A DNA stretch of 64,000 nt, from NCBI GenBank assembly GCA_018268255.1, contig JAFDWX010000005.1, positions 62,001 through 126,000 of the forward strand, written 5' to 3'. Source of the DNA: Armatimonadota bacterium. GTDB lineage: Bacteria; Armatimonadota; Fimbriimonadia; Fimbriimonadales; Fimbriimonadaceae. Numbering within the stretch: position 1 is the stretch's first letter; each line of letters opens with the position of its first letter. A program made the position numbers and the translations under genes. This document shows, piece after piece, positions 1 through 64,000 of the stretch. The notes beneath the pieces are model-generated. The model searched no databases and was not told where the DNA came from. It was given only the letters and a program-made list of their open reading frames with translations.

Positions 1-146
1 TCTGCTAGAAAGAAAAGGGACCCTTTCAAGACTCCGATAAGCACCAGGTGGGCATTTCCATAGTCCTCCCGAATCTGCAATGCCATTTCTCGCACGCGGT
101 TTTGGATGACAGACTCGTCGAGGAAACATTCCAGTTGATCGGGCAT
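1..146 (-). CDS. hpt: Hypoxanthine phosphoribosyltransferase, N-terminal part (cut by window edge)
   Basis: Reading leftwards from an ATG at 144-146, the frame stays open to the window edge for 48 codons. The peptide has the N-terminal pattern of bacterial hypoxanthine-guanine phosphoribosyltransferases: a short acidic lead-in, then a region like IQNRVREMALQIREDYG, then LVLIGVLKGSLFF. That last motif is the first strand and loop of the PRTase fold in Hpt. The family salvages hypoxanthine and guanine with PRPP. In many bacteria hpt lies beside tilS and ftsH, which would be outside this window. It is divergent from the FAH-like gene, with only 52 bases between the two starts. The PRPP-binding loop is not visible, so the name rests on the N-terminus alone. 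Confidence 0.72.
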   Translation of the reverse strand, partial: MPDQLECFLDESVIQNRVREMALQIREDYGNAHLVLIGVLKGSLFFLA

Positions 147-198
147 GGGGATAGGCCGAAGATACCCTACGGTGAGGGCGGGTACCTTTAGGAGCAGC

Positions 199-894
199 AT
201 GAGACTTTGCCGATTCGTGGTTATGGAGGAGCCAGATCAAGTTCGATCGGGCATTTTTCACGAGAATCGGGTTTATGAAACGGACGGTGAGCGAGCCATT
301 GGCATTCACGATCTCACCAAAGTCGGGTTTCTTCCTCCCATCGGTCAGCCCCCAAACATTCGGCTTTTCCATCCCGATGGAAGCTATCGATATGCGGGCA
401 CAGCCGGACTGATGGGCCCAGGATCAGAATATGAGGTTCCGGCCTCTGCGCAACATTTGACTTTGCGCCCGTTTGTCGCCGTCGCCATCAAAGATGAAGG
501 TGACCAAATCTCCCTTGATGAAGCGAATGACTTCCTCCTGGCGTTTCTTCCGATGCTGGAGCTTAAGGCCGAGTCCGCTTGGGATTTTCCTCTGGCCACG
601 GGGCCGTTTCTGCACACGGTGGATGAATTTGAAGGTTTGCCTTCAGGCCAGTGCGAAGTGCTGGTCAACGAATTGCACCTTGGAACTATCGCCGTGGAAT
701 TCCCGGTTCTGCCAACCGCTGCTCTTGAGCGCTGCACGCGGACTCAGAAGGTGGTCCCCGGTGATCTGCTTGGGCTGCCACTTCGGTCAGAAATCAATCT
801 ATTGACTTCCCCACTCGGACGCAATCTCCAGCCAGGAGACCAGATCCTCATCCGATTCGAACAATTTGGAGCCATCACCCTCCGCTTAAGCTGA
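199..894 (+). CDS. Degenerate fumarylacetoacetate hydrolase-fold protein (231 aa)
   Basis: The C-terminal half follows the FAH family layout: a GPFLHTVDEF segment (family GPW..T.DE), then VLVNELHLGTI (family VNGE), then a VVPGDLLG turn and LQPGDQILIRFEQFGAI (family L.PGD.v...i...G). Residues expected to bind the catalytic Mg/Ca look lost: the E-x-E strand appears as LRPFVAVAI, the usual ND.S.RD segment is absent, and GTP.G reads GLPLRSE. It may therefore be a pseudoenzyme or a diverged hydrolase. I chose the ATG at 199 because AGGAG lies four bases upstream; an ATG at 145 has no such site and would extend into the divergent hpt start. It ends 6 bases before the M16 peptidase gene and is probably co-transcribed with it. 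Confidence 0.6.
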   Translation: MRLCRFVVMEEPDQVRSGIFHENRVYETDGERAIGIHDLTKVGFLPPIGQPPNIRLFHPDGSYRYAGTAGLMGPGSEYEVPASAQHLTLRPFVAVAIKDEGDQISLDEANDFLLAFLPMLELKAESAWDFPLATGPFLHTVDEFEGLPSGQCEVLVNELHLGTIAVEFPVLPTAALERCTRTQKVVPGDLLGLPLRSEINLLTSPLGRNLQPGDQILIRFEQFGAITLRLS

Positions 895-900
895 CACACC

Positions 901-2124
901 ATGTCGATCCTCAAAACAACTTTGCCCAACAACGTTCGCATCCTCGTGGAGCAGAACGATCATGTTCACTCCGCCGCAATCGGTTTGTGGTGTCGCACGG
1001 GGAGTCGTCATGAACTCGAGCACGAAGCTGGGATCACGCATTTCATCGAGCACATGCTTTTCAAAGGCACCCCGAGCCGAAATGCTCTCCAAATTGCCGA
1101 GGAAATTGAGGGTCGCGGAGGCATCCTGAACGCCTTTACCGACAAGGAGCAGACCTGCTACTATTGCCGGGTCCTCGCCGAGGACGTTGACAATGGCGTG
1201 GATGTGCTATCGGACATGATGCTCCACTCACTTTTGGACCAAGAGGAAATCGACCGCGAACGAGGCGTGATCCTTGAGGAAATCAAACGGAGCGAGGATG
1301 AGCCGAGTGATTTCGTGCACGAACTCCATTTGTCTGGTCGCTGGGGGGATCATCCGCTTGGCAAACCGATCATCGGAACCCGAGATTCGGTGAGCGGCTT
1401 CAATCGGCCGGACTTCTGCAACTACATCAAGCGGCGGTATCGAGGAGAAAATGTGGTTCTGGGCATCGCCGGCAAGGTGGACCCGGATCGAGTCATTCAA
1501 AAGGCGAGCGAGCTGCTGGGCACTATCGCAAGCGGCGTGGAAGCAGTGGATGTAACACGCCCGGGCGGATCTGGAGGCAAGCGGGAAATCGGCAAGGACG
1601 TGGAGCAAGTTCACTTCTGCATCGGAACTGAGGGCGCAAGCATCTACGACGATGATTACTACACGCTCGCAGTGCTGGATGGCATATTGGGAAGCGGAAT
1701 GAGCAGTCGATTGTTCCAAGAAGTCCGCGAACGACGAGGCCTTGCCTACGCAATCGGCAGCTACTCGCTGAGCTATACCGCCGGGGGAGCGTTCACGGTT
1801 TATGGCGGAACCGGACGCCAGACTTGGGAACAGGTCCAAGAGGTCGTTGCCGCGGAGTTTCGCAAAATCTCCACCGAACTCGTACCCGACCCGGAGCTCG
1901 AACGAACCAAACGACTCATCAGCGGAAACATGGTGTTGGCCATGGAGGGCATGAACGCCCGGATGACCCGAATGGTAAAGAACGAGATCAATTTTGGGCG
2001 GGATATCCCGATGGAGGAGACTCTGGCAAAGGTGCGGGCCGTTACTGCCGAATCCGTGCGAACCTTGGCGGAGCGGATTCTGGATCCTGAACAGGTTTCC
2101 ACCACCGCAATCGGCCCGTTTTAG
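901..2124 (+). CDS. M16 family zinc metallopeptidase (insulinase/PqqL-like)
   Basis: 407 residues, a typical size for single-unit bacterial M16B processing peptidases. The inverted zinc motif HFIEH is at about residues 47-51, followed by the downstream acidic region expected to supply the third ligand (AFTDKEQTCYY, then a conserved E). The C-terminal inactive-like domain has the family R/Y pattern, EVRERRGLAYAIGSY. Proteins of this type degrade peptides or process presequence-like substrates; the substrate here is unknown. There is no signal peptide, so it is probably cytoplasmic. It follows the FAH-like gene closely, and its TAG shares a base with a possible GTG start of the next gene, suggesting a three-gene operon. 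Confidence 0.9.
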   Translation: MSILKTTLPNNVRILVEQNDHVHSAAIGLWCRTGSRHELEHEAGITHFIEHMLFKGTPSRNALQIAEEIEGRGGILNAFTDKEQTCYYCRVLAEDVDNGVDVLSDMMLHSLLDQEEIDRERGVILEEIKRSEDEPSDFVHELHLSGRWGDHPLGKPIIGTRDSVSGFNRPDFCNYIKRRYRGENVVLGIAGKVDPDRVIQKASELLGTIASGVEAVDVTRPGGSGGKREIGKDVEQVHFCIGTEGASIYDDDYYTLAVLDGILGSGMSSRLFQEVRERRGLAYAIGSYSLSYTAGGAFTVYGGTGRQTWEQVQEVVAAEFRKISTELVPDPELERTKRLISGNMVLAMEGMNARMTRMVKNEINFGRDIPMEETLAKVRAVTAESVRTLAERILDPEQVSTTAIGPF

Positions 2125-3755
2125 TGCCCATGGCCGCGACAATCAGCACTCTTGAATCAGTAACCAAGACGACGTACGGGCAGATCATGAAGGCCGTTGC
2201 GACTGCGCGCAACGAGGACCACTTGCTCAACGATCTTGCCCACGTGCTCTTGCACCATCTGGAGGTGGACGGGGTCGATATCCTTCTTGCAGAGAGAGAC
2301 CGTGGCGTGTTGAAAGCCACTACGGTCGCTCCAGAACTGCTGAACAGGCTTCGAATTGGATTCGGAGTAGGTTTGGCAGGCACGGTTTTAGCTACAGGAC
2401 AGCGGCGAATCGTGAGCAAGGGTGTCTATCAACACCCCGTTCACGTGGATTACCCAGGCTACGATGAGACCGGGTTTGAGAGCGCAATTTTGGAACCATT
2501 CTGGGGACCCTCGGGGCTCCTCGGCGTTCTCATTCTCCGAAGGAAGACCGTTTGGAAACCTCGCAAAACTGAACTGAGTCGAATATCGGATGGTGCCGAG
2601 CGGCTCGCGATGGCTGTATTTGCCTACCGATCTGGACTCGCCGTAGGACAAGCGAAAATTCGCCAGATCGGCATTGTGAGCACTGTCGCCGAAACCCTCG
2701 CCCGTGCACCTTACTTGGAGGAAATTTTGCAATTGCTGGTCAATATGACCGCACAGCAATTCAACTACCGCGTCTGCACGGTGAGGCTTCTGGATGAGCA
2801 GAATAACGAATTGGTGCTGCGCGCAACGCAGGCGACAGTTAAGGCCTATCAGCGCAAGAGAGCGATCAAACTCGGCGAAAGTATTGCAGGAAGGGTCATT
2901 GTCGAACGTAAGTCGATCATTGTTGAGGATGTTCAGGCAGATCCGGAGTACATCGGACATGATTTGGCGGTGGAACAAGGTCTGAGGAGCATGATTTGCG
3001 TGCCTCTCACAATTCAGGATCGTGCCGTGGGCGTGTTGACTTGTTACACCGACCGGGTACGAGCCTTTGAGGAAGACGAGGTTAAAGCCCTTGAAACCAT
3101 TGCAAAACAGGCTGCGGTTTCCATTGAGCACGCGAAACTTCAAGTTCGACATACGCTTATGCAAGAGATGCACCACCGTGTTAAGAATAATTTGCAGCAA
3201 GTGGTTTCGCTTCTTCGATTGCAGTTACGGCATAAGCACTACGCAACTATCGAAGAAGCCATCAACGATTCACTCACCCGTATCCTAGCGATAGCTGCCG
3301 TTCACGATCTCCTCAGTCGTGAGGATCTAGATCATGTAGGAGTGCGATCGATCGCGGAAGCTTTGGTGCAACATCAGCAACAGAGTTTTATCCCGACCAA
3401 TAAGAAAATCAAGTTCGAAGTTCGGGGAGATGATGTTCGCTTAAATATGACCCAAGCAACCCAGGTTGCGTTGGTGATGAACGAACTCATCCAGAACGCA
3501 GTCGAGCATGGATTTACTGTTTCTCCAGACGGCGACGTTCACATCAATGTCGAAACGGACGACACCCTTGTTTATATCTGGGTCAGTAATAACGGAGATT
3601 CGCTACCTCCGGGCTTTGACACAGCCATCGCCAGTCATCTTGGCCTGCAGATTGTTGCCAACCTGGCCCGGGCGCTGGGCGGCACCTTCAAGATCGAAGA
3701 GCGCCTTGGCTGGACGGTGTGCGAAGTCAAATTCACCCGGCAAATGAGCGAATGA
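2124..3755 (+). CDS. GAF-GAF-HisKA_2 sensor histidine kinase
   Basis: About 543 residues with two GAF-like sensor domains (roughly 20-170 and 180-345), followed by an HWE/HisKA_2 dimerisation box EMHHRVKNNLQQVVSLLRLQ near residue 350. A HATPase domain follows with N-box MNELIQNAVEHGF and a glycine-rich end. No transmembrane segment is evident, so it probably senses a soluble ligand or redox cue. HisKA_2 kinases often pair with ANTAR or CheY-like regulators; no response regulator lies nearby, so it looks like an orphan. The start may be GTG 2124 (TAGTG overlap with the peptidase stop) or ATG 2130; neither has a good ribosome-binding site, which suggests translational coupling. Confidence 0.88.
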   Translation: MPMAATISTLESVTKTTYGQIMKAVATARNEDHLLNDLAHVLLHHLEVDGVDILLAERDRGVLKATTVAPELLNRLRIGFGVGLAGTVLATGQRRIVSKGVYQHPVHVDYPGYDETGFESAILEPFWGPSGLLGVLILRRKTVWKPRKTELSRISDGAERLAMAVFAYRSGLAVGQAKIRQIGIVSTVAETLARAPYLEEILQLLVNMTAQQFNYRVCTVRLLDEQNNELVLRATQATVKAYQRKRAIKLGESIAGRVIVERKSIIVEDVQADPEYIGHDLAVEQGLRSMICVPLTIQDRAVGVLTCYTDRVRAFEEDEVKALETIAKQAAVSIEHAKLQVRHTLMQEMHHRVKNNLQQVVSLLRLQLRHKHYATIEEAINDSLTRILAIAAVHDLLSREDLDHVGVRSIAEALVQHQQQSFIPTNKKIKFEVRGDDVRLNMTQATQVALVMNELIQNAVEHGFTVSPDGDVHINVETDDTLVYIWVSNNGDSLPPGFDTAIASHLGLQIVANLARALGGTFKIEERLGWTVCEVKFTRQMSE

Positions 3756-3758
3756 TTC

Positions 3759-4433
3759 TCATTCTCCACTACTCATTTCCAACGCCGTTTTCAACGACTC
3801 AAAGCAGCACTCCAGAATGCAGTCCGAGGTCTTGCGCGGTGTCGTCCGAGCATAGCTGATCAACCATTGGAGTTCGCTTTTCGCCACTTTGCTGCTGTCG
3901 TTTGCTCGCGGATAATACTCTTTGCCGAAAGCTTCCTCGTTCTTAAGACTTTGTACTCGGCTATCAAGTTCATTAAGCGGTTTGGTTACCTGCGAAACGA
4001 CCCATCCCTTTCTCTTTCCATATTTCCCAGTTAGTATCTCGTAGAGGTGCGCCTCCGGCACTACATCCATCGCCCTAGCAGAAACGGGGATCCAGATGGT
4101 TCCACCACCGGTTACACCATAACCCATTTCCAGAACGGCACTGGAGAATTTGCGCAAGTGCACCTTCAAAGTCTCTAGTTTCTTTCTCAGCTCTTTCTTT
4201 TGTTTGGCAAGCAGCTTGTCATTTCTCCTTTGCAGAGCCCCACCAAACAGTTGGTAGGCCTCCGACATACTCGCTGTGCTTTCTCCCGCTCTCTCAGTGA
4301 AGAAGTGGTACCAATGATCCTCTCCCATAGCCAATATCTCGGCATCCGATTTCCCATAGGTACCATCCGACTGGGCACCGCTTATCGTAGCCACGAAGAG
4401 AGCAAGGATGCAGATCCCTAAACCACGTTTCAT
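3759..4433 (-). CDS. Secreted hypothetical protein (224 aa)
   Basis: I do not recognise a family. The N-terminus (KRG then a hydrophobic stretch LGICILALFVATISGAQS) is a clear Sec signal peptide with likely cleavage after about residue 20. The mature part is mixed alpha and charged, with a Lys-rich helix (KQKKELRKKLETLKVHLRK) that could form a coiled coil, and a pair of cysteines near the C-terminus (SDCILECCFESL). It lies 9 bases after the membrane zinc-ribbon gene and is probably co-transcribed with it. It is convergent with the sensor kinase, with only 3 bases between the stops. Probably periplasmic or extracellular. Confidence 0.7.
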   Translation of the reverse strand: MKRGLGICILALFVATISGAQSDGTYGKSDAEILAMGEDHWYHFFTERAGESTASMSEAYQLFGGALQRRNDKLLAKQKKELRKKLETLKVHLRKFSSAVLEMGYGVTGGGTIWIPVSARAMDVVPEAHLYEILTGKYGKRKGWVVSQVTKPLNELDSRVQSLKNEEAFGKEYYPRANDSSKVAKSELQWLISYARTTPRKTSDCILECCFESLKTALEMSSGE

Positions 4434-4442
4434 AGAGATATT

Positions 4443-5270
4443 CTAGTGCAAATCGGCAAAGAGTCGCCACAGGATAAACCCGACAAGACCCATCATCACG
4501 AGGAACGCCAGCACCTGATAGATTCCGCCCAAAGTTAAGCCTATTACTGCGCCGACACCGATCGTAATGGCAACCAACGCCAGTGAGAGGACCAACCGAC
4601 CAACTATCGAGCTGGTTCTGGTGTTATGCCGCAAGATGTCCAGTAGAAAGGGACCTTCACATTTTTGGCAAGCGATCTGGCCTGGAGGATTAAGGGCTTG
4701 GCATCGGGGGCATGGGATCGGGTCGTAAGCATGCGGATCGGTCAACGTCTTTCGCCAGTACTTCGCTTTGGATTCTTCGACTTTGAACATATCCCGAAAC
4801 GACGCATTGCGCGAAGGGTCCATAGTTGTGGATAGTCCAGCCAGGGTGTTCTCTGCCAGCAGGATTGCCGAACCCTTGAGACCCATTTCGTAGAGTAAGC
4901 GGGCAATTTCAAACCTCGGAACCGGGTTGCTCGGATTCTGCGATAACGCGTAGTGCGCCTTGTCCAACTGCTCGACATCCACTTGGCGAGAAAGGAACTT
5001 GTCGAGCATATCGAGTGCAAATGGGTACGCCACAGCACAGGAGACCACAGTCAGAATGACGACGATTGGAATGGCGGGATGGGGTGCCCAAATACTGAGG
5101 CCGAACAGCATCACAATCGCAAAAATCGCCACGATTCCGGTGATCAGATCGATATCTTTCTCGATCATCATCCCGAGAATCTTCCAGATAAGTAACCCGA
5201 AGATCGGAATCATGATCAAGGTCAGGAAGAACATCGGACCGGCGACGCCAATATCGAGTTGCCCAAACAT
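4443..5270 (-). CDS. Membrane protein with central zinc ribbon (275 aa)
   Basis: The N-terminal region has two or three transmembrane segments (FFLTLIMIPIFGLLIWKILG, then a second and third hydrophobic stretch by about residue 95). A soluble middle segment of about 120 residues carries a four-cysteine ribbon, CPRCQALNPPGQIACQKC. Two further hydrophobic segments form the C-terminus. The middle looks partly TPR-like (ALSQNPSNPVPRFEIARLLYEMG). Function unknown. I prefer ATG at 5268-5270; an upstream TTG at 5297 would add nine polar residues before the first membrane segment. It is divergent from metH, with its start within 90 bases. Confidence 0.68.
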   Translation of the reverse strand: MFGQLDIGVAGPMFFLTLIMIPIFGLLIWKILGMMIEKDIDLITGIVAIFAIVMLFGLSIWAPHPAIPIVVILTVVSCAVAYPFALDMLDKFLSRQVDVEQLDKAHYALSQNPSNPVPRFEIARLLYEMGLKGSAILLAENTLAGLSTTMDPSRNASFRDMFKVEESKAKYWRKTLTDPHAYDPIPCPRCQALNPPGQIACQKCEGPFLLDILRHNTRTSSIVGRLVLSLALVAITIGVGAVIGLTLGGIYQVLAFLVMMGLVGFILWRLFADLH

Positions 5271-5356
5271 ATTCAAAGGACATTGGATCAACCGCAAAGA
5301 TTCGCGGATTTCTCAATTCGCAGTTTCAGTCGATTAGCTTCCGTAGACCCAGTAAA

Positions 5357-7309
5357 ATGGAAGCCATGACTGGGCGATTTCTGAAAGAGCTTGCGGACCA
5401 CGTACTCGTTTTCGATGGAGCCACTGGCACCCAATTCCATGGCGCAGGTCTTCAGCCATCGGATTTCGTCCTACGGTCCGATCCTTCATTTCCAACTGAG
5501 GTGAACGCCGTCGCCGACCGCTTGGCAGGGATTTCGCTCGAAGGATGCAACGAACTCCTCAATTTCACCCGGCCCGACTTGGTGAAAGAGGTTCACAGCC
5601 GTTACTATTCCGTGGGGTCTGACATCGTGGAGACCAACACGTTTGGTGCCACCAGCATCGTCCTGGCCGAATACGATATTCCAGAGATGGATTACGCTTG
5701 CAGCCTCCAGGCAGCCAAGTTGGCTCGCGAGGTTGCAGACCAATTCTCCACGCCCGACAAGCCGCGATTTGTGGCGGGAGGGCTCGGTCCCGGAACGAAG
5801 CTGATCTCTTTGGGCCAGGTCAGCTGGGATGAACTCACCCAGACCTATCGCCGTTGCGCCCAGGGTCTTTTGGAAGGTGGAGTCGATTTTATTCTGCTGG
5901 AAACGCTGCAAGACCTGTTGATGGTCAAAGCTGCTTTGGTCGCGGTTCGCGAGGCCATGACCGAGACTGGTATTCAAGTCCCGATCATTGTTCAAGTTAC
6001 GATGGAGCAAACCGGAACCATGCTGCTCGGCACCGAGATGGGTGCTGCACTGAACATGCTGGAATGCTTCCCCGAAGTTGTGGCAGTCGGTATGAACTGC
6101 GCAACTGGGCCGGTTGAGATGGCTCCGCATGTTCGGTTTTTGGGGCAACACTCCACTCGCCCACTCAGCATCCAGCCCAACGCCGGATTACCCGTGATGG
6201 AAAAGGGCCAAGCGGTGTATAAACTCTCTCCCGAAGAGCTTGCCCATCACCATACGAGATTTGTTGAAGAACACGGGGCGGCTCTGGTTGGTGGCTGCTG
6301 CGGAACCACGCCTGAGCATATTCGCGCGGTTGTGGCGGCGGTGGGAGGCAAAAAGCACTCCTCGCACGCACACTGGATGAAGGTCCGCGACCTGTTTCCT
6401 GAGTTTGATTTCTGTATTGAGAGCGAACTCCAAGCAGAGGCGATTAAGTTAGTCGGGTGTTCGTCTCTGTATCAATTTCAACCCTATCACCAGGACACCA
6501 GCTTTCTCATCGTCGGGGAAAAGACCAACGCCAATGGCAGCAAGGCCTTCCGAGAGATGCTTTCAGCCGAAAATTGGGAGGGGCTCACCGAACTCGCCCG
6601 GGAGCTAGAAGGCGAAGGCTCGCACATTCTGGATGTGTGCACGGCTTTCGTCGGACGCAACGAAGAGCGGGATATGCGCGAATTGCTGCGGAGATATAAC
6701 CAGCACATCACCGTGCCTATCATGATCGACTCCACGGAGGCAAACGTGGTCGAAGCGGGTTTGCAGACCCTGGCAGGCAAGCCTCTTATCAATTCGATCA
6801 ACTTTGAGGACGGAGAAGCGCGTACCGAGAAGATTCTTGGATTGGCCAGAAAGTACGGCGCTGCTGTGGTCGGTCTCACCATCGATGAGCGAGGGATGGC
6901 GAAATCCGTTCACGACAAGCTTGAAGTGGCCGAACGCATTCTGGCTCGCACGCGGGCTGCCGGCTTGCCGGATTACGACGTCTTTATCGACTGCCTTACG
7001 TTCACACTGGGCTCGGGCGATGAGGAGTTTAGACAGAGTGCTCAGGCGACGATCGACGCCATCCGTGAGTTGCACAGGCTCCATCCGCTGGTAAACAGCA
7101 TCCTGGGCGTATCCAACGTGTCTTTCGGCCTCAAGCCATCCGCCCGCATTATGCTCAACTCGGCTTTTCTGCATTACGCCCGAGAGGCTGGTCTCACGAG
7201 CGCGATCGTCCATTTCAGCAAGATTCAACCTGAGAACAAGATTGATCCAGAAATCTGGAAAATCACGAGCGATTTGGTGTTCGATCGACGGGAATTCGCT
7301 TCCGTTTAG
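5357..7309 (+). CDS. metH: Methionine synthase, homocysteine- and methyltetrahydrofolate-binding modules only
   Basis: 650 residues covering the first two modules of cobalamin-dependent MetH. Residues 1-330 are the homocysteine S-methyltransferase barrel, with DGATGTQ at the start and zinc cysteines C248 (GMNCATG) and C314/C315 (GGCCGTT). Residues about 380-640 are the pterin-binding barrel (IVGEKTNANGSKAF, ILDVC, PIMIDST, LGVSNVSFGL). The protein stops just after KIDPEIWKITSDLVFDRREF, exactly where full-length enzymes continue into the cobalamin cap and B12 domains. No B12 module follows: a convergent TauE gene begins 4 bases later. A separate B12-binding and activation subunit would be needed in trans. 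The second ATG (5366) is an alternative start. Confidence 0.88.
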   Translation: MEAMTGRFLKELADHVLVFDGATGTQFHGAGLQPSDFVLRSDPSFPTEVNAVADRLAGISLEGCNELLNFTRPDLVKEVHSRYYSVGSDIVETNTFGATSIVLAEYDIPEMDYACSLQAAKLAREVADQFSTPDKPRFVAGGLGPGTKLISLGQVSWDELTQTYRRCAQGLLEGGVDFILLETLQDLLMVKAALVAVREAMTETGIQVPIIVQVTMEQTGTMLLGTEMGAALNMLECFPEVVAVGMNCATGPVEMAPHVRFLGQHSTRPLSIQPNAGLPVMEKGQAVYKLSPEELAHHHTRFVEEHGAALVGGCCGTTPEHIRAVVAAVGGKKHSSHAHWMKVRDLFPEFDFCIESELQAEAIKLVGCSSLYQFQPYHQDTSFLIVGEKTNANGSKAFREMLSAENWEGLTELARELEGEGSHILDVCTAFVGRNEERDMRELLRRYNQHITVPIMIDSTEANVVEAGLQTLAGKPLINSINFEDGEARTEKILGLARKYGAAVVGLTIDERGMAKSVHDKLEVAERILARTRAAGLPDYDVFIDCLTFTLGSGDEEFRQSAQATIDAIRELHRLHPLVNSILGVSNVSFGLKPSARIMLNSAFLHYAREAGLTSAIVHFSKIQPENKIDPEIWKITSDLVFDRREFASV

Positions 7310-7313
7310 GTCA

Positions 7314-7673
7314 TTACTTTCGGACAAACATCCAGATTGACACGCACATCAGAAAGACTGCGAAAGTTCTTCGCATGGTTTCGGGACTCAGTCCAACGGC
7401 GATTTTTGCGCCAAAGATCGACCCGACAACAAACCCCAGCGCGATGAGCGCGCCAAGTTTTAGGTCTGCATCTCCCCGCTTGTGATACTCCAGAAGTGCC
7501 AAAAGGCCGACTGGTGCCAAAAGCGCTACCAGCGAGGTTCCTTGTGCCTTTTGCTGGGTGAAACCAAAAGCCACAACCAATGCTGGAACAATGATGATCC
7601 CGCCTCCGATTCCGAAGAGCCCGCCGGAGACTCCCGCGATCACCCCAATAACCAGTGCCAGAACTATGCTCAT
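7314..7673 (-). CDS. Half-length TauE/SafE-type membrane permease (119 aa)
   Basis: The opening VIGVIAGVSGGLFGIGGGIIIVPAL is the glycine-rich signature of TauE/SafE (DUF81) transporters, followed by a second helix with GTSLVALL and two more hydrophobic helices. Full-length family members are about 240-270 residues with two pseudo-symmetric halves. This protein contains only one half and ends cleanly after VSIWMFVRK, as in the single-half members seen in other genomes. It may act as a homo-oligomer. The family moves sulfite, sulfoacetate or related organosulfur anions across the inner membrane. The gene is convergent with metH (4 bases between stops). The substrate cannot be read from sequence. 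Confidence 0.8.
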   Translation of the reverse strand: MSIVLALVIGVIAGVSGGLFGIGGGIIIVPALVVAFGFTQQKAQGTSLVALLAPVGLLALLEYHKRGDADLKLGALIALGFVVGSIFGAKIAVGLSPETMRRTFAVFLMCVSIWMFVRK

Positions 7674-7715
7674 TCCGCGAGCATACTCATCGTGAGCTAA
7701 GCCAAAAATAAGTAT

Positions 7716-7747
7716 CCGCGCCGCTGGCGCGTTGCCAGCGGTCGCGG
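7716..7747 (-). terminator. Rho-independent terminator after the STAS-like gene
   Basis: A GC-rich inverted repeat: CCGCTGGC at 7721-7728 pairs with GCCAGCGG at 7734-7741, extended by CCGCG 7716-7720 against CGCGG 7743-7747 with one bulged base. On the minus strand it is followed by a T-rich tract (complement of 7704-7710). It lies 33-65 bases beyond the stop of the minus-strand gene ending at 7781. Confidence 0.75.
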
Positions 7748-7780
7748 AATTCCTCTCTTTTGTTCGGATATCAAGCTCGA

Positions 7781-8119
7781 CTAAGCAGCCAGGCGATATT
7801 CCTCGTGACCTTCCAACACCTGTTGCAGGCGCATACTGGTCAGGTACTCGATTTCATGTTCCGTGCGAGCCACACAGACATATTTGTCTGCACCTCGCAA
7901 CTTGGCATAGGTCTGTGCGACCTGCAAAGCTTCGGTAACACCGTCATCCAGTCTTCGAGCGGCTGAGTAATCCAGCTCGAACATGAACGGTCCACCGTTG
8001 TGCGCGTTGAGTTCGCGCACGATCTCGTCGATGACGACGTTGGCTTCGGCAACTGTTACATTGCCACCTAAACTGGCCGTCAATTGACTCTTCTGCTCAT
8101 TCCATCCCACGAAGTACAT
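7781..8119 (-). CDS. Small STAS-like protein (112 aa)
   Basis: Not identified with certainty. The second half fits the STAS/anti-anti-sigma fold: strand FMFELDYSAARRLDDGV (family VxLDLSxVxxLDSSG), then an amphipathic helix EALQVAQTYAKLRG, strand YVCVA, and a last helix EIEYLTSMRLQQVLEG. The phosphorylatable Ser/Thr usually found after the conserved Asp is replaced by Asp (LDDG). It would then be a non-phosphorylatable or phosphomimetic version, if the fold call is right. ATG 8119 is preferred over GTG 8128 because AGAGGGG lies eight bases upstream of it. It is monocistronic, with its own terminator. Confidence 0.6.
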   Translation of the reverse strand: MYFVGWNEQKSQLTASLGGNVTVAEANVVIDEIVRELNAHNGGPFMFELDYSAARRLDDGVTEALQVAQTYAKLRGADKYVCVARTEHEIEYLTSMRLQQVLEGHEEYRLAA

Positions 8120-8302
8120 AGTTTCCACCCCTCTTGGCTCGCAAAATCCGGGCCAAATCTGTATGGGTTGTTCCCGTTCAGTTCAAACTGGTACCCGTTT
8201 GGAGTACTAGGCAACGCGTTTTCCGGTGGGATGGCTAGCTAGACAGGATGCCAGCCAGTAAGGATATTGGACCCGTTTTTGAACCTACAAATGGGGAAAG
8301 AG

Positions 8303-8342
8303 GCTGTGGCTCTCTGGCTGAATTGGGCCAGAGAGCCACGGC
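8303..8342 (-). terminator. Terminator hairpin after the dockerin protein gene
   Basis: A perfect 13-bp inverted repeat: 8306-8318 (GTGGCTCTCTGGC) pairs with 8327-8339 across an 8-base loop. It extends with two more pairs (8303-8304 with 8341-8342) after a mismatch. It begins 5 bases past the stop of the minus-strand gene ending at 8347. The following minus-strand sequence is only moderately T-rich (CTCTTTCCCC). Confidence 0.7.
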
Positions 8343-8346
8343 GTTG

Positions 8347-11300
8347 TCATTCTCCGGTGAGGTCGAAGTTGTTCGTAAGGATCAGGTAATCGAAGATCGT
8401 TACCGCACCGTCGTCGTCCAGATCAGCATCCGAGGGCTTGTAACCGTTCCCGTGCACCGTGTTCCAATCTGGATCGGCACTCGATTCATCGAAGAAATCC
8501 GAAAGAACCACGTAGTCGAAGATACTGATCGAGTTATCCCCATCAATATCTCCATTGAGGAACGACAGCAGTCCCACATTTGTGGATCCAGAAAGGGTCA
8601 CCGGATTGGACAACTTGCTAAGCCAGTGGGCAGGCTTAACTCGCAATCGAACCACACCGGTCGCAGCGGTCTGGATGGAAGCCGAATTCTGATTGGTAAC
8701 TCCAGTACCTGAGTCCACAACCGTACCCTGGGAATTCACTACCTCGTAGGCAAACTCCTCCGATCCATCGCCAAAGTAATCCTGGAAATTGCATGTGAAG
8801 GTAATAACCGCAACATCGCTTTTCAGGTTCAGCTGGAATGTGTTCGAGGCAGCTCCCTGCGCATCTCTCACTTGGTAGATGAAAGAGTCTGCGCCATCAA
8901 AGTTCGACCCAGGGGTGTAGCTGAGATTGGGGAACGTCCCGGTGAGAGACCCTTGGGTTGGTGGTTCCAGCAACTCAAACGTGAGGGCGCCGCCATTAGG
9001 ATCGAATCCCAGTTTCGGCAACGGGTTTGATCCGGAATGGACCTTGACTGTGTTGACTCCGGGACTCGCACCAACCCAGATCGCCGGTTTAGTTACCGTG
9101 CCAGCCCTGACTCCATCTAAGAACAACGTGGTCTGCCCTGCTCCCTCATCCAGTGGAATGCCTACCAAAAGATTTGGCGAAGCGTTGTTTGCAAGCGTCA
9201 CCATATCAGCTTGAATCTGCGACTGGGATCGGGCCCCTTGATAGAGCCTAAAATCGGAAAGTTGGCCCTGCAACTCCGGGTCCGCGCTCCAGTTGCTCAT
9301 TCCCAAATAACATGAGGACCTGTACACAGCGGCAGGGTAGGGCAAAGTCCCCGAGCCAACAGGTTGGCCGTTCAAATACAGTACTGAGTACCCGGTAGGA
9401 TCGACCGCAACACTTAAGTGGTTCCACTGCCCCAGAGTAACTGATTGCGAACCTGCAAAGAATTGGGTATTCGTGCCAGATTGGGTACCGAAATGACACC
9501 TCTGCAATCCTGAAACGGCCTCGAAGACTGCTAGATATACGCAGTCCGTCGGAACATTTCCAGGACGATTTCCAAAATCCATGAGCCGGCTCCAATTTAG
9601 CGCGGTATAGGGTTTGACCCAACCTTCAATTGTAAATCCTCCAGCTGGGAAGTATTGATCTCCCGGAAGCTGAATCGCCTGGTCTTCATCGTGCAAACTC
9701 ACTGCCGCAGGCAAGAGTCCCGCAGTAGGTGGAGTATTGTTAATGCTTAATGTGTAAACCCCATCTTGAGCAGCTTCGAAGTAAGTGTCTCCAGCAAACT
9801 TTGCGACATAACTTTGGTTGCCCACTGGTAGATTGGGAACTCTGAAATAGGCTGTCGCGACTCCAGAACTATCTGTGGAAGTTGTACCGAGATAAGTACT
9901 TCCCTGGTAAAAACCAACCGGCCTTCCCGCGATCGAGTTATTGTTTTGGCGCACCAGCTTGGCCTGCAAAATTACAACATTGTCCACCCATCCTGAGACT
10001 GCCGAGAGATTTGCGAAATAGGCAGGAAACTTGGTCAGCGTCAGAGCAGAGGGCCCGGAAGTTGTTCCCCACTGGTGACCGTTATCGTCGCTATAGGCAA
10101 CGACTTGATAGGTCCCAGGTGCTCCGGGAAATATGTCGTTCCAAGTTGTGGTGACGTAGCCGTTTCCATCGGTGTTGATAGCACCGGAATCCCAGACCAC
10201 AGTGGTTCCGCTCTTCAGTTGGAAGTGAACTGGAATTCCACCAAGTCCTGCACCATACCGGTGACTGTCAGTACTGGTCAAGCGTGCTTGGAAAGTCACA
10301 TTCGAACCTAGTGGTACTGTCTGATTCACCGGAGACAATAGTTGAAGCGAGGTTGTTTCTTTGGGAATCGATATTGTGTAGGGAATCTGAGAGAAGCCTA
10401 TTGAGTTGGTATCACAATAGACCGTGATATCGTTGCCGTAGTAGTAAGCTGGAATATAGATGGAGAAATCGTTTGAATAACGGGTTCCACCGCAACTTCC
10501 GTTGCCGACATCACTCTGGCCCTGGAACCTAACCGTTCCCCCGCTCATCGGCAAACCATAACTATTCGAAATACCTTGGTCGCGGTTTTCATGCAGTGGA
10601 TTGGAAGACCCCTCGTACTGGAGCGCAGCATGGAATCCATACCAAGTTCCACCTGAAGTTATCAAGTCTGTAGAGTCAATTCGCTGTACAGAACCAATGG
10701 CAATTCCGCCACTTGGGCCAAAGGCAAGGGCAGATCTGCAAACAATAGCGTCAGTTTGTGCTGCACCCGTGCTATAACCAACAATGGAAGGAAGCTTATT
10801 GGCGGCCGATTGATTCTGGACTCCCTGAGCGTCATAGAAGTATCTTCCGCCTAACGAATAGCCGTTCAGGTTCACTTGAGTTAGGTCGACAACAGAGCCA
10901 GCAGCTGTGGATCCATTGAGCACAATTCCTACAGCGCGATTACTGCCATTCCAGTTTCCACTGCCAACAGCGTAATACAGCCCACCTAATGGTGAGACTG
11001 GATTTGAAATTCCGTTCAGTTGGCCGCCAACCCCTGTAGGGTAGGTTGCAGAATATGTACTCGCTCCCGTGCGGAGCCAAAAGACCATCTCCCAGTAGGA
11101 ACCATTGTTCGCTTCTCCGACGATAATTTGACCATCTGGGCTCACTCCGAACGCTCGTGCTTCCGAAAATGCTGAGCCGCCCGTCGCCCGAGAAAGACTG
11201 AGATTGTTCCCACTCACAGCTGCACCGGAAGTATTTAGGTCAGCCCAGAATGCTCGGACTACACCACTCACCGTGCGGTAGCCCACCGCCCGGTTCGAGG

Positions 11301-11898
11301 CGCTCACGCCTCGAAAGGCGCCGGTTCCAGTGCCAACCGTTTTCGGGGCTGTGGATCCAGAATTCCAGTACCAGAATGCCGGAAGCAGAACACCTCCCAC
11401 TGTTGCATAGCCAACGTGGTAACTTCCCCCCTCCCCTCTGTTAGAGTCGTAAATGCGGCCACTGCCTCCTGAATCGCCGGGATCCAAACTTTGGTAATTG
11501 GACTCAAATCCAGTTACCATCACATTGGTGCACACTAGAGGTGCGATTTGTGAGGAACTTATCCTATAGTATCCAGCCGCAAGGTTTCCAGAGACGCATT
11601 GAAACTGGGTGTTTCCGCCACTGAATAACCCGCCAAGCCGAAACGAACGTGCGGGACTTCCCAAAGCTCCTGATTGGTCCCAAACAAAGCACCTGGTGTG
11701 TCCGTCGTCTGCGTCAGCCTCGCCAACGACGACGTTATTGGCATTCACATCGTGGGCTTTTGCTGGAAAATCTGATCCTGGGTTAAGGTTGGAATAGGTA
11801 GCGAGTCGTTGAGCCGTGTACTCAAGTTGGGCATGGGCACAGGTCGTGCCAATAAGAAATGCCGCTGTGGCTAAAGATAAGTTGACAAGCTGTTTCAT
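8347..11898 (-). CDS. Large secreted multidomain protein with HAF-like repeats, Ig-like domains, LamG lectin fold and C-terminal dockerin
   Basis: 1183 residues. Residues 1-24 are a Sec signal peptide ending AHAQ. Residues about 40-400 hold HAF-like repeats (for example VNANNVVVGEADADDGHTRC and GVSPDGQIIVGEANN). Residues 515-720 look like two Ig/Big-type sandwiches. Residues 730-930 resemble a LamG/concanavalin fold (FTIEGWVKPYTALNWSRLMD). Residues 955-1026 are cadherin-like (LSYTPGSNFDGADSFIYQV). Residues 1113-1183 form a dockerin pair with two Ca loops, GDIDGDNSISIFDYVVL and DADLDDDGAVTIFDYLIL. It is presumably exported and either displayed or docked by calcium-dependent binding. No cohesin is seen nearby. 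A -10 box and good purine-rich RBS precede it, and a hairpin terminator follows, so it is a single-gene unit. Confidence 0.85.
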   Translation of the reverse strand: MKQLVNLSLATAAFLIGTTCAHAQLEYTAQRLATYSNLNPGSDFPAKAHDVNANNVVVGEADADDGHTRCFVWDQSGALGSPARSFRLGGLFSGGNTQFQCVSGNLAAGYYRISSSQIAPLVCTNVMVTGFESNYQSLDPGDSGGSGRIYDSNRGEGGSYHVGYATVGGVLLPAFWYWNSGSTAPKTVGTGTGAFRGVSASNRAVGYRTVSGVVRAFWADLNTSGAAVSGNNLSLSRATGGSAFSEARAFGVSPDGQIIVGEANNGSYWEMVFWLRTGASTYSATYPTGVGGQLNGISNPVSPLGGLYYAVGSGNWNGSNRAVGIVLNGSTAAGSVVDLTQVNLNGYSLGGRYFYDAQGVQNQSAANKLPSIVGYSTGAAQTDAIVCRSALAFGPSGGIAIGSVQRIDSTDLITSGGTWYGFHAALQYEGSSNPLHENRDQGISNSYGLPMSGGTVRFQGQSDVGNGSCGGTRYSNDFSIYIPAYYYGNDITVYCDTNSIGFSQIPYTISIPKETTSLQLLSPVNQTVPLGSNVTFQARLTSTDSHRYGAGLGGIPVHFQLKSGTTVVWDSGAINTDGNGYVTTTWNDIFPGAPGTYQVVAYSDDNGHQWGTTSGPSALTLTKFPAYFANLSAVSGWVDNVVILQAKLVRQNNNSIAGRPVGFYQGSTYLGTTSTDSSGVATAYFRVPNLPVGNQSYVAKFAGDTYFEAAQDGVYTLSINNTPPTAGLLPAAVSLHDEDQAIQLPGDQYFPAGGFTIEGWVKPYTALNWSRLMDFGNRPGNVPTDCVYLAVFEAVSGLQRCHFGTQSGTNTQFFAGSQSVTLGQWNHLSVAVDPTGYSVLYLNGQPVGSGTLPYPAAVYRSSCYLGMSNWSADPELQGQLSDFRLYQGARSQSQIQADMVTLANNASPNLLVGIPLDEGAGQTTLFLDGVRAGTVTKPAIWVGASPGVNTVKVHSGSNPLPKLGFDPNGGALTFELLEPPTQGSLTGTFPNLSYTPGSNFDGADSFIYQVRDAQGAASNTFQLNLKSDVAVITFTCNFQDYFGDGSEEFAYEVVNSQGTVVDSGTGVTNQNSASIQTAATGVVRLRVKPAHWLSKLSNPVTLSGSTNVGLLSFLNGDIDGDNSISIFDYVVLSDFFDESSADPDWNTVHGNGYKPSDADLDDDGAVTIFDYLILTNNFDLTGE

Positions 11899-11937
11899 CG
11901 GATTGCCCTTCCTCGACTTGGGCTGATGCCAAAGTCA

Positions 11938-11943
11938 ATTATA
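11938..11943 (-). promoter_or_regulatory. -10 box for the 1183-aa protein gene
   Basis: A consensus TATAAT on the minus strand, placing transcription start about 33 bases before the ATG, with a GAGGAAGGG ribosome-binding site in between. No convincing -35 hexamer is visible 16-18 bases upstream, so this may be an activator-dependent promoter. Confidence 0.45.
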
Positions 11944-12002
11944 CATACCGACGCCCGCAACCCTGCTTTGCCGGGTGCTAGTTATTTGGGGAGAAAGTCC
12001 TT

Positions 12003-14780
12003 CTATCCAGCGTTATTACTGGCACAAAGCTTGAGGAACTTCTGAAAGAAGTCATCTGATTCTGGCAATCCACAAACCTCCTTCAGTGTGTTTGCTTTGC
12101 CAAGGTGCTTCTCAAAACCATCCGTATTTGACTCTAGGAGTGCTAGCTCTGCCAGCAATACTTCAGTTTTAAAATCCTGTGCGGCCGTCGGCGTGACAGC
12201 GATCATGTGACGAGAGTCGAGATACCTTCGTGCTTCACTGGCTCGTGAATCTGCGAGAGCGGTTTCGGCGAGCATAATCGATGCTTCCATCTCCAACATT
12301 GCATTTCGGCATCGAAGCGCCAGCGATCGCGAGGTAGAAAACGCTTCCTCAGCGTCTGGATAAGAGCCTAACTTATAGTAGCAAAAGCCCTTGTTGTAGA
12401 GCGAGATGGCCTGGGAAACCACCGATCCCGCCTCCGCAAAGCTGCTCGCCGCTTCTGTGAACTTCGGGAGCGCATCTTGGTACCTGCCCATGTTCATGTC
12501 GATGAGTGCAAGGTTGGTCAATGGCTCCGTGAGCCCCTTGATATCGTGTAACGCTCGGCGCAATCGAACGCACTGGGTCCATGCCAATTCTGCATCTGCA
12601 AAGTTGCCTTGGTTCCACGCAAGCCGTGCGAGATTATTCAGACTCCTGGCTTCGCCCATTCGGTTACGAACTGACCGCCACAGGGCAAGAGACTTTTCAA
12701 TGGCTTCCTTGGCCAACTCAAACTGACCCAAGTCCGTGTAGACCATGCATAGCAGACTGAGGCATGCAGCCCGTCGGTCAGCCGAGTGCTCGGAGTAAAG
12801 GCATTCCCCTTCGATCAAGTGATCCCGCGCCGATTCCAAATTGCCCAGGCGCCATTCCAACTGCCCCAACCCGGTCAGCGCGCGAGCTCTGGTTTGATCG
12901 CTGGGTTCGTACGCCAGCTCCAACAGATTCGATAACCGCTCGGCACCTCGAAAGAAGTCGCTTGAGGCGTCCCACATCGGGGTCAGATCGCATGCGATGT
13001 TCAGAGCTCGATCAAACTCGTCGAGAGCCTCTAGTCGGTCCAGCCAGTCCTCGAGATTTGCCCTTTCATCCACGAGGCGACTCAAAGCCTCGTTGTAGCC
13101 CGAGGTGAATAAATGCTTTAAGGCTTCGTCAATGATTCCCCGTAAGGTTGATTCTCCAAATCTCTCCCCGAACTCCAGGTGCTCGGCACGTCGGAGCGAA
13201 TGGAGAGAAAAGGCTCGTATCGGCCCCAATAACCGATACCTCACGATTTGCGAGGGCGGGTGCTCGACAGTAACCAGCGATGCATTAACAAGTCGGGTGA
13301 GGATGTCCAGAGCATCGACCTGCCCCACCAGGTTCGCGGCCTCGGAGCACAAGTTCTCGAACGTCTGGAGCGTCCAGCCACCCGGAAAGTTCGAAATTAG
13401 GCCAAGGAGGATCCGATCGCCCTCGTTCAATTGATTCATCGACCACCGAAGTGCCGCTTCCAACGTGTGCGTGCTGTCGACCGAACCTGGAACGTTCAGA
13501 ATCTGGAGTTGATCTTTCGTCGAAACAATTTTTGTGAGTATCTGGCGGACCGAGAGCGTCGACGTGCGAGTTGCCGCAAGTTCGATCCCCAACGGAATTC
13601 CATCAAGGGCGCGACAGAGGTCGGCCAACTGCCTTGGGTCATCATCCAGAGCGGAAAGATCGGCTCCACTCCAAGCAGCGCGCTCGCGGAACAGAGCCAC
13701 CGACTCCGTTGCCAAAATCGCACTTTCAGATTCATCCGGGTCTGGAACCTTCATGGACCCTAGTCGCAAGACTGCCTCCTGAGATCGGTTCGCGATCGTT
13801 CTGGAAGTGATGATGACTCTCAGGTCGGGAGCTCCGGCAGTGGCGGCAGTGGCGAATGCCGATGACTCTGCCAGCTTCATGTCGGCTCCATCGAGAATCA
13901 GAAGGGCCGGCGCTTTGGATAGGGACGCGACAACTTGGTCATGGGAGTTTGCGGTTGTCGCCACGAGTCCAATCCTTTGGGCGACAACGTCAGCGACCGC
14001 AGCATCGAGTTGAGCGTCTCCCAGGGGTACATACCATGCGCCTCCTGGCAATTTTTCGAGCATTTCAGCCGCGGCCTGAAGCGCCAAACGAGTTTTTCCG
14101 ATTCCGGCTGGCCCAGTGATAATGAGGGATGAAGCACTGGCTAAGCGCGCGATGAGTTGGTCGAGAACCTCGCGTCTTCCGATGAATTCCGACGATCCGA
14201 CCGGTAGATTGTGATGGTATCGGTCGAGACCAGCTATCGCTGGAAAGTTGGTCATCAGCCCATCGGCTTGCACCTGAAAGAGCATTTCTGGTTCTTTGAG
14301 GTCCTTCAGCCGTACTTTGCCGATCTCGGTAAGGCTCACACCGAGAGGAAGATCTTGTTCACATAGGGCTGCGGCCACTCGCGAAACCAGAATTTGGCCA
14401 CCGTGGGCAACGGCCCGAATGCGTGCGGTGCGGTTGATCGTTGTGCCGAAATAATCGGAATCGCGAAGCTCGCTGGGTCCAGAATTGATTCCAACTCGCA
14501 CACAAATTGGCGGATCCACCGGCCAGGGTTCTTCTTGTAGCGCAAGGACAAATTTTGCGGCGGCGGCCACCGCATTCTGAGCGTGGGAGAATACGGCAAA
14601 GAGAGAATCTCCCTCCCCCATCGACCGGACGATTTCGCCCTTGTGGTCTCCGATAATTTCGGCGGCAATCTCCTCGTGGCGCAGGATGCACTTGCCCATG
14701 GCTTCTGGATATTTCTCCCAGAGCTGCGTACTGCCCACGACATCCGTCATGACGTAGGTCAGAATCGGATTTGTGGCCAT
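12003..14780 (-). CDS. Class III nucleotide cyclase - AAA/NB-ARC-like ATPase - TPR regulator (925 aa)
   Basis: Residues 1-175 are a class III adenylate/guanylate cyclase domain (VMTDVVGSTQLWE with metal Asp D13, GEGDSLFAVF with probable second metal Asp D58, and NRTAR with N116/R120 for the transition state). Residues 195-520 form a signal-transduction ATPase with Walker A GPAGIGKT at 223-230 and a Walker B-like LLILDGAD. Residues 590-900 are a TPR array (repeats such as ARALTGLGQLEWRLGNLESA and GFCYYKLGSYPDAEEAFSTS). The layout is that of LuxR/AfsR-type regulators, but with a cyclase in place of the DNA-binding domain. The product, cAMP or cGMP, cannot be told from sequence. It lies 23 bases after rsmG on the same strand. 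Confidence 0.87.
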   Translation of the reverse strand: MATNPILTYVMTDVVGSTQLWEKYPEAMGKCILRHEEIAAEIIGDHKGEIVRSMGEGDSLFAVFSHAQNAVAAAAKFVLALQEEPWPVDPPICVRVGINSGPSELRDSDYFGTTINRTARIRAVAHGGQILVSRVAAALCEQDLPLGVSLTEIGKVRLKDLKEPEMLFQVQADGLMTNFPAIAGLDRYHHNLPVGSSEFIGRREVLDQLIARLASASSLIITGPAGIGKTRLALQAAAEMLEKLPGGAWYVPLGDAQLDAAVADVVAQRIGLVATTANSHDQVVASLSKAPALLILDGADMKLAESSAFATAATAGAPDLRVIITSRTIANRSQEAVLRLGSMKVPDPDESESAILATESVALFRERAAWSGADLSALDDDPRQLADLCRALDGIPLGIELAATRTSTLSVRQILTKIVSTKDQLQILNVPGSVDSTHTLEAALRWSMNQLNEGDRILLGLISNFPGGWTLQTFENLCSEAANLVGQVDALDILTRLVNASLVTVEHPPSQIVRYRLLGPIRAFSLHSLRRAEHLEFGERFGESTLRGIIDEALKHLFTSGYNEALSRLVDERANLEDWLDRLEALDEFDRALNIACDLTPMWDASSDFFRGAERLSNLLELAYEPSDQTRARALTGLGQLEWRLGNLESARDHLIEGECLYSEHSADRRAACLSLLCMVYTDLGQFELAKEAIEKSLALWRSVRNRMGEARSLNNLARLAWNQGNFADAELAWTQCVRLRRALHDIKGLTEPLTNLALIDMNMGRYQDALPKFTEAASSFAEAGSVVSQAISLYNKGFCYYKLGSYPDAEEAFSTSRSLALRCRNAMLEMEASIMLAETALADSRASEARRYLDSRHMIAVTPTAAQDFKTEVLLAELALLESNTDGFEKHLGKANTLKEVCGLPESDDFFQKFLKLCASNNAG

Positions 14781-14803
14781 CAGTATGGATTATGGTCCAA
14801 TGC

Positions 14804-15478
14804 TTACAGCGGCTTTCGCTTGATTTCCGCCCAGCGCCGTGGATAGGCTTTCGGTGTGGGTTTCGCCTTCGTAAATATGGGAAATTGACGTTCGATGTCT
14901 GTACCCGGGAGCGTTCGGAGGTGGGTTTCCTTGAGTTCCAACCCAAGCTTGGAAATCGCGTTCAGGGCATCGGCCGGGTTCTCCGAAGCGGATCGCATGG
15001 GCACGATCTGTCCACCGACGTTGCAAGCCCTTGCAGAGATTTCAAGCTGAATGGGAAGGGGCGCCAAAGCTCTGCCGGTGACCACGTCAGCGATCTCAGC
15101 CTCGTCCCAATCCTCGATTCTCTCCTGCACCACGGCCAGGTTACTCAGCGGCTGAGAGCGCAAGAATCCGAGCATCTTCCCGCTACTATCCAAGGCCAGC
15201 ATTCTAAGGTCCGGGCGAGCGCACGCCAAGGGCCAAGCTGGAAAACCTGGACCTGTGCCGATATCGAGCACGGTAGCGCCGGTTGGCAGAAACTCCGCCA
15301 GAAGCAATGAATCCAGGAAATGGCGATCCACACACTCCTCATGCGGCACCCGGGTGAGATTCATGACTTGGTTTACACGATACAACTCGGATTCGAACTG
15401 CTCGAAAAGGTCAAGCTGCTCTTTTCCGAGAACCAGACTCATGTGTTGGCAACCCAAATCCAATCTTTCACGATTCAT
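14804..15478 (-). CDS. rsmG: 16S rRNA (guanine-527-N7)-methyltransferase RsmG
   Basis: The SAM-binding motif VLDIGTGPGFPAWPLA, followed by the acidic end of strand 2 (MLALDSSGKMLGFL) and VVTGRALAPL, is characteristic of RsmG/GidB. The N-terminal helical cap contains NQVMNLTRV and RHFLDSLLL, as in the family. The enzyme methylates G527 of 16S rRNA in the decoding-centre region. I prefer the ATG at 15478, giving 224 aa, the usual family length and N-terminal pattern. An ATG at 15553 is also in frame but would overlap the divergent small membrane gene. RsmG often sits beside mnmG or parA; here its neighbour is a cyclase regulator. Confidence 0.92.
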   Translation of the reverse strand: MNRERLDLGCQHMSLVLGKEQLDLFEQFESELYRVNQVMNLTRVPHEECVDRHFLDSLLLAEFLPTGATVLDIGTGPGFPAWPLACARPDLRMLALDSSGKMLGFLRSQPLSNLAVVQERIEDWDEAEIADVVTGRALAPLPIQLEISARACNVGGQIVPMRSASENPADALNAISKLGLELKETHLRTLPGTDIERQFPIFTKAKPTPKAYPRRWAEIKRKPL

Positions 15479-15542
15479 TGAGGTTATCAGTGTGGCGCGG
15501 AAATCGGTCGGCTCGCTCTCCCAGGTACCTTTAGGGGTGACG

Positions 15543-15830
15543 ATGAAATCCATGCGCCGTCTGCCTGAGCCTTACGGGAAGTTTGGGATGGGATTGGGAG
15601 TGACCGGAGTTGCCTTGGCGTGGATCGCACACGTCTTTTCGGGATCCCCGTTGGTAATGCTCCTTTTGATAGGAGTTGGCAGCTCGATGTACCTTCTCGG
15701 CGGTTTTCTCATGGTGGCGACCTACAGCTACCATCGGGGTAGTAAGGCCATGCTCATCATGCGAGTTCTCCGCATTGCCCTTGCCTTGAGCGTTGTTTGG
15801 GGCGTGATGCGAACGCTCGGCCCGCGTTAG
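15543..15830 (+). CDS. Small membrane protein (95 aa)
   Basis: Hypothetical. It starts at ATG 15543 with an AGGGGTG ribosome-binding site four bases upstream. It has three hydrophobic segments (GLGVTGVALAWIAHVF, VMLLLIGVGSSMYLLGGFLMV, ILRIALALSVVWGVM-like) with short basic loops. No domain is recognised. It is divergent from rsmG and overlaps the 3' end of the sialidase gene by 4 bases. The positive-inside rule puts the RRLPEPYGK N-terminus in the cytoplasm. It could be a small component of an envelope complex, but nothing in the context says which. Confidence 0.65.
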   Translation: MKSMRRLPEPYGKFGMGLGVTGVALAWIAHVFSGSPLVMLLLIGVGSSMYLLGGFLMVATYSYHRGSKAMLIMRVLRIALALSVVWGVMRTLGPR

Positions 15831-16900
15831 TTTTCTAGCAACCGGATCTCTGCGAATCTGATGCGGTATCCCTGTGCTCCGGTGGCAATTTTCTCCTTGG
15901 TTTCGTAAAGCACTCCCAAAACCCCGGGGGCGAGTTCGCAGAGCGAGGAATACTCGAAGGAATCAGGGCCGAATTCGGCCGCGATTCGCCAGGTAGCCCC
16001 ATCGTCGCCAGAAAGTTGAACGGTGCCCTGGGCTCTGGCGGGCGTAGAGCGTGGGTTGCTGAACGCAAGTCTTCCATCCGACAGCCTCAGGAGTGAGCCC
16101 ATACAAACGGGATCGATGAGGTCTGGTTTGGGTTCGATTCTTGTCCAGGTTCTTCCACCATCTGAACTGGTGGATTGAAGACGAAAGTGTCCCTTCGCCT
16201 GATTACGGGCGTTCATCAGCAGCTTCCCAGCCGAGATTTCGGCGATCTGAACTTCGTTTGGATTGAATTCCAACTCGTGTTGCACCAGTTCGCCTTTCTG
16301 CCAGGTCTTGCCGTGATCGTCACTGTACACGCAAAACGTGGTCCAACTTGCGCCGATGCGGGTGTTAAACGGAAAGATTAGTCGGCCTCCGGACGTTTTG
16401 ATGCCGATTCCGGGCCCGCTTGCTACCGACCGTGCCTGCTGGGGCTTCACCCATGGTGTGAGGTCCCGAGGTGAACTCCAATTCTCGCCGCTGTCGTTAC
16501 TCGTTATCAGAAACGACTGGCACGATTCGGGCCCCATTCCAGCCGAGACATTCCATTCCGATTTTCCGGCTGGGTAACGCTGATACATCAGGAAAATCTG
16601 CGTCCCATCCACCAGAACACATGGATTGTTGAGCGAAGCGGGCGGATCCTCTGCCACGACCTTGAGATTGGACCATCGGGTGTAGCCTTTCTCTCGTTTC
16701 TTGACAACGATCACGTTGGCGGATTGATCGCCGATATCCTTTCGACCCTCACAGAAGGCCAGAAGCGCGCCGTCAGAGATCTGGACAAGCGCTGGGATCC
16801 GGTAGATCGAGAAGGGTTCGCGTGGCCGCAGCGTTCCGCTGACGAACACATCGTTGGAGATTGGCACAACAGCGGACATGGCAAGCACCACTGGGATCAC
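15827..16900 (-). CDS. Exo-alpha-sialidase-like protein (GH33 type, BNR/Asp-box repeats)
   Basis: 357 residues with the sialidase opening motif YRIPAL (family FRIP, substrate-carboxylate arginine) and four Asp-boxes: SNDSGENW, SDDHGKTW, SSDGGRTW and SGDDGATW. These mark a six-bladed beta-propeller. Other family positions are plausible: an Asp after RIP (GRKDIGDQS), an NPNEVQIAEI Glu and a C-terminal Tyr in VLYETK. GH33 enzymes release terminal sialic acids; several related BNR proteins act on other sugars, so substrate is uncertain. The N-terminus is hydrophobic (IPVVLAMSAVVPIS) and may be a short signal peptide. It sits just downstream of the ribosomal block but is separated from it by a strong terminator. 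Confidence 0.8.
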   Translation of the reverse strand: MIPVVLAMSAVVPISNDVFVSGTLRPREPFSIYRIPALVQISDGALLAFCEGRKDIGDQSANVIVVKKREKGYTRWSNLKVVAEDPPASLNNPCVLVDGTQIFLMYQRYPAGKSEWNVSAGMGPESCQSFLITSNDSGENWSSPRDLTPWVKPQQARSVASGPGIGIKTSGGRLIFPFNTRIGASWTTFCVYSDDHGKTWQKGELVQHELEFNPNEVQIAEISAGKLLMNARNQAKGHFRLQSTSSDGGRTWTRIEPKPDLIDPVCMGSLLRLSDGRLAFSNPRSTPARAQGTVQLSGDDGATWRIAAEFGPDSFEYSSLCELAPGVLGVLYETKEKIATGAQGYRIRFAEIRLLEN

Positions 16901-16960
16901 TCGACCAGTTTATTCCCTGGAGCCTTCAACTGCACGTCTTGATACGTTGCCTCCCTCAAC

Positions 16961-16996
16961 AAAAACAAGCTCCGATCCTGTGTGGATCGGAGCTTG
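16961..16996 (-). terminator. Rho-independent terminator of the ribosomal protein operon
   Basis: A perfect 13-bp stem: 16966-16978 pairs with 16984-16996 around a 5-base loop. On the minus strand it is followed directly by TTTTT (complement of 16961-16965). It starts 22 bases beyond the rplE stop. This is the strongest terminator in the window and isolates the sialidase gene from the ribosomal operon. Confidence 0.92.
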
Positions 16997-17018
16997 CGAT
17001 TGAGATTAAGTCCCAGGG

Positions 17019-17612
17019 TTACTTTTCGCGAACGGGCATGCCCATCAGCTTCAAGAAGCGTCGAGCGTGCTCGTCATTCTTGGCGGTGGTGCAGATCACC
17101 ACATCCATTCCCCGGATCTTGTCAAACGTATCGTAAGGGATTTCGGGGAAAACCAACTGCTCTTTGAGACCGAGTGCGTAGTTGCCGCGGCCATCAAAGC
17201 TGTTGGGCGAGAGACCTTGAAAGTCTCGAATTCGCGGAAGAACCACGGTGGCGAGCTTGTCCAAGAAGTAATAGGCCCGGTCGCCGCGCAAAGTCACTTT
17301 GCAGCCGATTTTCATGCCCTCTCGAAGCTTAAAGTTCGAAATAGCCTTTCGAGCGGTGGTGATGACCGGCTTTTGGCCCGTGATCAACTGCATGTCTCGA
17401 ACGGAGTTGTCGAGAGCCTTATTGTCCTTGTCGGCGTCGCCGATGCCCATGTTCAGGACGATCTTATCGAGTCGAGGCACTTCCATGACCGACTTGAACT
17501 TGAACTCCTCCATCAACTTGGCCACGACTTCGTCGCGGTAAAGCTTTTTAAGGCGCGGCATGGGCAACTTGCCCACGCTGACTTCTGCAATGGTCGCTGT
17601 CTTTCTTGCCAT
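17019..17612 (-). CDS. rplE: 50S ribosomal protein L5 (uL5)
   Basis: 197 residues with family motifs [56 protein letters not shown] and [18 protein letters not shown]5 binds 5S rRNA and the central protuberance. The N-terminus has about 15 extra residues before the usual MPRLKKLY start (an internal ATG lies there). It is the last gene of the block: in most bacteria rpsN, rpsH and rplF follow, but here a terminator comes after 22 bases. It lies 2 bases from rplX. Confidence 0.97.
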
Positions 17613-17614
17613 TG

Positions 17615-18025
17615 TTAATCCTTCGTGTAGGTCGCCTTATCGGCAAGGGTCGTGCCGCTCTTCTTCGCATAGCGGACAATCTTATCGCCTTCTTTGCGAC
17701 GACCGATTCGGGTGGCTTCACCGGATTTGGGATCCAGCACCATCACGTTGCTTACGTGGATGGCCGCCGGAATCCGAATCCTAGCGGATCGCTGTCCCTG
17801 GTGCTTCGCCTTAAAGTGCTTGATTACAGCATTGAGCGGGTTCGGCTGTTCAGCGTTTTCAGGATTGTCCTGAAGAACGATGACTTTGCTTTCCTTCGGG
17901 CTCACGGCTGCGATAAAGCCTTGCTGGCCCTTATCCTTGCCGGCGATAATGACGACTTTATCGCCTGTTCGCACTTTGAGCTTGATGTGCTTGGCTTGCT
18001 GCTTGAGTTCGGCTTTTGTAGGCAT
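17615..18025 (-). CDS. rplX: 50S ribosomal protein L24 (uL24)
   Basis: 136 residues, longer than the usual 100-110. The KOW motif is clear ([21 protein letters not shown]), and the C-terminal half has [20 protein letters not shown] and KSG. The extra length comes from an insertion in the middle ([20 protein letters not shown]) and a short C-terminal tail. L24 starts 50S assembly near the exit tunnel. The gene is 3 bases after rplN and 2 before rplE. Confidence 0.97.
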
Positions 18026-18028
18026 AGC

Positions 18029-18400
18029 TTAGAGCACCTCCGGCGCGAGCGACACGATCTTCATAAAGTTGGAGTCGCGTAGTTCGCGAGCGACCGGCCC
18101 AAAAATGCGGGTGCCTCTCGGTTCCATATTGGCCGGGTTGATGACCACGCAAGCGCTGTCATCAAATCTGAGCATTGAACCGTCTGGGCGTCGAATCTGC
18201 TTTCTGGTGCGCACGATGACCGCCTTGACGACGTCGCCTTTTTTAACAGGCATATTCGGGGTCGCGGATTTTACCGAACCCACGATCACGTCACCGACCC
18301 CGCCATAGCGCGGTTGCGACCCCTTGAGCACGCGGATGCACATGATCTCGCGCGCCCCGGAATTGTCGGCGACCTTAAGTCTCGTGAATTGCTGAATCAT
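18029..18400 (-). CDS. rplN: 50S ribosomal protein L14 (uL14)
   Basis: 123 residues, the standard length, with the signature [17 protein letters not shown] and the C-terminal [12 protein letters not shown]14 forms bridge B8 with 16S rRNA and contacts L19. It has a good GGAAGGAAC ribosome-binding site. A perfect 8-bp hairpin lies between it and rpsQ, exactly where the separate S10 and spc operons of enterobacteria meet. Confidence 0.98.
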
Positions 18401-18423
18401 TTTCCTGTTCCTTCCTGGAAGTT

Positions 18424-18447
18424 CGTGCGGATTCTCAAGTCCGCACG
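18424..18447 (-). other. Intra-operon hairpin between rpsQ and rplN
   Basis: A perfect 8-bp inverted repeat, CGTGCGGA at 18424-18431 and TCCGCACG at 18440-18447, with an 8-base loop, in the 59-base gap between rpsQ and rplN. There is no T-run after it on the minus strand, so it is more likely an RNA processing, pausing or stability element than a full terminator. Confidence 0.6.
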
Positions 18448-18459
18448 CCTCCTACAAAC

Positions 18460-18720
18460 TTACTTAACCTTTTCGATTATTCGGGTCACTCGCCAATGCT
18501 TCTCTTTGCTCAGCGGGCGGGTTTCCATAATTTCCACGGTATCTCCGATATCGCACGAAAGCTCATCGTGAGCCTTAAACTTCTCGGATTTGAGAACCGT
18601 TTTGCCATACAGAGGGTGCTGGGTGCGTCGCACGACTCGCACGACAACCGTCTTCTCCATCTTGTTGCTGGAGACCACGCCTTGTCGCACCTTGCGCCGG
18701 GTTGTTCGGGCTTCGCTCAT
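18460..18720 (-). CDS. rpsQ: 30S ribosomal protein S17 (uS17)
   Basis: 86 residues with [31 protein letters not shown] and [19 protein letters not shown], the OB-fold pattern of S17. It binds the 5' domain of 16S rRNA early in assembly. It overlaps rpmC by 4 bases (ATGA), so the two are translationally coupled. Confidence 0.97.
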
Positions 18721-18923
18721 TGAGCACCTCCCTTCTTCTCCCGGATGACCGTCTCGATACGCGCAATGTTGTGCCGTCGGATCTTCAGGCTGGCGACGTC
18801 GGTCATCTGGCGCAAAACCAGGTCGCGTCGAGCCTTATACAGGTCTGCTCGTTCTTTCTGCAGCATTTCCTCTAAATCCGGCACGCTCTTCTCGCGCAAA
18901 TCGGATGCCTTCAAGTCTTTCAT
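18717..18923 (-). CDS. rpmC: 50S ribosomal protein L29 (uL29)
   Basis: 68 residues, two-helix protein: the start [20 protein letters not shown] is followed by the family core [12 protein letters not shown] and ending [16 protein letters not shown]. It lies at the tunnel exit and contributes to the SRP and trigger factor docking area. It overlaps rplP upstream and rpsQ downstream by 4 bases each. Confidence 0.97.
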
Positions 18924-19522
18924 TCAGCGTTCTCCGTAGTGGCAGTCTCTTCGCTTGCATCACCCGCTGCCACGGGCTCATCCGTTGAAGCTTTGGCTGC
19001 CTTGCCTTTGGCTTGGGCATAGCTCTTCGGGTTCTTCCAATCCTCTTCGTACTTGGCTTTGGCCTTGGCAACGGTGTGCTCTCGACCTTGCTCCATCGGA
19101 GGACCGTTCTCGAAGTCCTTCTTGGTCACAAACTTACAGTCGATGGGGAGCTTCATCATGGCGAGTCGCAAAGCTTCTCGTGCCACGTCCTCTGGAACTC
19201 CGTCCATTTCGAACATGATTCGGCCCGGCTTGACGACTGCGACCCAGCCTTCGACCGGAGCCTTACCTTTGCCCATTCGCTGCTCAAGCGGCTTCTTGGT
19301 GATCGGCTTGTCCGGGAAAACTCGGATCCAAACCTTACCACCGCGGCGGATGGATCGAGTCATTGCGATACGGGCGGCTTCGATCTGTCGGTTGGTAATC
19401 CATCCGCACTCGTTGGCCATGATTCCGTAGTCGCCGAAATCGATATAGTTTCCTCGCGTGGCAATACCGGCCATTCGACCCCGGTGCTGCTTGCGATACT
19501 TCATTCGCTTAGGCAGTAGCAT
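18920..19522 (-). CDS. rplP: 50S ribosomal protein L16 (uL16) with acidic C-terminal tail
   Basis: 200 residues; the family norm is about 137-145. The conserved body ends around residue 140: [17 protein letters not shown] at the start, GYGI-type [42 protein letters not shown], then [16 protein letters not shown]. The remaining ~60 residues are low-complexity and become acidic ([20 protein letters not shown]). The body binds near helix 38 and the A-site tRNA. The tail has no counterpart in typical L16. It overlaps rpsC by 14 bases and rpmC by 4. Confidence 0.97.
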
Positions 19523-20309
19523 TCGGTGTTTCCTCCTTAGGTTCGGTTGCGGCAGGAGTTGCGAGCGATTCCACCTGGCCAGGAGCTGGTGTCTCTCGGC
19601 GGCGGCGCTGTCGGCGCTCTTCGGCGGCTTCCTCTTCGGCAGCTCTCATGGCGAGCCTCTGCTTATCTGGGAGAACCTCGCCCTTGTAAATCCAAACTTT
19701 CACGCCGATGGATCCGTAGATCGTGATTGCAGTGGCAACGCCGTAGTCGATGTCGGCTCGAAGCGTGTGGAGCGGGACTTTTCCCATCTTGTCCATCTCA
19801 GTTCGGGCAATTTCCGAACCGTTGAGACGACCGCTCACCATGACCTTGATTCCGCGACCGTTCATTCGCACGCTGCGAGTGATCGCTTGGCGCATACAGC
19901 GTCGGTGGCTCACGCGCTTCTCGAGCTGGGCTGCGATGTTCTCGGCGACCAGCTGAGCGTCGAGTTCGGGCTGGCGAACTTCGGTGACGTTCACCTGCAC
20001 GACGTTCGTAGGATCTTCCTTGCGAACCATGCGGTTGAGCTTGTCCGTAAGGTCGTCGATACCCTTTCCGCCGCGGCCGATGATAGCACCGGGTCGGCTT
20101 GTGAAAATGTTCACCTTGACTCGGTTGGCAGCTCGTTCGATTTCGATGCGGCTCACGTTTCCGAGACCGGATCGCTTCTTGATGAAAGCGCGGATTTTTG
20201 CATCGGAAGCGACGGCAGCTCCATAACCCTTCTTGTCGAAGAACCAGTTACTGTCGTGGCCCCGGATGACTCCGATTCTAAATCCAATTGGATGAATTTT
20301 CTGACCCAT
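19509..20309 (-). CDS. rpsC: 30S ribosomal protein S3 (uS3) with extended C-terminus
   Basis: 266 residues; about 210-230 is usual. It opens [22 protein letters not shown], has the KH domain ([14 protein letters not shown]) and the C-terminal domain ([13 protein letters not shown]). A tail of about 45 residues follows: an Arg/Glu-rich stretch ([16 protein letters not shown]), then a Pro/Glu/Thr-rich end. S3 lines the mRNA entry channel and contributes to helicase activity. The gene is 5 bases after rplV and overlaps rplP. Confidence 0.97.
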
Positions 20310-20314
20310 CGTTC

Positions 20315-20848
20315 TTAGTCCTTGTTCTCCTCGGCAGCCTCGGTGGTGGCAGGTGCCTCTTCAGTTGCAGAGTCAACCGGGGTCTCCTCTACCGGAGTTT
20401 CCTCAACTGGAGCTACTGCTTCTTCCGCCTTCTTGGATGCCTTCTTGGCCTTGGGTGCCTCGAACTTGGGTCGTGGCTTGGCCTTGGTGCCGTGCGGCTT
20501 CACCTCTCCCATGGGTTCGTAATCTTCCAGAACCACGGTGATATGGGAGGTCTTTTTGATAATTCGGTTGGCTCGGCCCATCGAGCGCTGGGTGATGCGC
20601 TTCATCCGTGGACCTTCATCGATGCTGATGCGGGCAATTCGGAGACTCTCTGGTGAGACCCGGTTGTTTTCAACAGCGTTGGCAATCGCGCTTACAAGAA
20701 CCTTCCGCAGCATTTTCGCCCCCTTGCTCGGATGGTATGCCAGCTTGTGGGCGCTCATCACCGCCGGAGATCCCTTGACCTCCGCAGCGACAAGCCGCAC
20801 CTTTCGCGGCTGCACGCGCACATATTTGGCTACTGCTCGTACTTCCAT
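20315..20848 (-). CDS. rplV: 50S ribosomal protein L22 (uL22) with acidic repeat tail
   Basis: 177 residues; about 110-120 is usual. The body carries YVRVQPRKVRLVAAEVKG, LRKVLVSAIANAVENN and the tunnel-loop region RSMGRANRIIKKTSHITVVL. The tail after residue ~120 contains PKAKKASKKAEEAV, then a Glu/Thr/Pro/Ala-rich stretch with the repeated unit VEETPVEETPV. The L22 beta-hairpin reaches into the exit tunnel and is a site of macrolide resistance. Between rpsS and this gene is a 151-base gap, unusual in this operon. The RBS is GAGGAAG about 12 bases upstream. Confidence 0.97.
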   Translation of the reverse strand: MEVRAVAKYVRVQPRKVRLVAAEVKGSPAVMSAHKLAYHPSKGAKMLRKVLVSAIANAVENNRVSPESLRIARISIDEGPRMKRITQRSMGRANRIIKKTSHITVVLEDYEPMGEVKPHGTKAKPRPKFEAPKAKKASKKAEEAVAPVEETPVEETPVDSATEEAPATTEAAEENKD

Positions 20849-20999
20849 GATGTTTAATTCGTCTTCCTCTGCAAGCGCACTTTTCTGGGAGCTCTTTGCG
20901 GTGTTGTCAAGATCGCTTTCGCACTTGGCAGGGCCTTGGATTGTACCTCTGGCGAGCCTGACTTTTCCACATTGAGCACTGGTGCCTCTGCTTGCTTCT
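20849..20999. other. 151-base intergenic gap between rpsS and rplV
   Basis: The largest gap inside the ribosomal operon. The rplV frame is open through all of it but has no start codon there, so I do not call an N-terminal extension. I see no terminator, promoter consensus or known RNA motif. It could be an RNA leader for rplV or a remnant of a lost gene. Confidence 0.4.
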
Positions 21000-21287
21000 T
21001 TAGCGGATTTTCACTCCTCTATCTGGGATCCCACCACCGTGGCCACGGTATGTTCGAGTCGGAGCGAACTCACCAAGCTTGTGGCCCACCATGTTCTCGG
21101 TTACAAAGATCGGCTGGTGCTTACGGCCGTCGTGGACGCCCAGTGTGTGCCCGATCATCTCGGGAGTGATTGTCGAGCGGCGCGACCAAGTCTTGATGAC
21201 TCGCTTTTCGCCAGCGTCGTTCATGGCGAGCACTTTCTTCATCAGGTGCTCATCCACAAAGAATCCTTTTTTGATACTTCTTGCCAT
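21000..21287 (-). CDS. rpsS: 30S ribosomal protein S19 (uS19)
   Basis: 95 residues with [44 protein letters not shown] and the C-terminal [21 protein letters not shown]19 complexes with S13 in the 30S head near the A site. Two tandem GC-rich hairpins lie in the 73 bases between rplB and this gene. Confidence 0.98.
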
Positions 21288-21310
21288 ACGCTTCTACTTG
21301 TGTTAACCAT

Positions 21311-21358
21311 CGCCCCACCTTTTGGGGCGGGCAGTGCACGGGAGCCCCGAAGGGCTCC
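21311..21358 (-). other. Two tandem hairpins between rplB and rpsS, one with a UUCG tetraloop
   Basis: Hairpin A: 21341-21347 pairs with 21352-21358, a 7-bp stem. On the minus-strand transcript the loop is C(UUCG)G, an ultrastable tetraloop. Hairpin B: 21311-21317 pairs with 21323-21329, a 7-bp stem with a 5-base loop. In transcript order A starts 2 bases after the rplB stop and B follows. Neither has a T-tract, so they look like processing or stability elements or attenuators rather than terminators. Confidence 0.65.
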
Positions 21359-21360
21359 GA

Positions 21361-22191
21361 CTACTTGTTCCTCCTGCGCACGATGAATCGATCCGTACGC
21401 TTGTTCTTGCGAGTTCGCTCACCAAGAGACTTGTTGCCCCATCGGTCCACAGGACCTTTCTTACGGCCAACAGGCGACTTGGCTTCACCACCACCATGGG
21501 GGTGATCGCGCGGAGACTTGACGACACCGCGAACGTGCGGCTTGCGACCGAGGCCTCGATTCTTACCGGCCTTACCGATCTGCTCGTTTTCGTGCTCCGA
21601 GTTCCCTACTTCGCCGACCGTTGCTCGGCAGGTGAAGTGGACCATTCGCATTTCACCGCTAGGAAGTCGAAGGGTGACATAGTGCCCTTCCTTCGCCATC
21701 ACCTGGGCGGCTGCGCCCGCACTGCGGACCATTTGGCCGCCACGTCCGGGCTGAAACTCAACGTTGTGGACCAAGGTACCCAGCGGGATGTTTCGGAGTT
21801 CCAGGCAGTTACCCGGGAGGATGTCCGAACCTTCTCCACTCTGGATCTTGGTGCCGACTCCCACGCCTTTCGGCGCGAGAATATAGCGCTTCTCGCCATC
21901 TTCGTACTGCACCAGAGCGATGCGGCAGGTTCGGTTCGGATCGTATTCGATCGCGATGACCTCTGCCTGAATTCCATCCTTCTGGCGCTTGAAATCGATG
22001 ATGCGATAGCGTCGCTTGTTGCCGCCGCCCCGGTTGAACGAGGTGATGCGACCATAGTGGTTGCGTCCACCCGATTTCTTGAGGGCTTCGGTGAGACTCT
22101 TTTCCGGCTTGCTCTTGGTGATCTCCGCGTAAGTCGAGTTGATCATGTGTCGCCGGCCGGGCGATGTGGGTTTAAACCTTCGTGTAGGCAT
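21361..22191 (-). CDS. rplB: 50S ribosomal protein L2 (uL2)
   Basis: 276 residues, standard length. It has [13 protein letters not shown] at the start, [28 protein letters not shown], the [14 protein letters not shown] strand and the C-terminal peptidyl-transferase loop [20 protein letters not shown]. It is essential for subunit association and peptidyl transfer. It lies 3 bases after rplW; two hairpins follow before rpsS. Confidence 0.98.
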
Positions 22192-22194
22192 CGG

Positions 22195-22539
22195 TTAGAC
22201 TCCGTAATCCTCCAGTAGCTGGCCCGGTGCCAAGGTGATAATCGCCTTCTTCCAATCCGGCTTCTTCCCGCTGGATCGTTGGCCGACCCGGCGAGACTTG
22301 CCCTTCATGGAAATGGTGGCAACTTTTGTCACCTCGATCTTGGCGTCTTTTTTGCCCTTGCCGGCATTGTAGATCGCCTCGACGGCAGCCTTAATTTCGA
22401 TCTTATTGGCATCCTTGGCGACTACAAAGGTGTAGCGTCGCACAGCGGTTTCGGTGGTCGCATTGGGATCGCCGTAGCTCAGTGCTACCGATCTTTCCGT
22501 GATGTGCGGTCGAAGGATGATGACATGGGGATCTTTCAT
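22195..22539 (-). CDS. rplW: 50S ribosomal protein L23 (uL23)
   Basis: 114 residues: KDPHVIILRPHITERSVAL at the start, then YTFVVAKDANKIEIKAAVEAIYN and RRVGQRSSGKKPDWKKAIITL. It forms the tunnel-exit docking site for trigger factor and SRP. I prefer the ATG at 22539, which overlaps the rplD stop (TGATGA) and has a perfect AGGAGGT nine bases upstream. An ATG three codons earlier abuts that site and is less likely. Confidence 0.96.
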   Translation of the reverse strand: MKDPHVIILRPHITERSVALSYGDPNATTETAVRRYTFVVAKDANKIEIKAAVEAIYNAGKGKKDAKIEVTKVATISMKGKSRRVGQRSSGKKPDWKKAIITLAPGQLLEDYGV

Positions 22540-23195
22540 CAGGCCCATACCTCCTCGATTTGCTTGAGCGCATCGGCTGAGACCACGATTTTGTGGGCGA
22601 TCAGCAGGTCGCGCGTGCTGAACGTGTTCGTTTTAGCGCCCTCTTCTCGACTGGGAGCCGTTCGGACGGTCACGTTCGGCAGATTTCTAAACGACTTGTA
22701 AGTCGGCACATCGACAGCCTTCACGATGACCAGAACCCGCTTGACATTCTCCACACCTACGGATTTGAGGAGCGTCGCCGCTTCTTTGGTTTTGGGTGCT
22801 GTGAACTCGATCTTATCGACGACGATCACATTGTCTCCCGCAAGCTGGGCCGACAGCGCGCCTTTGATGGCCGAGCGTCGCTCCTTCTTGTTGAGATCCT
22901 TGTCGTAGTCGCGGGGCTTGACGGCAAGCGCCATTCCACCGTGCGCGTAGTGCGGGGATCGGGTGGAACCCTGTCGAGCGTTACCGGTCTTCTTCTGGCG
23001 ATACGGCTTGCGGCCACCACCACGGACTTCGCTGCGCGTTTTGGCAGACTGCGTTCCCTGGCGAGCGTTGGCTTCTTCCGTAACGACTGCGCGGTGCAAA
23101 ACCGACATAAGCGGCTGAGCGTCGGCGATGTGTCCAGCAACTTCGTGCTTGCCCACAACCTTGCCAGCGGCGGATTTGATTTCGAGCTGTGCCAT
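22539..23195 (-). CDS. rplD: 50S ribosomal protein L4 (uL4)
   Basis: 218 residues with HRAVVTEEANARQGTQSAKTRSEVRGGGRKPYRQKKTGNARQGSTRSP-type sequence: the long basic loop reaching the exit tunnel. A Rossmann-like C-terminal part has NVKRVLVIV and LLIAHKIVVS. In E. coli L4 autoregulates the S10 operon; nothing here shows whether it does so. Its ATG overlaps the rplC stop (TAATG). Confidence 0.97.
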   Translation of the reverse strand: MAQLEIKSAAGKVVGKHEVAGHIADAQPLMSVLHRAVVTEEANARQGTQSAKTRSEVRGGGRKPYRQKKTGNARQGSTRSPHYAHGGMALAVKPRDYDKDLNKKERRSAIKGALSAQLAGDNVIVVDKIEFTAPKTKEAATLLKSVGVENVKRVLVIVKAVDVPTYKSFRNLPNVTVRTAPSREEGAKTNTFSTRDLLIAHKIVVSADALKQIEEVWA

Positions 23196-23824
23196 TAGTT
23201 CTTCACCACCTTGCTGATAACCACGAGGCCACCGTTAGGTCCTGGCACGCTGCCGTCCACCAGCACGAGATTGCGCTCGGTATCCAGCTTGACAATTTTG
23301 AGTCCCTTCTGGGTGACGGTATCGCCGCCCATCCGGCCGGGCTTTCGCGTGCCCTTAAAAACGCGCTGCGGACCCGTCGCACCGCTCGATAGCGGACGTC
23401 GGTGGGTCATGTAACCGTGCGTCATGTGCTGACCCTTAAAGTGGTAGCGCTTGACGCCGCCCTGGAAACCGCGTCCTTTGCTGGTTCCCGTAACGGTGAT
23501 GTCAATTCCTTCTTCCAGAACTTCCGCACCGAACTCCTGTCCGAGTTCGAATCCTTCGGTCTTATCGACTCGAAACTCTTTGAGGTGGCGAACGTTATGG
23601 GTAAGGCCAGCCTTTTTCAGGTGGCCAAATTTGGGCCACGAGAGATGCTTGTCGCTTTTCTCTCCATAGCCGACCTGGACTGCACTGTAGCCGTCCGTTT
23701 CAGTTGTCTTCACTTGCGTGACGAACACAGGTCCGACTTGGACTACCGTTACAGGGATGCATCGGCCTTCCTCATCGAAGATGTTCGTCATGCCGATTTT
23801 GGTCCCGAGGATCCCGGGGAGCAT
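23195..23824 (-). CDS. rplC: 50S ribosomal protein L3 (uL3)
   Basis: 209 residues: LGTKIGMTNIFDEEGRCIPVTVV at the start, KGRGFQGGVKRYHFKGQHMTHG in the central extension and GRMGGDTVTQKGLKIV near the end. It is the first gene of the block here, although in most bacteria rpsJ (S10) precedes it. A near-perfect AAGGAGG ribosome-binding site lies upstream and a sigma-70 type promoter about 130 bases further up. Confidence 0.98.
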   Translation of the reverse strand: MLPGILGTKIGMTNIFDEEGRCIPVTVVQVGPVFVTQVKTTETDGYSAVQVGYGEKSDKHLSWPKFGHLKKAGLTHNVRHLKEFRVDKTEGFELGQEFGAEVLEEGIDITVTGTSKGRGFQGGVKRYHFKGQHMTHGYMTHRRPLSSGATGPQRVFKGTRKPGRMGGDTVTQKGLKIVKLDTERNLVLVDGSVPGPNGGLVVISKVVKN

Positions 23825-23941
23825 AGACGATTCCTCCTTGTTGGGTGGTTAGCGTTCGCGTGCCATCCGATCGTTTTCGCGTTGCCCAGTCTCGGTTCCG
23901 GTCCAGGGTCGCCCGCTCGGCGGCTAGAAGCCAACTCATGA

Positions 23942-23953
23942 CGCCATATGGCG
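23942..23953. promoter_or_regulatory. 12-bp perfect palindrome at the ribosomal operon start site
   Basis: CGCCATATGGCG reads the same on both strands and lies 10-21 bases downstream of the -10 box, so it would overlap the first transcribed bases of the rplC transcript. It could be an operator or a short 5' hairpin. A palindrome of this size can occur by chance. Confidence 0.35.
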
Positions 23954-23962
23954 CAATCGCAA

Positions 23963-23992
23963 TTTATACCCTACGATGTATCGCCGATGCAA
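23963..23992 (-). promoter_or_regulatory. Sigma-70 type promoter of the rplC-rplE operon
   Basis: On the minus strand: -35 TTGCAT (23987-23992), an 18-base spacer and -10 TATAAA (23963-23968). The predicted start is near 23956, giving a leader of about 130 bases before the rplC ATG. It is the only good promoter match in the 269-base divergent gap and supports rplC being the first gene. Confidence 0.65.
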
Positions 23993-24093
23993 CATCCTCT
24001 GAATGGTGCCGGCCCCTTGTTGGAACACGATGCTCATTCCCACTTGTGTGACCATCGAGCCTTGACCTTGATACCGAAGAATTCCGTCGTACA

Positions 24094-25188
24094 ATGACTT
24101 CCGTGAGGACAGTTTCGGTCATTTGCGGTTTTCTGCTCGCATCGGCCGTTTGGGCGACACCTAAGTACGAAATTAAGGAGTACATCAGGGTCAATGGCCA
24201 TTCCATGAGCCAGGCATACGCCGCTTACAATGGCGCTGTTCAGTTCAATTTTGAGGTAGTTGGTCAGACGAACTACTATATTCGGAAGGGGGGAGTAACC
24301 ACTGATCTGTCAAGCACATACGGTCTTTCGTACTTTTATGGATCAAGCATGTCCGACACTGTTACCACCGGGATCTTCAGGCGACCAGGTAACAACACTC
24401 CAGGTCTCAGCGGCTACATTATGGGCGACTCAGTCGTCAACATCCCCTCCAATAACCCATTTTCAGGATACGTCTTTACCCGTGGCGTTAATGATGCAGG
24501 GATGCTGGTAGGTGATGACTGGGTTGGAGGTTCCTCTTTTCGCCAAATCGGCTTCATCTACAACACGCAGACCAATGGTCGAACCGACCTGCGTTTGGGC
24601 AACTACACGTTCGCCTACGGCATCAACAACTCTGGGAATGTCGCCCTCTCGGCAAGCGGCGTTGAGGGCGATGATGGCTTGGGATCAGCCTACACCTACG
24701 TGATGCACCCCGACTTCAGCTTGAAGTATTTGGGCGAAGGCAGCCCACGAGCTATCAATGATTCCGGACAAATAGCTTCGTTTTTCGGAACTCACTTCGC
24801 CTGGTATCAGGAAGGGCATGCACCGATAAGTATTAACTGGCCAAAGTTTGATTTGGCCCATATCGACGGAATCGACAACAACGGAATTATCGTTGGGAGT
24901 AATTACGGAGTTGCTTTTAATCGCGCCTTCGTGGCATCACCTGTGGACGGAGTCTTCTTCCTTGACGACATCGTCGCAAATCTACCGTCCGGTATGCACT
25001 TGTCCGACGCCATCGTAGATCGGGTCAACGGGGACATCTACGCGAAGCTGAAGACCTCAGCGGGCGCGACGACGGACATCGTTCGCCTGCAATCGGTGCC
25101 AGAACCCGCTAGTATCAGTGCGCTGGCACTGGGGATTTCGGCTCTTTTCCGTCGTCGAAGCTCCCATTCCAAACCGGAAAACGACTAA
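24094..25188 (+). CDS. PEP-CTERM sorted exoprotein with HAF-like repeats
   Basis: 364 residues. A signal peptide (VSVICGFLLASAVWA) is followed by HAF-like repeats with the INxxGxxVG pattern: GVNDAGMLVGDD, GINNSGNVALSA, AINDSGQIASFF and IDNNGIIVGSN. The C-terminus is a PEP-CTERM sorting signal: VPEPASISALALGISALFRRR. A nine-residue polar tail after the arginines is unusual. Such proteins are processed by exosortase and often associate with exopolysaccharide. No exosortase is in this window. It is divergent from the ribosomal operon. Confidence 0.88.
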   Translation: MTSVRTVSVICGFLLASAVWATPKYEIKEYIRVNGHSMSQAYAAYNGAVQFNFEVVGQTNYYIRKGGVTTDLSSTYGLSYFYGSSMSDTVTTGIFRRPGNNTPGLSGYIMGDSVVNIPSNNPFSGYVFTRGVNDAGMLVGDDWVGGSSFRQIGFIYNTQTNGRTDLRLGNYTFAYGINNSGNVALSASGVEGDDGLGSAYTYVMHPDFSLKYLGEGSPRAINDSGQIASFFGTHFAWYQEGHAPISINWPKFDLAHIDGIDNNGIIVGSNYGVAFNRAFVASPVDGVFFLDDIVANLPSGMHLSDAIVDRVNGDIYAKLKTSAGATTDIVRLQSVPEPASISALALGISALFRRRSSHSKPEND

Positions 25189-25363
25189 CAGCTCTAAGCT
25201 ACGATCAAGGGATCGCCAATGAGGTTTGGCACGGGCCGCTGAGGAGAACAACGGGCAACTCGACGAACCAGGCCTTTGCTCGTACCAACTAGGCTTCAAG
25301 CAAGTTCCAAATGCGCGAGCAAAAAGCTCTCCAAGACCCGTCATACTCGATGAAAAGCTACTT

Positions 25364-26191
25364 ATGGAAGAGATTACGGCCGAATACGGTGCCGAACAGC
25401 TCACCCCTGTTCCAGTCCTCACGACAATTCCACGCGTAACCGTTGCATGCAAGACCGACCTCGGGAGAGTGCGTGAGAACAACGAAGACAAATTCGAATA
25501 CTTTTTGACCGAGGACCCCACCGCATTGGCTTCGAGGGGCCTGATCTTCATCGTTTGCGATGGGATGGGTGGCCACGCAGCAGGGCAAATCGCCAGCGAG
25601 ATCGCCAGCAAAACCTTTATCGACGTGTACCTGCATTCGATGGGGCCAGAACCAGAGAACGCGGCGCGAATCGCGGTGACCTCGGCGAACCGATACGTCC
25701 ATGACGTCTCTCGCACCGTTCCGGGGCGACAGGGCATGGGCACCACTCTTTCAGCCATGATGCTCATCCAGGATCGAGCCGTTATCGCACACGTCGGCGA
25801 CTCTCGGATTTATCGACTGCGAGGCAGCGAAATGCAACTCCTGACGCGAGACCACACCCACGTCTGGGGCCTGGTGGAGATGGGGCTTTTGCGTGCAGAC
25901 GAGGTTGAATCACACCCCATGAAGCATGTACTCACCCGAGCGATGGGGACCGAGCCCGATGTTGCGCCACATATCGCCACAGAAACGGTGGAAGAAGGCG
26001 ATACTTACCTGCTCTGCTCTGATGGCATCATGAGCCACGTCCATGACGCCAAAATTCACGAAATCCTGGCTGCGAAAACTCCCAGTGAGGCAGCGTGGGC
26101 ACTGGTGGCCGCAGCATTACAGGGCGGAGGAACCGACAACGCCACCGCGATGGTGGTGCGGGTGGATCGCCTTGAGGCCGTAGAACCGTAA
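25364..26191 (+). CDS. PP2C-family protein serine/threonine phosphatase (Stp/PrpC-like)
   Basis: About 275 residues. All PP2C motifs are present: RVRENNEDKF, FIVCDGMGGHAAGQIAS (metal aspartate), GMGTTLSAM, VAHVGDSRIY, LTRDHT, VLTRAMG, YLLCSDGIMSHV and GGGTDNATAMVV. It dephosphorylates Ser/Thr proteins and usually opposes a PASTA or Hanks-type kinase, none of which is in the window. The start is uncertain: ATG 25364 begins about 20 residues before the domain; a TTG at 25226 would add 46 residues with no recognisable content. No transmembrane segment, so cytoplasmic. Confidence 0.93.
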   Translation: MEEITAEYGAEQLTPVPVLTTIPRVTVACKTDLGRVRENNEDKFEYFLTEDPTALASRGLIFIVCDGMGGHAAGQIASEIASKTFIDVYLHSMGPEPENAARIAVTSANRYVHDVSRTVPGRQGMGTTLSAMMLIQDRAVIAHVGDSRIYRLRGSEMQLLTRDHTHVWGLVEMGLLRADEVESHPMKHVLTRAMGTEPDVAPHIATETVEEGDTYLLCSDGIMSHVHDAKIHEILAAKTPSEAAWALVAAALQGGGTDNATAMVVRVDRLEAVEP

Positions 26192-26216
26192 GTTTGTGCA
26201 ATATTGAGTTCGGAGA

Positions 26217-28361
26217 ATGAACCCGAACAAGTTTTTCAACGCTCACCATGCACCAATGGGTGCTTTTGCGACACTGACTCTCGGATGCAAAGGGGCGCAG
26301 GGCGGAATCGCTGCTGAATTGGGCGGCCCAGCGTGCGAAAACCTCTACATCGGTCTGGCCAATCCGGACCGTCCAGGGACGTTCAGCGCACTTCCCTTTT
26401 TCGGCGGTGCCAAGGAGCAGTCCGCAGTAGAAGATTTCGACGTCGAGGGGCTGAGCGATTTTCAGCATCCCCAAGCGATCTTTGCATTCCCTGATGACGC
26501 CATCTCTCGAGATCTGGGCGCTTGTATCGATACCTGGACCGCTCCTGATCTTGTGGTTCGGATTTATTCTCCTGTGCGCCCGATCCCCAATCCGGAAACG
26601 GCTTCCAAGGATGAACTGCGGCTGGCCCTGGTTCCTGCTGTGATCGTCGAAATGGAAATCGACAATACGGATGGAACCGCCCCCCGTGATGCGTTCTTCG
26701 GGTACTCCGGCTCCGACCGGACCCGCACAATGCGGACATTCTGGAAGGACAGCACGTTTGGGATCGGACAAGGCCAACGCACTGCCATCGCGACGAAGGA
26801 GGCCGCTGCCTACTGCGGAGCAGCGTTTCAACCCGAGGCGATCCTCAACCCACGCCATCCGGAGAACGTCGATTTCACTCTGGGAAGCACTGGGCTCGTG
26901 GTGGTGAGCGTGCCTCCGGGGGAAAAGAAGACTTTGCGATTCGCAGTAGCTTGGTTCAATCAGGGCGACGCGACCACCGGACTCAAGACCCAGTATTACT
27001 ACCAGACACTGTTTGACTCCATCGAGGACGTATTGGACTTTGCGCTGGAGCAGAGCGACATGCTCATCCAGGGTTGCGGTGAGTTCGATGACCGGCTGAG
27101 CACGGGGCTTTCTCCCATTCGCGCAACCATGCTGGCCCAGACAATTAGGAGCTACTACGGCAGCACTCAACTTCTGGTGACCCAGGACGGTCAGCCACTT
27201 TGGGTTGTCAACGAGGGCGAATACCGGATGATGAACACGTTCGATCTGACCGTGGATCAGCTTTTCTTCGAACTCGCCATGAACCCCTGGACCGTGAAGA
27301 ACGTTTTGGACCAGTTTGTGGACAGGTATTCCTACCAGGACGAAGTTCGGTTTCCGGGTGATGCGACCCTTAGGCCCGGCGGGCTCACCTTTACGCATGA
27401 TATGGGGGTCGCGAACCACTTCTCCCCAGAGGGACGCTCCTGTTACGAGCAAGCTGGGTTGAAAGGTGTGTTTTCCTACATGAGCGCCGAGGAGTTGGTC
27501 AACTGGACTCTCTGCGCGTGCGTGTACGTCAGTCACACTGGCGACCAAACCTGGCTATTGAGACACGCGGCAACATTTGCGGCCGTGGCCGAGAGCATCA
27601 GCAATCGGGACCACTTCGAACCATCCCAACGAAACGGGCTGATCTCGGGCGACTCGAGTCAATGCAAAGGTGGGGCGGAAATCACCACGTATGACAGTCT
27701 GGATACCTCCTTGGGGCAAGCTCGAAACAACCTGTACCTCGCAGTCAAAACTTGGGCGGCCTATTGCCTTTTGCAGCGGCACTTTGATCACCTGGGAGAT
27801 TCGGCAAATGCTCAACTTTGTGGGACTCAGGCGGATTTGGCGGCAAAGACTTTGGTTGAGGCCAGAGGCGAGGACGGCTTCCTTCCGGCGGTGCTGGGAG
27901 AAGGCGTGGAGGCCCGCATCATCCCTGCTATCGAGGGACTCATCTTTCCTTATGTCGCAGGGCGAACGGATCTTCTGGAAGCGAACGGGAAATATGGCGC
28001 CCTGATATCGGTCCTGAGGCACCACTTTGAAAAGTGCCTCGATTCTGGCGTGTGCCGCTTTGCAGATGGAGGCTGGAAGCTCAGCTCAACAAGCAAGAAC
28101 TCGTGGCTCAGCAAGATCTATCTTTGCCAGGCGGTCGCCGAACAAGTGTTGGGATATGACCCAGATTGCAGCGCGGACTCCGCGCACTGGAACTGGCTGA
28201 TGGACGAAGACAACGTGATTTTTGCTTGGAGCGACCAGATGCTGGCTGGCAAGGCTCATGGGAGTCGATACTATCCCCGAGGCGTGACAGCAGCTCTTTG
28301 GCTGGCCTCCGGCGATGATCCGATCGGGGAGATGCAACGCACTCTGGGTGGTCAGAGCTAG
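26217..28361 (+). CDS. Beta-xylosidase, glycoside hydrolase family 52
   Basis: 714 residues that match GH52 end to end, as I recall Geobacillus XynB2: FFNAHHAPMGAFATLTLG at the start, PNPETASKDELRLALVPAVIVEM, QPLWVVNEGEYRMMNTFDLTVDQLFFEL, FTHDMGVAN, AEITTYDSLDTSLGQARNNLYL and SWLSKIYLCQ. By alignment from memory the nucleophile is E333 (in VNEGEY) and the acid/base D493 (in TTYDSLD). It releases xylose from the non-reducing ends of xylo-oligosaccharides, with retention. No signal peptide, so it acts inside the cell. GH52 is a small family. First gene of the xylan operon. Confidence 0.95.
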   Translation: MNPNKFFNAHHAPMGAFATLTLGCKGAQGGIAAELGGPACENLYIGLANPDRPGTFSALPFFGGAKEQSAVEDFDVEGLSDFQHPQAIFAFPDDAISRDLGACIDTWTAPDLVVRIYSPVRPIPNPETASKDELRLALVPAVIVEMEIDNTDGTAPRDAFFGYSGSDRTRTMRTFWKDSTFGIGQGQRTAIATKEAAAYCGAAFQPEAILNPRHPENVDFTLGSTGLVVVSVPPGEKKTLRFAVAWFNQGDATTGLKTQYYYQTLFDSIEDVLDFALEQSDMLIQGCGEFDDRLSTGLSPIRATMLAQTIRSYYGSTQLLVTQDGQPLWVVNEGEYRMMNTFDLTVDQLFFELAMNPWTVKNVLDQFVDRYSYQDEVRFPGDATLRPGGLTFTHDMGVANHFSPEGRSCYEQAGLKGVFSYMSAEELVNWTLCACVYVSHTGDQTWLLRHAATFAAVAESISNRDHFEPSQRNGLISGDSSQCKGGAEITTYDSLDTSLGQARNNLYLAVKTWAAYCLLQRHFDHLGDSANAQLCGTQADLAAKTLVEARGEDGFLPAVLGEGVEARIIPAIEGLIFPYVAGRTDLLEANGKYGALISVLRHHFEKCLDSGVCRFADGGWKLSSTSKNSWLSKIYLCQAVAEQVLGYDPDCSADSAHWNWLMDEDNVIFAWSDQMLAGKAHGSRYYPRGVTAALWLASGDDPIGEMQRTLGGQS

Positions 28362-28365
28362 AGCT

Positions 28366-30801
28366 GTGAACATTTACCGCGCAGCCCGATACGCTGACGA
28401 TGGCTATGCTGCCTGGCTTCGGTTCATGCCGCTGGATTCTGAGTACTCGGGGCCAAGAGAGATCGTCGTCGAATGCCAAGACCGACTCGCGTGGACCGCT
28501 GCCCAGGAGCTTCAATTCGGCTTGGAATGTCTCTATGGCGAGTGTTTGGAAATCGGCACTGGGCCGTCACTTTCGGCTTACGTCCTACGGATTTCGGCAG
28601 ATGCCAGGCTGGTTGAAGACGGATTCTGTATTCGCACGGAAGGCAAAAACCGAATCATCGAAGCTACCAATCCTCGAGGGCTGCTGTACGGGGTCTTTTC
28701 TCTGCTCAGGGCAACCGATACTCGCCAGTTCCCCAAGGAGCAGCCATGGATCGAGAATCCTTCGGCGCCGATCCGATACTTGAACCACTGGGACAATCTC
28801 GATGGGTCCATTGAGCGAGGCTACGCTGGTCGGTCCATTTTCTATGGCGATGATGGCCAGATCACGGGTGAGCTGGATCGGGTTCGAGATTACGCGCGGC
28901 TCCTGGCGAGCGTCGGGATTAACGGATGTTCGATCAACAACGTCAACGCCGACGACCGAATCTACTCGACCGAAGGCTTATCTGTGGCAGCTCGATTGGC
29001 CAGCGTTTTCCGTGAGTTCGGAATCCGCATCTTGATTTCCGTGAGCCTCGATTCGCCAGTTCGACAAGGTGGTTTGAATACCTTCGATCCCCTAGATCCT
29101 GGCGTGAATGCGTGGTGGAAAGCCAAGGCCGCTGAAATGTACCAAGCCATTCCCGATATGGCTGGATTGCTCATTAAGGCTGATTCCGAGGGTCGGCTCG
29201 GACCCTCCGCATATGGGCGCACCCATGCCGATGCCGCAAATCTCCTGGCCCGTGCGGTTCGACCTCACGGCGGGATGGTGTTTTATCGCGGCTTTGTCTA
29301 CAACCACACCATGGACTGGCACGACAGGAAGCTGGATCGTGCCAAAGCACAGCAAGAAAATCTCCAACCGCTGGACGGTCTTTTTGATGAAAACGTGGCC
29401 ATCCAGATCAAGAATGGACCGATTGATTTTCAAGTACGCGAGCCCGTTTCACCGACCATTGGATCGCTGGAGAAAACGCCCAAGGTGATCGAGCTCATGA
29501 TCACGCAGGAATATCTTGGACAGCAACATCATTCGGTTTACGAAGTTCCTTGGTGGAAGAATTCGCTCGATTTTGACTTTGAACTGAACCATCATTCGGC
29601 TACCCAAGATATTGTGACGGGCAAGACGTTCGGTCACCGAATGGGTGGCTTTGTTGCCGTTTGCGGTGTTGGGCGGAGCATAAACTGGATGGGAAACGAC
29701 CTCGCCCAAGCCAATCTCTACGGCTATGGACGACTAGCCTGGAATCCGAACATATCGGCCGAGCAAATCGCAGAGGAATGGGTCGCACAGACATTCTCGC
29801 GCGACAAGAAATGTGTCGCTGAGGTTCGAGCTTTGCTGATGGATACTTGGCCCACTTACGAGCGCTACACCGGCAACTTAGGCATCGGTGGCCTAACCGA
29901 CATCATCCATGTTCACTATGGCCCCGCGCCGGAGAGCAGCGAGCACAACGGCTGGGGACAATGGCATCGCAGCGATGCCACGGGCACAGGCATGGACCGC
30001 ACCATTCGGTCTGGTACTGGTTTCACTGCTCAGTATCCGGCGAAGGTCGCCACGCAGTTTGAAAATCTGGAGACTTGTCCCGAGGAGCTCCTCCTGTTTT
30101 TCCACCACGTGCCTTATTCGCATCGACTGAAGTCTGGGAAGACCGTGATCCAGCACATCTACGACGAACATTATCGTGGAGCTCAGGAAGCATCAAGGTT
30201 TGTGGATCGATGGAAGGGAGTTCGGCAGCACGTCGATCGAAAAAGGTGGCTCGATGTTCTGGGCCAACTCGAATACCAGGCTGGCCACGCGGTGGTGTGG
30301 AGAGATTCCATCTGCTGGTATTTTCACCGTCTCTCTGGCATCGCGGACAGTCTGGGCCGAGTCGGCAACGAACCTCATCGGGTGGAATGCGAATCGATGA
30401 CGCTCGACGGGTACGAGATCGTCAACATCGAACCTTGGGAGGCTGCGTCGGGAGCTCGTGCGATCCGGCTCCGGGGAGATGCTGGATCGTGCCAGACCGC
30501 CGTGGATTTTGACCCTGGCAGATTCAAAATCCACACTTGGTTCTTCGACCTGCCGGGCAATGCTCGTTTTGAGTTGAGAATCAACGATAACCCAGTGGAT
30601 CAGTGGACCGCCGACATGGGGTTGCCGAGCGAAAAGCTGGATGCGCACACTCGGCAACGGCACACCACTGGACCGCTATCCCTTGCACAGGGAGATGTGG
30701 TGTCTATCCACTGCACCGCCGACAAAGGCGATGTCGCCGCTCTCGATTTTCTTGAATTCGAACCTGTCTCACACCAACCCATTGGAGTACCTTTGAACTA
30801 A
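28366..30801 (+). CDS. Alpha-glucuronidase, glycoside hydrolase family 67
   Basis: 811 residues. It carries the GH67 signature MIN-type YLNHWDNLDGSIERGYAG, SVGINGCSINNVN, IKADSEGRLGP, IQIKNGPIDFQVREPVSP, LAQANLYGYGRLAWNP and LFFHHVPYSHRLKSG. Catalytic residues match family positions: acid E275, and D354/E382 of the base pair. It removes 4-O-methylglucuronic acid from the non-reducing end of aldouronic acids. About 110 extra C-terminal residues (from VECESMTLDG) look like a beta-sandwich or carbohydrate-binding add-on. The start is GTG 28366, 4 bases after the GH52 stop; an ATG at 28315 would overlap that gene. No signal peptide. Confidence 0.95.
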   Translation: MNIYRAARYADDGYAAWLRFMPLDSEYSGPREIVVECQDRLAWTAAQELQFGLECLYGECLEIGTGPSLSAYVLRISADARLVEDGFCIRTEGKNRIIEATNPRGLLYGVFSLLRATDTRQFPKEQPWIENPSAPIRYLNHWDNLDGSIERGYAGRSIFYGDDGQITGELDRVRDYARLLASVGINGCSINNVNADDRIYSTEGLSVAARLASVFREFGIRILISVSLDSPVRQGGLNTFDPLDPGVNAWWKAKAAEMYQAIPDMAGLLIKADSEGRLGPSAYGRTHADAANLLARAVRPHGGMVFYRGFVYNHTMDWHDRKLDRAKAQQENLQPLDGLFDENVAIQIKNGPIDFQVREPVSPTIGSLEKTPKVIELMITQEYLGQQHHSVYEVPWWKNSLDFDFELNHHSATQDIVTGKTFGHRMGGFVAVCGVGRSINWMGNDLAQANLYGYGRLAWNPNISAEQIAEEWVAQTFSRDKKCVAEVRALLMDTWPTYERYTGNLGIGGLTDIIHVHYGPAPESSEHNGWGQWHRSDATGTGMDRTIRSGTGFTAQYPAKVATQFENLETCPEELLLFFHHVPYSHRLKSGKTVIQHIYDEHYRGAQEASRFVDRWKGVRQHVDRKRWLDVLGQLEYQAGHAVVWRDSICWYFHRLSGIADSLGRVGNEPHRVECESMTLDGYEIVNIEPWEAASGARAIRLRGDAGSCQTAVDFDPGRFKIHTWFFDLPGNARFELRINDNPVDQWTADMGLPSEKLDAHTRQRHTTGPLSLAQGDVVSIHCTADKGDVAALDFLEFEPVSHQPIGVPLN

Positions 30802-30805
30802 AGCC

Positions 30806-31837
30806 ATGACATTGCTGCTCGCTACCGCATTTCTCGCCCTGGGTGTCGGAGCGGTTGAATCCGCTCCCGTGTCGCTCAGACTCGCTGCCGCTAAGCACAA
30901 GATGCGGATCGGCACAGCAGTCCCGGTGGGAGCACTCGATGATTCCCCATTCACCAAACTGGTCGCCACTCATTTTAATGTGGTCGAACCAGAGAATGAG
31001 ATGAAGATCTACGGGCTTACTAAAGGTTATCGCGAGTTCGACTTCACTAATGCCGATAAGATTGTTGCATTTGCACAGAAGAACAAACTAGAGGTTCGTG
31101 GTCACACGCTGTTCTGGCACCTTTATCCTTCGCAATGGCTTGTGCAAGGCAACTATAACTCTTCGCAACTCACTGAGATAGCGAAGCACCACGTTGATAC
31201 CGTTTTAGGCCACTTCAAAGGGAAAGTCAGAGAGTGGGATGTTCTCAATGAGGCGTTCGGGAATAAAGGTGAACTTGTGGATTCCATCTGGTTCAACAAT
31301 CCAGGAATCGAGGCCAGCGGGAACAAGTATGCCTATATCGAAAAGATGTATCGATGGGCACACGAAGCCGATCCCAAGGCACGGCTCTACTACAACGATT
31401 TCATGTGCGAAATGGTTAACACAAAATCCGACGCGATGTATGCAATGGCTCAAGATTTCATAGCGCGTAAGGTGCCTCTCCACGGCATCGGATTCCAATG
31501 CCACTTCGACATGCAATTCAACCAAGAGGTCCCTCTCAGATCATTCCAAGAAAACCTCCGACGGTTTAAGAAAATCGGCATGGATATTCAGATCACAGAG
31601 CTGGATGTTCGTATTCCCAACAACAGTTCAGAAATGCTCCAAAAACAAGCCGACCTCTATCATAAAGTGATGAAAATTGCCGTCGCTGAAGGAGTCTCGC
31701 TGGTACAGCTGTGGGGGTGCACCGATAAGTACTCCTGGGTACCGAGAACGTTCAAGGATCAAGGCTGGGCCTTGCCTTGGGATGATCGATACCAGCCGAA
31801 ACCAGCGGTACAGGCAATCCTGGATGCGTTGAAATAG
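30806..31837 (+). CDS. Endo-1,4-beta-xylanase, glycoside hydrolase family 10, secreted
   Basis: 343 residues. A signal peptide (LLLATAFLALGVGAVESA) precedes a compact GH10 barrel. Landmarks: FNVVEPENEMK, VRGHTLFWH, REWDVLNEAF with acid/base E149, and DIQITELDVRI with nucleophile E265. No carbohydrate-binding module. It cuts xylan backbone and leaves xylo-oligosaccharides, some with glucuronic acid, for uptake. The ATG is 4 bases after the GH67 stop, so the three xylan genes form one operon. No transporter or regulator of xylan use is in the operon. Confidence 0.96.
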   Translation: MTLLLATAFLALGVGAVESAPVSLRLAAAKHKMRIGTAVPVGALDDSPFTKLVATHFNVVEPENEMKIYGLTKGYREFDFTNADKIVAFAQKNKLEVRGHTLFWHLYPSQWLVQGNYNSSQLTEIAKHHVDTVLGHFKGKVREWDVLNEAFGNKGELVDSIWFNNPGIEASGNKYAYIEKMYRWAHEADPKARLYYNDFMCEMVNTKSDAMYAMAQDFIARKVPLHGIGFQCHFDMQFNQEVPLRSFQENLRRFKKIGMDIQITELDVRIPNNSSEMLQKQADLYHKVMKIAVAEGVSLVQLWGCTDKYSWVPRTFKDQGWALPWDDRYQPKPAVQAILDALK

Positions 31838-31882
31838 CGACTCGACGGGCACAAATTGAAAGACCATGGCCAAAATGGGCGT

Positions 31883-33268
31883 ATGGCTCATTCGATCCAG
31901 TTTCAGGGTGCAGCAAGGACCGTTACAGGAACCAAGCACCTTCTTCGTGTCGGCACAAAGCAGATTCTCTTGGATTGCGGCTCCTTCCAAGGAGCGAGGG
32001 AGTTGCGCGACAGAAACTGGGAACCATTTAACTTCGATCCGGGTGAGATCGACGCGGTGGTCCTCTCGCACGCGCACCAGGACCACATCGGGATGCTGCC
32101 CAAGTTGGTTAAGGATGGGTATCGCGGACCGATCTACTGCACCAAAGCCACAAGGGGTCTGTGTGCGATATCGTTGCCGGATTCAGGACGGATTCAAGAA
32201 GAAGACGCCTATCATGCGAACAAACGTGGATCGCGCCATCAGCCAGCGTTGCCGCTGTACACGGAGCAAGATGCCTACGCTGTGATGAAGCAGCTCAAAA
32301 CGGTTCCATACCACCAGTTCATCGATCTTCCAGGTGGCGTGAAGTTCCGCTATTTCAGCTCGGGCCACATTTTGGGCTCCGCCTTCATCGAGTTGTACTT
32401 TGAAAACGGGCAGAAGTTGGTCTTCTCAGGAGATCTGGGGCGATACGACACACCGATTATCAAGGATCCGGAGGTCATGGATTTCGCCGAGTTTCTGGTG
32501 ATCGAGAGCACCTACGGCGATAAGCTTCACCCCACAGTGAACCCCGAGGACATGCTGGCCGAAGTCATCCACGAGGCCGTGGATCGCCACAGTGCCTTGC
32601 TGGTTCCCAGCTTTGCGATTGGCCGAACCCAGGAACTCCTGTACCATCTTCGTCGCCTGCAACTGGCCAATCGAATCCCGCGCATTCCCATTTATGTGGA
32701 CAGCCCAATGGCGACGAGCACAAGCGATCTCTATGGGCGAAGCAACGAAGAGTGGGACGACGAGATGAGCCTGATGGTGCAGCAAGATTTTGACCCCATC
32801 GAACCCGAGGGACTCCAGTACGTGCGCGATCGAAATATGTCGAAAGCACTCAACGTGCAACAGGGACCGATGGTAGTAATCGCAGGCAGTGGGATGGCTA
32901 ACGGCGGACGCATTCAGCACCACTTGCTTCATCGCCTTTCCGATCCGGACGTCCAGGTTCTGTTCACCGGATATCAGGCTACGGAAACTCTCGGTCGGAG
33001 GCTGTTGGACGGTGCCGATCGGGTTTGGATTTTTGGCAATGAGGTTGAGGTGCGCGCCAAAATTTCGCGCCTCACTTCGCTGAGCGCTCACGCCGACCAA
33101 GGCGAGTTGATGAGGTGGCTCTCAGGATTCAAATCAGCTCCCAAAAAGACGTTTATCGTGCACGGCGAGCCCGAAGTCCAGGACATTTTTGCCGCCAAAT
33201 TGCGCACCGAATTGGGCTGGGAAGTGGCTATCCCCGAGCATATGGAAGAGTTCTCCTTGGATATCTGA
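31883..33268 (+). CDS. Metallo-beta-lactamase / beta-CASP exonuclease-like RNA-processing protein
   Basis: About 461 residues. MBL motif SHAHQDHIGMLP, the LDCGSFQG strand, GHILGSAF, SGDLGRYDTPI and ESTYGD are followed by a beta-CASP domain (VPSFAIGRTQELLYHL and IAGSGMANGGRIQHHL) and the C-terminal SLSAHADQGELM and FIVHGEP. This is the archaeal/bacterial CPSF- and Ysh1-like family, probably a ribonuclease. I prefer ATG 31883 over a TTG at 31856. It lies 45 bases after the xylanase stop, so it may be co-transcribed. Confidence 0.93.
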   Translation: MAHSIQFQGAARTVTGTKHLLRVGTKQILLDCGSFQGARELRDRNWEPFNFDPGEIDAVVLSHAHQDHIGMLPKLVKDGYRGPIYCTKATRGLCAISLPDSGRIQEEDAYHANKRGSRHQPALPLYTEQDAYAVMKQLKTVPYHQFIDLPGGVKFRYFSSGHILGSAFIELYFENGQKLVFSGDLGRYDTPIIKDPEVMDFAEFLVIESTYGDKLHPTVNPEDMLAEVIHEAVDRHSALLVPSFAIGRTQELLYHLRRLQLANRIPRIPIYVDSPMATSTSDLYGRSNEEWDDEMSLMVQQDFDPIEPEGLQYVRDRNMSKALNVQQGPMVVIAGSGMANGGRIQHHLLHRLSDPDVQVLFTGYQATETLGRRLLDGADRVWIFGNEVEVRAKISRLTSLSAHADQGELMRWLSGFKSAPKKTFIVHGEPEVQDIFAAKLRTELGWEVAIPEHMEEFSLDI

Positions 33269-33284
33269 GTCTGGTCCAGCGTCC

Positions 33285-33290
33285 TATACT
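33285..33290 (+). promoter_or_regulatory. Possible -10 box of hrcA
   Basis: TATACT lies 13 bases before the hrcA ATG, so a start there would leave a leader of only a few bases. There is no CIRCE-like inverted repeat (TTAGCACTC-N9-GAGTGCTAA) upstream, and no clear -35 at the right spacing. Weak call. Confidence 0.3.
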
Positions 33291-33303
33291 ATAGTCAATA
33301 GCG

Positions 33304-34374
33304 ATGAGCAAATCCAAACCGACCGGTCAAGGTGATCAGCTCGATCCGCGCAAACAGATGATCTTGCGTGCGGTCGTGTTTGAATACGTAACGGGTGCCG
33401 AACCAGTCGGGAGCGAATTGCTCACCCAGAAGTACGAGCTTGGAGTCCGGTCAGCTACAGTACGCAACGAATTGGCGGAGATGAGCGATCTCGGCTATTT
33501 GGACCAGCCCCATACCAGTGCCGGTCGCATTCCCAGCGACCTCGGGTACCGGTATTTTGTCGACCACATGATCGTGTATCGCGATCTGGGGCCACACGCC
33601 AAGCGTCAGGTTCAAACCATCACTCGAGACGGCGAGCTTCTCCAAACACTCCTCACTGAGACCACGTCTCTTCTCAGCCGACTCACCCGGCTGATGAGTG
33701 CGGCGACGACGATTACCAATCAGCACCTTCGAGCCAAATCTGCGATGCTGACTGCGCTTGGACCCGACCGCGCCCTTGTGGTCCTGGTCCTCAGCAACGG
33801 GCACGTGGAAAACAAGCTGGTCGAGTGTCCCGAGGGAATGACGCTTGCTCACATCGGACGAGCAAATAACGAACTGATGGGGTTGATCAATGAGAAGTCC
33901 TTGACGGAGTTGGTGAGCTTGAGCAGTGCGACTCATCATTCTTCTGACCCCGCCTATGATCGCCTCATGCACAATGTTCTGCACGTGATACAGAGCATCT
34001 GCCGAGACCTCACGAAGGGGAAAATCATCGTCGAAGGCGAGGAATATCTCTTTGGGCAGCCGGAGTTCATGCGTGATCCCGCGCCTCTCCAGCAACTTCT
34101 CCAGCACATCGAAGATAGGGGCACGGCAAGTTTGGCCACATCCAAAAAGGATGAGCACGGTCTGGATGTTAAAATCGGCAAGGAAAACAACTTGCAGGTT
34201 TGGAAGCAGTTTGCGGTGATTCGCCATCCATTCTTTGTGGGAGATCAGGAGATGGGCAATCTGACCATTGTTGGCCCAACCCGCTTGGATTACGAATCGA
34301 ATATTCCTTTGCTGACTTATGCTGCACAGGCTGTCAGTGATACGCTGACAAAAATCTTCGGCCCGGGCAAGTAG
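33304..34374 (+). CDS. hrcA: Heat-inducible transcription repressor HrcA
   Basis: 356 residues with the HrcA winged-helix start (LDPRKQMILRAVVFEYVTGAEPVGSELL, VRSATVRNELAEMSDLGYLDQPHTSAGRIPSDLGYRYFVD) and the GAF-like C-terminal domain ending IVGPTRLDYESNIPLLTYAAQ. HrcA binds CIRCE operators of the groESL and dnaK operons and needs GroEL for folding. Those genes are not here: two phage genes follow instead of grpE-dnaK. Autoregulation via a local CIRCE is not evident. Confidence 0.96.
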   Translation: MSKSKPTGQGDQLDPRKQMILRAVVFEYVTGAEPVGSELLTQKYELGVRSATVRNELAEMSDLGYLDQPHTSAGRIPSDLGYRYFVDHMIVYRDLGPHAKRQVQTITRDGELLQTLLTETTSLLSRLTRLMSAATTITNQHLRAKSAMLTALGPDRALVVLVLSNGHVENKLVECPEGMTLAHIGRANNELMGLINEKSLTELVSLSSATHHSSDPAYDRLMHNVLHVIQSICRDLTKGKIIVEGEEYLFGQPEFMRDPAPLQQLLQHIEDRGTASLATSKKDEHGLDVKIGKENNLQVWKQFAVIRHPFFVGDQEMGNLTIVGPTRLDYESNIPLLTYAAQAVSDTLTKIFGPGK

Positions 34375-34415
34375 CGGCCAGTTGACCCGGAATCACATCG
34401 AAGCCCGCCTGCTTC

Positions 34416-35696
34416 ATGCAGACATTTCTCAGTTCGATTGCGGACGTATGGCATCCGCACGAGGGCCAACGGGAGTTTCTCTTGAGAACCGAGCACGTCA
34501 AAGTGCTGGCATGCGGCCGCCGATGGGGCAAGAGCGAGGCGTGCGCCATCGCTATTCTTCATCGACTTTTGGGTCAAGAGAGGATCGAGAAGATCCTGCT
34601 GATTGCCCCGACTCTCATTCAATCCCAAATCATTTTTGAGCGGATCTTGGAACTTCTGCCTGACATCACGGAAGAAAAGCCCATCGTCAAGCGCGGCCCC
34701 TATCCATCGATCCAGTTGTTTGGTAACGTACTCCGATCCCGCAGCGGTGTGATCCAGAGGAACCTGCGTGGTTTGGGGGCAACACTCATCGTGGTGGATG
34801 AGGCGGCGTTCGTTCCTGAGTCTGTAATTACCGATGTCGCGCTGCCGATGCTCGCCACAACCAACGGCGACCTGATTCTCATCTCCACTCCCCACGGCAG
34901 AAACCACTTCTGGAAATTCTTTATGATGGGCCAGAGCGAAGGAGGAAAAATCTGGTCGAAAACCGCACCCAGTAGCGAGAATCCGAATGTGACTCGGGCG
35001 TTCCTCGATAATCAAAAGGAACTGGTTTCGGAGAGGGTGTTTCTGGTGGAATATGAAGCCTCTTTCCTGGAGGACTCAACCCAGGTCTTCCCCGATGAAA
35101 GCGTTACGGCAGCGATTCGGCCGATTGTGGTCCACGCGGAAGCACCCACACGCATTGGGATCGACTGGGCTCGGTACACCGACTACACGGCTGTGGCTGT
35201 GGTCCAAGGAACTCGATCGCAAGCCAACTTGGTGGCCCTACATCACTGGACGGGAGTCGGCTGGACCGAGCAAATTGACCGGGTGGCAGATATCGTGGCC
35301 CATTTTCCCGAAGCAAAGGTCACCTGTGACGCAACGGGGATGGGCGATGTGGCACTGGAAATGCTCCGCAAACGGCTCGACGAGAACGTCGTGGAGGGCG
35401 TCGTCTTTACGACGAGAACGAAGTCGGATCTGGTGGATGGCCTCGCTTGGATGTTCGAGAACCGAGCATTGGCCATTCTGCCGCATCCCGAGTTGCAGAA
35501 AGAACTGAGCTACTACAGAGCGGAGTCCAAGGGTTCTCGAACTGAATTCGGTGGCGCAGGTGGCGTTCATGACGATCTAGTTACGGCTCTGGCACTGGCT
35601 GTTTCGGCACTTCCGAGGCATGAGCATGTTGGCATCGCCGTTGGTTGTCCGCGCAAGTTCTCACATGGGACCGAGCGGCGATTGCTCACCTATTAG
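34416..35696 (+). CDS. Phage terminase large subunit (TerL)
   Basis: 426 residues with both TerL domains. ATPase: Walker A-like ACGRRWGKS (K39), Walker B TLIVVDEAAF (D128/E129) and coupling motif ISTPHGRNHFW. RNase H-like nuclease: IGIDWARYTD (D250), VTCDATGMGD (D305) and GVHDDLVTAL (D386/D387). All catalytic residues are intact. It resembles the Mu gp28 style. Only a portal follows; no capsid, protease or integrase genes are in the window. It sits 41 bases after hrcA. It may be a prophage remnant or a domesticated packaging unit. Confidence 0.93.
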   Translation: MQTFLSSIADVWHPHEGQREFLLRTEHVKVLACGRRWGKSEACAIAILHRLLGQERIEKILLIAPTLIQSQIIFERILELLPDITEEKPIVKRGPYPSIQLFGNVLRSRSGVIQRNLRGLGATLIVVDEAAFVPESVITDVALPMLATTNGDLILISTPHGRNHFWKFFMMGQSEGGKIWSKTAPSSENPNVTRAFLDNQKELVSERVFLVEYEASFLEDSTQVFPDESVTAAIRPIVVHAEAPTRIGIDWARYTDYTAVAVVQGTRSQANLVALHHWTGVGWTEQIDRVADIVAHFPEAKVTCDATGMGDVALEMLRKRLDENVVEGVVFTTRTKSDLVDGLAWMFENRALAILPHPELQKELSYYRAESKGSRTEFGGAGGVHDDLVTALALAVSALPRHEHVGIAVGCPRKFSHGTERRLLTY

Positions 35697-35699
35697 TCT

Positions 35700-36833
35700 A
35701 TGGCCGATAGGAACTCTGATGGACAATTTTGTGCGCAGTGGCCCGCAAGGGTGATGAAGTTGTTTTCTAAACTGAAAAACTTGCGGACGCAACGAGAAAT
35801 TCCGCAGTTGACGGCAACCGAACGGATGGCTCAGGAAATGCCCGGGGTTCCGCCGAATTCGCTTCCCTACTCCGCGTACACCGCGATGGAGCAGGACTCG
35901 ATGGTTCACACCGCTCTGGTAACGAAAAAATTGGCTGTCCTAAGCAGCCGCTGGAGTATCGAAGCCGACGACGAAACACCTGACGCCGAAGAGAGAGCCC
36001 AATTCGTGAGGCACAACCTGGAGAGAATGCAGGGCTCGGCATCTTCCATCCTCAGGAATGCGATGGATGCGTTCGCTCGGGGCTGGTCCATTCAGGAGGT
36101 GGTCTATCGCCTGGAGCAAGGTCGCTTGTGGATCGAGTCCGTCGTGCCAAAGAACCCGTCTCTGTTCGGACTTGAGCTGAGTCCTTCTGGAAGACCGGCT
36201 GGATTGACCCTACAAGTTCCAGGCGAATCTTGCCAGAAGGTGCCGATCGCAAAGTTCGTGGTGTACCGAAACAAGGCTGGCTACGATGCTCCCAAAGGGC
36301 GAAGCGATCTTGATCCCGCCTACCCGCATTGGAAATCCAAGCAGACTCTCCTTAGCGCCTGGAAGGCTCACATGGAGCGCTATGCCTCGCCCACGGTCAT
36401 GGCCCGATTTCAACGCGGGGTGAGCTCCTCAGAGCAAGAAGGCATGCTTTCCGCGCTCAGGCAACTGCGCGACAACACAGCGATCATCTTCCCGAACGAC
36501 ATCGATGTCAGCACGCTCGACGGCCAGTCTCAGGCTAGTCAGGGATTCATGGATGCGATCGAGTTCCACAATCGCGAGATTGCGCGGTGTGTTCTGGGCC
36601 AGACGCTCACCACAGACGAAGGTCGGAGAGTCGGTTCTCTCGCCTTGGGAAAGGTTCATCTCCAAGTCATGCTGCTCCAAATCAACGCGATTCGGAGAGA
36701 GTTGGAGGACGAGGTCATGACCGAGCAAATCATCCGACCTCTGATCGAACTGAATTACGGCCCAGGAAAAATCCCTCGGTTTCGATTCGAAGAGATCGTT
36801 CTGGACGCTTTTTCAACCGGAGCGATCAGTTGA
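35700..36833 (+). CDS. Phage portal protein, DUF935 / Mu gp29-like
   Basis: 377 residues. Features of DUF935 portals: HTALVTKKLAVLSSRWSIEA, FARGWSIQEVVYRLEQGRLWIESV, the KFVVYRNKAGYDAPKGRSDLDPAYPHW segment and RCVLGQTLTTDEGRRVGSLALGKVH. Mu gp29 is about 510 residues; this one ends soon after the LQINAIRREL...RPLIELNYGPGKIPRF region, so it is shortened by about 100 residues at the C-terminus. It is 3 bases after the terminase. Its last 8 bases overlap a convergent lipoprotein gene. The start may be ATG 35700 or ATG 35754. Confidence 0.88.
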   Translation: MADRNSDGQFCAQWPARVMKLFSKLKNLRTQREIPQLTATERMAQEMPGVPPNSLPYSAYTAMEQDSMVHTALVTKKLAVLSSRWSIEADDETPDAEERAQFVRHNLERMQGSASSILRNAMDAFARGWSIQEVVYRLEQGRLWIESVVPKNPSLFGLELSPSGRPAGLTLQVPGESCQKVPIAKFVVYRNKAGYDAPKGRSDLDPAYPHWKSKQTLLSAWKAHMERYASPTVMARFQRGVSSSEQEGMLSALRQLRDNTAIIFPNDIDVSTLDGQSQASQGFMDAIEFHNREIARCVLGQTLTTDEGRRVGSLALGKVHLQVMLLQINAIRRELEDEVMTEQIIRPLIELNYGPGKIPRFRFEEIVLDAFSTGAIS

Positions 36834-37617
36834 TGGAGCTCAGGGGGAAGAACTCTATTTTCGGTTGGCGGTCAGTGGCGGTTGCGTCCATCTGGCCGCC
36901 TACCAAAGCAAAATAGATCTTTCCTGATTCGAACACGAATGTCTTTTGGGCAAATACAACGACCGCATCCACATCTGAAGCACGCGCCTGGAAGGTTCTG
37001 GTCCCAGAGTCGATATCCAACACACTGGCATTCGCGTTAAACGCGCCATATTCCAAGTTCGATTTGCTGAACAGGGCCGTGTTATTGGTCAATGGATCAG
37101 CGGGATCGACTGTGCGGAAGGTGATCGGTCGATTTTCGATATCCTGGCCTTGGACCAGAGCATTCAGGATATAGAGTCGAGACTTGCCTTGAACCGGTCT
37201 TCGATCGACCGGAATAAGGAGTTGCTGCAGCCCCTTGGCGAACTCCAACCCAGGATTTTGCTTTCCAATGGCAACGATGAGCGTGTGAGTGTCTCGATTG
37301 AAGACTTGGTTATCCCGCTGCAATTCCTCGCCCGTGCCAGCATCGCTCACCGAAAAATCGATGGCGCCATCCTCTTCCAAAACAAAATCGACCGACTGAA
37401 AGTCTGGCGTTGACTCGAAGTAGTTGAGGTTGCTCGCAAGTTGCTCGTTGTTGTAGAAGAACTTGAGGCCCGTAGTATCCGGACTCGCGTTGAAGAATCG
37501 AACCGTTGGGTCGGCCAGTTGGTCTGCCGGGTTGGAAGTGCCCGAACCACCGCATCCTGCAATGATCAGAAGGGCCAGCGTGCTTGCGCCAAAAGCCAAT
37601 TTCGTTCGCATCTTCAT
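36826..37617 (-). CDS. DUF4397-domain lipoprotein
   Basis: 263 residues. A lipoprotein signal (LALLIIAGCGGSG; lipobox IIAGC with Cys22) is followed by a DUF4397-like domain: PTVRFFNASPDTTGLKFFYNN, then a beta-rich region with DTHTLIVAIG and ending IYFALVGGQ. DUF4397 proteins are envelope beta-sandwiches of unknown role. The gene is convergent with the portal gene and overlaps it by 8 bases. Confidence 0.85.
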   Translation of the reverse strand: MKMRTKLAFGASTLALLIIAGCGGSGTSNPADQLADPTVRFFNASPDTTGLKFFYNNEQLASNLNYFESTPDFQSVDFVLEEDGAIDFSVSDAGTGEELQRDNQVFNRDTHTLIVAIGKQNPGLEFAKGLQQLLIPVDRRPVQGKSRLYILNALVQGQDIENRPITFRTVDPADPLTNNTALFSKSNLEYGAFNANASVLDIDSGTRTFQARASDVDAVVVFAQKTFVFESGKIYFALVGGQMDATATDRQPKIEFFPLSSIN

Positions 37618-37657
37618 GAGCTAGATACCTAAGATACCGAATCAGATCAATGTCCGA

Positions 37658-37849
37658 TCAGTCATATGACGTTTCAGGAGCCCGTGTCAGCTTCGCCGAA
37701 AAAACTTCGTAACAAAGCGGACACCCCAGCAAGCCGGTTTCATGCACCTGCTTTCCGGTCCACCCACAAAATGGACAGACGTCTTGCGTATTGGGATTCG
37801 GCTCACAGGAGCGAACAAGTCGTCTTACGAGCCGCTCGGATTCCCGCAT
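37658..37849 (-). CDS. Small McsA-like zinc-finger protein (63 aa)
   Basis: The core VCPFCGWTGKQVHETGLLGCPLCYEVFSAKL has two CxxC pairs and the GLLGCPLCYEVF motif seen in McsA, the zinc-binding activator of McsB protein-arginine kinase and ClpCP in Firmicutes. Here it is a stand-alone 63-residue version lacking the UvrB/UvrC-like C-terminal motif. The ATG at 37849 overlaps the end of the aminotransferase gene by 25 bases. No mcsB or clpC is seen nearby. Confidence 0.6.
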   Translation of the reverse strand: MRESERLVRRLVRSCEPNPNTQDVCPFCGWTGKQVHETGLLGCPLCYEVFSAKLTRAPETSYD

Positions 37850-38733
37850 GTCTCAAGCGAATCAAACCGCATACCAGTCTTGGTAAGTTCCCGATAAAGT
37901 TCCATCAGTTGCCGAGTGACCGGGCCCGGTCGTCCATCTCCGATTGGAGTTCCGTCCAAGCTAATCATTGCGATCACTTCTGCAGCTGTACCCGTGAGGA
38001 ACGCCTCGCTTGCTGTGTAGACATCGAACGGCGTGAGAATTTCTTCGCGCACTTCCATTCCCTCGGCTCTTGCCAATTCGATCACCGTGTCGCGCGTAAT
38101 TCCTTGGAGCAGGCCGCTGGATCGGTGCGGGGTGCAGAGTACTCCCTTGATCACCAAAAAGATGTTATCGCCTGTGCACTCGGCAAGTTGGCCTTGATGA
38201 TTGAGCATCAGACCTTCGCCAGCACCTTTGCTGTTGGCCTCTGCCTTTGCGAGGATGTTGCCTGCGTACTTCCCGATGCACTTGAGGCGCGGATCAAGCG
38301 AATCAGAAGGGATGGTGCGAATCGAACACGTGACCACATCCAAACCTCGATCGTACGCCTCGGGTGGATAAAGGTTCAGAGACGAAACCATGATCATGAT
38401 GTTCGGGCGTCGATCGATGTTCTTGGGATCGAGACCCAGACCCGTGCCGCGAGATACGTTCAGCCGAATGTAGCCTTCGCTGATGTCAGCCTGTCGGCAC
38501 ACATCCAAAATTGTCTCGCGCATAGTTTCGAGAGACATGGTGTTCTCGTACCGAAGATGAGCCATGCCGTGGAACAACCGCTCTAGGTGCTCGTCCAACT
38601 TGAATATCCGCCGGTTGTAGATGCGAATGCCTTCAAATAAGCCATCGCCATACAGGTGGGCGTGATCGCCAACTGAGGTGACTGCTGTCTCCAATGGCAT
38701 GACATTGCCGTTCAACCATACAAGCTTGGGCAT
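37825..38733 (-). CDS. ilvE: Branched-chain amino acid aminotransferase (class IV PLP)
   Basis: 302 residues, typical for bacterial IlvE. Family motifs: VWLNGNVMPLETAVTSVGDHAHLYGDGLFEGIR at the start, RLFHGMAHL, the lysine region DPRLKCIGKYAGNILAKAEA (Schiff-base Lys), AECTGDNIFLVIKGVLCTP (family E.T..N.F.V) and SEAFLTGTAAEV. It interconverts branched-chain 2-oxo acids and amino acids with glutamate. D-alanine transaminase or aminodeoxychorismate lyase are related alternatives, but the motifs favour IlvE. It is the upstream gene of the McsA-like pair. Confidence 0.9.
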   Translation of the reverse strand: MPKLVWLNGNVMPLETAVTSVGDHAHLYGDGLFEGIRIYNRRIFKLDEHLERLFHGMAHLRYENTMSLETMRETILDVCRQADISEGYIRLNVSRGTGLGLDPKNIDRRPNIMIMVSSLNLYPPEAYDRGLDVVTCSIRTIPSDSLDPRLKCIGKYAGNILAKAEANSKGAGEGLMLNHQGQLAECTGDNIFLVIKGVLCTPHRSSGLLQGITRDTVIELARAEGMEVREEILTPFDVYTASEAFLTGTAAEVIAMISLDGTPIGDGRPGPVTRQLMELYRELTKTGMRFDSLETCGNPSGS

Positions 38734-38848
38734 AGCAAGATAATACCGTTATGCGGCGAAATAGGCCTTTTGATCGTTTATTAACAGATGAGCACTCAAA
38801 TCTCTACCATAATGGAAAGCAAGTAGGAAAAGCTCAATTAAGCATTGT

Positions 38849-40252
38849 ATGAAGAAGTTTCTGTTAATTGCTCTTGGCATCGTCGGTGCGGCTGGAATCT
38901 ATGTTTCGATCATGGCCGCTCGATTCGAACCCACCATTGCTCCTGGCGTTAAGGTTGGGCCGGTTGATGTTAGCGGAATGAACGCAGAAACCGCAAAAAA
39001 ACGAGTGAAGGAGTGGTGGCAAGCCCGTCAAATGGACCTCGTCACGTTCACCACTAAACACTTGCCACAGCCTCCGAGTCCCATGAAGCCTTTCGAAACT
39101 GGGGCCCATTTGGATGTGGATGCAAGCATCGCACAGATTCCTTCCGACACTTTTGTTGAATCGATCAGCCGCTCCGTCGGTTTGAGCGGAGTGGCGTCCA
39201 AAACGTATCCCCTCGTTTGGACCTTTGACGACACAAAACTCGCAAAGATCAAAGAGTTTGTCGATCGAACGAAACCGAAGCCGAGGCCCGCAGAACTAAA
39301 GTGGGATGGTAAGAAAGTCACCTATATCCCCGAAGCCACGTCGATGACGTTGGACGTCGAGCGGTACAAGGAACTCGCCAAAACCGCTGCCGAGACGGAA
39401 GCCCCGATCGAATTACCCATGATCGAAGCTCCAAAGTCGATCTCCGATGAGGTCCTCCGTTCGATCAAATATCCCATCGGTAGTTACACGACGTCTTTCC
39501 CGAACAACCGAAATCGGGTTCAAAACATCACTGTGGCCAGCCAAAAGATCAACGGAAAGATCCTGATGCCAGGCGATGTCTTTAGCTATAACGAAACCGT
39601 CGGGCAACGTACTGTCGAAGCAGGATTCAAAGAGGCTCCTGTCATCGTAAACGGCAAGAAGGAGCCCGGAGTTGGCGGGGGTATCTGCCAAGTCAGCACA
39701 ACGCTCTACAACGCGGCTCTCCTGGGCGACCTCAAGATAGTTGAACGAACAAATCACTCTATGCCGGTTGCCTATGTTCCCGTCGGTCGAGACGCAACTG
39801 TGAACTGGGGCACGACCGATTTGAAGTTCAAAAACTCGTACGACTTCCCCATCGCGGTGGTGGCCACTCAGAAACCGGGTCAAATCACGATGACCATCTT
39901 GGGAGCCCAAAAGCAGGACGGGCTCGAGGTCACCATTGAGCGAAGTTCGGTTCGCTACGGCGGAACTCGTTCTGAGACCCACTATGACAGTTCCCTTCCC
40001 GCGGGGCGCACGGTAGTCGAACACGGTGGTTCGCCCGCACGCACGGTTTCAACTTGGCGTGTGGTCAAACGCAACGGCAAAGTGGTTCGACGGGAATCTC
40101 TAGGCACCAGCTATTACACGGGTGGGATGAGAATCGTACGGATCGGACGGGGAGCAGTTGCAAAGAAGAGCACGCCCAAGGCACCAGCCGCAGGGGGAAC
40201 AGCGGCTCCTCCGGCCGTTACTCCGCCAGTTGCTCCCGATCCCGGACTTTGA
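38849..40252 (+). CDS. VanW-like peptidoglycan-associated protein
   Basis: 467 residues. One N-terminal membrane anchor (LLIALGIVGAAGIYVSIMA) is followed by a tandem peptidoglycan-binding-like region (PGVKVGPVDVSGMNAETAKK) and the VanW domain near 215-340: NITVASQKINGKILMPGDVFSYNETVG, APVIVNGKKEPGVGGGICQVSTTLYNAALLG and HSMPVAYVPVGRDATVNWGTTDLKF. A Pro/Ala-rich tail ends it. VanW occurs in some vancomycin-resistance clusters, but most members are general envelope proteins of unknown role. Its 3' end overlaps the convergent membrane gene by 35 bases. Confidence 0.9.
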   Translation: MKKFLLIALGIVGAAGIYVSIMAARFEPTIAPGVKVGPVDVSGMNAETAKKRVKEWWQARQMDLVTFTTKHLPQPPSPMKPFETGAHLDVDASIAQIPSDTFVESISRSVGLSGVASKTYPLVWTFDDTKLAKIKEFVDRTKPKPRPAELKWDGKKVTYIPEATSMTLDVERYKELAKTAAETEAPIELPMIEAPKSISDEVLRSIKYPIGSYTTSFPNNRNRVQNITVASQKINGKILMPGDVFSYNETVGQRTVEAGFKEAPVIVNGKKEPGVGGGICQVSTTLYNAALLGDLKIVERTNHSMPVAYVPVGRDATVNWGTTDLKFKNSYDFPIAVVATQKPGQITMTILGAQKQDGLEVTIERSSVRYGGTRSETHYDSSLPAGRTVVEHGGSPARTVSTWRVVKRNGKVVRRESLGTSYYTGGMRIVRIGRGAVAKKSTPKAPAAGGTAAPPAVTPPVAPDPGL

Positions 40253-42086
40253 TCAGAGCGAACTGAGTAGAACCTGCGACCTTCTCGCCGAGCAGACGTA
40301 AATCGGCGAGTGGAAGGTTAGGAAATGCCTCGGTGATCGGAATGACCACGTAGTCTGCGTGAGTCTCCCTTAGAATTTCCTGCTGAGAGTCTCGCGTCGA
40401 GCTCGAAGATAGGTACAGATCCCTGAGTAATTCGTTTCGACGGTTATTGTAGTCCGGCGTCTCGCTCCAGTGTCCTGCGAACGTGTAGACGCCCGAGAAG
40501 CCGCTTAGGATCGGGTTGAGATCCGGGATAAGCGGTGTGGCGAACTGGTCCTTGTCTTCCGTGGGGCTTGGAACGCCAGGGGGTGCCAGCACCACGGTCC
40601 TCCCGGAGCGATGGGTGTTGAGGTAGTCGACAATGGACACCATGTCGGGAGTCATGTAGACCGGGTGGACGGTGGTGTTGCTAACGTTGTTTCGGATGTA
40701 GCTGAGCTCTCGGGTGAGCCAAAGCAACGAGGACCCTCCAAACACCAGAATCATCAGTGCGGAGGCCAGGTTTCGTTTGGCCTGATCTCGGCCATCCACA
40801 AAGAGGCTCACACCGTGGGCGGCCAAAATTCCGAACGGAATCGCCAACCCAATCGCGAGCTTACGTTGAAACAATGCTGGGAAATAGCACGCGGCGAGCC
40901 CGGCAAGGGCCCATGCGACCACCAAATTCCAGCCGACATCACCCCGCTTTCTGGCCAAGTGCCCAACCCCTGCCGCAACCGAAAACGTTGCGATCCAAGC
41001 TGGTAAAGCCATCCAATACTCGAATTTCACATGGTCCTGGGCAGCAGCAAAGAGCACCAGCACGAAAACGGCGTACGCAGCGATTCCGCGATACCGCTTT
41101 TCCCCGTGGTCCTCTGGCTTGAGCCAAGCCAATGCAGCTAGAGCCAGACCGGGGAGAATCCCAAATACCACTGCTCGGAAGTTAGGAGAGAACGTTGGAG
41201 TCGCCGCCCGTGCCTGAAACACTGGGTCGTTCTGAATCACATGGTAGAACCACAATGCTGGCGGCACCACACCTAGAGCCATGACAACAGTGCGAGTGAG
41301 CCAAGGTCCCGTGGAGCCCTTCTCCCAGCCGTTGAGGATTAAGAACGCCACTCCGATAAGCGCCAGAAGCAACACATCGTAGCTGTGCATATTCATCAGA
41401 ATTGCCAAGCACAGAGCCCCAAAGGGCACTGGCTTCCACGAGTTCCGAGCGTCCAACAGACAGATGAAGAAGCCGACGATCAGGCAAAGACTGACCATAA
41501 AGAGGCCGTTGGTCAGGGCGCTGGGCACGACGAAGACTTCCGGTTGCCAGATATCGATGGGTTGACGGCCTAGCATCAACTTGGCGACGAATTCGGGGAG
41601 CGGCCTGGTGAGGTTCTGACCAAAATAGTGCCACACGGTAAATCCGATCCCGCCGCCGAGGATCGAGAACCCAAGGGCAAGTTTTGCCACATAAACCTGA
41701 CTGGCGACTCGTTCGATCAACCGGCCCAGTGCAATGACAAACAGAAATGACATCGCCGTTTTGGCCAGCAGGGTCGCACCGACGATGCCGATCCCTTTGG
41801 CGAGCCATCCCAAAACCAGGAACCAGATGTTGAATGTGAGGCCAGGCTGCGAGTCCGTGGTGAACCGGTTGTCGAACAGCCACCGCCCGTCTATGGCTTG
41901 GCGCATCCACGCCGCGTAAACCATGTGGTCGTCGGTGTTGTACTGGTATCCGATCCAGCGGCCACCCGTCGGCGTTGACAGCAGCGCCACCAAGGATGGA
42001 ATGAGGGAAAAAAGAGCCAAAGCCACCGCCGCCCAAAGGGTGAACCTTCGAAATTGTGGGAGATGTTGCGAAAGTGGCTCTGGCAC
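40218..42086 (-). CDS. Polytopic membrane protein, probable GT-C glycosyltransferase
   Basis: 622 residues with about 11-13 transmembrane segments. After the first helix a periplasmic loop carries NTDDHMVYAAWMRQAI, compatible with the acidic catalytic pair of GT-C enzymes. The C-terminal ~150 residues are soluble (YLNTHRSGRTVVLAPPGV, YTFAGHWSETPDY, then VIPITEAFPNLP), as in ArnT/PMT-like or mannosyltransferase-like proteins. It probably moves a sugar from a lipid carrier in the periplasm. It is the last gene of a five-gene minus-strand operon (3 bases after the TPR gene). Confidence 0.7.
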   Translation of the reverse strand: MPEPLSQHLPQFRRFTLWAAVALALFSLIPSLVALLSTPTGGRWIGYQYNTDDHMVYAAWMRQAIDGRWLFDNRFTTDSQPGLTFNIWFLVLGWLAKGIGIVGATLLAKTAMSFLFVIALGRLIERVASQVYVAKLALGFSILGGGIGFTVWHYFGQNLTRPLPEFVAKLMLGRQPIDIWQPEVFVVPSALTNGLFMVSLCLIVGFFICLLDARNSWKPVPFGALCLAILMNMHSYDVLLLALIGVAFLILNGWEKGSTGPWLTRTVVMALGVVPPALWFYHVIQNDPVFQARAATPTFSPNFRAVVFGILPGLALAALAWLKPEDHGEKRYRGIAAYAVFVLVLFAAAQDHVKFEYWMALPAWIATFSVAAGVGHLARKRGDVGWNLVVAWALAGLAACYFPALFQRKLAIGLAIPFGILAAHGVSLFVDGRDQAKRNLASALMILVFGGSSLLWLTRELSYIRNNVSNTTVHPVYMTPDMVSIVDYLNTHRSGRTVVLAPPGVPSPTEDKDQFATPLIPDLNPILSGFSGVYTFAGHWSETPDYNNRRNELLRDLYLSSSSTRDSQQEILRETHADYVVIPITEAFPNLPLADLRLLGEKVAGSTQFALIKVRDREQLAE

Positions 42087-42089
42087 GGA

Positions 42090-42473
42090 TTAAGCTTTGG
42101 GAATCGGACGACCCATCTGTTTGTAAATGGATTCAATGAGCTCGGCGTTGTTTTTGGCTTCCTTGTTGTTCGGGTCGACCTTAAGTGCCTCACGGTAGAG
42201 TTTCAGCGCTTTGGGATACTTATCCTTGGGGGTAAGCGTGGGCGAGTTCATCGTGGTGGTGCCAAAGGTGACTGTAGCCTTGACGTACGCTGATTTGAGC
42301 TTGGCATCCTTGGGCTTCTTGAGATAGGCTGCCTTGGTCGCCTTGTAAGTCTTTTCGGCCTGAGCCAATTCCGCTTTCTTTCTGGCTAGCGAAGCGTCGC
42401 CGGAGGAGTGTTGCGCCGTTGCCACCGAAGCGAGCATGGCGACAACTATGAGGGATGCTGCGGGTCTGAACAT
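42090..42473 (-). CDS. Secreted TPR-like small protein (127 aa)
   Basis: A signal peptide (LIVVAMLASVATAQ) is followed by a Lys/Ala-rich helix (KAELAQAEKTYKATKAAYLKK) that may form a coiled coil, and one or two TPR-like helices (YPKALKLYREALKVDPNNKEAKNNAELIESIY). It probably helps assemble a periplasmic complex with the neighbouring gene products. It lies 9 bases after the DUF4350 gene and 3 before the GT-C gene. Confidence 0.72.
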   Translation of the reverse strand: MFRPAASLIVVAMLASVATAQHSSGDASLARKKAELAQAEKTYKATKAAYLKKPKDAKLKSAYVKATVTFGTTTMNSPTLTPKDKYPKALKLYREALKVDPNNKEAKNNAELIESIYKQMGRPIPKA

Positions 42474-42482
42474 CCTGCTATT

Positions 42483-43727
42483 TTAGCCCCTTGGAATTCC
42501 GATCAGGCGCCCTCGGCGATTTCTCTCGAGTTCTTCCACCAAAAATATCGCCGCTCGAGCTCGTTTGAGGGCCTCCGCCCTATCGATGTTTGTCTGATCC
42601 ACCTTGAGCGACCGCAGGGACTGAGCCAGCTCCGAACTGATTCGATCGTCTCGATCGCGTTCCTCCCCGGTGGCCGGCAAATTGATCGCGCGCCTCACCC
42701 GCAAATCTAGATTCTCGTACAAGAGTTGCAGCGCCATACCCGTGTGCTTGCCGCGGGCAAGCAAATCTCCAAATCCATCCACGAGTTCACGGGATCCTCG
42801 GATTGTAATCGTCTCCTCGACCGGCGGGCCGAACCGTCGCGACGATGTCCACAAAACCACTCCCAACAGGAGCAAGAACTGCAGATATGCTGCCGACGCA
42901 TAAGGTCCCAGCGTTTGCCAGAGCGAGGCTCCCGATGCATTCCCAAGCCCTGTTTCCACGAACAAAACCTTCTTGCGCCCCATCGCGGCTTGTTGAACCA
43001 AGGTCCGCGCGAGACGACCGTTATCAGCCTGATCGATGAAACGGTTTGAGAACAGGGCTCCGCCCGAAAACCGGAAAACCGAGCTCTTCTTGTATGGCTC
43101 CGAGGTGATACGCCAATCATAGAATTGATTGTCGAGGACCGGCACCCACAGAAGATATCCCTGATTCGTCTCTTCCTCCACAAACTCGTCGAGTTCATCT
43201 TCTGAGCTTATTTCTCTGAGGAGTGTGGGAAATCCAGAGGTTGGGCCAAGCAGGCTCAAATTGTTGTCAGGTTCGATGGAATTCGATTTCAGGAGAATCG
43301 GTGCGCTCGATGCCTTTGACTCCTCGTCGAACTCCACGGGAAATCCCAAAAGCAGCACGTTCCCGCCGGAATCAGCTCGTGTTTTCAGCATTCTGTCCAC
43401 CGAGTCCATTGCGGGTTGATTCTCCACCGTCGATGGACCGAATGGCGTGGACGAACTCATGGGGACAAACACGATTGCCAGAGCATCCGTGCCCACCTTC
43501 TGCGAGTGGGAATCGATGATGGAAACTTCGTATCCCGATTCACGCAAGAGTTCGGCGAAGGCCATGGTTCCGCTCGGCAGGTTGTTCGTAGCGGAAGGAA
43601 GCAGCTCCGATTCCTCCTTGCTGAAATACACGAAAACAGCAGACATCACGATCGCCGCGAGGAGTCCCCACACGATTCGGGGCAACCCGGCGCTTACGCG
43701 CTTTTGACCATCGCCAGATGCTGACAT
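42483..43727 (-). CDS. DUF4350-domain membrane protein
   Basis: About 414 residues. An N-terminal membrane anchor (IVWGLLAAIVMSAVFVYF) precedes a DUF4350-like domain (NNLPSGTMAFAELLRESGYEVSIIDSH, then VFVPMSSS), a Rossmann-like region and a second membrane helix near residue 290 (LQFLLLLGVVLWTSS). The cytoplasmic C-terminus contains SRELVDGFGDLLARGKHTGMALQLLYENLDLRVR. DUF4350 is regularly found with DUF4129, DUF58 and MoxR ATPases. I prefer ATG 43727; its coding region overlaps the DUF4129 gene by 34 bases. Confidence 0.85.
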   Translation of the reverse strand: MSASGDGQKRVSAGLPRIVWGLLAAIVMSAVFVYFSKEESELLPSATNNLPSGTMAFAELLRESGYEVSIIDSHSQKVGTDALAIVFVPMSSSTPFGPSTVENQPAMDSVDRMLKTRADSGGNVLLLGFPVEFDEESKASSAPILLKSNSIEPDNNLSLLGPTSGFPTLLREISSEDELDEFVEEETNQGYLLWVPVLDNQFYDWRITSEPYKKSSVFRFSGGALFSNRFIDQADNGRLARTLVQQAAMGRKKVLFVETGLGNASGASLWQTLGPYASAAYLQFLLLLGVVLWTSSRRFGPPVEETITIRGSRELVDGFGDLLARGKHTGMALQLLYENLDLRVRRAINLPATGEERDRDDRISSELAQSLRSLKVDQTNIDRAEALKRARAAIFLVEELERNRRGRLIGIPRG

Positions 43728-44632
43728 AGCGTGCGGTAAACCTCCATAAAGTAGTCCACATCCGATTGGCCCTGCGTGATGTGGCCATACCAAATCGTGT
43801 CGAAGCGACTGGTCGGTGTAAGAAAATCAAATCCCGCCGGATATCGCGAGCTTGCCGATATTCGGCGGTAGTGCTCCCAGTTGGTCTCCCCGCGGAGGAA
43901 GCGAGCGACTCTCGCCGAATCAAACTCGACCAAACTTGCAAGGTATAGAGCCCGCACAGCCTCCCTGTATTTTTGCTGGGCAGCGAGCCCCATGGCATTC
44001 TCGATCCACTCGGGCGCGGTCCTTTCCGGCTCGTCTTCTTCCATCAGGCCGCCGACTCGGCGTGATCTTCGTTTGAATTGGGGGCTGAAATACTTGATGG
44101 CAAAGAAGAGCGCAACGAGAACGGCTGCACCAAGCAAGATCCAGGCGACATAGCTGATCCACGACGTATCCAAGGTCGGAATGGACATATTCTCATTTGG
44201 GTCTCGCTTGCGTTCGCACTGAAAGTTCGTCGCCATCCTCTCAAAAGCTCGCGCGATCCAGTTGCTCTTGCGCTTCCCATCCGCGTCTGGATAATTGCCC
44301 TTGGCCTTGATCTCTTTGGCGAGCTTGTTGCCCTTTTGGTCAACCGATTTCACCTTCGCGACCTCGGCTCGGAGGGCTATGGAGTCTACGATGAAATCAA
44401 TCTCCTCTTTCGCGGGCGTTTTGGCGTCGAGATTCTGAATGAGGGTGGTCAACTCTGGATCTGAGTCACCTACCGTCTTCTCAAGTTCACCGAGGATAGA
44501 AATCTTGTCGTGCGTAGTCTTCGCCTGCTCAAGCCTGGAGAGCCAGTCTTTGTACTCAAGCGGCGCCGCACCAGCCCATCCGGTGGCTAGGCTAAGGATC
44601 AGTATGAAGCTGAGCGCTAACCAATTTCGCAT
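43694..44632 (-). CDS. DUF4129-domain membrane protein
   Basis: About 312 residues. Signal or anchor MRNWLALSFILILSLATG; a periplasmic helical region; a transmembrane helix (YVAWILLGAAVLVALFFAIKYF) near residue 165; then the DUF4129 C-terminal domain (KYREAVRALYLASLVEFDSA, TNWEHYRRISASSRY, FLTPTSRFDTIWYGHI, then YRTLCQHL). I prefer ATG 44632 over an upstream start at 44698, as it begins the signal sequence. It overlaps the membrane protein gene upstream by 41 bases and DUF4350 downstream by 34. Confidence 0.85.
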   Translation of the reverse strand: MRNWLALSFILILSLATGWAGAAPLEYKDWLSRLEQAKTTHDKISILGELEKTVGDSDPELTTLIQNLDAKTPAKEEIDFIVDSIALRAEVAKVKSVDQKGNKLAKEIKAKGNYPDADGKRKSNWIARAFERMATNFQCERKRDPNENMSIPTLDTSWISYVAWILLGAAVLVALFFAIKYFSPQFKRRSRRVGGLMEEDEPERTAPEWIENAMGLAAQQKYREAVRALYLASLVEFDSARVARFLRGETNWEHYRRISASSRYPAGFDFLTPTSRFDTIWYGHITQGQSDVDYFMEVYRTLCQHLAMVKSA

Positions 44633-45623
44633 CTCTTGAGAGCACCTCGATATCCAGCCCTTCCAAGCGGATTCGCCGGTCAACATAGACGATGGCACAG
44701 ATGACGCACCATATGGGGATTAAAACCAGGAGGACCAGGTATCCGGGAACCATCTCTACCAGTGAACTGATGATGCGGGCTACCTTGGGGCTATGAAACA
44801 GCTCTTGCGCGTAGACGGGAACCTCGAACAGTGCCAGAAACGCTCTTAATCCGGCTCCAAGAAAGAGGAACAGGATAAAGCAAAGCACCCAGACCGATCC
44901 GAAAACGTCATAACCCGACACCCGATCCCAGTTCTTTGCGAGCAGAAAGGATGATCGCTTGGAAGCCGCACGCGCACCCAGACCTTCCTCGACGATGACC
45001 GAGGGAGCGAGCGCCGTTCGGGTGGCGACGTAGGGAAACACGAGGAAGGTCATCAGGAATGCTGCCACACCCAAATACCCTGCGAGTGCGTCCCAAAGCC
45101 TGGTTCCCTCCGGACTAAACGCGCTCGCCAGCAGAAGCAATACCGCCAATACGGCGGGAATGAGCGCGCCGGAAGACGTGATCGCCAGTGCACCGAGCAT
45201 CTTCCCTAAGTTTCGGCTCGCCATCCGAGTCGCGTCGCGATCGGTACTGGGTTCGCCCAAGAGGTGGCGGAGTGTAATGTGCGTGACAATCCCTGATGAG
45301 TAAGCCACGGCGATGATGATGAGCGGGACGCCGACGAAGACCGTCAGGGCACCCGTCAGGAGAATCTCGCCAATCTCACGAGCCTTATTGCCCGGATCGC
45401 TCGTGGCCGTAAATCCTGGCAGCACAAAAGCGCCGAAATACACAAACACCGCATACGCCAGAAGCGTGGGAACCGCAACCAACCGAAGAAGCCGCAGACC
45501 AAGCTCTCGCATTACCAAGAAGCCCATATCCGTGATCTCTGAAGCCATCATGGGACGCAAAGCCAGCCGTCGCTCACGCATACGTAAGCGGGCTTGGATC
45601 GAATTGAGTGTGCTGAGTCTCAT
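44592..45623 (-). CDS. Polytopic membrane protein (343 aa), first gene of the DUF4129/DUF4350 operon
   Basis: About six transmembrane segments: VAVPTLLAYAVFVYFGAFVL, then VPLIIIAVAYSSGIV, LIPAVLAVLLLLASAF, VAAFLMTFLVFPYVA, VLCFILFLFLGAGLRAFLA and YLVLLVLIPIWCVICAI. Between segments 4 and 5 the motif TALAPSVIVEEGLGARAASKRSSFLLAKNWDR resembles the internal repeat of DUF975/YciC-like membrane proteins. The C-terminal tail is cytoplasmic and basic. It precedes the DUF4129 gene with an overlap. Confidence 0.7.
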   Translation of the reverse strand: MRLSTLNSIQARLRMRERRLALRPMMASEITDMGFLVMRELGLRLLRLVAVPTLLAYAVFVYFGAFVLPGFTATSDPGNKAREIGEILLTGALTVFVGVPLIIIAVAYSSGIVTHITLRHLLGEPSTDRDATRMASRNLGKMLGALAITSSGALIPAVLAVLLLLASAFSPEGTRLWDALAGYLGVAAFLMTFLVFPYVATRTALAPSVIVEEGLGARAASKRSSFLLAKNWDRVSGYDVFGSVWVLCFILFLFLGAGLRAFLALFEVPVYAQELFHSPKVARIISSLVEMVPGYLVLLVLIPIWCVICAIVYVDRRIRLEGLDIEVLSRDAKLVSAQLHTDP

Positions 45624-45684
45624 CTAATGCGGGGCTAAAGCCTAGGAATCACTTTACATTCTGGTACGTTTAAGTCTGAGACTA

Positions 45685-46392
45685 ATGTTAATCGCCGCAA
45701 CGCTTTCGATGCTACTGGGTGCCCAACCCACGATTCAAGAATGTATCCCGAATAACTTTAAATCTGCCACTTTTGTGGCGGAAAAAGTGAAGGGGATTCA
45801 ATCCGAACTCGCAAAAATCAACAAAGACTTTGGAACGGCGTATCGATTCGCCAAAACCAGCGTATGGCTGGAAGAACCCTTCAAGCTCCGGCTAGAGAGC
45901 GCGGTTGAGGATACATCCTTCACCTTCATAATGAATGGGCCCATCAAGGTGGCTAAGGCTCCGCGATCGAAGCTCAGCATCAAAGAAAACGTGGGTAAGA
46001 AACCCGGAAAACGCCAGACCGCCTTTGATTTCGGGCTCTTGACGCCTGCTCTGATGAGCGACCTGTTCGACGCCAAGTTCATCCGAGAGGATCGCGCAAC
46101 CGGAGCCTATGTCTTCGACCTGACGTACAAAAAATCGCTCGATGACGAGACAAAAAATCGTGTGTGGATGGATCCGAAGCGCGATGTCATGCTCAAAAGG
46201 GAGTGGTACAGCCAGATCGATGGACGATTGATGGCGATTTTCACCTACAGCGACTTTGTCCAGCAGAACGGAGTGAACTTCCCCACTGCCTATGAAGTGA
46301 AGAACGCAGACAATAAGTTGGCTGGCGCAATCCGCTACAAGAACCTGAAGCTCAACACTCCGATTGATGACTCGTACTTCAAGGTGAACTAG
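45685..46392 (+). CDS. LolA-like outer-membrane lipoprotein sorting protein
   Basis: 235 residues. A signal peptide (LIAATLSMLLGA) leads to a LolA/LppX-type half-barrel: the KVKGIQSELAKINKDFGTAYRFAKTSVWLEEPFKLRLES strand pair, then DLTYKKSLDDETKNRVWMDPKRDVMLKREWY and ending GVNFPTAYEVKNADNKLAG. These carry lipoproteins or lipids in the periplasm. Its presence suggests a diderm envelope. It is divergent from the membrane operon and its last 4 bases overlap the convergent GH15 gene. Confidence 0.75.
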   Translation: MLIAATLSMLLGAQPTIQECIPNNFKSATFVAEKVKGIQSELAKINKDFGTAYRFAKTSVWLEEPFKLRLESAVEDTSFTFIMNGPIKVAKAPRSKLSIKENVGKKPGKRQTAFDFGLLTPALMSDLFDAKFIREDRATGAYVFDLTYKKSLDDETKNRVWMDPKRDVMLKREWYSQIDGRLMAIFTYSDFVQQNGVNFPTAYEVKNADNKLAGAIRYKNLKLNTPIDDSYFKVN

Positions 46393-48209
46393 CCTCGGCG
46401 TTTTCGTTCGAGCAGTTTCGAGGTGCGGACAACTTCAGCGTGGGACCAAGTCAGCGGTGCCACGCTGAGCGGTTCGCCTGTTTCCGGGTGGTATTGCTCG
46501 CTCAGCATGCCTGTGGACGATGCGCGGTCCTTTGCCCAGTCAAGCCAGCGCTGAGCTTCGTCCAGATTCCCAAGCATGATTTCGACCTGGGCCAACCACA
46601 TGGTGCAGATAATCCATGGGTTGCCCGGGTGGTGGTCTGACCTCCGGAAGTAATAGTCACGTTCGTAGCGCGCAACGCCTCCGATGGGAGATTGAACAAC
46701 GCATTTGTCTCGAACCGCTGTCAAGGTCGATTGAAAGGCAGGATGATCAGCCGGCAGGGCTCCGAGCAACGCAATTTGGAGCGTTGCGCTATCCACAGTG
46801 CTGTCCGCCGTTGGATTGAGGCAACGGAAAATCCGGCCTGAATCGGGATCAACCATGTGCTCCAGCATCGCCTCCCGGAACCTATCCGCAGACTCGAGGT
46901 AGGCACCTGCCTCGGGGCGGCCGAGCGCAGCAGCCAGTTCGGCAGCATCGCTCAGAGCACCAACAACGGAGGCTACCGTAAACGCATGAGTTCCGCGCCT
47001 TTCCTCCCACAAATCCCAACTTGGCTTCGGTAGGCCAGTCGTTTCGTCTCTGTAGGCCATCAGAAACCGGCAGGGCAATGCGACGAAGTGATCGAAGTTC
47101 GAGGCGGCGTACTCCCGGTCGCCCGTACACTGCCAGTGATGCACAAACGCCTGGACCATGAGCGAAGTCTCGTCCTCTTGAATGGGTAAGACAGGCATTC
47201 CATCGACGATCCACGGGTGCCACGTCGCGCCAAATGTGCCATCGGGGCCATATTTGTGGAGATAGTAGGGCTGGGACTCGCTGGTGAGTGGGCGACAAAA
47301 TTCGAAATACCGGCGAGTGAAGTCGATTTCGCCAGAAAGGTCCATGGCCATGGAAACGAGGGCTCCATCTCGGGGCCACATGTAGCTGTAGGTGGAGCGG
47401 TTGGTTTTGAGGATGTCGCCATCGTTTGCCGCCAGAATGGCTCCGTTCTCGTTGGTTTGGGTCTTGATGATCCTCAGGCTGCTTTCCACCAGAGTTGGGG
47501 GTGGAGACGCGACATCGGTTGGGCAGACGCAAGATTGGGGTGGCATGAGTGACCTGAGAGCCTCAATCGAGTCGCCCGCAGCAATCCAAACATCAACCGA
47601 GGAATCTTCTTGGTTCCAGGTGAATCGGACCAGTGAATCCACGGAACCTTGATCAACAGCTCTCATCGAGAGTTCCCCATCGAAAGCATCCTCAAAAAGG
47701 CGACTCTCGCCGCTCTCCCCCCGCACGCCCGTCGAGTATTGATCGAGTGCGGAAGAGCCGACGGCCAGGTACACATCCCGTTTGTAATGCACCATCGAGT
47801 TGAGTTCTGGAACAAAAAGCGCGGTATCACCGATGTCCGATTCGCACAGCCGCAGATCCAGCCACCAGAAAATCCGAAGTTCGGCCCTACCCTTCAGTCC
47901 TTCGAAACGGCGGTAAAAAACAGGACGCTCAGGGTCCATCCACTCGATCAGCGCAAACTCAATTCCTAGTCCAGGGTGAATGTACTCCGTCCTGGCAACA
48001 TCGCCACACTGGCCTAGTTGCATCGAGACCTGCCAGGCGTCATCATCCGTCCACGAAAACTCACCGTCGACCCAAAAGCCCATCCGCAGCGGATGATTCT
48101 GAAGGTGGTTGTAGAGCCCAACACCAGGCCAATACAAGTCGCGGATAACGCCCCGATGGTCGAGGTTAACCAGCATTCGTTGGTTGCCAAATACAAGGGA
48201 ACGGGGCAT
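46389..48209 (-). CDS. Glycoside hydrolase family 15 (glucoamylase/trehalase-like)
   Basis: 606 residues. N-terminal super-sandwich: LVFGNQRMLVNLDHRGVIRDLYWPGVGLYNH. The (alpha/alpha)6 barrel follows: STYSYMWPRDGALVSMAMDL, LPIQEDETSLMV, PKPSWDLWEERRGTHAFT (candidate acid Glu) and the C-terminal EQYHPETGEPLSVAPLTWSHAEVV (candidate base Glu). Bacterial GH15 cleaves terminal alpha-1,4 glucose from oligosaccharides or trehalose. No signal peptide, so cytosolic, perhaps in glycogen or oligosaccharide turnover. It ends the long minus-strand run. Confidence 0.93.
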   Translation of the reverse strand: MPRSLVFGNQRMLVNLDHRGVIRDLYWPGVGLYNHLQNHPLRMGFWVDGEFSWTDDDAWQVSMQLGQCGDVARTEYIHPGLGIEFALIEWMDPERPVFYRRFEGLKGRAELRIFWWLDLRLCESDIGDTALFVPELNSMVHYKRDVYLAVGSSALDQYSTGVRGESGESRLFEDAFDGELSMRAVDQGSVDSLVRFTWNQEDSSVDVWIAAGDSIEALRSLMPPQSCVCPTDVASPPPTLVESSLRIIKTQTNENGAILAANDGDILKTNRSTYSYMWPRDGALVSMAMDLSGEIDFTRRYFEFCRPLTSESQPYYLHKYGPDGTFGATWHPWIVDGMPVLPIQEDETSLMVQAFVHHWQCTGDREYAASNFDHFVALPCRFLMAYRDETTGLPKPSWDLWEERRGTHAFTVASVVGALSDAAELAAALGRPEAGAYLESADRFREAMLEHMVDPDSGRIFRCLNPTADSTVDSATLQIALLGALPADHPAFQSTLTAVRDKCVVQSPIGGVARYERDYYFRRSDHHPGNPWIICTMWLAQVEIMLGNLDEAQRWLDWAKDRASSTGMLSEQYHPETGEPLSVAPLTWSHAEVVRTSKLLERKRRG

Positions 48210-48231
48210 TTACAGCCGTGGAGGATACCGT

Positions 48232-48438
48232 CTAGTCCGGATATCGGTCTCGGAGCATTTCCGCCAATTCCTCTGGATCTACCAGGACGACCTTGTGTCC
48301 ATCCCATGCTGCCACTTTGTTGTTGTGGCGGAGATGCTCTTCCATGGCATCTTCCACCGCCCGCCGAACGGTTTCATCCAGCGCGTCCACATTTTTGAGA
48401 AGCTCGTGCAAGTCCATCTGATCAGTTAGTGGTTCCAT
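48232..48438 (-). CDS. Small partner of the zeta-type kinase (68 aa), possible antidote
   Basis: Sequence: a short acidic leader, then a helix VDALDETVRRAVEDAMEEHLRHNNKVAAWDGHKVVLVDPEEL. This resembles the small proteins often encoded next to zeta-toxin-like P-loop kinases (a helix with EALxxH, then VxWxxGKVVxxxPE). Predicted to be acidic and helical. The ATG at 48438 lies inside the end of the zeta gene (13-base overlap). It follows, rather than precedes, the kinase. The antidote role is inference. Confidence 0.62.
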   Translation of the reverse strand: MEPLTDQMDLHELLKNVDALDETVRRAVEDAMEEHLRHNNKVAAWDGHKVVLVDPEELAEMLRDRYPD

Positions 48439-49007
48439 TGGCGACAAATCTCGTTCCAGAGTTCGGGCTGATGGATATCGGTGGGAAGCCCGTTGCCACC
48501 GCTGGCAATACGTTTCGGATTGTTCAGCCTCGAGTTATCATACATGGCCCACGTGTCGACTTCCTTCATGTATGAGCGAAAGAAGTGCCTGAGACCTCGC
48601 TCGTACCGTCTCCGAACAGTTTCTTCGGGAACGTCGTGTCCACCCAGTCTAACTCGAGTGGCCACTCGGCTCACCGCCAAATCGGACGACCTCAGCCACA
48701 TGAAAATCAGGTGGATCTCATACCCATCTTCATGGAGACGCTCCAATCTGGGCACCAGCTTGGCCGTGGCAAGCGTTGTTTCCAAAGCAAAGCTTTGCCG
48801 ACCGTCCTCAATGCGATCCAGCTCTTGTACAAGGAGCCTTCCCGCCTGTAGGTCTGCCGTCGTCGATCTCACACCAGAAATTTCCTGCGCGATGAGATCC
48901 GCATTGACAAATTGGACGGATTCGGCAAGAAGCGCAAGAGCGGTCGTGCTCTTTCCTGATCCGTTAGGACCCGCGAGAATCACGGCTTGAGGCTTGTGGC
49001 TGCTCAC
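48426..49007 (-). CDS. Zeta-toxin-family P-loop kinase
   Basis: 193 residues from GTG 49007. Walker A AGPNGSGKST (13-21), followed by VQFVNADLIAQE, QSFALETTLATAKLVPRL (the substrate-specific E and T region), HLIFMWLRSSDLAVSRVATRVRLGGHDVPEETVRRRYERGLRHFF and ending YDNSRLNNPKRIASGG. Zeta toxins phosphorylate UDP-GlcNAc precursors, but many chromosomal members of this short clade have not been tested. The GTG shares its bases with the stop of the upstream histidine kinase (GAGTGA), so its expression is coupled to that gene. Confidence 0.85.
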   Translation of the reverse strand: MSSHKPQAVILAGPNGSGKSTTALALLAESVQFVNADLIAQEISGVRSTTADLQAGRLLVQELDRIEDGRQSFALETTLATAKLVPRLERLHEDGYEIHLIFMWLRSSDLAVSRVATRVRLGGHDVPEETVRRRYERGLRHFFRSYMKEVDTWAMYDNSRLNNPKRIASGGNGLPTDIHQPELWNEICRQWNH

Positions 49008-50290
49008 TCGGGCACGTGCGGGAACTCGATTCTGAATGTCGAGCCCTTCCCAACTTCCGAGTCGATGGAGACTTTTCCTTGGTGTGTTGCGGCCAGTTCC
49101 AATACGATCTTGGTGCCCCATCCTGAGCCACCGCTTCTACCCCAGAACGATCGCGCTGTCCCGGCCAAGATTCGCTCGGCGACCTCAGCCTTCATACCCG
49201 GGCCTTGATCGACGACCTCAAAGATATGCGTCGGCTCGGAGTACTTATATCTCACCGTTACAGTCTTCCAACCCGAATCATCTTCCGAATCCAAGTGATT
49301 GGGTTCAACTGTTTCGGCAACTGCTTTGACCGCGTTGCTGACCAAGTTCTGCGCTATTCGGAAAACGTACATTTCATCGTGTTTGGTCATCGGAGCATCC
49401 TCTTGGATGTCGTACACCATGCGCACTTGCTGCGCCCGAGCCTCGCTTTCAAGGAAAGCGGCACCCATCCGAATCGCTTCTGCCATGGGCCCGACCGCAC
49501 AACTCGGTTCGAGAGTTTTGCCTGCTGACAGGTCGCTCATGAGAATCGAGTACCGTTTGATCCGGTCGATGGATCGCGCCAGTTCTTGAAAAGTCGTGTC
49601 GATTTCGTTGACCTGCTCAATGATCTTTTCGGGCACTTCGATCTCCACGAGATCATCTCTCAGGCTGTCTACCGTGTAGTCGCTATAGCTCACGTTGGCC
49701 TCAAGCGCAAAGGCCAGATTCTTGATGTCGTGACCAACCTTGCCCATTCCCAAGAGTTGCGACGCTCGGGTGGATTCATCCAGCAGCTTGGAGTTGAGAT
49801 AGGCCATGGTGCTGATCGCACTGACAGTATCCAGAACAATCGCATCGCTCGCATCAAATTGGCCGCCTTGTTTGTTCACAAGCTGAACCACACCGATCGG
49901 CTCTTCATCCTCAAGCATGAGCGGAACTGTGATCATCGTCGCGATCTTGGTATCCGCGCCGATTCGACTTTCGACCTTTTTGCGCTCCTCATCATCGGGA
50001 GCGAAGTTGCTGATGAGCGACTTGCGGGTTTGAAAAACCTGCCCAGCGACTCCGTAATCGTCGGGAATGTCTTGGAAGGTGAGGCGTTCCGCGACTTCTC
50101 GGGGCAAAACGTGGCGAAACTGGAGGCAGTGCCGCTCTTTGTCGTGCAGATAGATAGTTCCACCGTTGGCGTGGGCAGCTTCGACGCAGATTTGCAGCAC
50201 GTCGCTCAGCAAATCGTCGAACTTGCCAGTACCGGTGAGCTTGCGAGCAGCAAGATGCACCGCAGCCAGAAGGGGAGCCTGATCGTTCAT
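49004..50290 (-). CDS. GAF-domain sensor histidine kinase
   Basis: About 428 residues. GAF domain (30-175): QICVEAAHANGGTIYLHDKE, IPDDYGVAGQVFQTRKSLI, MITVPLMLEDEEPIGVVQLVNK. Dimerisation helix near 195: GMGKVGHDIKNLAFALEANV with phospho-acceptor His. HATPase: VFRIAQNLVSNAVKAVAE (N-box), VDQGPGMK (G1), GRSGGSGWGTKIVLEL and STFRIEFPHV. No membrane segment. It starts 25 bases after pstB (ATG 50290) and overlaps the zeta gene. No response regulator follows. Possibly a cytosolic phosphate or nitrogen sensor. Confidence 0.88.
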   Translation of the reverse strand: MNDQAPLLAAVHLAARKLTGTGKFDDLLSDVLQICVEAAHANGGTIYLHDKERHCLQFRHVLPREVAERLTFQDIPDDYGVAGQVFQTRKSLISNFAPDDEERKKVESRIGADTKIATMITVPLMLEDEEPIGVVQLVNKQGGQFDASDAIVLDTVSAISTMAYLNSKLLDESTRASQLLGMGKVGHDIKNLAFALEANVSYSDYTVDSLRDDLVEIEVPEKIIEQVNEIDTTFQELARSIDRIKRYSILMSDLSAGKTLEPSCAVGPMAEAIRMGAAFLESEARAQQVRMVYDIQEDAPMTKHDEMYVFRIAQNLVSNAVKAVAETVEPNHLDSEDDSGWKTVTVRYKYSEPTHIFEVVDQGPGMKAEVAERILAGTARSFWGRSGGSGWGTKIVLELAATHQGKVSIDSEVGKGSTFRIEFPHVPE

Positions 50291-50315
50291 GACGCCAAAA
50301 GGCAAGTTTACCGGT

Positions 50316-51134
50316 TTAGCCAAAGCGCCCGGTGATATAGTCCTCGGTTTCTTTCTTCGCTGGAGCTTGGAAGATCACTTCAGTCGTGTTGACCTCAATG
50401 AGTTGACCAAGATAGAAAAACGCTGTGTAGTCGCTCGCACGCTGCGCCTGTTGCATGTTGTGCGTGACAATAACGATGGTGTACTGCTCGCGCAGCTCTA
50501 ACATGAGGTCTTCGATACGCCCTGTCGCGATCGGGTCCAGAGCTGAACAAGGCTCGTCCATCAGGATCACTTCAGGTTCGACCGCGAGGGTTCGAGCGAT
50601 GCATAGGCGTTGCTGCTGGCCGCCGGAAAGCGCCATTGCACTCTGTCGAAGTTTGTCCTTGACTTCCTCCCACAAAAATGAGCGCTGAAGGCAATCCTCA
50701 ACAATATCGTCGAGATCCGACTTACTCCGAATTCCGTGGATGCGTGGTCCGTACGCGATGTTATCGAAAATAGACATCGGAAATGGATTAGGCTTTTGGA
50801 AAACCATTCCGACCTGCTTTCGGAGGGCGACGGGATCGACGTTCTTGCTGTAGATATCTGTCCCGTCCAGGGTGATCTTCCCTTCCAGCCTCGACCCATC
50901 GATGAGGTCGTTCATCCGGTTGAGGCTTCTCAGGAACGTGGACTTGCCACAACCCGAAGGTCCGATGAGCGCGGTGATGCGATGGCGGGCAATGTCCAGC
51001 GAAATGTTCTTCAGAGCGTGAAATGCCCCGTAGTAGAAATCGACGTTTTGCGCGCGAATTTTGGGCTGCGCGTGCTCAATTTCTTCCACTATTGCCATAG
51101 CTGCTGCGAAATTTTTGGTGCGCTCCGAAATCAT
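50316..51134 (-). CDS. pstB: Phosphate ABC transporter ATP-binding protein PstB
   Basis: 272 residues. Walker [22 protein letters not shown]-loop [26 protein letters not shown], signature [16 protein letters not shown], Walker [14 protein letters not shown] and the switch His [22 protein letters not shown]. These are the motifs of PstB rather than general ABC ATPases. It couples ATP hydrolysis to phosphate import by PstSCA. pstS, pstC, pstA and phoU are not in this window, so the transporter is split. It is 35 bases after aroC. Confidence 0.96.
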
Positions 51135-51169
51135 GTTCCTTGGCCCAACTCAATTGTGCGAAAGGATGG

Positions 51170-52255
51170 TTAAGAGAATGTTAAGGATTGTTGCCGTAGA
51201 GCGTGATCGACGAGGACTAGGGCAACCATGGCCTCCACCATGGGAACTGCTCTGGGAAGTACGCAAGGGTCGTGCCGACCTCGCCCTTTGAGGGTGGTGT
51301 TTTCCAGATCTGTTGTGACGGTGTGCTGCTCGTGCATGATCGTAGCCGTCGGCTTGAAAGCCGCACGAACTAGGATCGGCATACCGTTTGAAATCCCGCC
51401 CTGAATACCTCCCGAGTTATTCTTTCTTGTGAAGACCTGGCGATTTTCGTCTGATTCGAACTCGTCGTTGTGCTCCATTCCGGTCATCAGCGCGCCCGCG
51501 AATCCGCTGCCGGATTCGAACCCCTTGCACGCCGGAAGCGACAAAAGGGCCTTGGCTAGGTCGGCTTCCAATTTGTCGAAAACGGGCTCACCCCACCCCG
51601 CAGGGACACCTTTTGCAAGGCACTGAATCGTGCCTCCGACCGAGTTGCCGTTCTTACGGATTTGTTCGATGAAATCCAGCATTTGTGCCGCCATCTGAAC
51701 GTCTGGGCAACGGACCGGATTCGCTTCGACCTGATCCAAGGTCACGGCCAGCGGATCGATATCAGCACGGAGGCGGTGAACCGATTCCACCCATGCCAAG
51801 ACTTCTGCGCCAAATCGCTCTCGAAGGACTTTTTTGGCCAATGCTCCCGCGGCGACCCGTCCGATGGTCTCTCGCGCGCTCGCCCGTCCTCCGCCCGAAG
51901 GGGCCCGGATGCCGTACTTCTGATCGTAAGCGTAGTCGGCATGGCTCGGCCTATACTTCTCGCGCATCTCGTCGTAGTCACGGGATCGTCCATCGGAATT
52001 GAAAACCACCATCGCAATCGGCGTGCCGAGCGTGAGCCCATCTTCCACACCGCTGACAATCTGGATTTGGTCAGCCTCTTTTCGCTGCGTCGTGATGCTG
52101 CTCTGGCCGGGTCGCCGGCGGTCCAGTTCGAATTGGATTTCCTCTGGTGTAATAGGGATTCTTGGCGGACATCCGTCCACAACACATCCAACGGCCACCC
52201 CATGCGATTCGCCAAAGGTTGAGACTCGAAACAGGGTGCCATGCGTGCTGGACAT
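51170..52255 (-). CDS. aroC: Chorismate synthase
   Basis: 361 residues. Signature [19 protein letters not shown] at the start (family GESHG), [76 protein letters not shown] and [16 protein letters not shown]. It turns EPSP into chorismate with reduced FMN, the last step of the shikimate pathway. It lies 24 bases after an unknown gene and before pstB. Confidence 0.98.
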
Positions 52256-52279
52256 TGCCAGGCAGTTTACCGATTGGCT

Positions 52280-52684
52280 CTACTGCGGAAACGGTTCGCG
52301 GTTTTGACCTTCTCGAGGCGGATGGGGAAGGTCAGGATTACGGGGCACACGGGCACCAAGACCTCCCGGAGGGTCGTCCCCTCCCAAAAACCGCTTTCCA
52401 TACGGATTGTCCGCTGTTGTGTCCTGAACGTGCGCGAGGATAAGGTCTGCAACCAAGTTGGAAAGCTGAATTTGGGTTAGGCGCGCGAGCTTTTCAAGAA
52501 GTTTTGGTGCCGCGGCTGGATTGGGTAGGGGGATTACGGCAGCAATATTGAGTGCCCGACCTTCTCCGTTTTCAATATAAAGGTCCGATTCAAAACAGCG
52601 AACGAGTTCGCTGCCGTCGGGCTCATAGCCTGGAATAAGTTCATACTTCTCGTTCCACCCCAGGTACACAACGGGAGACTGCAT
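52280..52684 (-). CDS. Hypothetical protein (134 aa)
   Basis: I do not recognise a family. It opens with QSPVVYLGWNEKYELIPGYEPDGSELVR, has a strand-rich middle (DLYIENGEGRALNIAAVIPLPNP) and a helical region (LLEKLARLTQIQLSNLVADLILAHVQD), then a Gly/Pro/Arg-rich tail. No signal peptide or membrane segment. ATG 52684 has AAAGGTG four bases upstream; a GTG at 52690 is an alternative. It lies between the alkyltransferase-like gene and aroC in the long minus-strand run. Confidence 0.6.
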   Translation of the reverse strand: MQSPVVYLGWNEKYELIPGYEPDGSELVRCFESDLYIENGEGRALNIAAVIPLPNPAAAPKLLEKLARLTQIQLSNLVADLILAHVQDTTADNPYGKRFLGGDDPPGGLGARVPRNPDLPHPPREGQNREPFPQ

Positions 52685-52747
52685 GTTCACCTTTCATAGG
52701 CACCCGGCGTGACCATGGTGTCTTCTTCATAGTACATAGAGATGACG

Positions 52748-53071
52748 CTAGTCCAGCAAAAATTCTCGCTCGACGAAGTAAATCTTTTCCACTTTTCCCT
52801 CGACAAAGCCGACGCCTTCTTCTTCGAGACGATCTCGTTGGATTTGGGCCGCGTGGGGACCTCTCTTTTCGATGGGCAACCTGCCATCCGCACCGATGAC
52901 GCGCCACCAAGGCAGTGCGTCGCCATCCTCAAGCGAAGCCATCCACCGGCCAACCACAAGTCCGCTCACAGGGTTCCTGAGCGACCTGCCAACCATCCCG
53001 TAGCTCGCAACTCGGCCCCGTGGGATTTTGTTGACCTGCTCGATGAGGTGAGCTAGCGCGTTGCTAAGCAT
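52748..53071 (-). CDS. Alkyltransferase-like protein (Atl), MGMT fold without the acceptor cysteine
   Basis: 107 residues of the MGMT DNA-binding domain: IEQVNKIPRGRVASYGMVGRSL, the Arg-finger-like segment and then LPWWRVIGADGRL. In true MGMT the motif is PCHRV; here the Cys-His pair is Trp-Trp, so it cannot transfer alkyl groups. Atl proteins bind O6-alkylguanine and recruit nucleotide excision repair. It overlaps the amidohydrolase gene by 19 bases. Confidence 0.9.
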   Translation of the reverse strand: MLSNALAHLIEQVNKIPRGRVASYGMVGRSLRNPVSGLVVGRWMASLEDGDALPWWRVIGADGRLPIEKRGPHAAQIQRDRLEEEGVGFVEGKVEKIYFVEREFLLD

Positions 53072-54225
53072 GCTGGTGTCAATCCTTCCACAAACGAAAC
53101 ATCCGACGGCTTGCTGGACTCGATAAGATGATCAATCGTGGCTAAGCTTGGTGCTTCAATCTTGATCAATGGAACTGTCGAACCTACCCGGATGGTCCAA
53201 TCAGAGTATCCCAGACTCTCCGCGCCCATCGTCGTTGCCATCGTCCACACTTCCTCGGCGGTGATATATTCTCCTTTCTTCCTGGAAACGTCCAAGGCTG
53301 CTCGCATCTCTGCAAACATATCGATCGGACCGCTGCTGGCGGCGGAGTCCATTCCGAGTCCGACCTTTACCCCAGTAGACAGAAATTGACGAACGGGAGC
53401 CTGGCTGCATCCCAGAGTTTCGTTAGAGCGAGGGCAATGGGCGACAACGGCTCCGGATTTCCCGATTTCCAGAACTTCGTCGGAGCGAACGTCACAGCAG
53501 TGGACCAACTGGCAGTTTCCGTTCAGAATTCCCAAAGACTGCATATATTCCAGAGGCGACATGCATTTTGAATTCAGGATTAGACCATTATTCTTGTAGA
53601 ATTCTGCAAGTGGTCCAGCATGATTTGAGTAAAGTTGGCGCTCAGTGATATGTTCGGAGAAGTGGATGCTGAAGAACGGCGAATGGGCAAAGTTCGTCAA
53701 GGTTTTTGCATCAACCGTGAACAACGCGTGGGGGGTTAGCGTGATCCCAGGAAAGTGATTCGCTTGTCGCGCGCGTTTCTCGTTGATACTGGCTAACTTT
53801 GCGGCCGGATCGTGGGATTCGCGAACCGTGATCACTTCCTGGAATAGGTGGCCCTGCAGCCCGGTAGCCCGCATCGCTGCTCCGCTTCCCGGTCGATCAC
53901 TGTGCTCTGCAATGAGGGCGACACCGGTAGATAAGTTCTCCAATGCAGCCGTGAGGCATGCTTGTTCGACTTCAAGAGGAGATTCCTCGGATTTGAGCTT
54001 GGCAACTTCGAAGAGCCACTCCGGGTACGGAATACCGTTCAATTTGCCCTGCATCCCGCGGTACTCCAGATGTGAATGCGCGTTGACAAAGGCGGGGGAA
54101 AGCACAAATAGATCCGGCATTCCGGAGTGCGGGCCAATTCGGGTCACGATTCCCGATTCGATTTCGACTTCTAGACCGTGGCGGAGTTCGCCGTCCAGGA
54201 AAATCGCCTGCGGTCTGAGAATCAT
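53053..54225 (-). CDS. Amidohydrolase family deaminase (chlorohydrolase/aminofutalosine deaminase-like)
   Basis: 390 residues. Metal motifs: [46 protein letters not shown] and [22 protein letters not shown]. That order fits the cytosine deaminase/TRZ-ATZ class, which binds one metal. Candidate substrates include 5-methylthioadenosine, S-adenosylhomocysteine and aminodeoxyfutalosine (menaquinone route). I cannot choose among them from sequence. It overlaps the pseudopilin gene by 4 bases (ATGA). Confidence 0.8.
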
Positions 54226-54944
54226 CCGCCTTGGCTATCCTTATCTTGGTCCGAGCCGGTGTACAGCGGCACGTCCCAAGCTTCCTGAAGCTGCCAATAG
54301 CCGAGATTCTTAACGTGCATATCTCCGTAGAGCACGTTGTATCGAAAATCTTTGACCACTTGGGTCCAGTCGTCAAAAATGTCTTCCTTTTCCAGTTGAC
54401 GCCCGCTCCCGTGCCAATGGCCACCTCCATCGAACAGAACGTTGACGTTCGCTGGCAACTCAAATCGGGTACTCGACATCGAGAGGAACGCAATTTCGGT
54501 TCGGAAAAAGTAGCTTGAACCTTTCCCGACGACCTGATGCAGAGTGGGAGAGCTCTTAAAAGTCGTTTCAATCGTAAAATCGAGTTGGCCCGTGCCCTTA
54601 TCTGCAGGACACCTCCATACGCCTTTGTCACGGATGTAGGGTTCTAGGACTTCGTTCATTAGCGGCATGTACGGAATTCGAGCTTGGAATTTAGGATATT
54701 GCGACCAAATCTCTGGAGCATATTTATCGCTGACATCCACGGCGTTGGGGAAAAAGTCGTCATTGTCCGACATGTAGAGTGAGATGGCTGCGCCGATTTG
54801 TTTAAGATTGCTGATGCATTGTGTTTGTTTTGCGGAAGCCTTAGCCCGTGCAAATGCGGGGAAGATGAGGGCAGCCAGAATGGCGATGATGGCGATTACC
54901 ACAAGCAACTCAATCAGTGTAAATCCACGTTTCCTGTCAGCCAT
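54222..54944 (-). CDS. Type IV-pilin-like pseudopilin (prepilin N-terminal motif, H-X9-DG type)
   Basis: 240 residues. A class III signal [24 protein letters not shown] is cut by prepilin peptidase. The globular part has [32 protein letters not shown] and a C-terminal region with [12 protein letters not shown] and [13 protein letters not shown], as in the DUF1559-like pseudopilins common in planctomycetes and armatimonads. The role is uncertain: these proteins are numerous and may be surface or secretion components. It is the first gene of the long minus-strand run. Confidence 0.93.
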
Positions 54945-55086
54945 CTCACAAACCTCAAATGACTATAACGGAATCCTGTCTCCATTGGTGCGGCAATTTT
55001 CGAGAATTGGGTCGAACTTCCTCCATTTCAGGAACCACGGGTGGTCGCAGAAGCGTCATTGATCGTCAGGTACATTAGGACATTCG

Positions 55087-56091
55087 ATGGCAGGCGCATC
55101 GCGACGGCGACCACTTTATATGCGATTACTTGCGGGCCTTGCTTGGCTCGGAGTGTGTCTGTTGGCGCTTGCCGGAGGCACGGTTTGGAACTGGATCAAT
55201 TCGAGTGCGGTAGCAAAGGCACTCGTGATTCAGCAGATCCGAAAGACGCCACCGAAAGAAGTCTTTCATAACCAGGATTCGCTCACGTTTCTGGTTTTGG
55301 GTTGCGACGAAGATCGCTACTACGGCGGCAAGCAAATTCTCAGCAACGCGGCCCGAAGCGACATGATGTTGATCGCCAGGTTGGATTTCCTTACCAACAA
55401 AATTACGGCCGTCAGCATCCCCCGGGACACGGTGGTGGACATGCCTGGCTATTCTCGCCGCAGAATCAACGCTTTTCACGCACTGGGGAAAAACTCGGGT
55501 GAAGGCGGTGAATACGCAAAGCGAGCGGTGGAATTCCTCTTGGACAACCAAGTCAGGATCGACCGGGTGATGGAGATCAATTATAAAGCCTTCCAAGACA
55601 TGATCAATCTTGTTGGAGGCGTGAACATCTTCGTAGACAAGAAGATGGAATACACCGACAAGCGCGGAGGATTGTTCATCGACCTCAAGCCTGGCAAGCA
55701 GACCTTGGACGGATATAACGCCATGTGCTATGTCCGATATCGGCACGGTGACAGCGATTTTCTTCGCCAAGATCGGCAAAAGAACCTTATGACTGCCTTC
55801 AAAAACAAACTTGAGGGCCAGCCACAGCTGCTCGGCAAAGTCGCTGATAAAGTGCGCGAGGTGCTGGGCAACGAACTTTCCGCCGAGGAAGTCGCGGCGG
55901 TTGCCATTTTCGCCAAAGAGATCGGAAACGACAACATTAAAATGGGTCAGCTCCCGACCTATGAGTTGCCTCGCCCGACACGCGGTTCGCCCTATTACCT
56001 CGCACTTGATCGCGACAAGGCTCGAGAAACCCTCGCGAGATTCGGCTTCATTGAATCGTACGGTTCGTCCACTTATCGTTACGAGCCATGA
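55087..56091 (+). CDS. LytR-CpsA-Psr (LCP) family protein
   Basis: 334 residues. One N-terminal membrane helix (LLAGLAWLGVCLLALAGGTVW) precedes the LCP core: LTFLVLGCDEDRYYGG, SDMMLIARLDFLTNKITAVSIPRDTVVDMPG, RRRINAFHALGK and MCYVRYRHGDSDFLRQDRQKNLM. The Asp and Arg residues that bind the lipid pyrophosphate are present. LCP enzymes attach glycopolymers to peptidoglycan or, in Gram-negatives, act on other surface polymers. It overlaps the next gene by 4 bases. Confidence 0.93.
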   Translation: MAGASRRRPLYMRLLAGLAWLGVCLLALAGGTVWNWINSSAVAKALVIQQIRKTPPKEVFHNQDSLTFLVLGCDEDRYYGGKQILSNAARSDMMLIARLDFLTNKITAVSIPRDTVVDMPGYSRRRINAFHALGKNSGEGGEYAKRAVEFLLDNQVRIDRVMEINYKAFQDMINLVGGVNIFVDKKMEYTDKRGGLFIDLKPGKQTLDGYNAMCYVRYRHGDSDFLRQDRQKNLMTAFKNKLEGQPQLLGKVADKVREVLGNELSAEEVAAVAIFAKEIGNDNIKMGQLPTYELPRPTRGSPYYLALDRDKARETLARFGFIESYGSSTYRYEP

Positions 56092-56921
56092 GCGATACGA
56101 TTAACGAATATGATCCAGATCGCCCAGAGGGTGGGTCTCCGGGTTCAAGCTACCTTTCTCGACGCGATTTTCGAGTCATCCTCTTGGGATTGGCTCTGAT
56201 CTTCATCGCGATGATCCCGGTCTATCTCAAATTGCGCGAGGATGCTCGGTCCTACGACTGCATGGAGAATATCAAAGCTGCCGGACAGGCTATTGCAACC
56301 TACGCGGCGGACAATGATGAGCATATGCCCCCAGCGTTCGAGCACCAGGGCGACAAACCCCGACTTCACCAGGGCTTACCCGTAACTTGGGCAACCATTG
56401 TGTATTCGGGAATGAACAGCCGAAAAGCACTGTTTTGCCCCACCGCCACGGAAGCCGAGATCAGCTACAGCGCCGGGACCAAGGGCTTGGCTCGAATTCC
56501 TTTATCCTTTGGCTTCTATCTGCCGATGGAATTTCGAGCAACGGCCGACCTTAAGGATCCGGATTCCACAATCCTATTGGCCGAAACCGTGAATGGCACC
56601 GTTGATGGCAGCTTCAACCCGAAGCCGATGGAGGGTGGAAACGATGGATATGTCCTTGGATATGACACGGGAAATGACCTTTCGAGGGACACCGTCGGGC
56701 AAGCAAATTCTGTAACTCGGCTCGCATTCTTTCAGACCGAGAACGGCAAGTTTGGTACGAAATCTACCTCGCGGCATGGCAAGGGAATCCACGTGGTCTA
56801 TGTCAGCGGGCGGGCGGGCCTGTTGCGACCTGTCGGAGCGAAATTGCAGCGCGATTTCAGCGGCGATATCGACCGTCCTTGGATCCTCCCGCCACGTTCG
56901 ATGCTAAATCAATCTAGGTAA
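56088..56921 (+). CDS. Pseudopilin-like single-membrane-pass protein without prepilin signal
   Basis: 277 residues. The N-terminus is cytoplasmic and polar (about 25 residues), then SRRDFRVILLGLALIFIAMIPVYLKLREDARSYDCMENIKAAGQAIATYAADNDEHMPPAF. The segment after the helix resembles pseudopilins (CMxNIKxxGQAIATYAADN), and the C-terminus has a TSRHGKGIHVVYVSGRAG motif like the H-X9-DG end. The G|FTLIE prepilin-peptidase site is absent. It looks like a pilin-like fold re-anchored by an ordinary signal anchor. It is coupled to the LCP gene by a 4-base overlap. Confidence 0.78.
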   Translation: MSDTINEYDPDRPEGGSPGSSYLSRRDFRVILLGLALIFIAMIPVYLKLREDARSYDCMENIKAAGQAIATYAADNDEHMPPAFEHQGDKPRLHQGLPVTWATIVYSGMNSRKALFCPTATEAEISYSAGTKGLARIPLSFGFYLPMEFRATADLKDPDSTILLAETVNGTVDGSFNPKPMEGGNDGYVLGYDTGNDLSRDTVGQANSVTRLAFFQTENGKFGTKSTSRHGKGIHVVYVSGRAGLLRPVGAKLQRDFSGDIDRPWILPPRSMLNQSR

Positions 56922-56958
56922 GATGAGTTCAGACCCTCAACGACGAGGCTAAGAAATC

Positions 56959-58824
56959 ATGGCTGCTACAGCAACTTCTTCACGCAATTATTCTGTTCCT
57001 GATTGGGTTACTTCCAAACGCTTGATTGACTGGGTTATGTCGGTCGCCGACCACTGTGAGCCAGAAGACATCTGCTGGTGCGATGGAAGCCAGGAGGAAT
57101 ACGATCGGCTCTGTCAGCAAATGGTAGATGCGGGCACGTTTATCAAGCTCAACCCTGCCAAACGACCCAACAGCTACCTCGCTCGCAGCGACCCCAATGA
57201 TGTCGCCCGAGTCGAGGACCGAACCTTCATCTGCAGCGTCAGCAAAAAAGACGCCGGCCCCACCAACAACTGGATGGACCCGATCGAGATGAAGAAGGTG
57301 ATGCTGAAGCACTACAAGGGCTGCATGCGCGGTCGAACAATGTACGTGGTGCCTTTCAGCATGGGTCCGCTCGGATCCACCATCGCCCACATTGGAGTCG
57401 AACTTACGGATTCGCCGTACGTAGTGGTCAACATGCGGATCATGACCCGCATGGGCAAGAAGGTCCTCGATGTGCTGGGCAACGGCAAGTTCGTGCGATG
57501 TCTCCATTCCGTCGGTGCACCTCTTGAGCCAGGACAGCAGGATATTCCTTGGCCCTGCAGCGATGTCAAATTCATTACCCACTTCCCGGAAGAGCGGCTG
57601 ATCTGGAGCTATGGCAGCGGATACGGCGGAAACGCGCTTTTAGGCAAGAAGTGCTTTGCCCTCAGAATCGCGAGCACCATGGCACGTGACCAAGGGTGGC
57701 TCGCAGAGCACATGTTGATCTTGGGCGTTGAAAAGCCCGACGGCGAGAAGACCTACGTGGCCGCCGCGTTCCCAAGCGCATGTGGAAAGACCAACTTCGC
57801 CATGATTATCCCGCCAGCAGGCTTTGAGGGCTGGAAAGTCACAACAGTTGGCGACGACATCGCTTGGATCAAGCCTGGAGCAGATGGCAAACTCTATGCC
57901 ATCAATCCCGAGGCTGGTTTCTTTGGGGTCGCTCCGGGAACCAGCTACGACTCCAACCCGAACGCGATGGACTCGATTCGGGAAAACACGATCTTCACCA
58001 ATGTCGCGTTGACGGACGATGGCGACGTGTGGTGGGAGGGCATGACCAAAGAGGCGCCCGGCCACCTGATCGACTGGCGAGGAGAAGATTGGACACCGGA
58101 TTGCGGCCGGCCATCCTCTCACCCGAACTCGCGGTTCACGGCGCCCGCGTCTCAATGCCCCTCGATCGACCCGAATTGGGAGAATCCCGAGGGCGTTCCC
58201 ATCAGCGCATTTATCTTCGGTGGACGGCGCAAGACCACAGTTCCATTGGTTTACCAATCGTTCAACTGGTCGTTCGGCGTCTATCTTGCCGCAACCATCG
58301 GCTCAGAAACCACCGCGGCAGCAGCTGGTGCAGTCGGTCAAGTTCGACGGGATCCGTTCGCGATGCTTCCCTTCTGCGGCTACCACATGGCCGATTACTT
58401 CAACCATTGGCTTGAAATGGGACGCAAGCTTCCCGATCCTCCACGCATTTTCTGCGTCAACTGGTTCCGCCAAGATGACAACGGCAAGTACCTTTGGCCC
58501 GGCTACAGCCAGAACATGCGCGTGCTGCAATGGGTCATCGATCGTTCGCGCGGTCGAGCTGAGGCCATCGAGTCGCCGTTGGGCTGGATGCCCCGGTACA
58601 GTTCGCTGAACTGGGACGGGATGGAAGGCTTCTGCCGAGACGATTTCCACGATCTGATGGCGGTGGATAGCCAGATGTGGAAGCGAGAGATTCTGGGCCA
58701 CTCGGAGCTGTTTGAAAAACTCTACGACAAGCTGCCGAAGGAGTTCCTCTTTATGAAGGAGCTCACGTTATCGGCGGTGTGGCGCTCACCGGAAACGTGG
58801 AAGCTGGAAAGCTTCAACTCGTAA
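56959..58824 (+). CDS. pckG: Phosphoenolpyruvate carboxykinase (GTP)
   Basis: 621 residues, in line with GTP-type PEPCK. P-loop [15 protein letters not shown] (269-283), metal site VGDDIAWIK and the substrate loop FSMGPLGS. It has the family [12 protein letters not shown] and [15 protein letters not shown]. The enzyme converts oxaloacetate and GTP to PEP and CO2, for gluconeogenesis. A terminator follows within 25 bases, so the gene is probably its own unit. Confidence 0.97.
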
Positions 58825-58846
58825 TTAGCAAAAGATTAATTTGAAG

Positions 58847-58873
58847 GGGGCCCCGAAAGTTGGGGCCTCTTTT
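58847..58873 (+). terminator. Rho-independent terminator of pckG
   Basis: An 8-bp stem (58847-58854 with 58862-58869, including one G-U pair) with a GAAAGTT loop, followed by a run of T (58870-58873). It starts 22 bases after the pckG stop. Confidence 0.88.
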
Positions 58874-59048
58874 CATTTGATTCGGCAGGTCCACTTTCGC
58901 CACATCACGCCTTGGAAACTGATTCAATGGCATTGGTCGGAACGCAGAGAATCGAACGTATAGGACCATTGGGCCGTCAGGATGTAACGAGGCTGTGCCC
59001 GGTTCGTCGGAAATTGCAGGAAGCAAAAGAAAGAGGAAACGGGTTAGG

Positions 59049-59666
59049 ATGGAATGGAGCATGCCGCTTCGGGCTGAATGGATGACCGGAAAGGTCGATC
59101 ACGATAGCGACGAAGCTCTGGTCGAAAGGTCGAAGCAGGGCGATTGGTCAGCGTTCGAACAATTGTTCGAGCGTCATCGACTCATGGTCTACCGCTTCGC
59201 CTACCAGATGACCTCCAACCGCGACGATGCCGAGGATATGGTCCAAGAAATATTCGTCCGGGCGTTCCAAAACCTTCCCCGATACCGGGATGAGGCTAAG
59301 TTCACCACCTGGCTTCTTCGCATTGCGACCAATCTCGGCACGGACCGAGCTAGGATGCATACGCGCCGCACCAATCTGGAGCAGAAAGAGGCTGGCGGTG
59401 CTCTGGCTTGGATGACGATCGGCGACACCGACGACCCGGTTCGAAACTTGGAAGAAGAAAGGCGAGTCGGAATCCTCCGTAAAGCGCTTCAAGCGTTGCC
59501 CGAGCATCATCGATCGATGATCATCATGCGGGACATTGAGGAGAAGGAATACAGCGATATCGCCGAAATATGTAAGTGTACGGTCGGCGGAGCAAAGTTA
59601 CGCGTTTTGCGGGCGAGGCGGGCCCTCAAAGAACGCATGGTTCCCTTATTGGGAGACTCAGCATGA
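59049..59666 (+). CDS. ECF sigma factor (RpoE-like)
   Basis: About 205 residues. Sigma region 2: ALVERSKQGDWSAFEQLFERHRLMVYRFAYQMTSNRDDAEDMVQEIFVRAFQNLPRYRDEAKFTTWLLRIATNLGTDRAR. Region 4: LRKALQALPEHHRSMIIMRDIEEKEYSDIAEICKCTVGGAKLRVLRARRALKERM. The fit is to the RpoE/ECF01-like group. I prefer ATG 59049; a GTG at 58995 adds 18 residues. Its TGA overlaps the ATG of the next gene (ATGA), the usual sigma/anti-sigma coupling. A weak self-promoter match lies upstream (see findings). Confidence 0.93.
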   Translation: MEWSMPLRAEWMTGKVDHDSDEALVERSKQGDWSAFEQLFERHRLMVYRFAYQMTSNRDDAEDMVQEIFVRAFQNLPRYRDEAKFTTWLLRIATNLGTDRARMHTRRTNLEQKEAGGALAWMTIGDTDDPVRNLEEERRVGILRKALQALPEHHRSMIIMRDIEEKEYSDIAEICKCTVGGAKLRVLRARRALKERMVPLLGDSA

Positions 59667-60412
59667 ACGAAAAACAGCTCGACGAATTGATGATGCGGGT
59701 CATGGACGGAGAACAATCCTCCGCGCCAGAAGCGGAGATGTTCGCGAACTTGCGAAAAGATCTCCGAGGTTTGCGAGACGATATTCCGACACCCCAGATT
59801 TCCTTTGATCGTGTTCGCCACGCGATCGAAAACGCCACGCCACAGCGCAAGATTTTTCTTCCCGCTTGGATGTGGGGACCCGCTGCCTTGGCAGCATGCG
59901 CGCTTATGACGATGGTTTGGGTGCGAAACTCGTCGCCGGTGGCGGAATTGACTTCTGCACGGGTGGCACAGCAGAGTGCTCCAAAGGTCGGAGGCGATAG
60001 CGTTGCGCACAACGAAGATTCACCGAGTGTGATTCAAACTCCCGATACCGCCGTCGCACCCAAGGCTGTTGCGGCCGAACCTCCGGCTCCCAAAGCCAAT
60101 CCTGTATCTCGCAAAAGCCACCGACGTGCTCGATTGCATCGCTTTGCCGTCGAGCCGACAGCTCCGACCTACGCGATGAAGGCTGGATCCACGCCGCACG
60201 AGACGAGCGAGACTTCTCAGCCGATTGGCACTACAGAGATCCTGCCTCCTGGTGCGGATTCAAACGGTGGCGCACCGGTTGCTGCCATGAACCGCCCCAA
60301 GGAGACTCCTCAGCCCGCCGTAACAGTCGTGATTTCTGGGCACCCGGCTGCTTCCGGCGCCCAAGCCGCTTCTGAAGTTGAGGTAAGTTCGGATGGTGTT
60401 GTCGGCGGCTAG
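59663..60412 (+). CDS. Probable anti-sigma factor, transmembrane
   Basis: 249 residues. A cytoplasmic N-terminus of about 70 residues (NEKQLDELMMRVMDGEQSSAPEAEMFANLRKDLRGLRDDI) resembles an anti-sigma domain without the HxxxCxxC zinc motif. One transmembrane helix follows (WMWGPAALAACALMTMVWV). The periplasmic part is Pro/Ala-rich and looks disordered. The 4-base overlap with the sigma gene and the type of protein fit an RseA-like sigma-binding protein, whose release would need proteolysis or a binding partner. Confidence 0.82.
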   Translation: MNEKQLDELMMRVMDGEQSSAPEAEMFANLRKDLRGLRDDIPTPQISFDRVRHAIENATPQRKIFLPAWMWGPAALAACALMTMVWVRNSSPVAELTSARVAQQSAPKVGGDSVAHNEDSPSVIQTPDTAVAPKAVAAEPPAPKANPVSRKSHRRARLHRFAVEPTAPTYAMKAGSTPHETSETSQPIGTTEILPPGADSNGGAPVAAMNRPKETPQPAVTVVISGHPAASGAQAASEVEVSSDGVVGG

Positions 60413-61466
60413 CACTTTGGCTCTGGTGACCGTTTTTGCGGCACCGGATGAGGACCTGCAGAAGGTCTGGAAGCTGGTCAGTTCGGGCTTGGTCAGCGTC
60501 ACGACGTTGCGAGGCGGGTCTGGATTCGCGGTGCTCATCGACTCGAAAGGTCACTTCATCATCGCGTCTTCTCTCGTCGACAGCGACAAGTTCACGGGCG
60601 TTTTGGGCGATGGTCGACGAATCATCTTGGAGGTTGTGAACCAAGACGACTTTTCCCAGCTGACTCTGCTGTACTCGCAGGATGCCGATGGGAAAGTGCA
60701 TCTGACTCCGATTCGTTTGGCGACTGCGATGAAGCCCAACGACTTGGTTGTAGCCGGATTGCCCAGCGGCCCAGCTCGAGGACAGTGGGTGTCGGGGGAA
60801 CGACTTGGGATCACAAAGCCCAGCCAGCGATTTATTCCCCTTTCGGAACTGAAGTTTGAAAAGCCCACCGATCGCTTCGGTGGTGCGCCGGTATTCAACG
60901 CCCGTGGCGAACTAGTCGCCATCGTGGGCGCAACGCTTGAGCCTGTGCAGGAAACTGCCAACACCGATAGGGTGAATGGAGGTGCGACGTTACCTCCAGC
61001 CGCCAAACTGGAAACCTTTGGTCCTGTCGGGCTAACCGTCGCCTACAGTGCCTCGCCTTCACTCCTCGGACGCGTGGTGGAGGGGTTCGAAGCTCCGGAC
61101 CATACTCCCAAACACCCTACGATAGGCGCTTTTTTTAGCGATTCGGACGGAGGGGGAGCAAGGGTCATTTCAGTCACGCCCGCCTCACCCGCGGCCCAAG
61201 CTGGACTCCAAGCCGATGATACGATTCTGAAGCTGGACGAAACCCCTATTGAAAATCGCTTTGATTTGGTCAAAGCGCTCTTCCAGGAAAAGGTGGGAAA
61301 CAAAGTCGTGTTGACCATTCGGCCGAGCCGTCAATCGCAGTTGAGGAAGATTTCGGTTGTGATCGGAAGCCAACTGAAATCAAGCGTCAAAAAGCTGGAG
61401 GTCGCAGATCTTCAACTGAACCGTTCGACGCCCTTGAAAAGTGTTAAGCTGGGGCTCAAACACTAG
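60393..61466 (+). CDS. Trypsin-fold PDZ protein with lost catalytic residues (DegS/HtrA-like pseudoprotease)
   Basis: 357 residues. A signal peptide or short anchor (MVLSAASTLALVTVFAA) leads to a trypsin-like domain. Its active-site positions differ from HtrA: the usual T(N/A)xHVV appears as ASSLVD, the TDLAVL Asp strand as DDFSQLTLL (Asp to Gln) and GNSGGP as DRFGGAPV (Ser to Phe). A PDZ domain follows (GARVISVTPASPAAQAGLQADDTILKLDETPI). It overlaps the anti-sigma gene by 20 bases. DegS cleaves RseA in the sigma-E pathway; here the enzyme seems dead, so it may act by binding. The last 87 bases overlap recJ, convergent. Confidence 0.85.
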   Translation: MVLSAASTLALVTVFAAPDEDLQKVWKLVSSGLVSVTTLRGGSGFAVLIDSKGHFIIASSLVDSDKFTGVLGDGRRIILEVVNQDDFSQLTLLYSQDADGKVHLTPIRLATAMKPNDLVVAGLPSGPARGQWVSGERLGITKPSQRFIPLSELKFEKPTDRFGGAPVFNARGELVAIVGATLEPVQETANTDRVNGGATLPPAAKLETFGPVGLTVAYSASPSLLGRVVEGFEAPDHTPKHPTIGAFFSDSDGGGARVISVTPASPAAQAGLQADDTILKLDETPIENRFDLVKALFQEKVGNKVVLTIRPSRQSQLRKISVVIGSQLKSSVKKLEVADLQLNRSTPLKSVKLGLKH

Positions 61467-63116
61467 GTTGACTTTGGTTCCTTCCTGAGCCTCGGGATAC
61501 GCGCTATCCCCTTGACCCCAAATCAGCGACTCGAAGATCGCTCCTTCGGCACTTCGGCAACAGATCTTCAAGTGACGATCGTTGCTGATGGTCACGCGTT
61601 TATCCACGGAGAAACCCTTCACCGCGAATCGAGGTGTGGAGTTGCCCGTACCGAACGGTTGGAGCCGGTTGAGATCATCCACTGCCTCAGGAGTGAGAAG
61701 CTCGGCGCCAATTTCGGCTTGAACGGAAATTACAGGTGGGCCGGGCTCAAAGCAGATTTCGGTTGCGTAGGCATTCACAGCGTCTCGGAACTGGTCGATA
61801 TCCTTAACTTTCAGGCCGATGCCTGCTGCGGCTTCATGCCCACCACCCGTGATCAAAGGCGCCAGTGCATCAATCGCTTTGCCCAAATGGAATCCGGAAA
61901 CGGATCGAGCCGATCCTCGAGCGTCTTCCCCACCCTCATCGTAACCGATCACAAAGCTGGGCAACGCAAAGTGCTCGGTGATTCGACCGGAGACGAGGCC
62001 CAGGATGCCATGCGGCCAGTTCTGCCGCGCGAGCACGAGAATTCTTCCGATCGAATCTCGATTGGCCTCGATCTCGGCCAGAGCTTCCTCGACCATGAGT
62101 GCCTGCTGACTCTGGCGCTCGACGTTGAGTTCCTCAAGCTTGTCGGCAAGGACTTGGGCCTCGGCATGGTCACTCGTGAGGAGGAGTTCGAGCGCAAGCT
62201 TCGAATCGTCGATGCGCCCTGCAGCATTCAGCCTGGGAGCGATTTTGTACCCGATGTCGAACGAGGAAACCCCCTTAGAACTGTCGCACGCCTTGCTGAT
62301 CAGTGCCTTGAGTCCCGGCTTGCCAGATGCCGGCAAAGCAATGAGACCTTGGCGCACCATAATTCGATTTTCATCGACCAGAGGCATCAGATCGGCGACG
62401 GTGCCAATAGCCACCAGATCTAAAAATTTGCTGGTAAATCGGTCCCGGCGAATGTCGAGTTCTTCGGTCAGCCCCAACAGCAACTTGAAGACGACTCCCA
62501 CGCCGCATAGGTCTTTGAACGGATACTGGGAGTCCTTACGGTGCGGATTGACGACTGCTTGGGCTTCCGGAAGGGTCTCTTTGGGTAGGTGATGGTCGGT
62601 TACGACGACACGCATCCCTAGTTCTTGGGCATACCGAATGTTGTTGTGGGCTGTCACTCCGCAGTCACAGGTCAGGAAGAGCTTTGCACCAGCATCGTGC
62701 GCCATCCGGACTGCGATTTCATGGATGCCATAGCCCTCACGGAACCTGTGCGGGGTGTGACTGATGACCTTTGCTCCGATGGACCGGAGAAAGCGGGTGA
62801 AGAGGGCAGCGCTCGTGACGCCGTCGGCATCGTAATCGCCATGGACAAAGATCGTCTCCCCTCGCTCCTTCGCACCAAGGATCTCGTCTTTGGCTTTCTC
62901 GTAATCCGGCAACAGACGGGGATCATGGAGATCGTCGAGACCAGAAAAGAGAAACTTGTGCGCTTCGGCGGGATCGGCGAGGCCACGCGAGGCTAGGACG
63001 AGGGCAGTCAGGGGAGAGATGCCCAGCTCCTTCATGAGAATCCCCTCAGCCGCGACATTTCTTTCGGAAATGGACCAGTGTTTTGTCGCGGCGGAAGGGA
63101 TCTGCACCATACTCAC
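61380..63116 (-). CDS. recJ: Single-stranded-DNA exonuclease RecJ
   Basis: 578 residues. DHH domain motifs: ETIFVHGDYDADGVTSAALF, VISHTPHRFREGYG, TCDCGVTAHNNI, VVTDHHLPKE. DHHA1 region: GGGHEAAAGIGLK. A C-terminal OB fold follows. RecJ degrades single-stranded DNA 5' to 3' in recombination, mismatch and base-excision repair. The first codon is GTG 63116 (or ATG 63110). Its 3' end overlaps the PDZ gene by 87 bases. It lies 36 bases after nusG. Confidence 0.96.
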   Translation of the reverse strand: MSMVQIPSAATKHWSISERNVAAEGILMKELGISPLTALVLASRGLADPAEAHKFLFSGLDDLHDPRLLPDYEKAKDEILGAKERGETIFVHGDYDADGVTSAALFTRFLRSIGAKVISHTPHRFREGYGIHEIAVRMAHDAGAKLFLTCDCGVTAHNNIRYAQELGMRVVVTDHHLPKETLPEAQAVVNPHRKDSQYPFKDLCGVGVVFKLLLGLTEELDIRRDRFTSKFLDLVAIGTVADLMPLVDENRIMVRQGLIALPASGKPGLKALISKACDSSKGVSSFDIGYKIAPRLNAAGRIDDSKLALELLLTSDHAEAQVLADKLEELNVERQSQQALMVEEALAEIEANRDSIGRILVLARQNWPHGILGLVSGRITEHFALPSFVIGYDEGGEDARGSARSVSGFHLGKAIDALAPLITGGGHEAAAGIGLKVKDIDQFRDAVNAYATEICFEPGPPVISVQAEIGAELLTPEAVDDLNRLQPFGTGNSTPRFAVKGFSVDKRVTISNDRHLKICCRSAEGAIFESLIWGQGDSAYPEAQEGTKVNLVFEPQLNTFQGRRTVQLKICDLQLFDA

Positions 63117-63152
63117 AAAGGACGAGTCAGCATGAGCTAACTCATCATCCTT

Positions 63153-63680
63153 TTACATTTTTTCAACCTGTGCAAAGTCGAGTTCCACCGGAGTTTCTCG
63201 ACCAAAGATGTTGATAAGTACTTTCAATTTTTCCTTATCGCTCGTAACCTCTTCGATCTTTCCGGTGTAGTCGCTAAACGGCCCTTCCACAACTCGGATA
63301 ATGTCGTTTTTGCTGTAGGCAACCCGAGGTGCTTCCTTGCTCGATTCCAGGTTCGTTAGAATTCGCTTAACTTCATAGTCTTCGAGAGGCACCGGCTTGT
63401 TGCCACTTTGAACGAATCCCGTAACACCGCTCGTCGACTTCACCAGCTTGTAGGTGTCATCCGTCAGGTTCATTTGGATCAAAATGTATCCAGGAAAAAC
63501 CTTTCGATCTACGAGTACGCGCTTGCCCGACCTAGTGGCCAGTTCTTGTTCGATAGGGATCAGGATTTCGTAAAGATCGATATCCCAATATCCTTCCACC
63601 ATTGCGCGGCGAGTTAAAACGTCTTTGACTTTATTTTCGTGTCCAGCAATAGTGTGGACTGCATACCAAGCTTTTGCCAT
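63153..63680 (-). CDS. nusG: Transcription termination/antitermination protein NusG
   Basis: 175 residues. NGN domain (KAWYAVHTIAGHENKVKDVLTRRAMVEGYWD, VFPGYILIQMNLTDDTYKLVKSTSGVTGFV) followed by a KOW domain (VVEGPFSDYTGKIEEVTSDKEKLKVLINIFGRETPVELDFAQVEKM). It binds RNA polymerase and, through the KOW, Rho or S10. It lies 2 bases after secE, the standard order. Confidence 0.98.
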   Translation of the reverse strand: MAKAWYAVHTIAGHENKVKDVLTRRAMVEGYWDIDLYEILIPIEQELATRSGKRVLVDRKVFPGYILIQMNLTDDTYKLVKSTSGVTGFVQSGNKPVPLEDYEVKRILTNLESSKEAPRVAYSKNDIIRVVEGPFSDYTGKIEEVTSDKEKLKVLINIFGRETPVELDFAQVEKM

Positions 63681-63682
63681 GG

Positions 63683-63928
63683 TTATTTCCCCGTAAGCAT
63701 TACCAATATCGCGTGAAACGCGGTGGAAAGTCCGTAAAGAAGCAGCACTGAGCCAAAACAGAGAATAACCACAACTCCTGTCAGACGATTGGTATCGTGG
63801 CGAGCGGGCCAGTGCACTTTTTTCATCTCAGTGACCGTATCCTGCCAAAAACCCTTCAATCCTCTTTTGCTTTTTGGTATGGGGATGTGGGATGGGGCCG
63901 TGATTTCGGGACCCTTGCGTTCACTCAT
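63683..63928 (-). CDS. secE: Protein translocase subunit SecE
   Basis: 81 residues. A polar N-terminus (SERKGPEITAPSHIPIPKSKRG) is followed by KGFWQDTVTEMKKVHWPARHDTNRLTGVVVILCFGSVLLLYGLSTAFHAIL: an amphipathic helix with the KKVxWP motif and one transmembrane helix. SecE clamps SecY. I start it at ATG 63928; an earlier in-frame start would add 21 residues of no family sequence. It opens a secE-nusG unit. Confidence 0.93.
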   Translation of the reverse strand: MSERKGPEITAPSHIPIPKSKRGLKGFWQDTVTEMKKVHWPARHDTNRLTGVVVILCFGSVLLLYGLSTAFHAILVMLTGK

Positions 63929-63991
63929 AGTCGTTTTTCCTAAATGCTGGGCAACCTCCACTAGGGACCGGGGGGTTGCTGGACATAACAC

Positions 63992-63997
63992 ATTATA
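63992..63997 (-). promoter_or_regulatory. -10 box of the secE-nusG promoter
   Basis: A consensus TATAAT on the minus strand at the window edge, about 63 bases before the secE start; the -35 is outside the window. The leader contains an inverted repeat (GCAACC ... GGTTGC). Confidence 0.6.
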
Positions 63998-64000
63998 CCG

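Follow-up and report, generated by a model that had tools for sequence, protein, structure and literature searches.

A compact GH52, GH67 and GH10 xylan gene set in an Armatimonadota genome includes an alpha-glucuronidase with a predicted CBM-like tail

Three xylan-enzyme genes in close succession

The stretch of DNA that we analysed (64,000 nucleotides from a genome of the Armatimonadota, hereafter the window) carries genes for a GH52 beta-xylosidase, a GH67 alpha-glucuronidase and a GH10 endo-xylanase that follow one another on the same strand (Table 1). The original prediction, made from the sequence alone, had named these three families and a spacing of four bases, and both points were borne out: Pfam profiles matched far above their curated cut-offs, solved enzymes of the same families were found, and the gap is 4 bp at both junctions, with the GH67 GTG at 28366 following a GH52 stop that ends at 28361 and the GH10 ATG at 30806 following a GH67 stop that ends at 30801. 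At the NCBIfam cut-offs, none of the three enzymes received a name. The source genome (3.19 Mb in 9 contigs, completeness 98.5%), whose same-family relatives include records named Fimbriimonas or Fimbriimonadaceae, contains one member each of GH52, GH67 and GH10 by profile search, and the trio comprises the only members of these families detected in it. The three genes are a real xylan set and not a chance grouping.

Table 1 Features of the xylan locus and its flanking genes (window coordinates).
Feature	Position	Strand	Description
PP2C-type phosphatase gene	25226..26191	+	PF13672 (5e-12); ends 25 bp upstream of the GH52 gene; unrelated to xylan use
GH52 beta-xylosidase gene	26217..28361	+	714 aa; no hydrophobic N-terminus; catalytic E333, D493 (by alignment)
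GH67 alpha-glucuronidase gene	28366..30801	+	811 aa; GTG start; no hydrophobic N-terminus; presumed catalytic E275, D354, E382
GH67 C-terminal tail	30361..30798	+	residues 666-811 (146 residues), after the GH67 C domain; predicted CBM6/35/36-like beta-sandwich
GH10 endo-xylanase gene	30806..31837	+	343 aa; hydrophobic, export-like N-terminus; presumed catalytic E149, E265
beta-CASP metallo-hydrolase gene	31856..33268	+	PF10996, PF07521; starts 18 bp (TTG) or 45 bp (ATG at 31883) past the GH10 gene
hrcA	33304-34374	+	PF01628; next after the beta-CASP gene

The GH52 protein matches PF03512 with an E-value of 7e-161 (536 bits against a cut-off of 25) and the solved GH52 enzyme 4c1o with 767 bits over its full length (residues 3-699). 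Both residues on which the GH52 assignment had been staked are intact, E333 and D493 aligning with Glu357 and Asp517 of 4c1o, which are the catalytic residues of that enzyme (PMC6887791). The window protein is a beta-xylosidase by family, and as such would be expected to release xylose. Its GH67 neighbour exceeds the cut-offs for all three GH67 domains (PF03648, PF07488 and PF07477; N, M and C) and scores 651 bits against the Geobacillus structure 1mqp. At a constant offset of 10, its E275, D354 and E382 correspond to Geobacillus E285, D364 and E392, which we take to be catalytic. For the GH10 protein (PF00331, E = 5e-89; 248 bits against the solved 1xyz), E149 lies in the motif WDVLNE and E265 in ITELDV, and these are presumably its two catalytic glutamates.

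Only the GH10 enzyme has an export-like hydrophobic start (MTLLLATAFLALGVGAVESA; hydropathy 2.41), with no positive charge ahead of the hydrophobic segment, and an N-terminus of the same type (MVTTTLLACALGVAAIADP) is found on the GH10 enzyme of a sister locus in SZAS-4 (G117). Judged by this hydrophobicity and by the like N-terminus of the sister enzyme, export of the GH10 enzyme is likely, and the three proteins are best read in line with the division of labour originally proposed, in which the xylanase works outside while glucuronidase and xylosidase stay inside.

The 4 bp gaps argue for co-transcription of the trio. Because the PP2C, beta-CASP and hrcA genes adjoin on the same strand, transcription may extend beyond the trio, possibly taking in the PP2C gene, and the trio may not have a promoter of its own; a scan of the locus for promoters and terminators returned fewer sites than in shuffled sequence. 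No transporter or regulator gene lies between the trio genes, as had been claimed, and a Pfam scan of 33 further genes in the window revealed no dedicated transporter or regulator of the kind found in Bacillota loci. In a same-genus genome (G144) the beta-CASP gene and hrcA are adjacent and the genome lacks GH52 and GH67, which indicates that the window trio sits among unrelated genes. We also looked around the beta-CASP gene of 29 relatives for an empty site; in none of them did a PP2C gene lie beside it within ~1.5 kb, and we therefore claim no clean insertion scar.

The C-terminal tail of the GH67 enzyme

The GH67 protein does carry the extra C-terminal region that had been predicted, its length being 146 residues rather than the roughly 110 first given. 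Searched against Pfam with E-values up to 10, the tail gave no credible match and no CBM family, and no solved relative was found by sequence. When a profile of the tail was run across the phylum, G083 and G088 were the only other genomes with a full-length copy. Four weaker matches elsewhere in the phylum (E 5e-6 to 7e-4) were not accepted as kin of the tail because they lie in long proteins unlike GH67, in genomes that have no GH67 match. In a tree of GH67 proteins the window enzyme and the tailed enzymes of G083 and G088 form one clade (100/100 support), which stands beside the GH67 enzymes of Bacillota and apart from those of other Armatimonadota, on long branches that make its exact placement unsure. 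The Bacillota enzymes, in contrast to that of the window, have no tail and end near residue 665-690 (six loci inspected), and the tail was apparently gained once, in the tailed lineage.

Single-sequence structure prediction for the whole GH67 protein reached a mean pLDDT of only 36.5. Structure prediction of the tail, proposed earlier as a check, gave an all-beta, CBM-like fold in the form of a two-sequence AlphaFold2 model of moderate confidence (pLDDT 71, pTM 0.70). With this model, Foldseek placed CBM6E first (1.9e-7), with CBM35 (8.9e-7) and CBM36 close behind, and VIA-align gave Z scores of 13-15 to CBM6, CBM35 and CBM36, equal to those for other proteins with the same sandwich. The tail is accordingly modelled as a CBM6/35/36-like beta-sandwich, a predicted fold in common with these modules but with no sequence match to the Pfam CBM profiles. 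Among the structure matches are a CBM35 solved with glucuronic acid and a CBM36 solved with xylotriose, ligands that suit a GH67 partner, and the tail may well bind sugar.

The failure of every Pfam CBM family to match, the equally high VIA scores of unrelated proteins with the same sandwich and the missing export signal of the GH67 enzyme could also point to a structural or oligomer-forming domain that has the CBM fold and does not bind carbohydrate. We regard this as a credible though not the favoured account of the tail, since Foldseek ranks carbohydrate-binding modules highest, some of which were solved with glucuronic acid or xylotriose bound. A CBM-like domain is unexpected on a protein that has no signal peptide, and we count it against our preferred account, in which the GH67 enzyme is cytoplasmic. 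The fold is typical of binding modules on secreted enzymes, and neither an uptake system nor the standard sugar-use isomerases could be tied to the trio; the GH67 enzyme, and perhaps the GH52 enzyme, might then act outside the cytoplasm after non-classical export or release, with the tail tethering GH67 to xylan or to the cell surface. Such a location is quite unlikely, given that none of the three tailed GH67 proteins has a signal-like N-terminus, that their nearest kin are Bacillota GH67 enzymes, related members of which in Geobacillus and Paenibacillus are described as intracellular, and that the sister locus has an ABC permease gene ahead of GH52.

Related loci in Armatimonadota and Bacillota

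The idea that GH52 is known mainly from Geobacillus and its relatives, part of the original prediction, proved outdated because of three observations. GH52 is present in 38 of 291 Armatimonadota genomes, 2 of them with fragments (a count that leaves out further weak and partial profile matches); a scan of the window GH52 against 84,980 species genomes returned 299 encoding stretches, the best 80 of which are mostly from Bacillota but also from Armatimonadota and from one bin labelled Chthoniobacter; and GH52 occurs within a xylan region of a published Rhizomicrobium genome (PMC11596606). GH67 is rarer than GH52, with 13 genomes over the cut-off.

Close relatives have the same plan with swapped parts. 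The nearest relative of the window GH52, which nests among Armatimonadota GH52 enzymes, is that of SZAS-4 (99% support in the tree), where an ABC permease gene, GH52 and GH10 follow one another with gaps of 7 and 15 bp. G088 (L052/L103) shares with the window the order GH52-GH67 and the tailed GH67, but its third gene is GH8; the gaps there measure 11 and 28 bp, and ~1.5 kb upstream lies a LacI-type gene. G083, which has no GH52, has its tailed GH67 gene directly behind a glucuronoyl-esterase-like gene. In G090, G092 and G097, GH52 lies beside genes for a LacI-type regulator, KDPG aldolase, a sugar kinase, UxuA and a divergent isomerase-like protein, joined in two of the three by a short-chain dehydrogenase; neighbours of this LacI, kinase and UxuA type are absent from the window trio. 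LacI-type genes were found at 18 of the 36 GH52 loci fetched. The question of transport left by the original prediction is partly resolved by these loci, through the permease gene 7 bp upstream of the sister GH52 and the LacI-type regulators near GH52 in other relatives. We note that two of the divergent, glucuronate-isomerase-like genes, L041:11242-12513 (with a weak NF002794 match, 9e-5) and L045:12269-13561 (no Pfam match, with the HxH motif DLHTHLF visible), occupy a place near GH52, next to short-chain dehydrogenase and sugar kinase genes (and UxuA in L041), where a standard UxaC would be expected.

Gene sets of this kind are not new: GH52 stands next to GH67, GH10 or both in Paenibacillus, Geobacillus and Halalkalibacter. 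Paenibacillus genomes have GH52-GH67 pairs, and Halalkalibacter urbisdiaboli and Gorillibacterium timonense have GH52-GH10-GH67, that is, the families of the window side by side but in a different order. The hemicellulose utilization locus of Geobacillus has the same three enzyme families (GH10 XynA1/XynA2, GH67 AguA and GH52 XynB2), which act in a scheme of extracellular GH10, uptake, and then cytoplasmic GH67 and GH52 (PMC4194401). In Geobacillus they are dispersed across a large locus that also contains uronate genes and several ABC transporters, and GH67 has no tail, whereas the window set consists of just three genes, including the exported-type GH10, with neither a transporter nor a regulator. 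The aldouronate utilization cluster of Paenibacillus sp. JDR-2 also groups GH67, GH10 and a beta-xylosidase (PMC4765114), but its clustered GH10 is intracellular, its xylosidase belongs to GH43, ABC transporters and regulators accompany the enzymes, and the exported GH10 is encoded elsewhere.

These comparable pairs and triplets, together with the grouping of the window GH67 with Bacillota enzymes and away from other Armatimonadota GH67, raise the idea that the entire trio was acquired from Bacillota as one block. We find this very improbable: the window GH52 falls within the Armatimonadota as sister to SZAS-4, the gene order and the exported GH10 are not as in Bacillota, and the tailed GH67 proteins are a separate, long-branched clade.

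A proposed route for glucuronoxylan

Taken together, our analyses make it quite probable that the three genes serve as a small set for the degradation of glucuronoxylan, working through an exported GH10, an unlinked transporter, and cytoplasmic GH67 and GH52. The exported GH10 enzyme would cut glucuronoxylan outside the cytoplasm into xylo-oligosaccharides, some of which would bear (4-O-methyl)glucuronic acid on the end xylose; the transporter would import these products, after which GH67 would take off the uronic acid and GH52 would liberate xylose. The tail would most likely help to hold the oligosaccharide that bears the uronic acid, or to hold together the enzyme's oligomer. This route draws support from the association of like enzymes in Bacillota and from the swapped partners in close relatives; against it stand the lack of a transporter or sugar regulator beside the trio, the isomerases that were not found, the longer same-strand gene run around the trio, and the missing positive charge at the GH10 N-terminus.

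That uptake must be supplied from elsewhere, as originally proposed, is compatible with the rest of the genome, in which 8 ABC binding proteins of sugar type, along with one candidate GPH-type symporter, score over the cut-offs away from the trio; none of these can be tied to xylan. One of the ABC clusters adjoins a SASA-type esterase gene and a GH2-like gene. With respect to the released sugars, the class II xylose isomerase (TIGR02630) was found neither in the source genome nor in the two others of its genus, and 10 of the family's 23 genomes with GH52 lack it; a search of the source genome for the standard glucuronate isomerase (PF02614) was likewise negative. These absences do not prove a new pathway, because a class I xylose isomerase might score too low to be picked up by TIGR02630 and because relatives carry the divergent isomerase-like gene, which Pfam does not recognise. 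Were they real, the genome would suggest that methylglucuronic acid or xylose is used in a way not recognised so far. A cytoplasmic alpha-glucuronidase with its own uronate-binding CBM-like module, combined with routes for xylose and methylglucuronic acid that do without the standard isomerases, is in our estimation unlikely.

The locus represents a well-studied xylan scheme in a poorly cultured phylum, cut down to one enzyme per family genome-wide. What appears to set it apart from an ordinary set is the CBM-like tail on a GH67 enzyme that has no export signal, an uncharacterised domain whose role is directly testable, and the apparent lack of the usual sugar-use genes.

Several other features of the window deserve mention. 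The same-strand run that leads into the trio begins with a gene (24094-25188, plus strand) whose 364-residue product looks secreted and has a PEP-CTERM sorting motif that scores at the cut-off or slightly under it. Right after hrcA (34416-36833, plus strand) lie two phage-like genes, one for a phage-type large terminase subunit (phrog_2, 2e-42) and one for a portal protein of Mu type (PF06074, 9e-66), with no other phage genes recognised nearby. The same pair occurs near hrcA in G144, and a terminase gene lies beside the beta-CASP gene in G110; the pair looks like a conserved element, perhaps domesticated or gene-transfer-agent-like. Among the row of minus-strand ORFs at 18920-23824, none of the 7 tested matched a PHROG. 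Further upstream (12003-14780, minus strand), a protein of 925 residues with an adenylate/guanylate cyclase-like domain, an AAA ATPase region and many TPR repeats is a large signalling or regulator protein.
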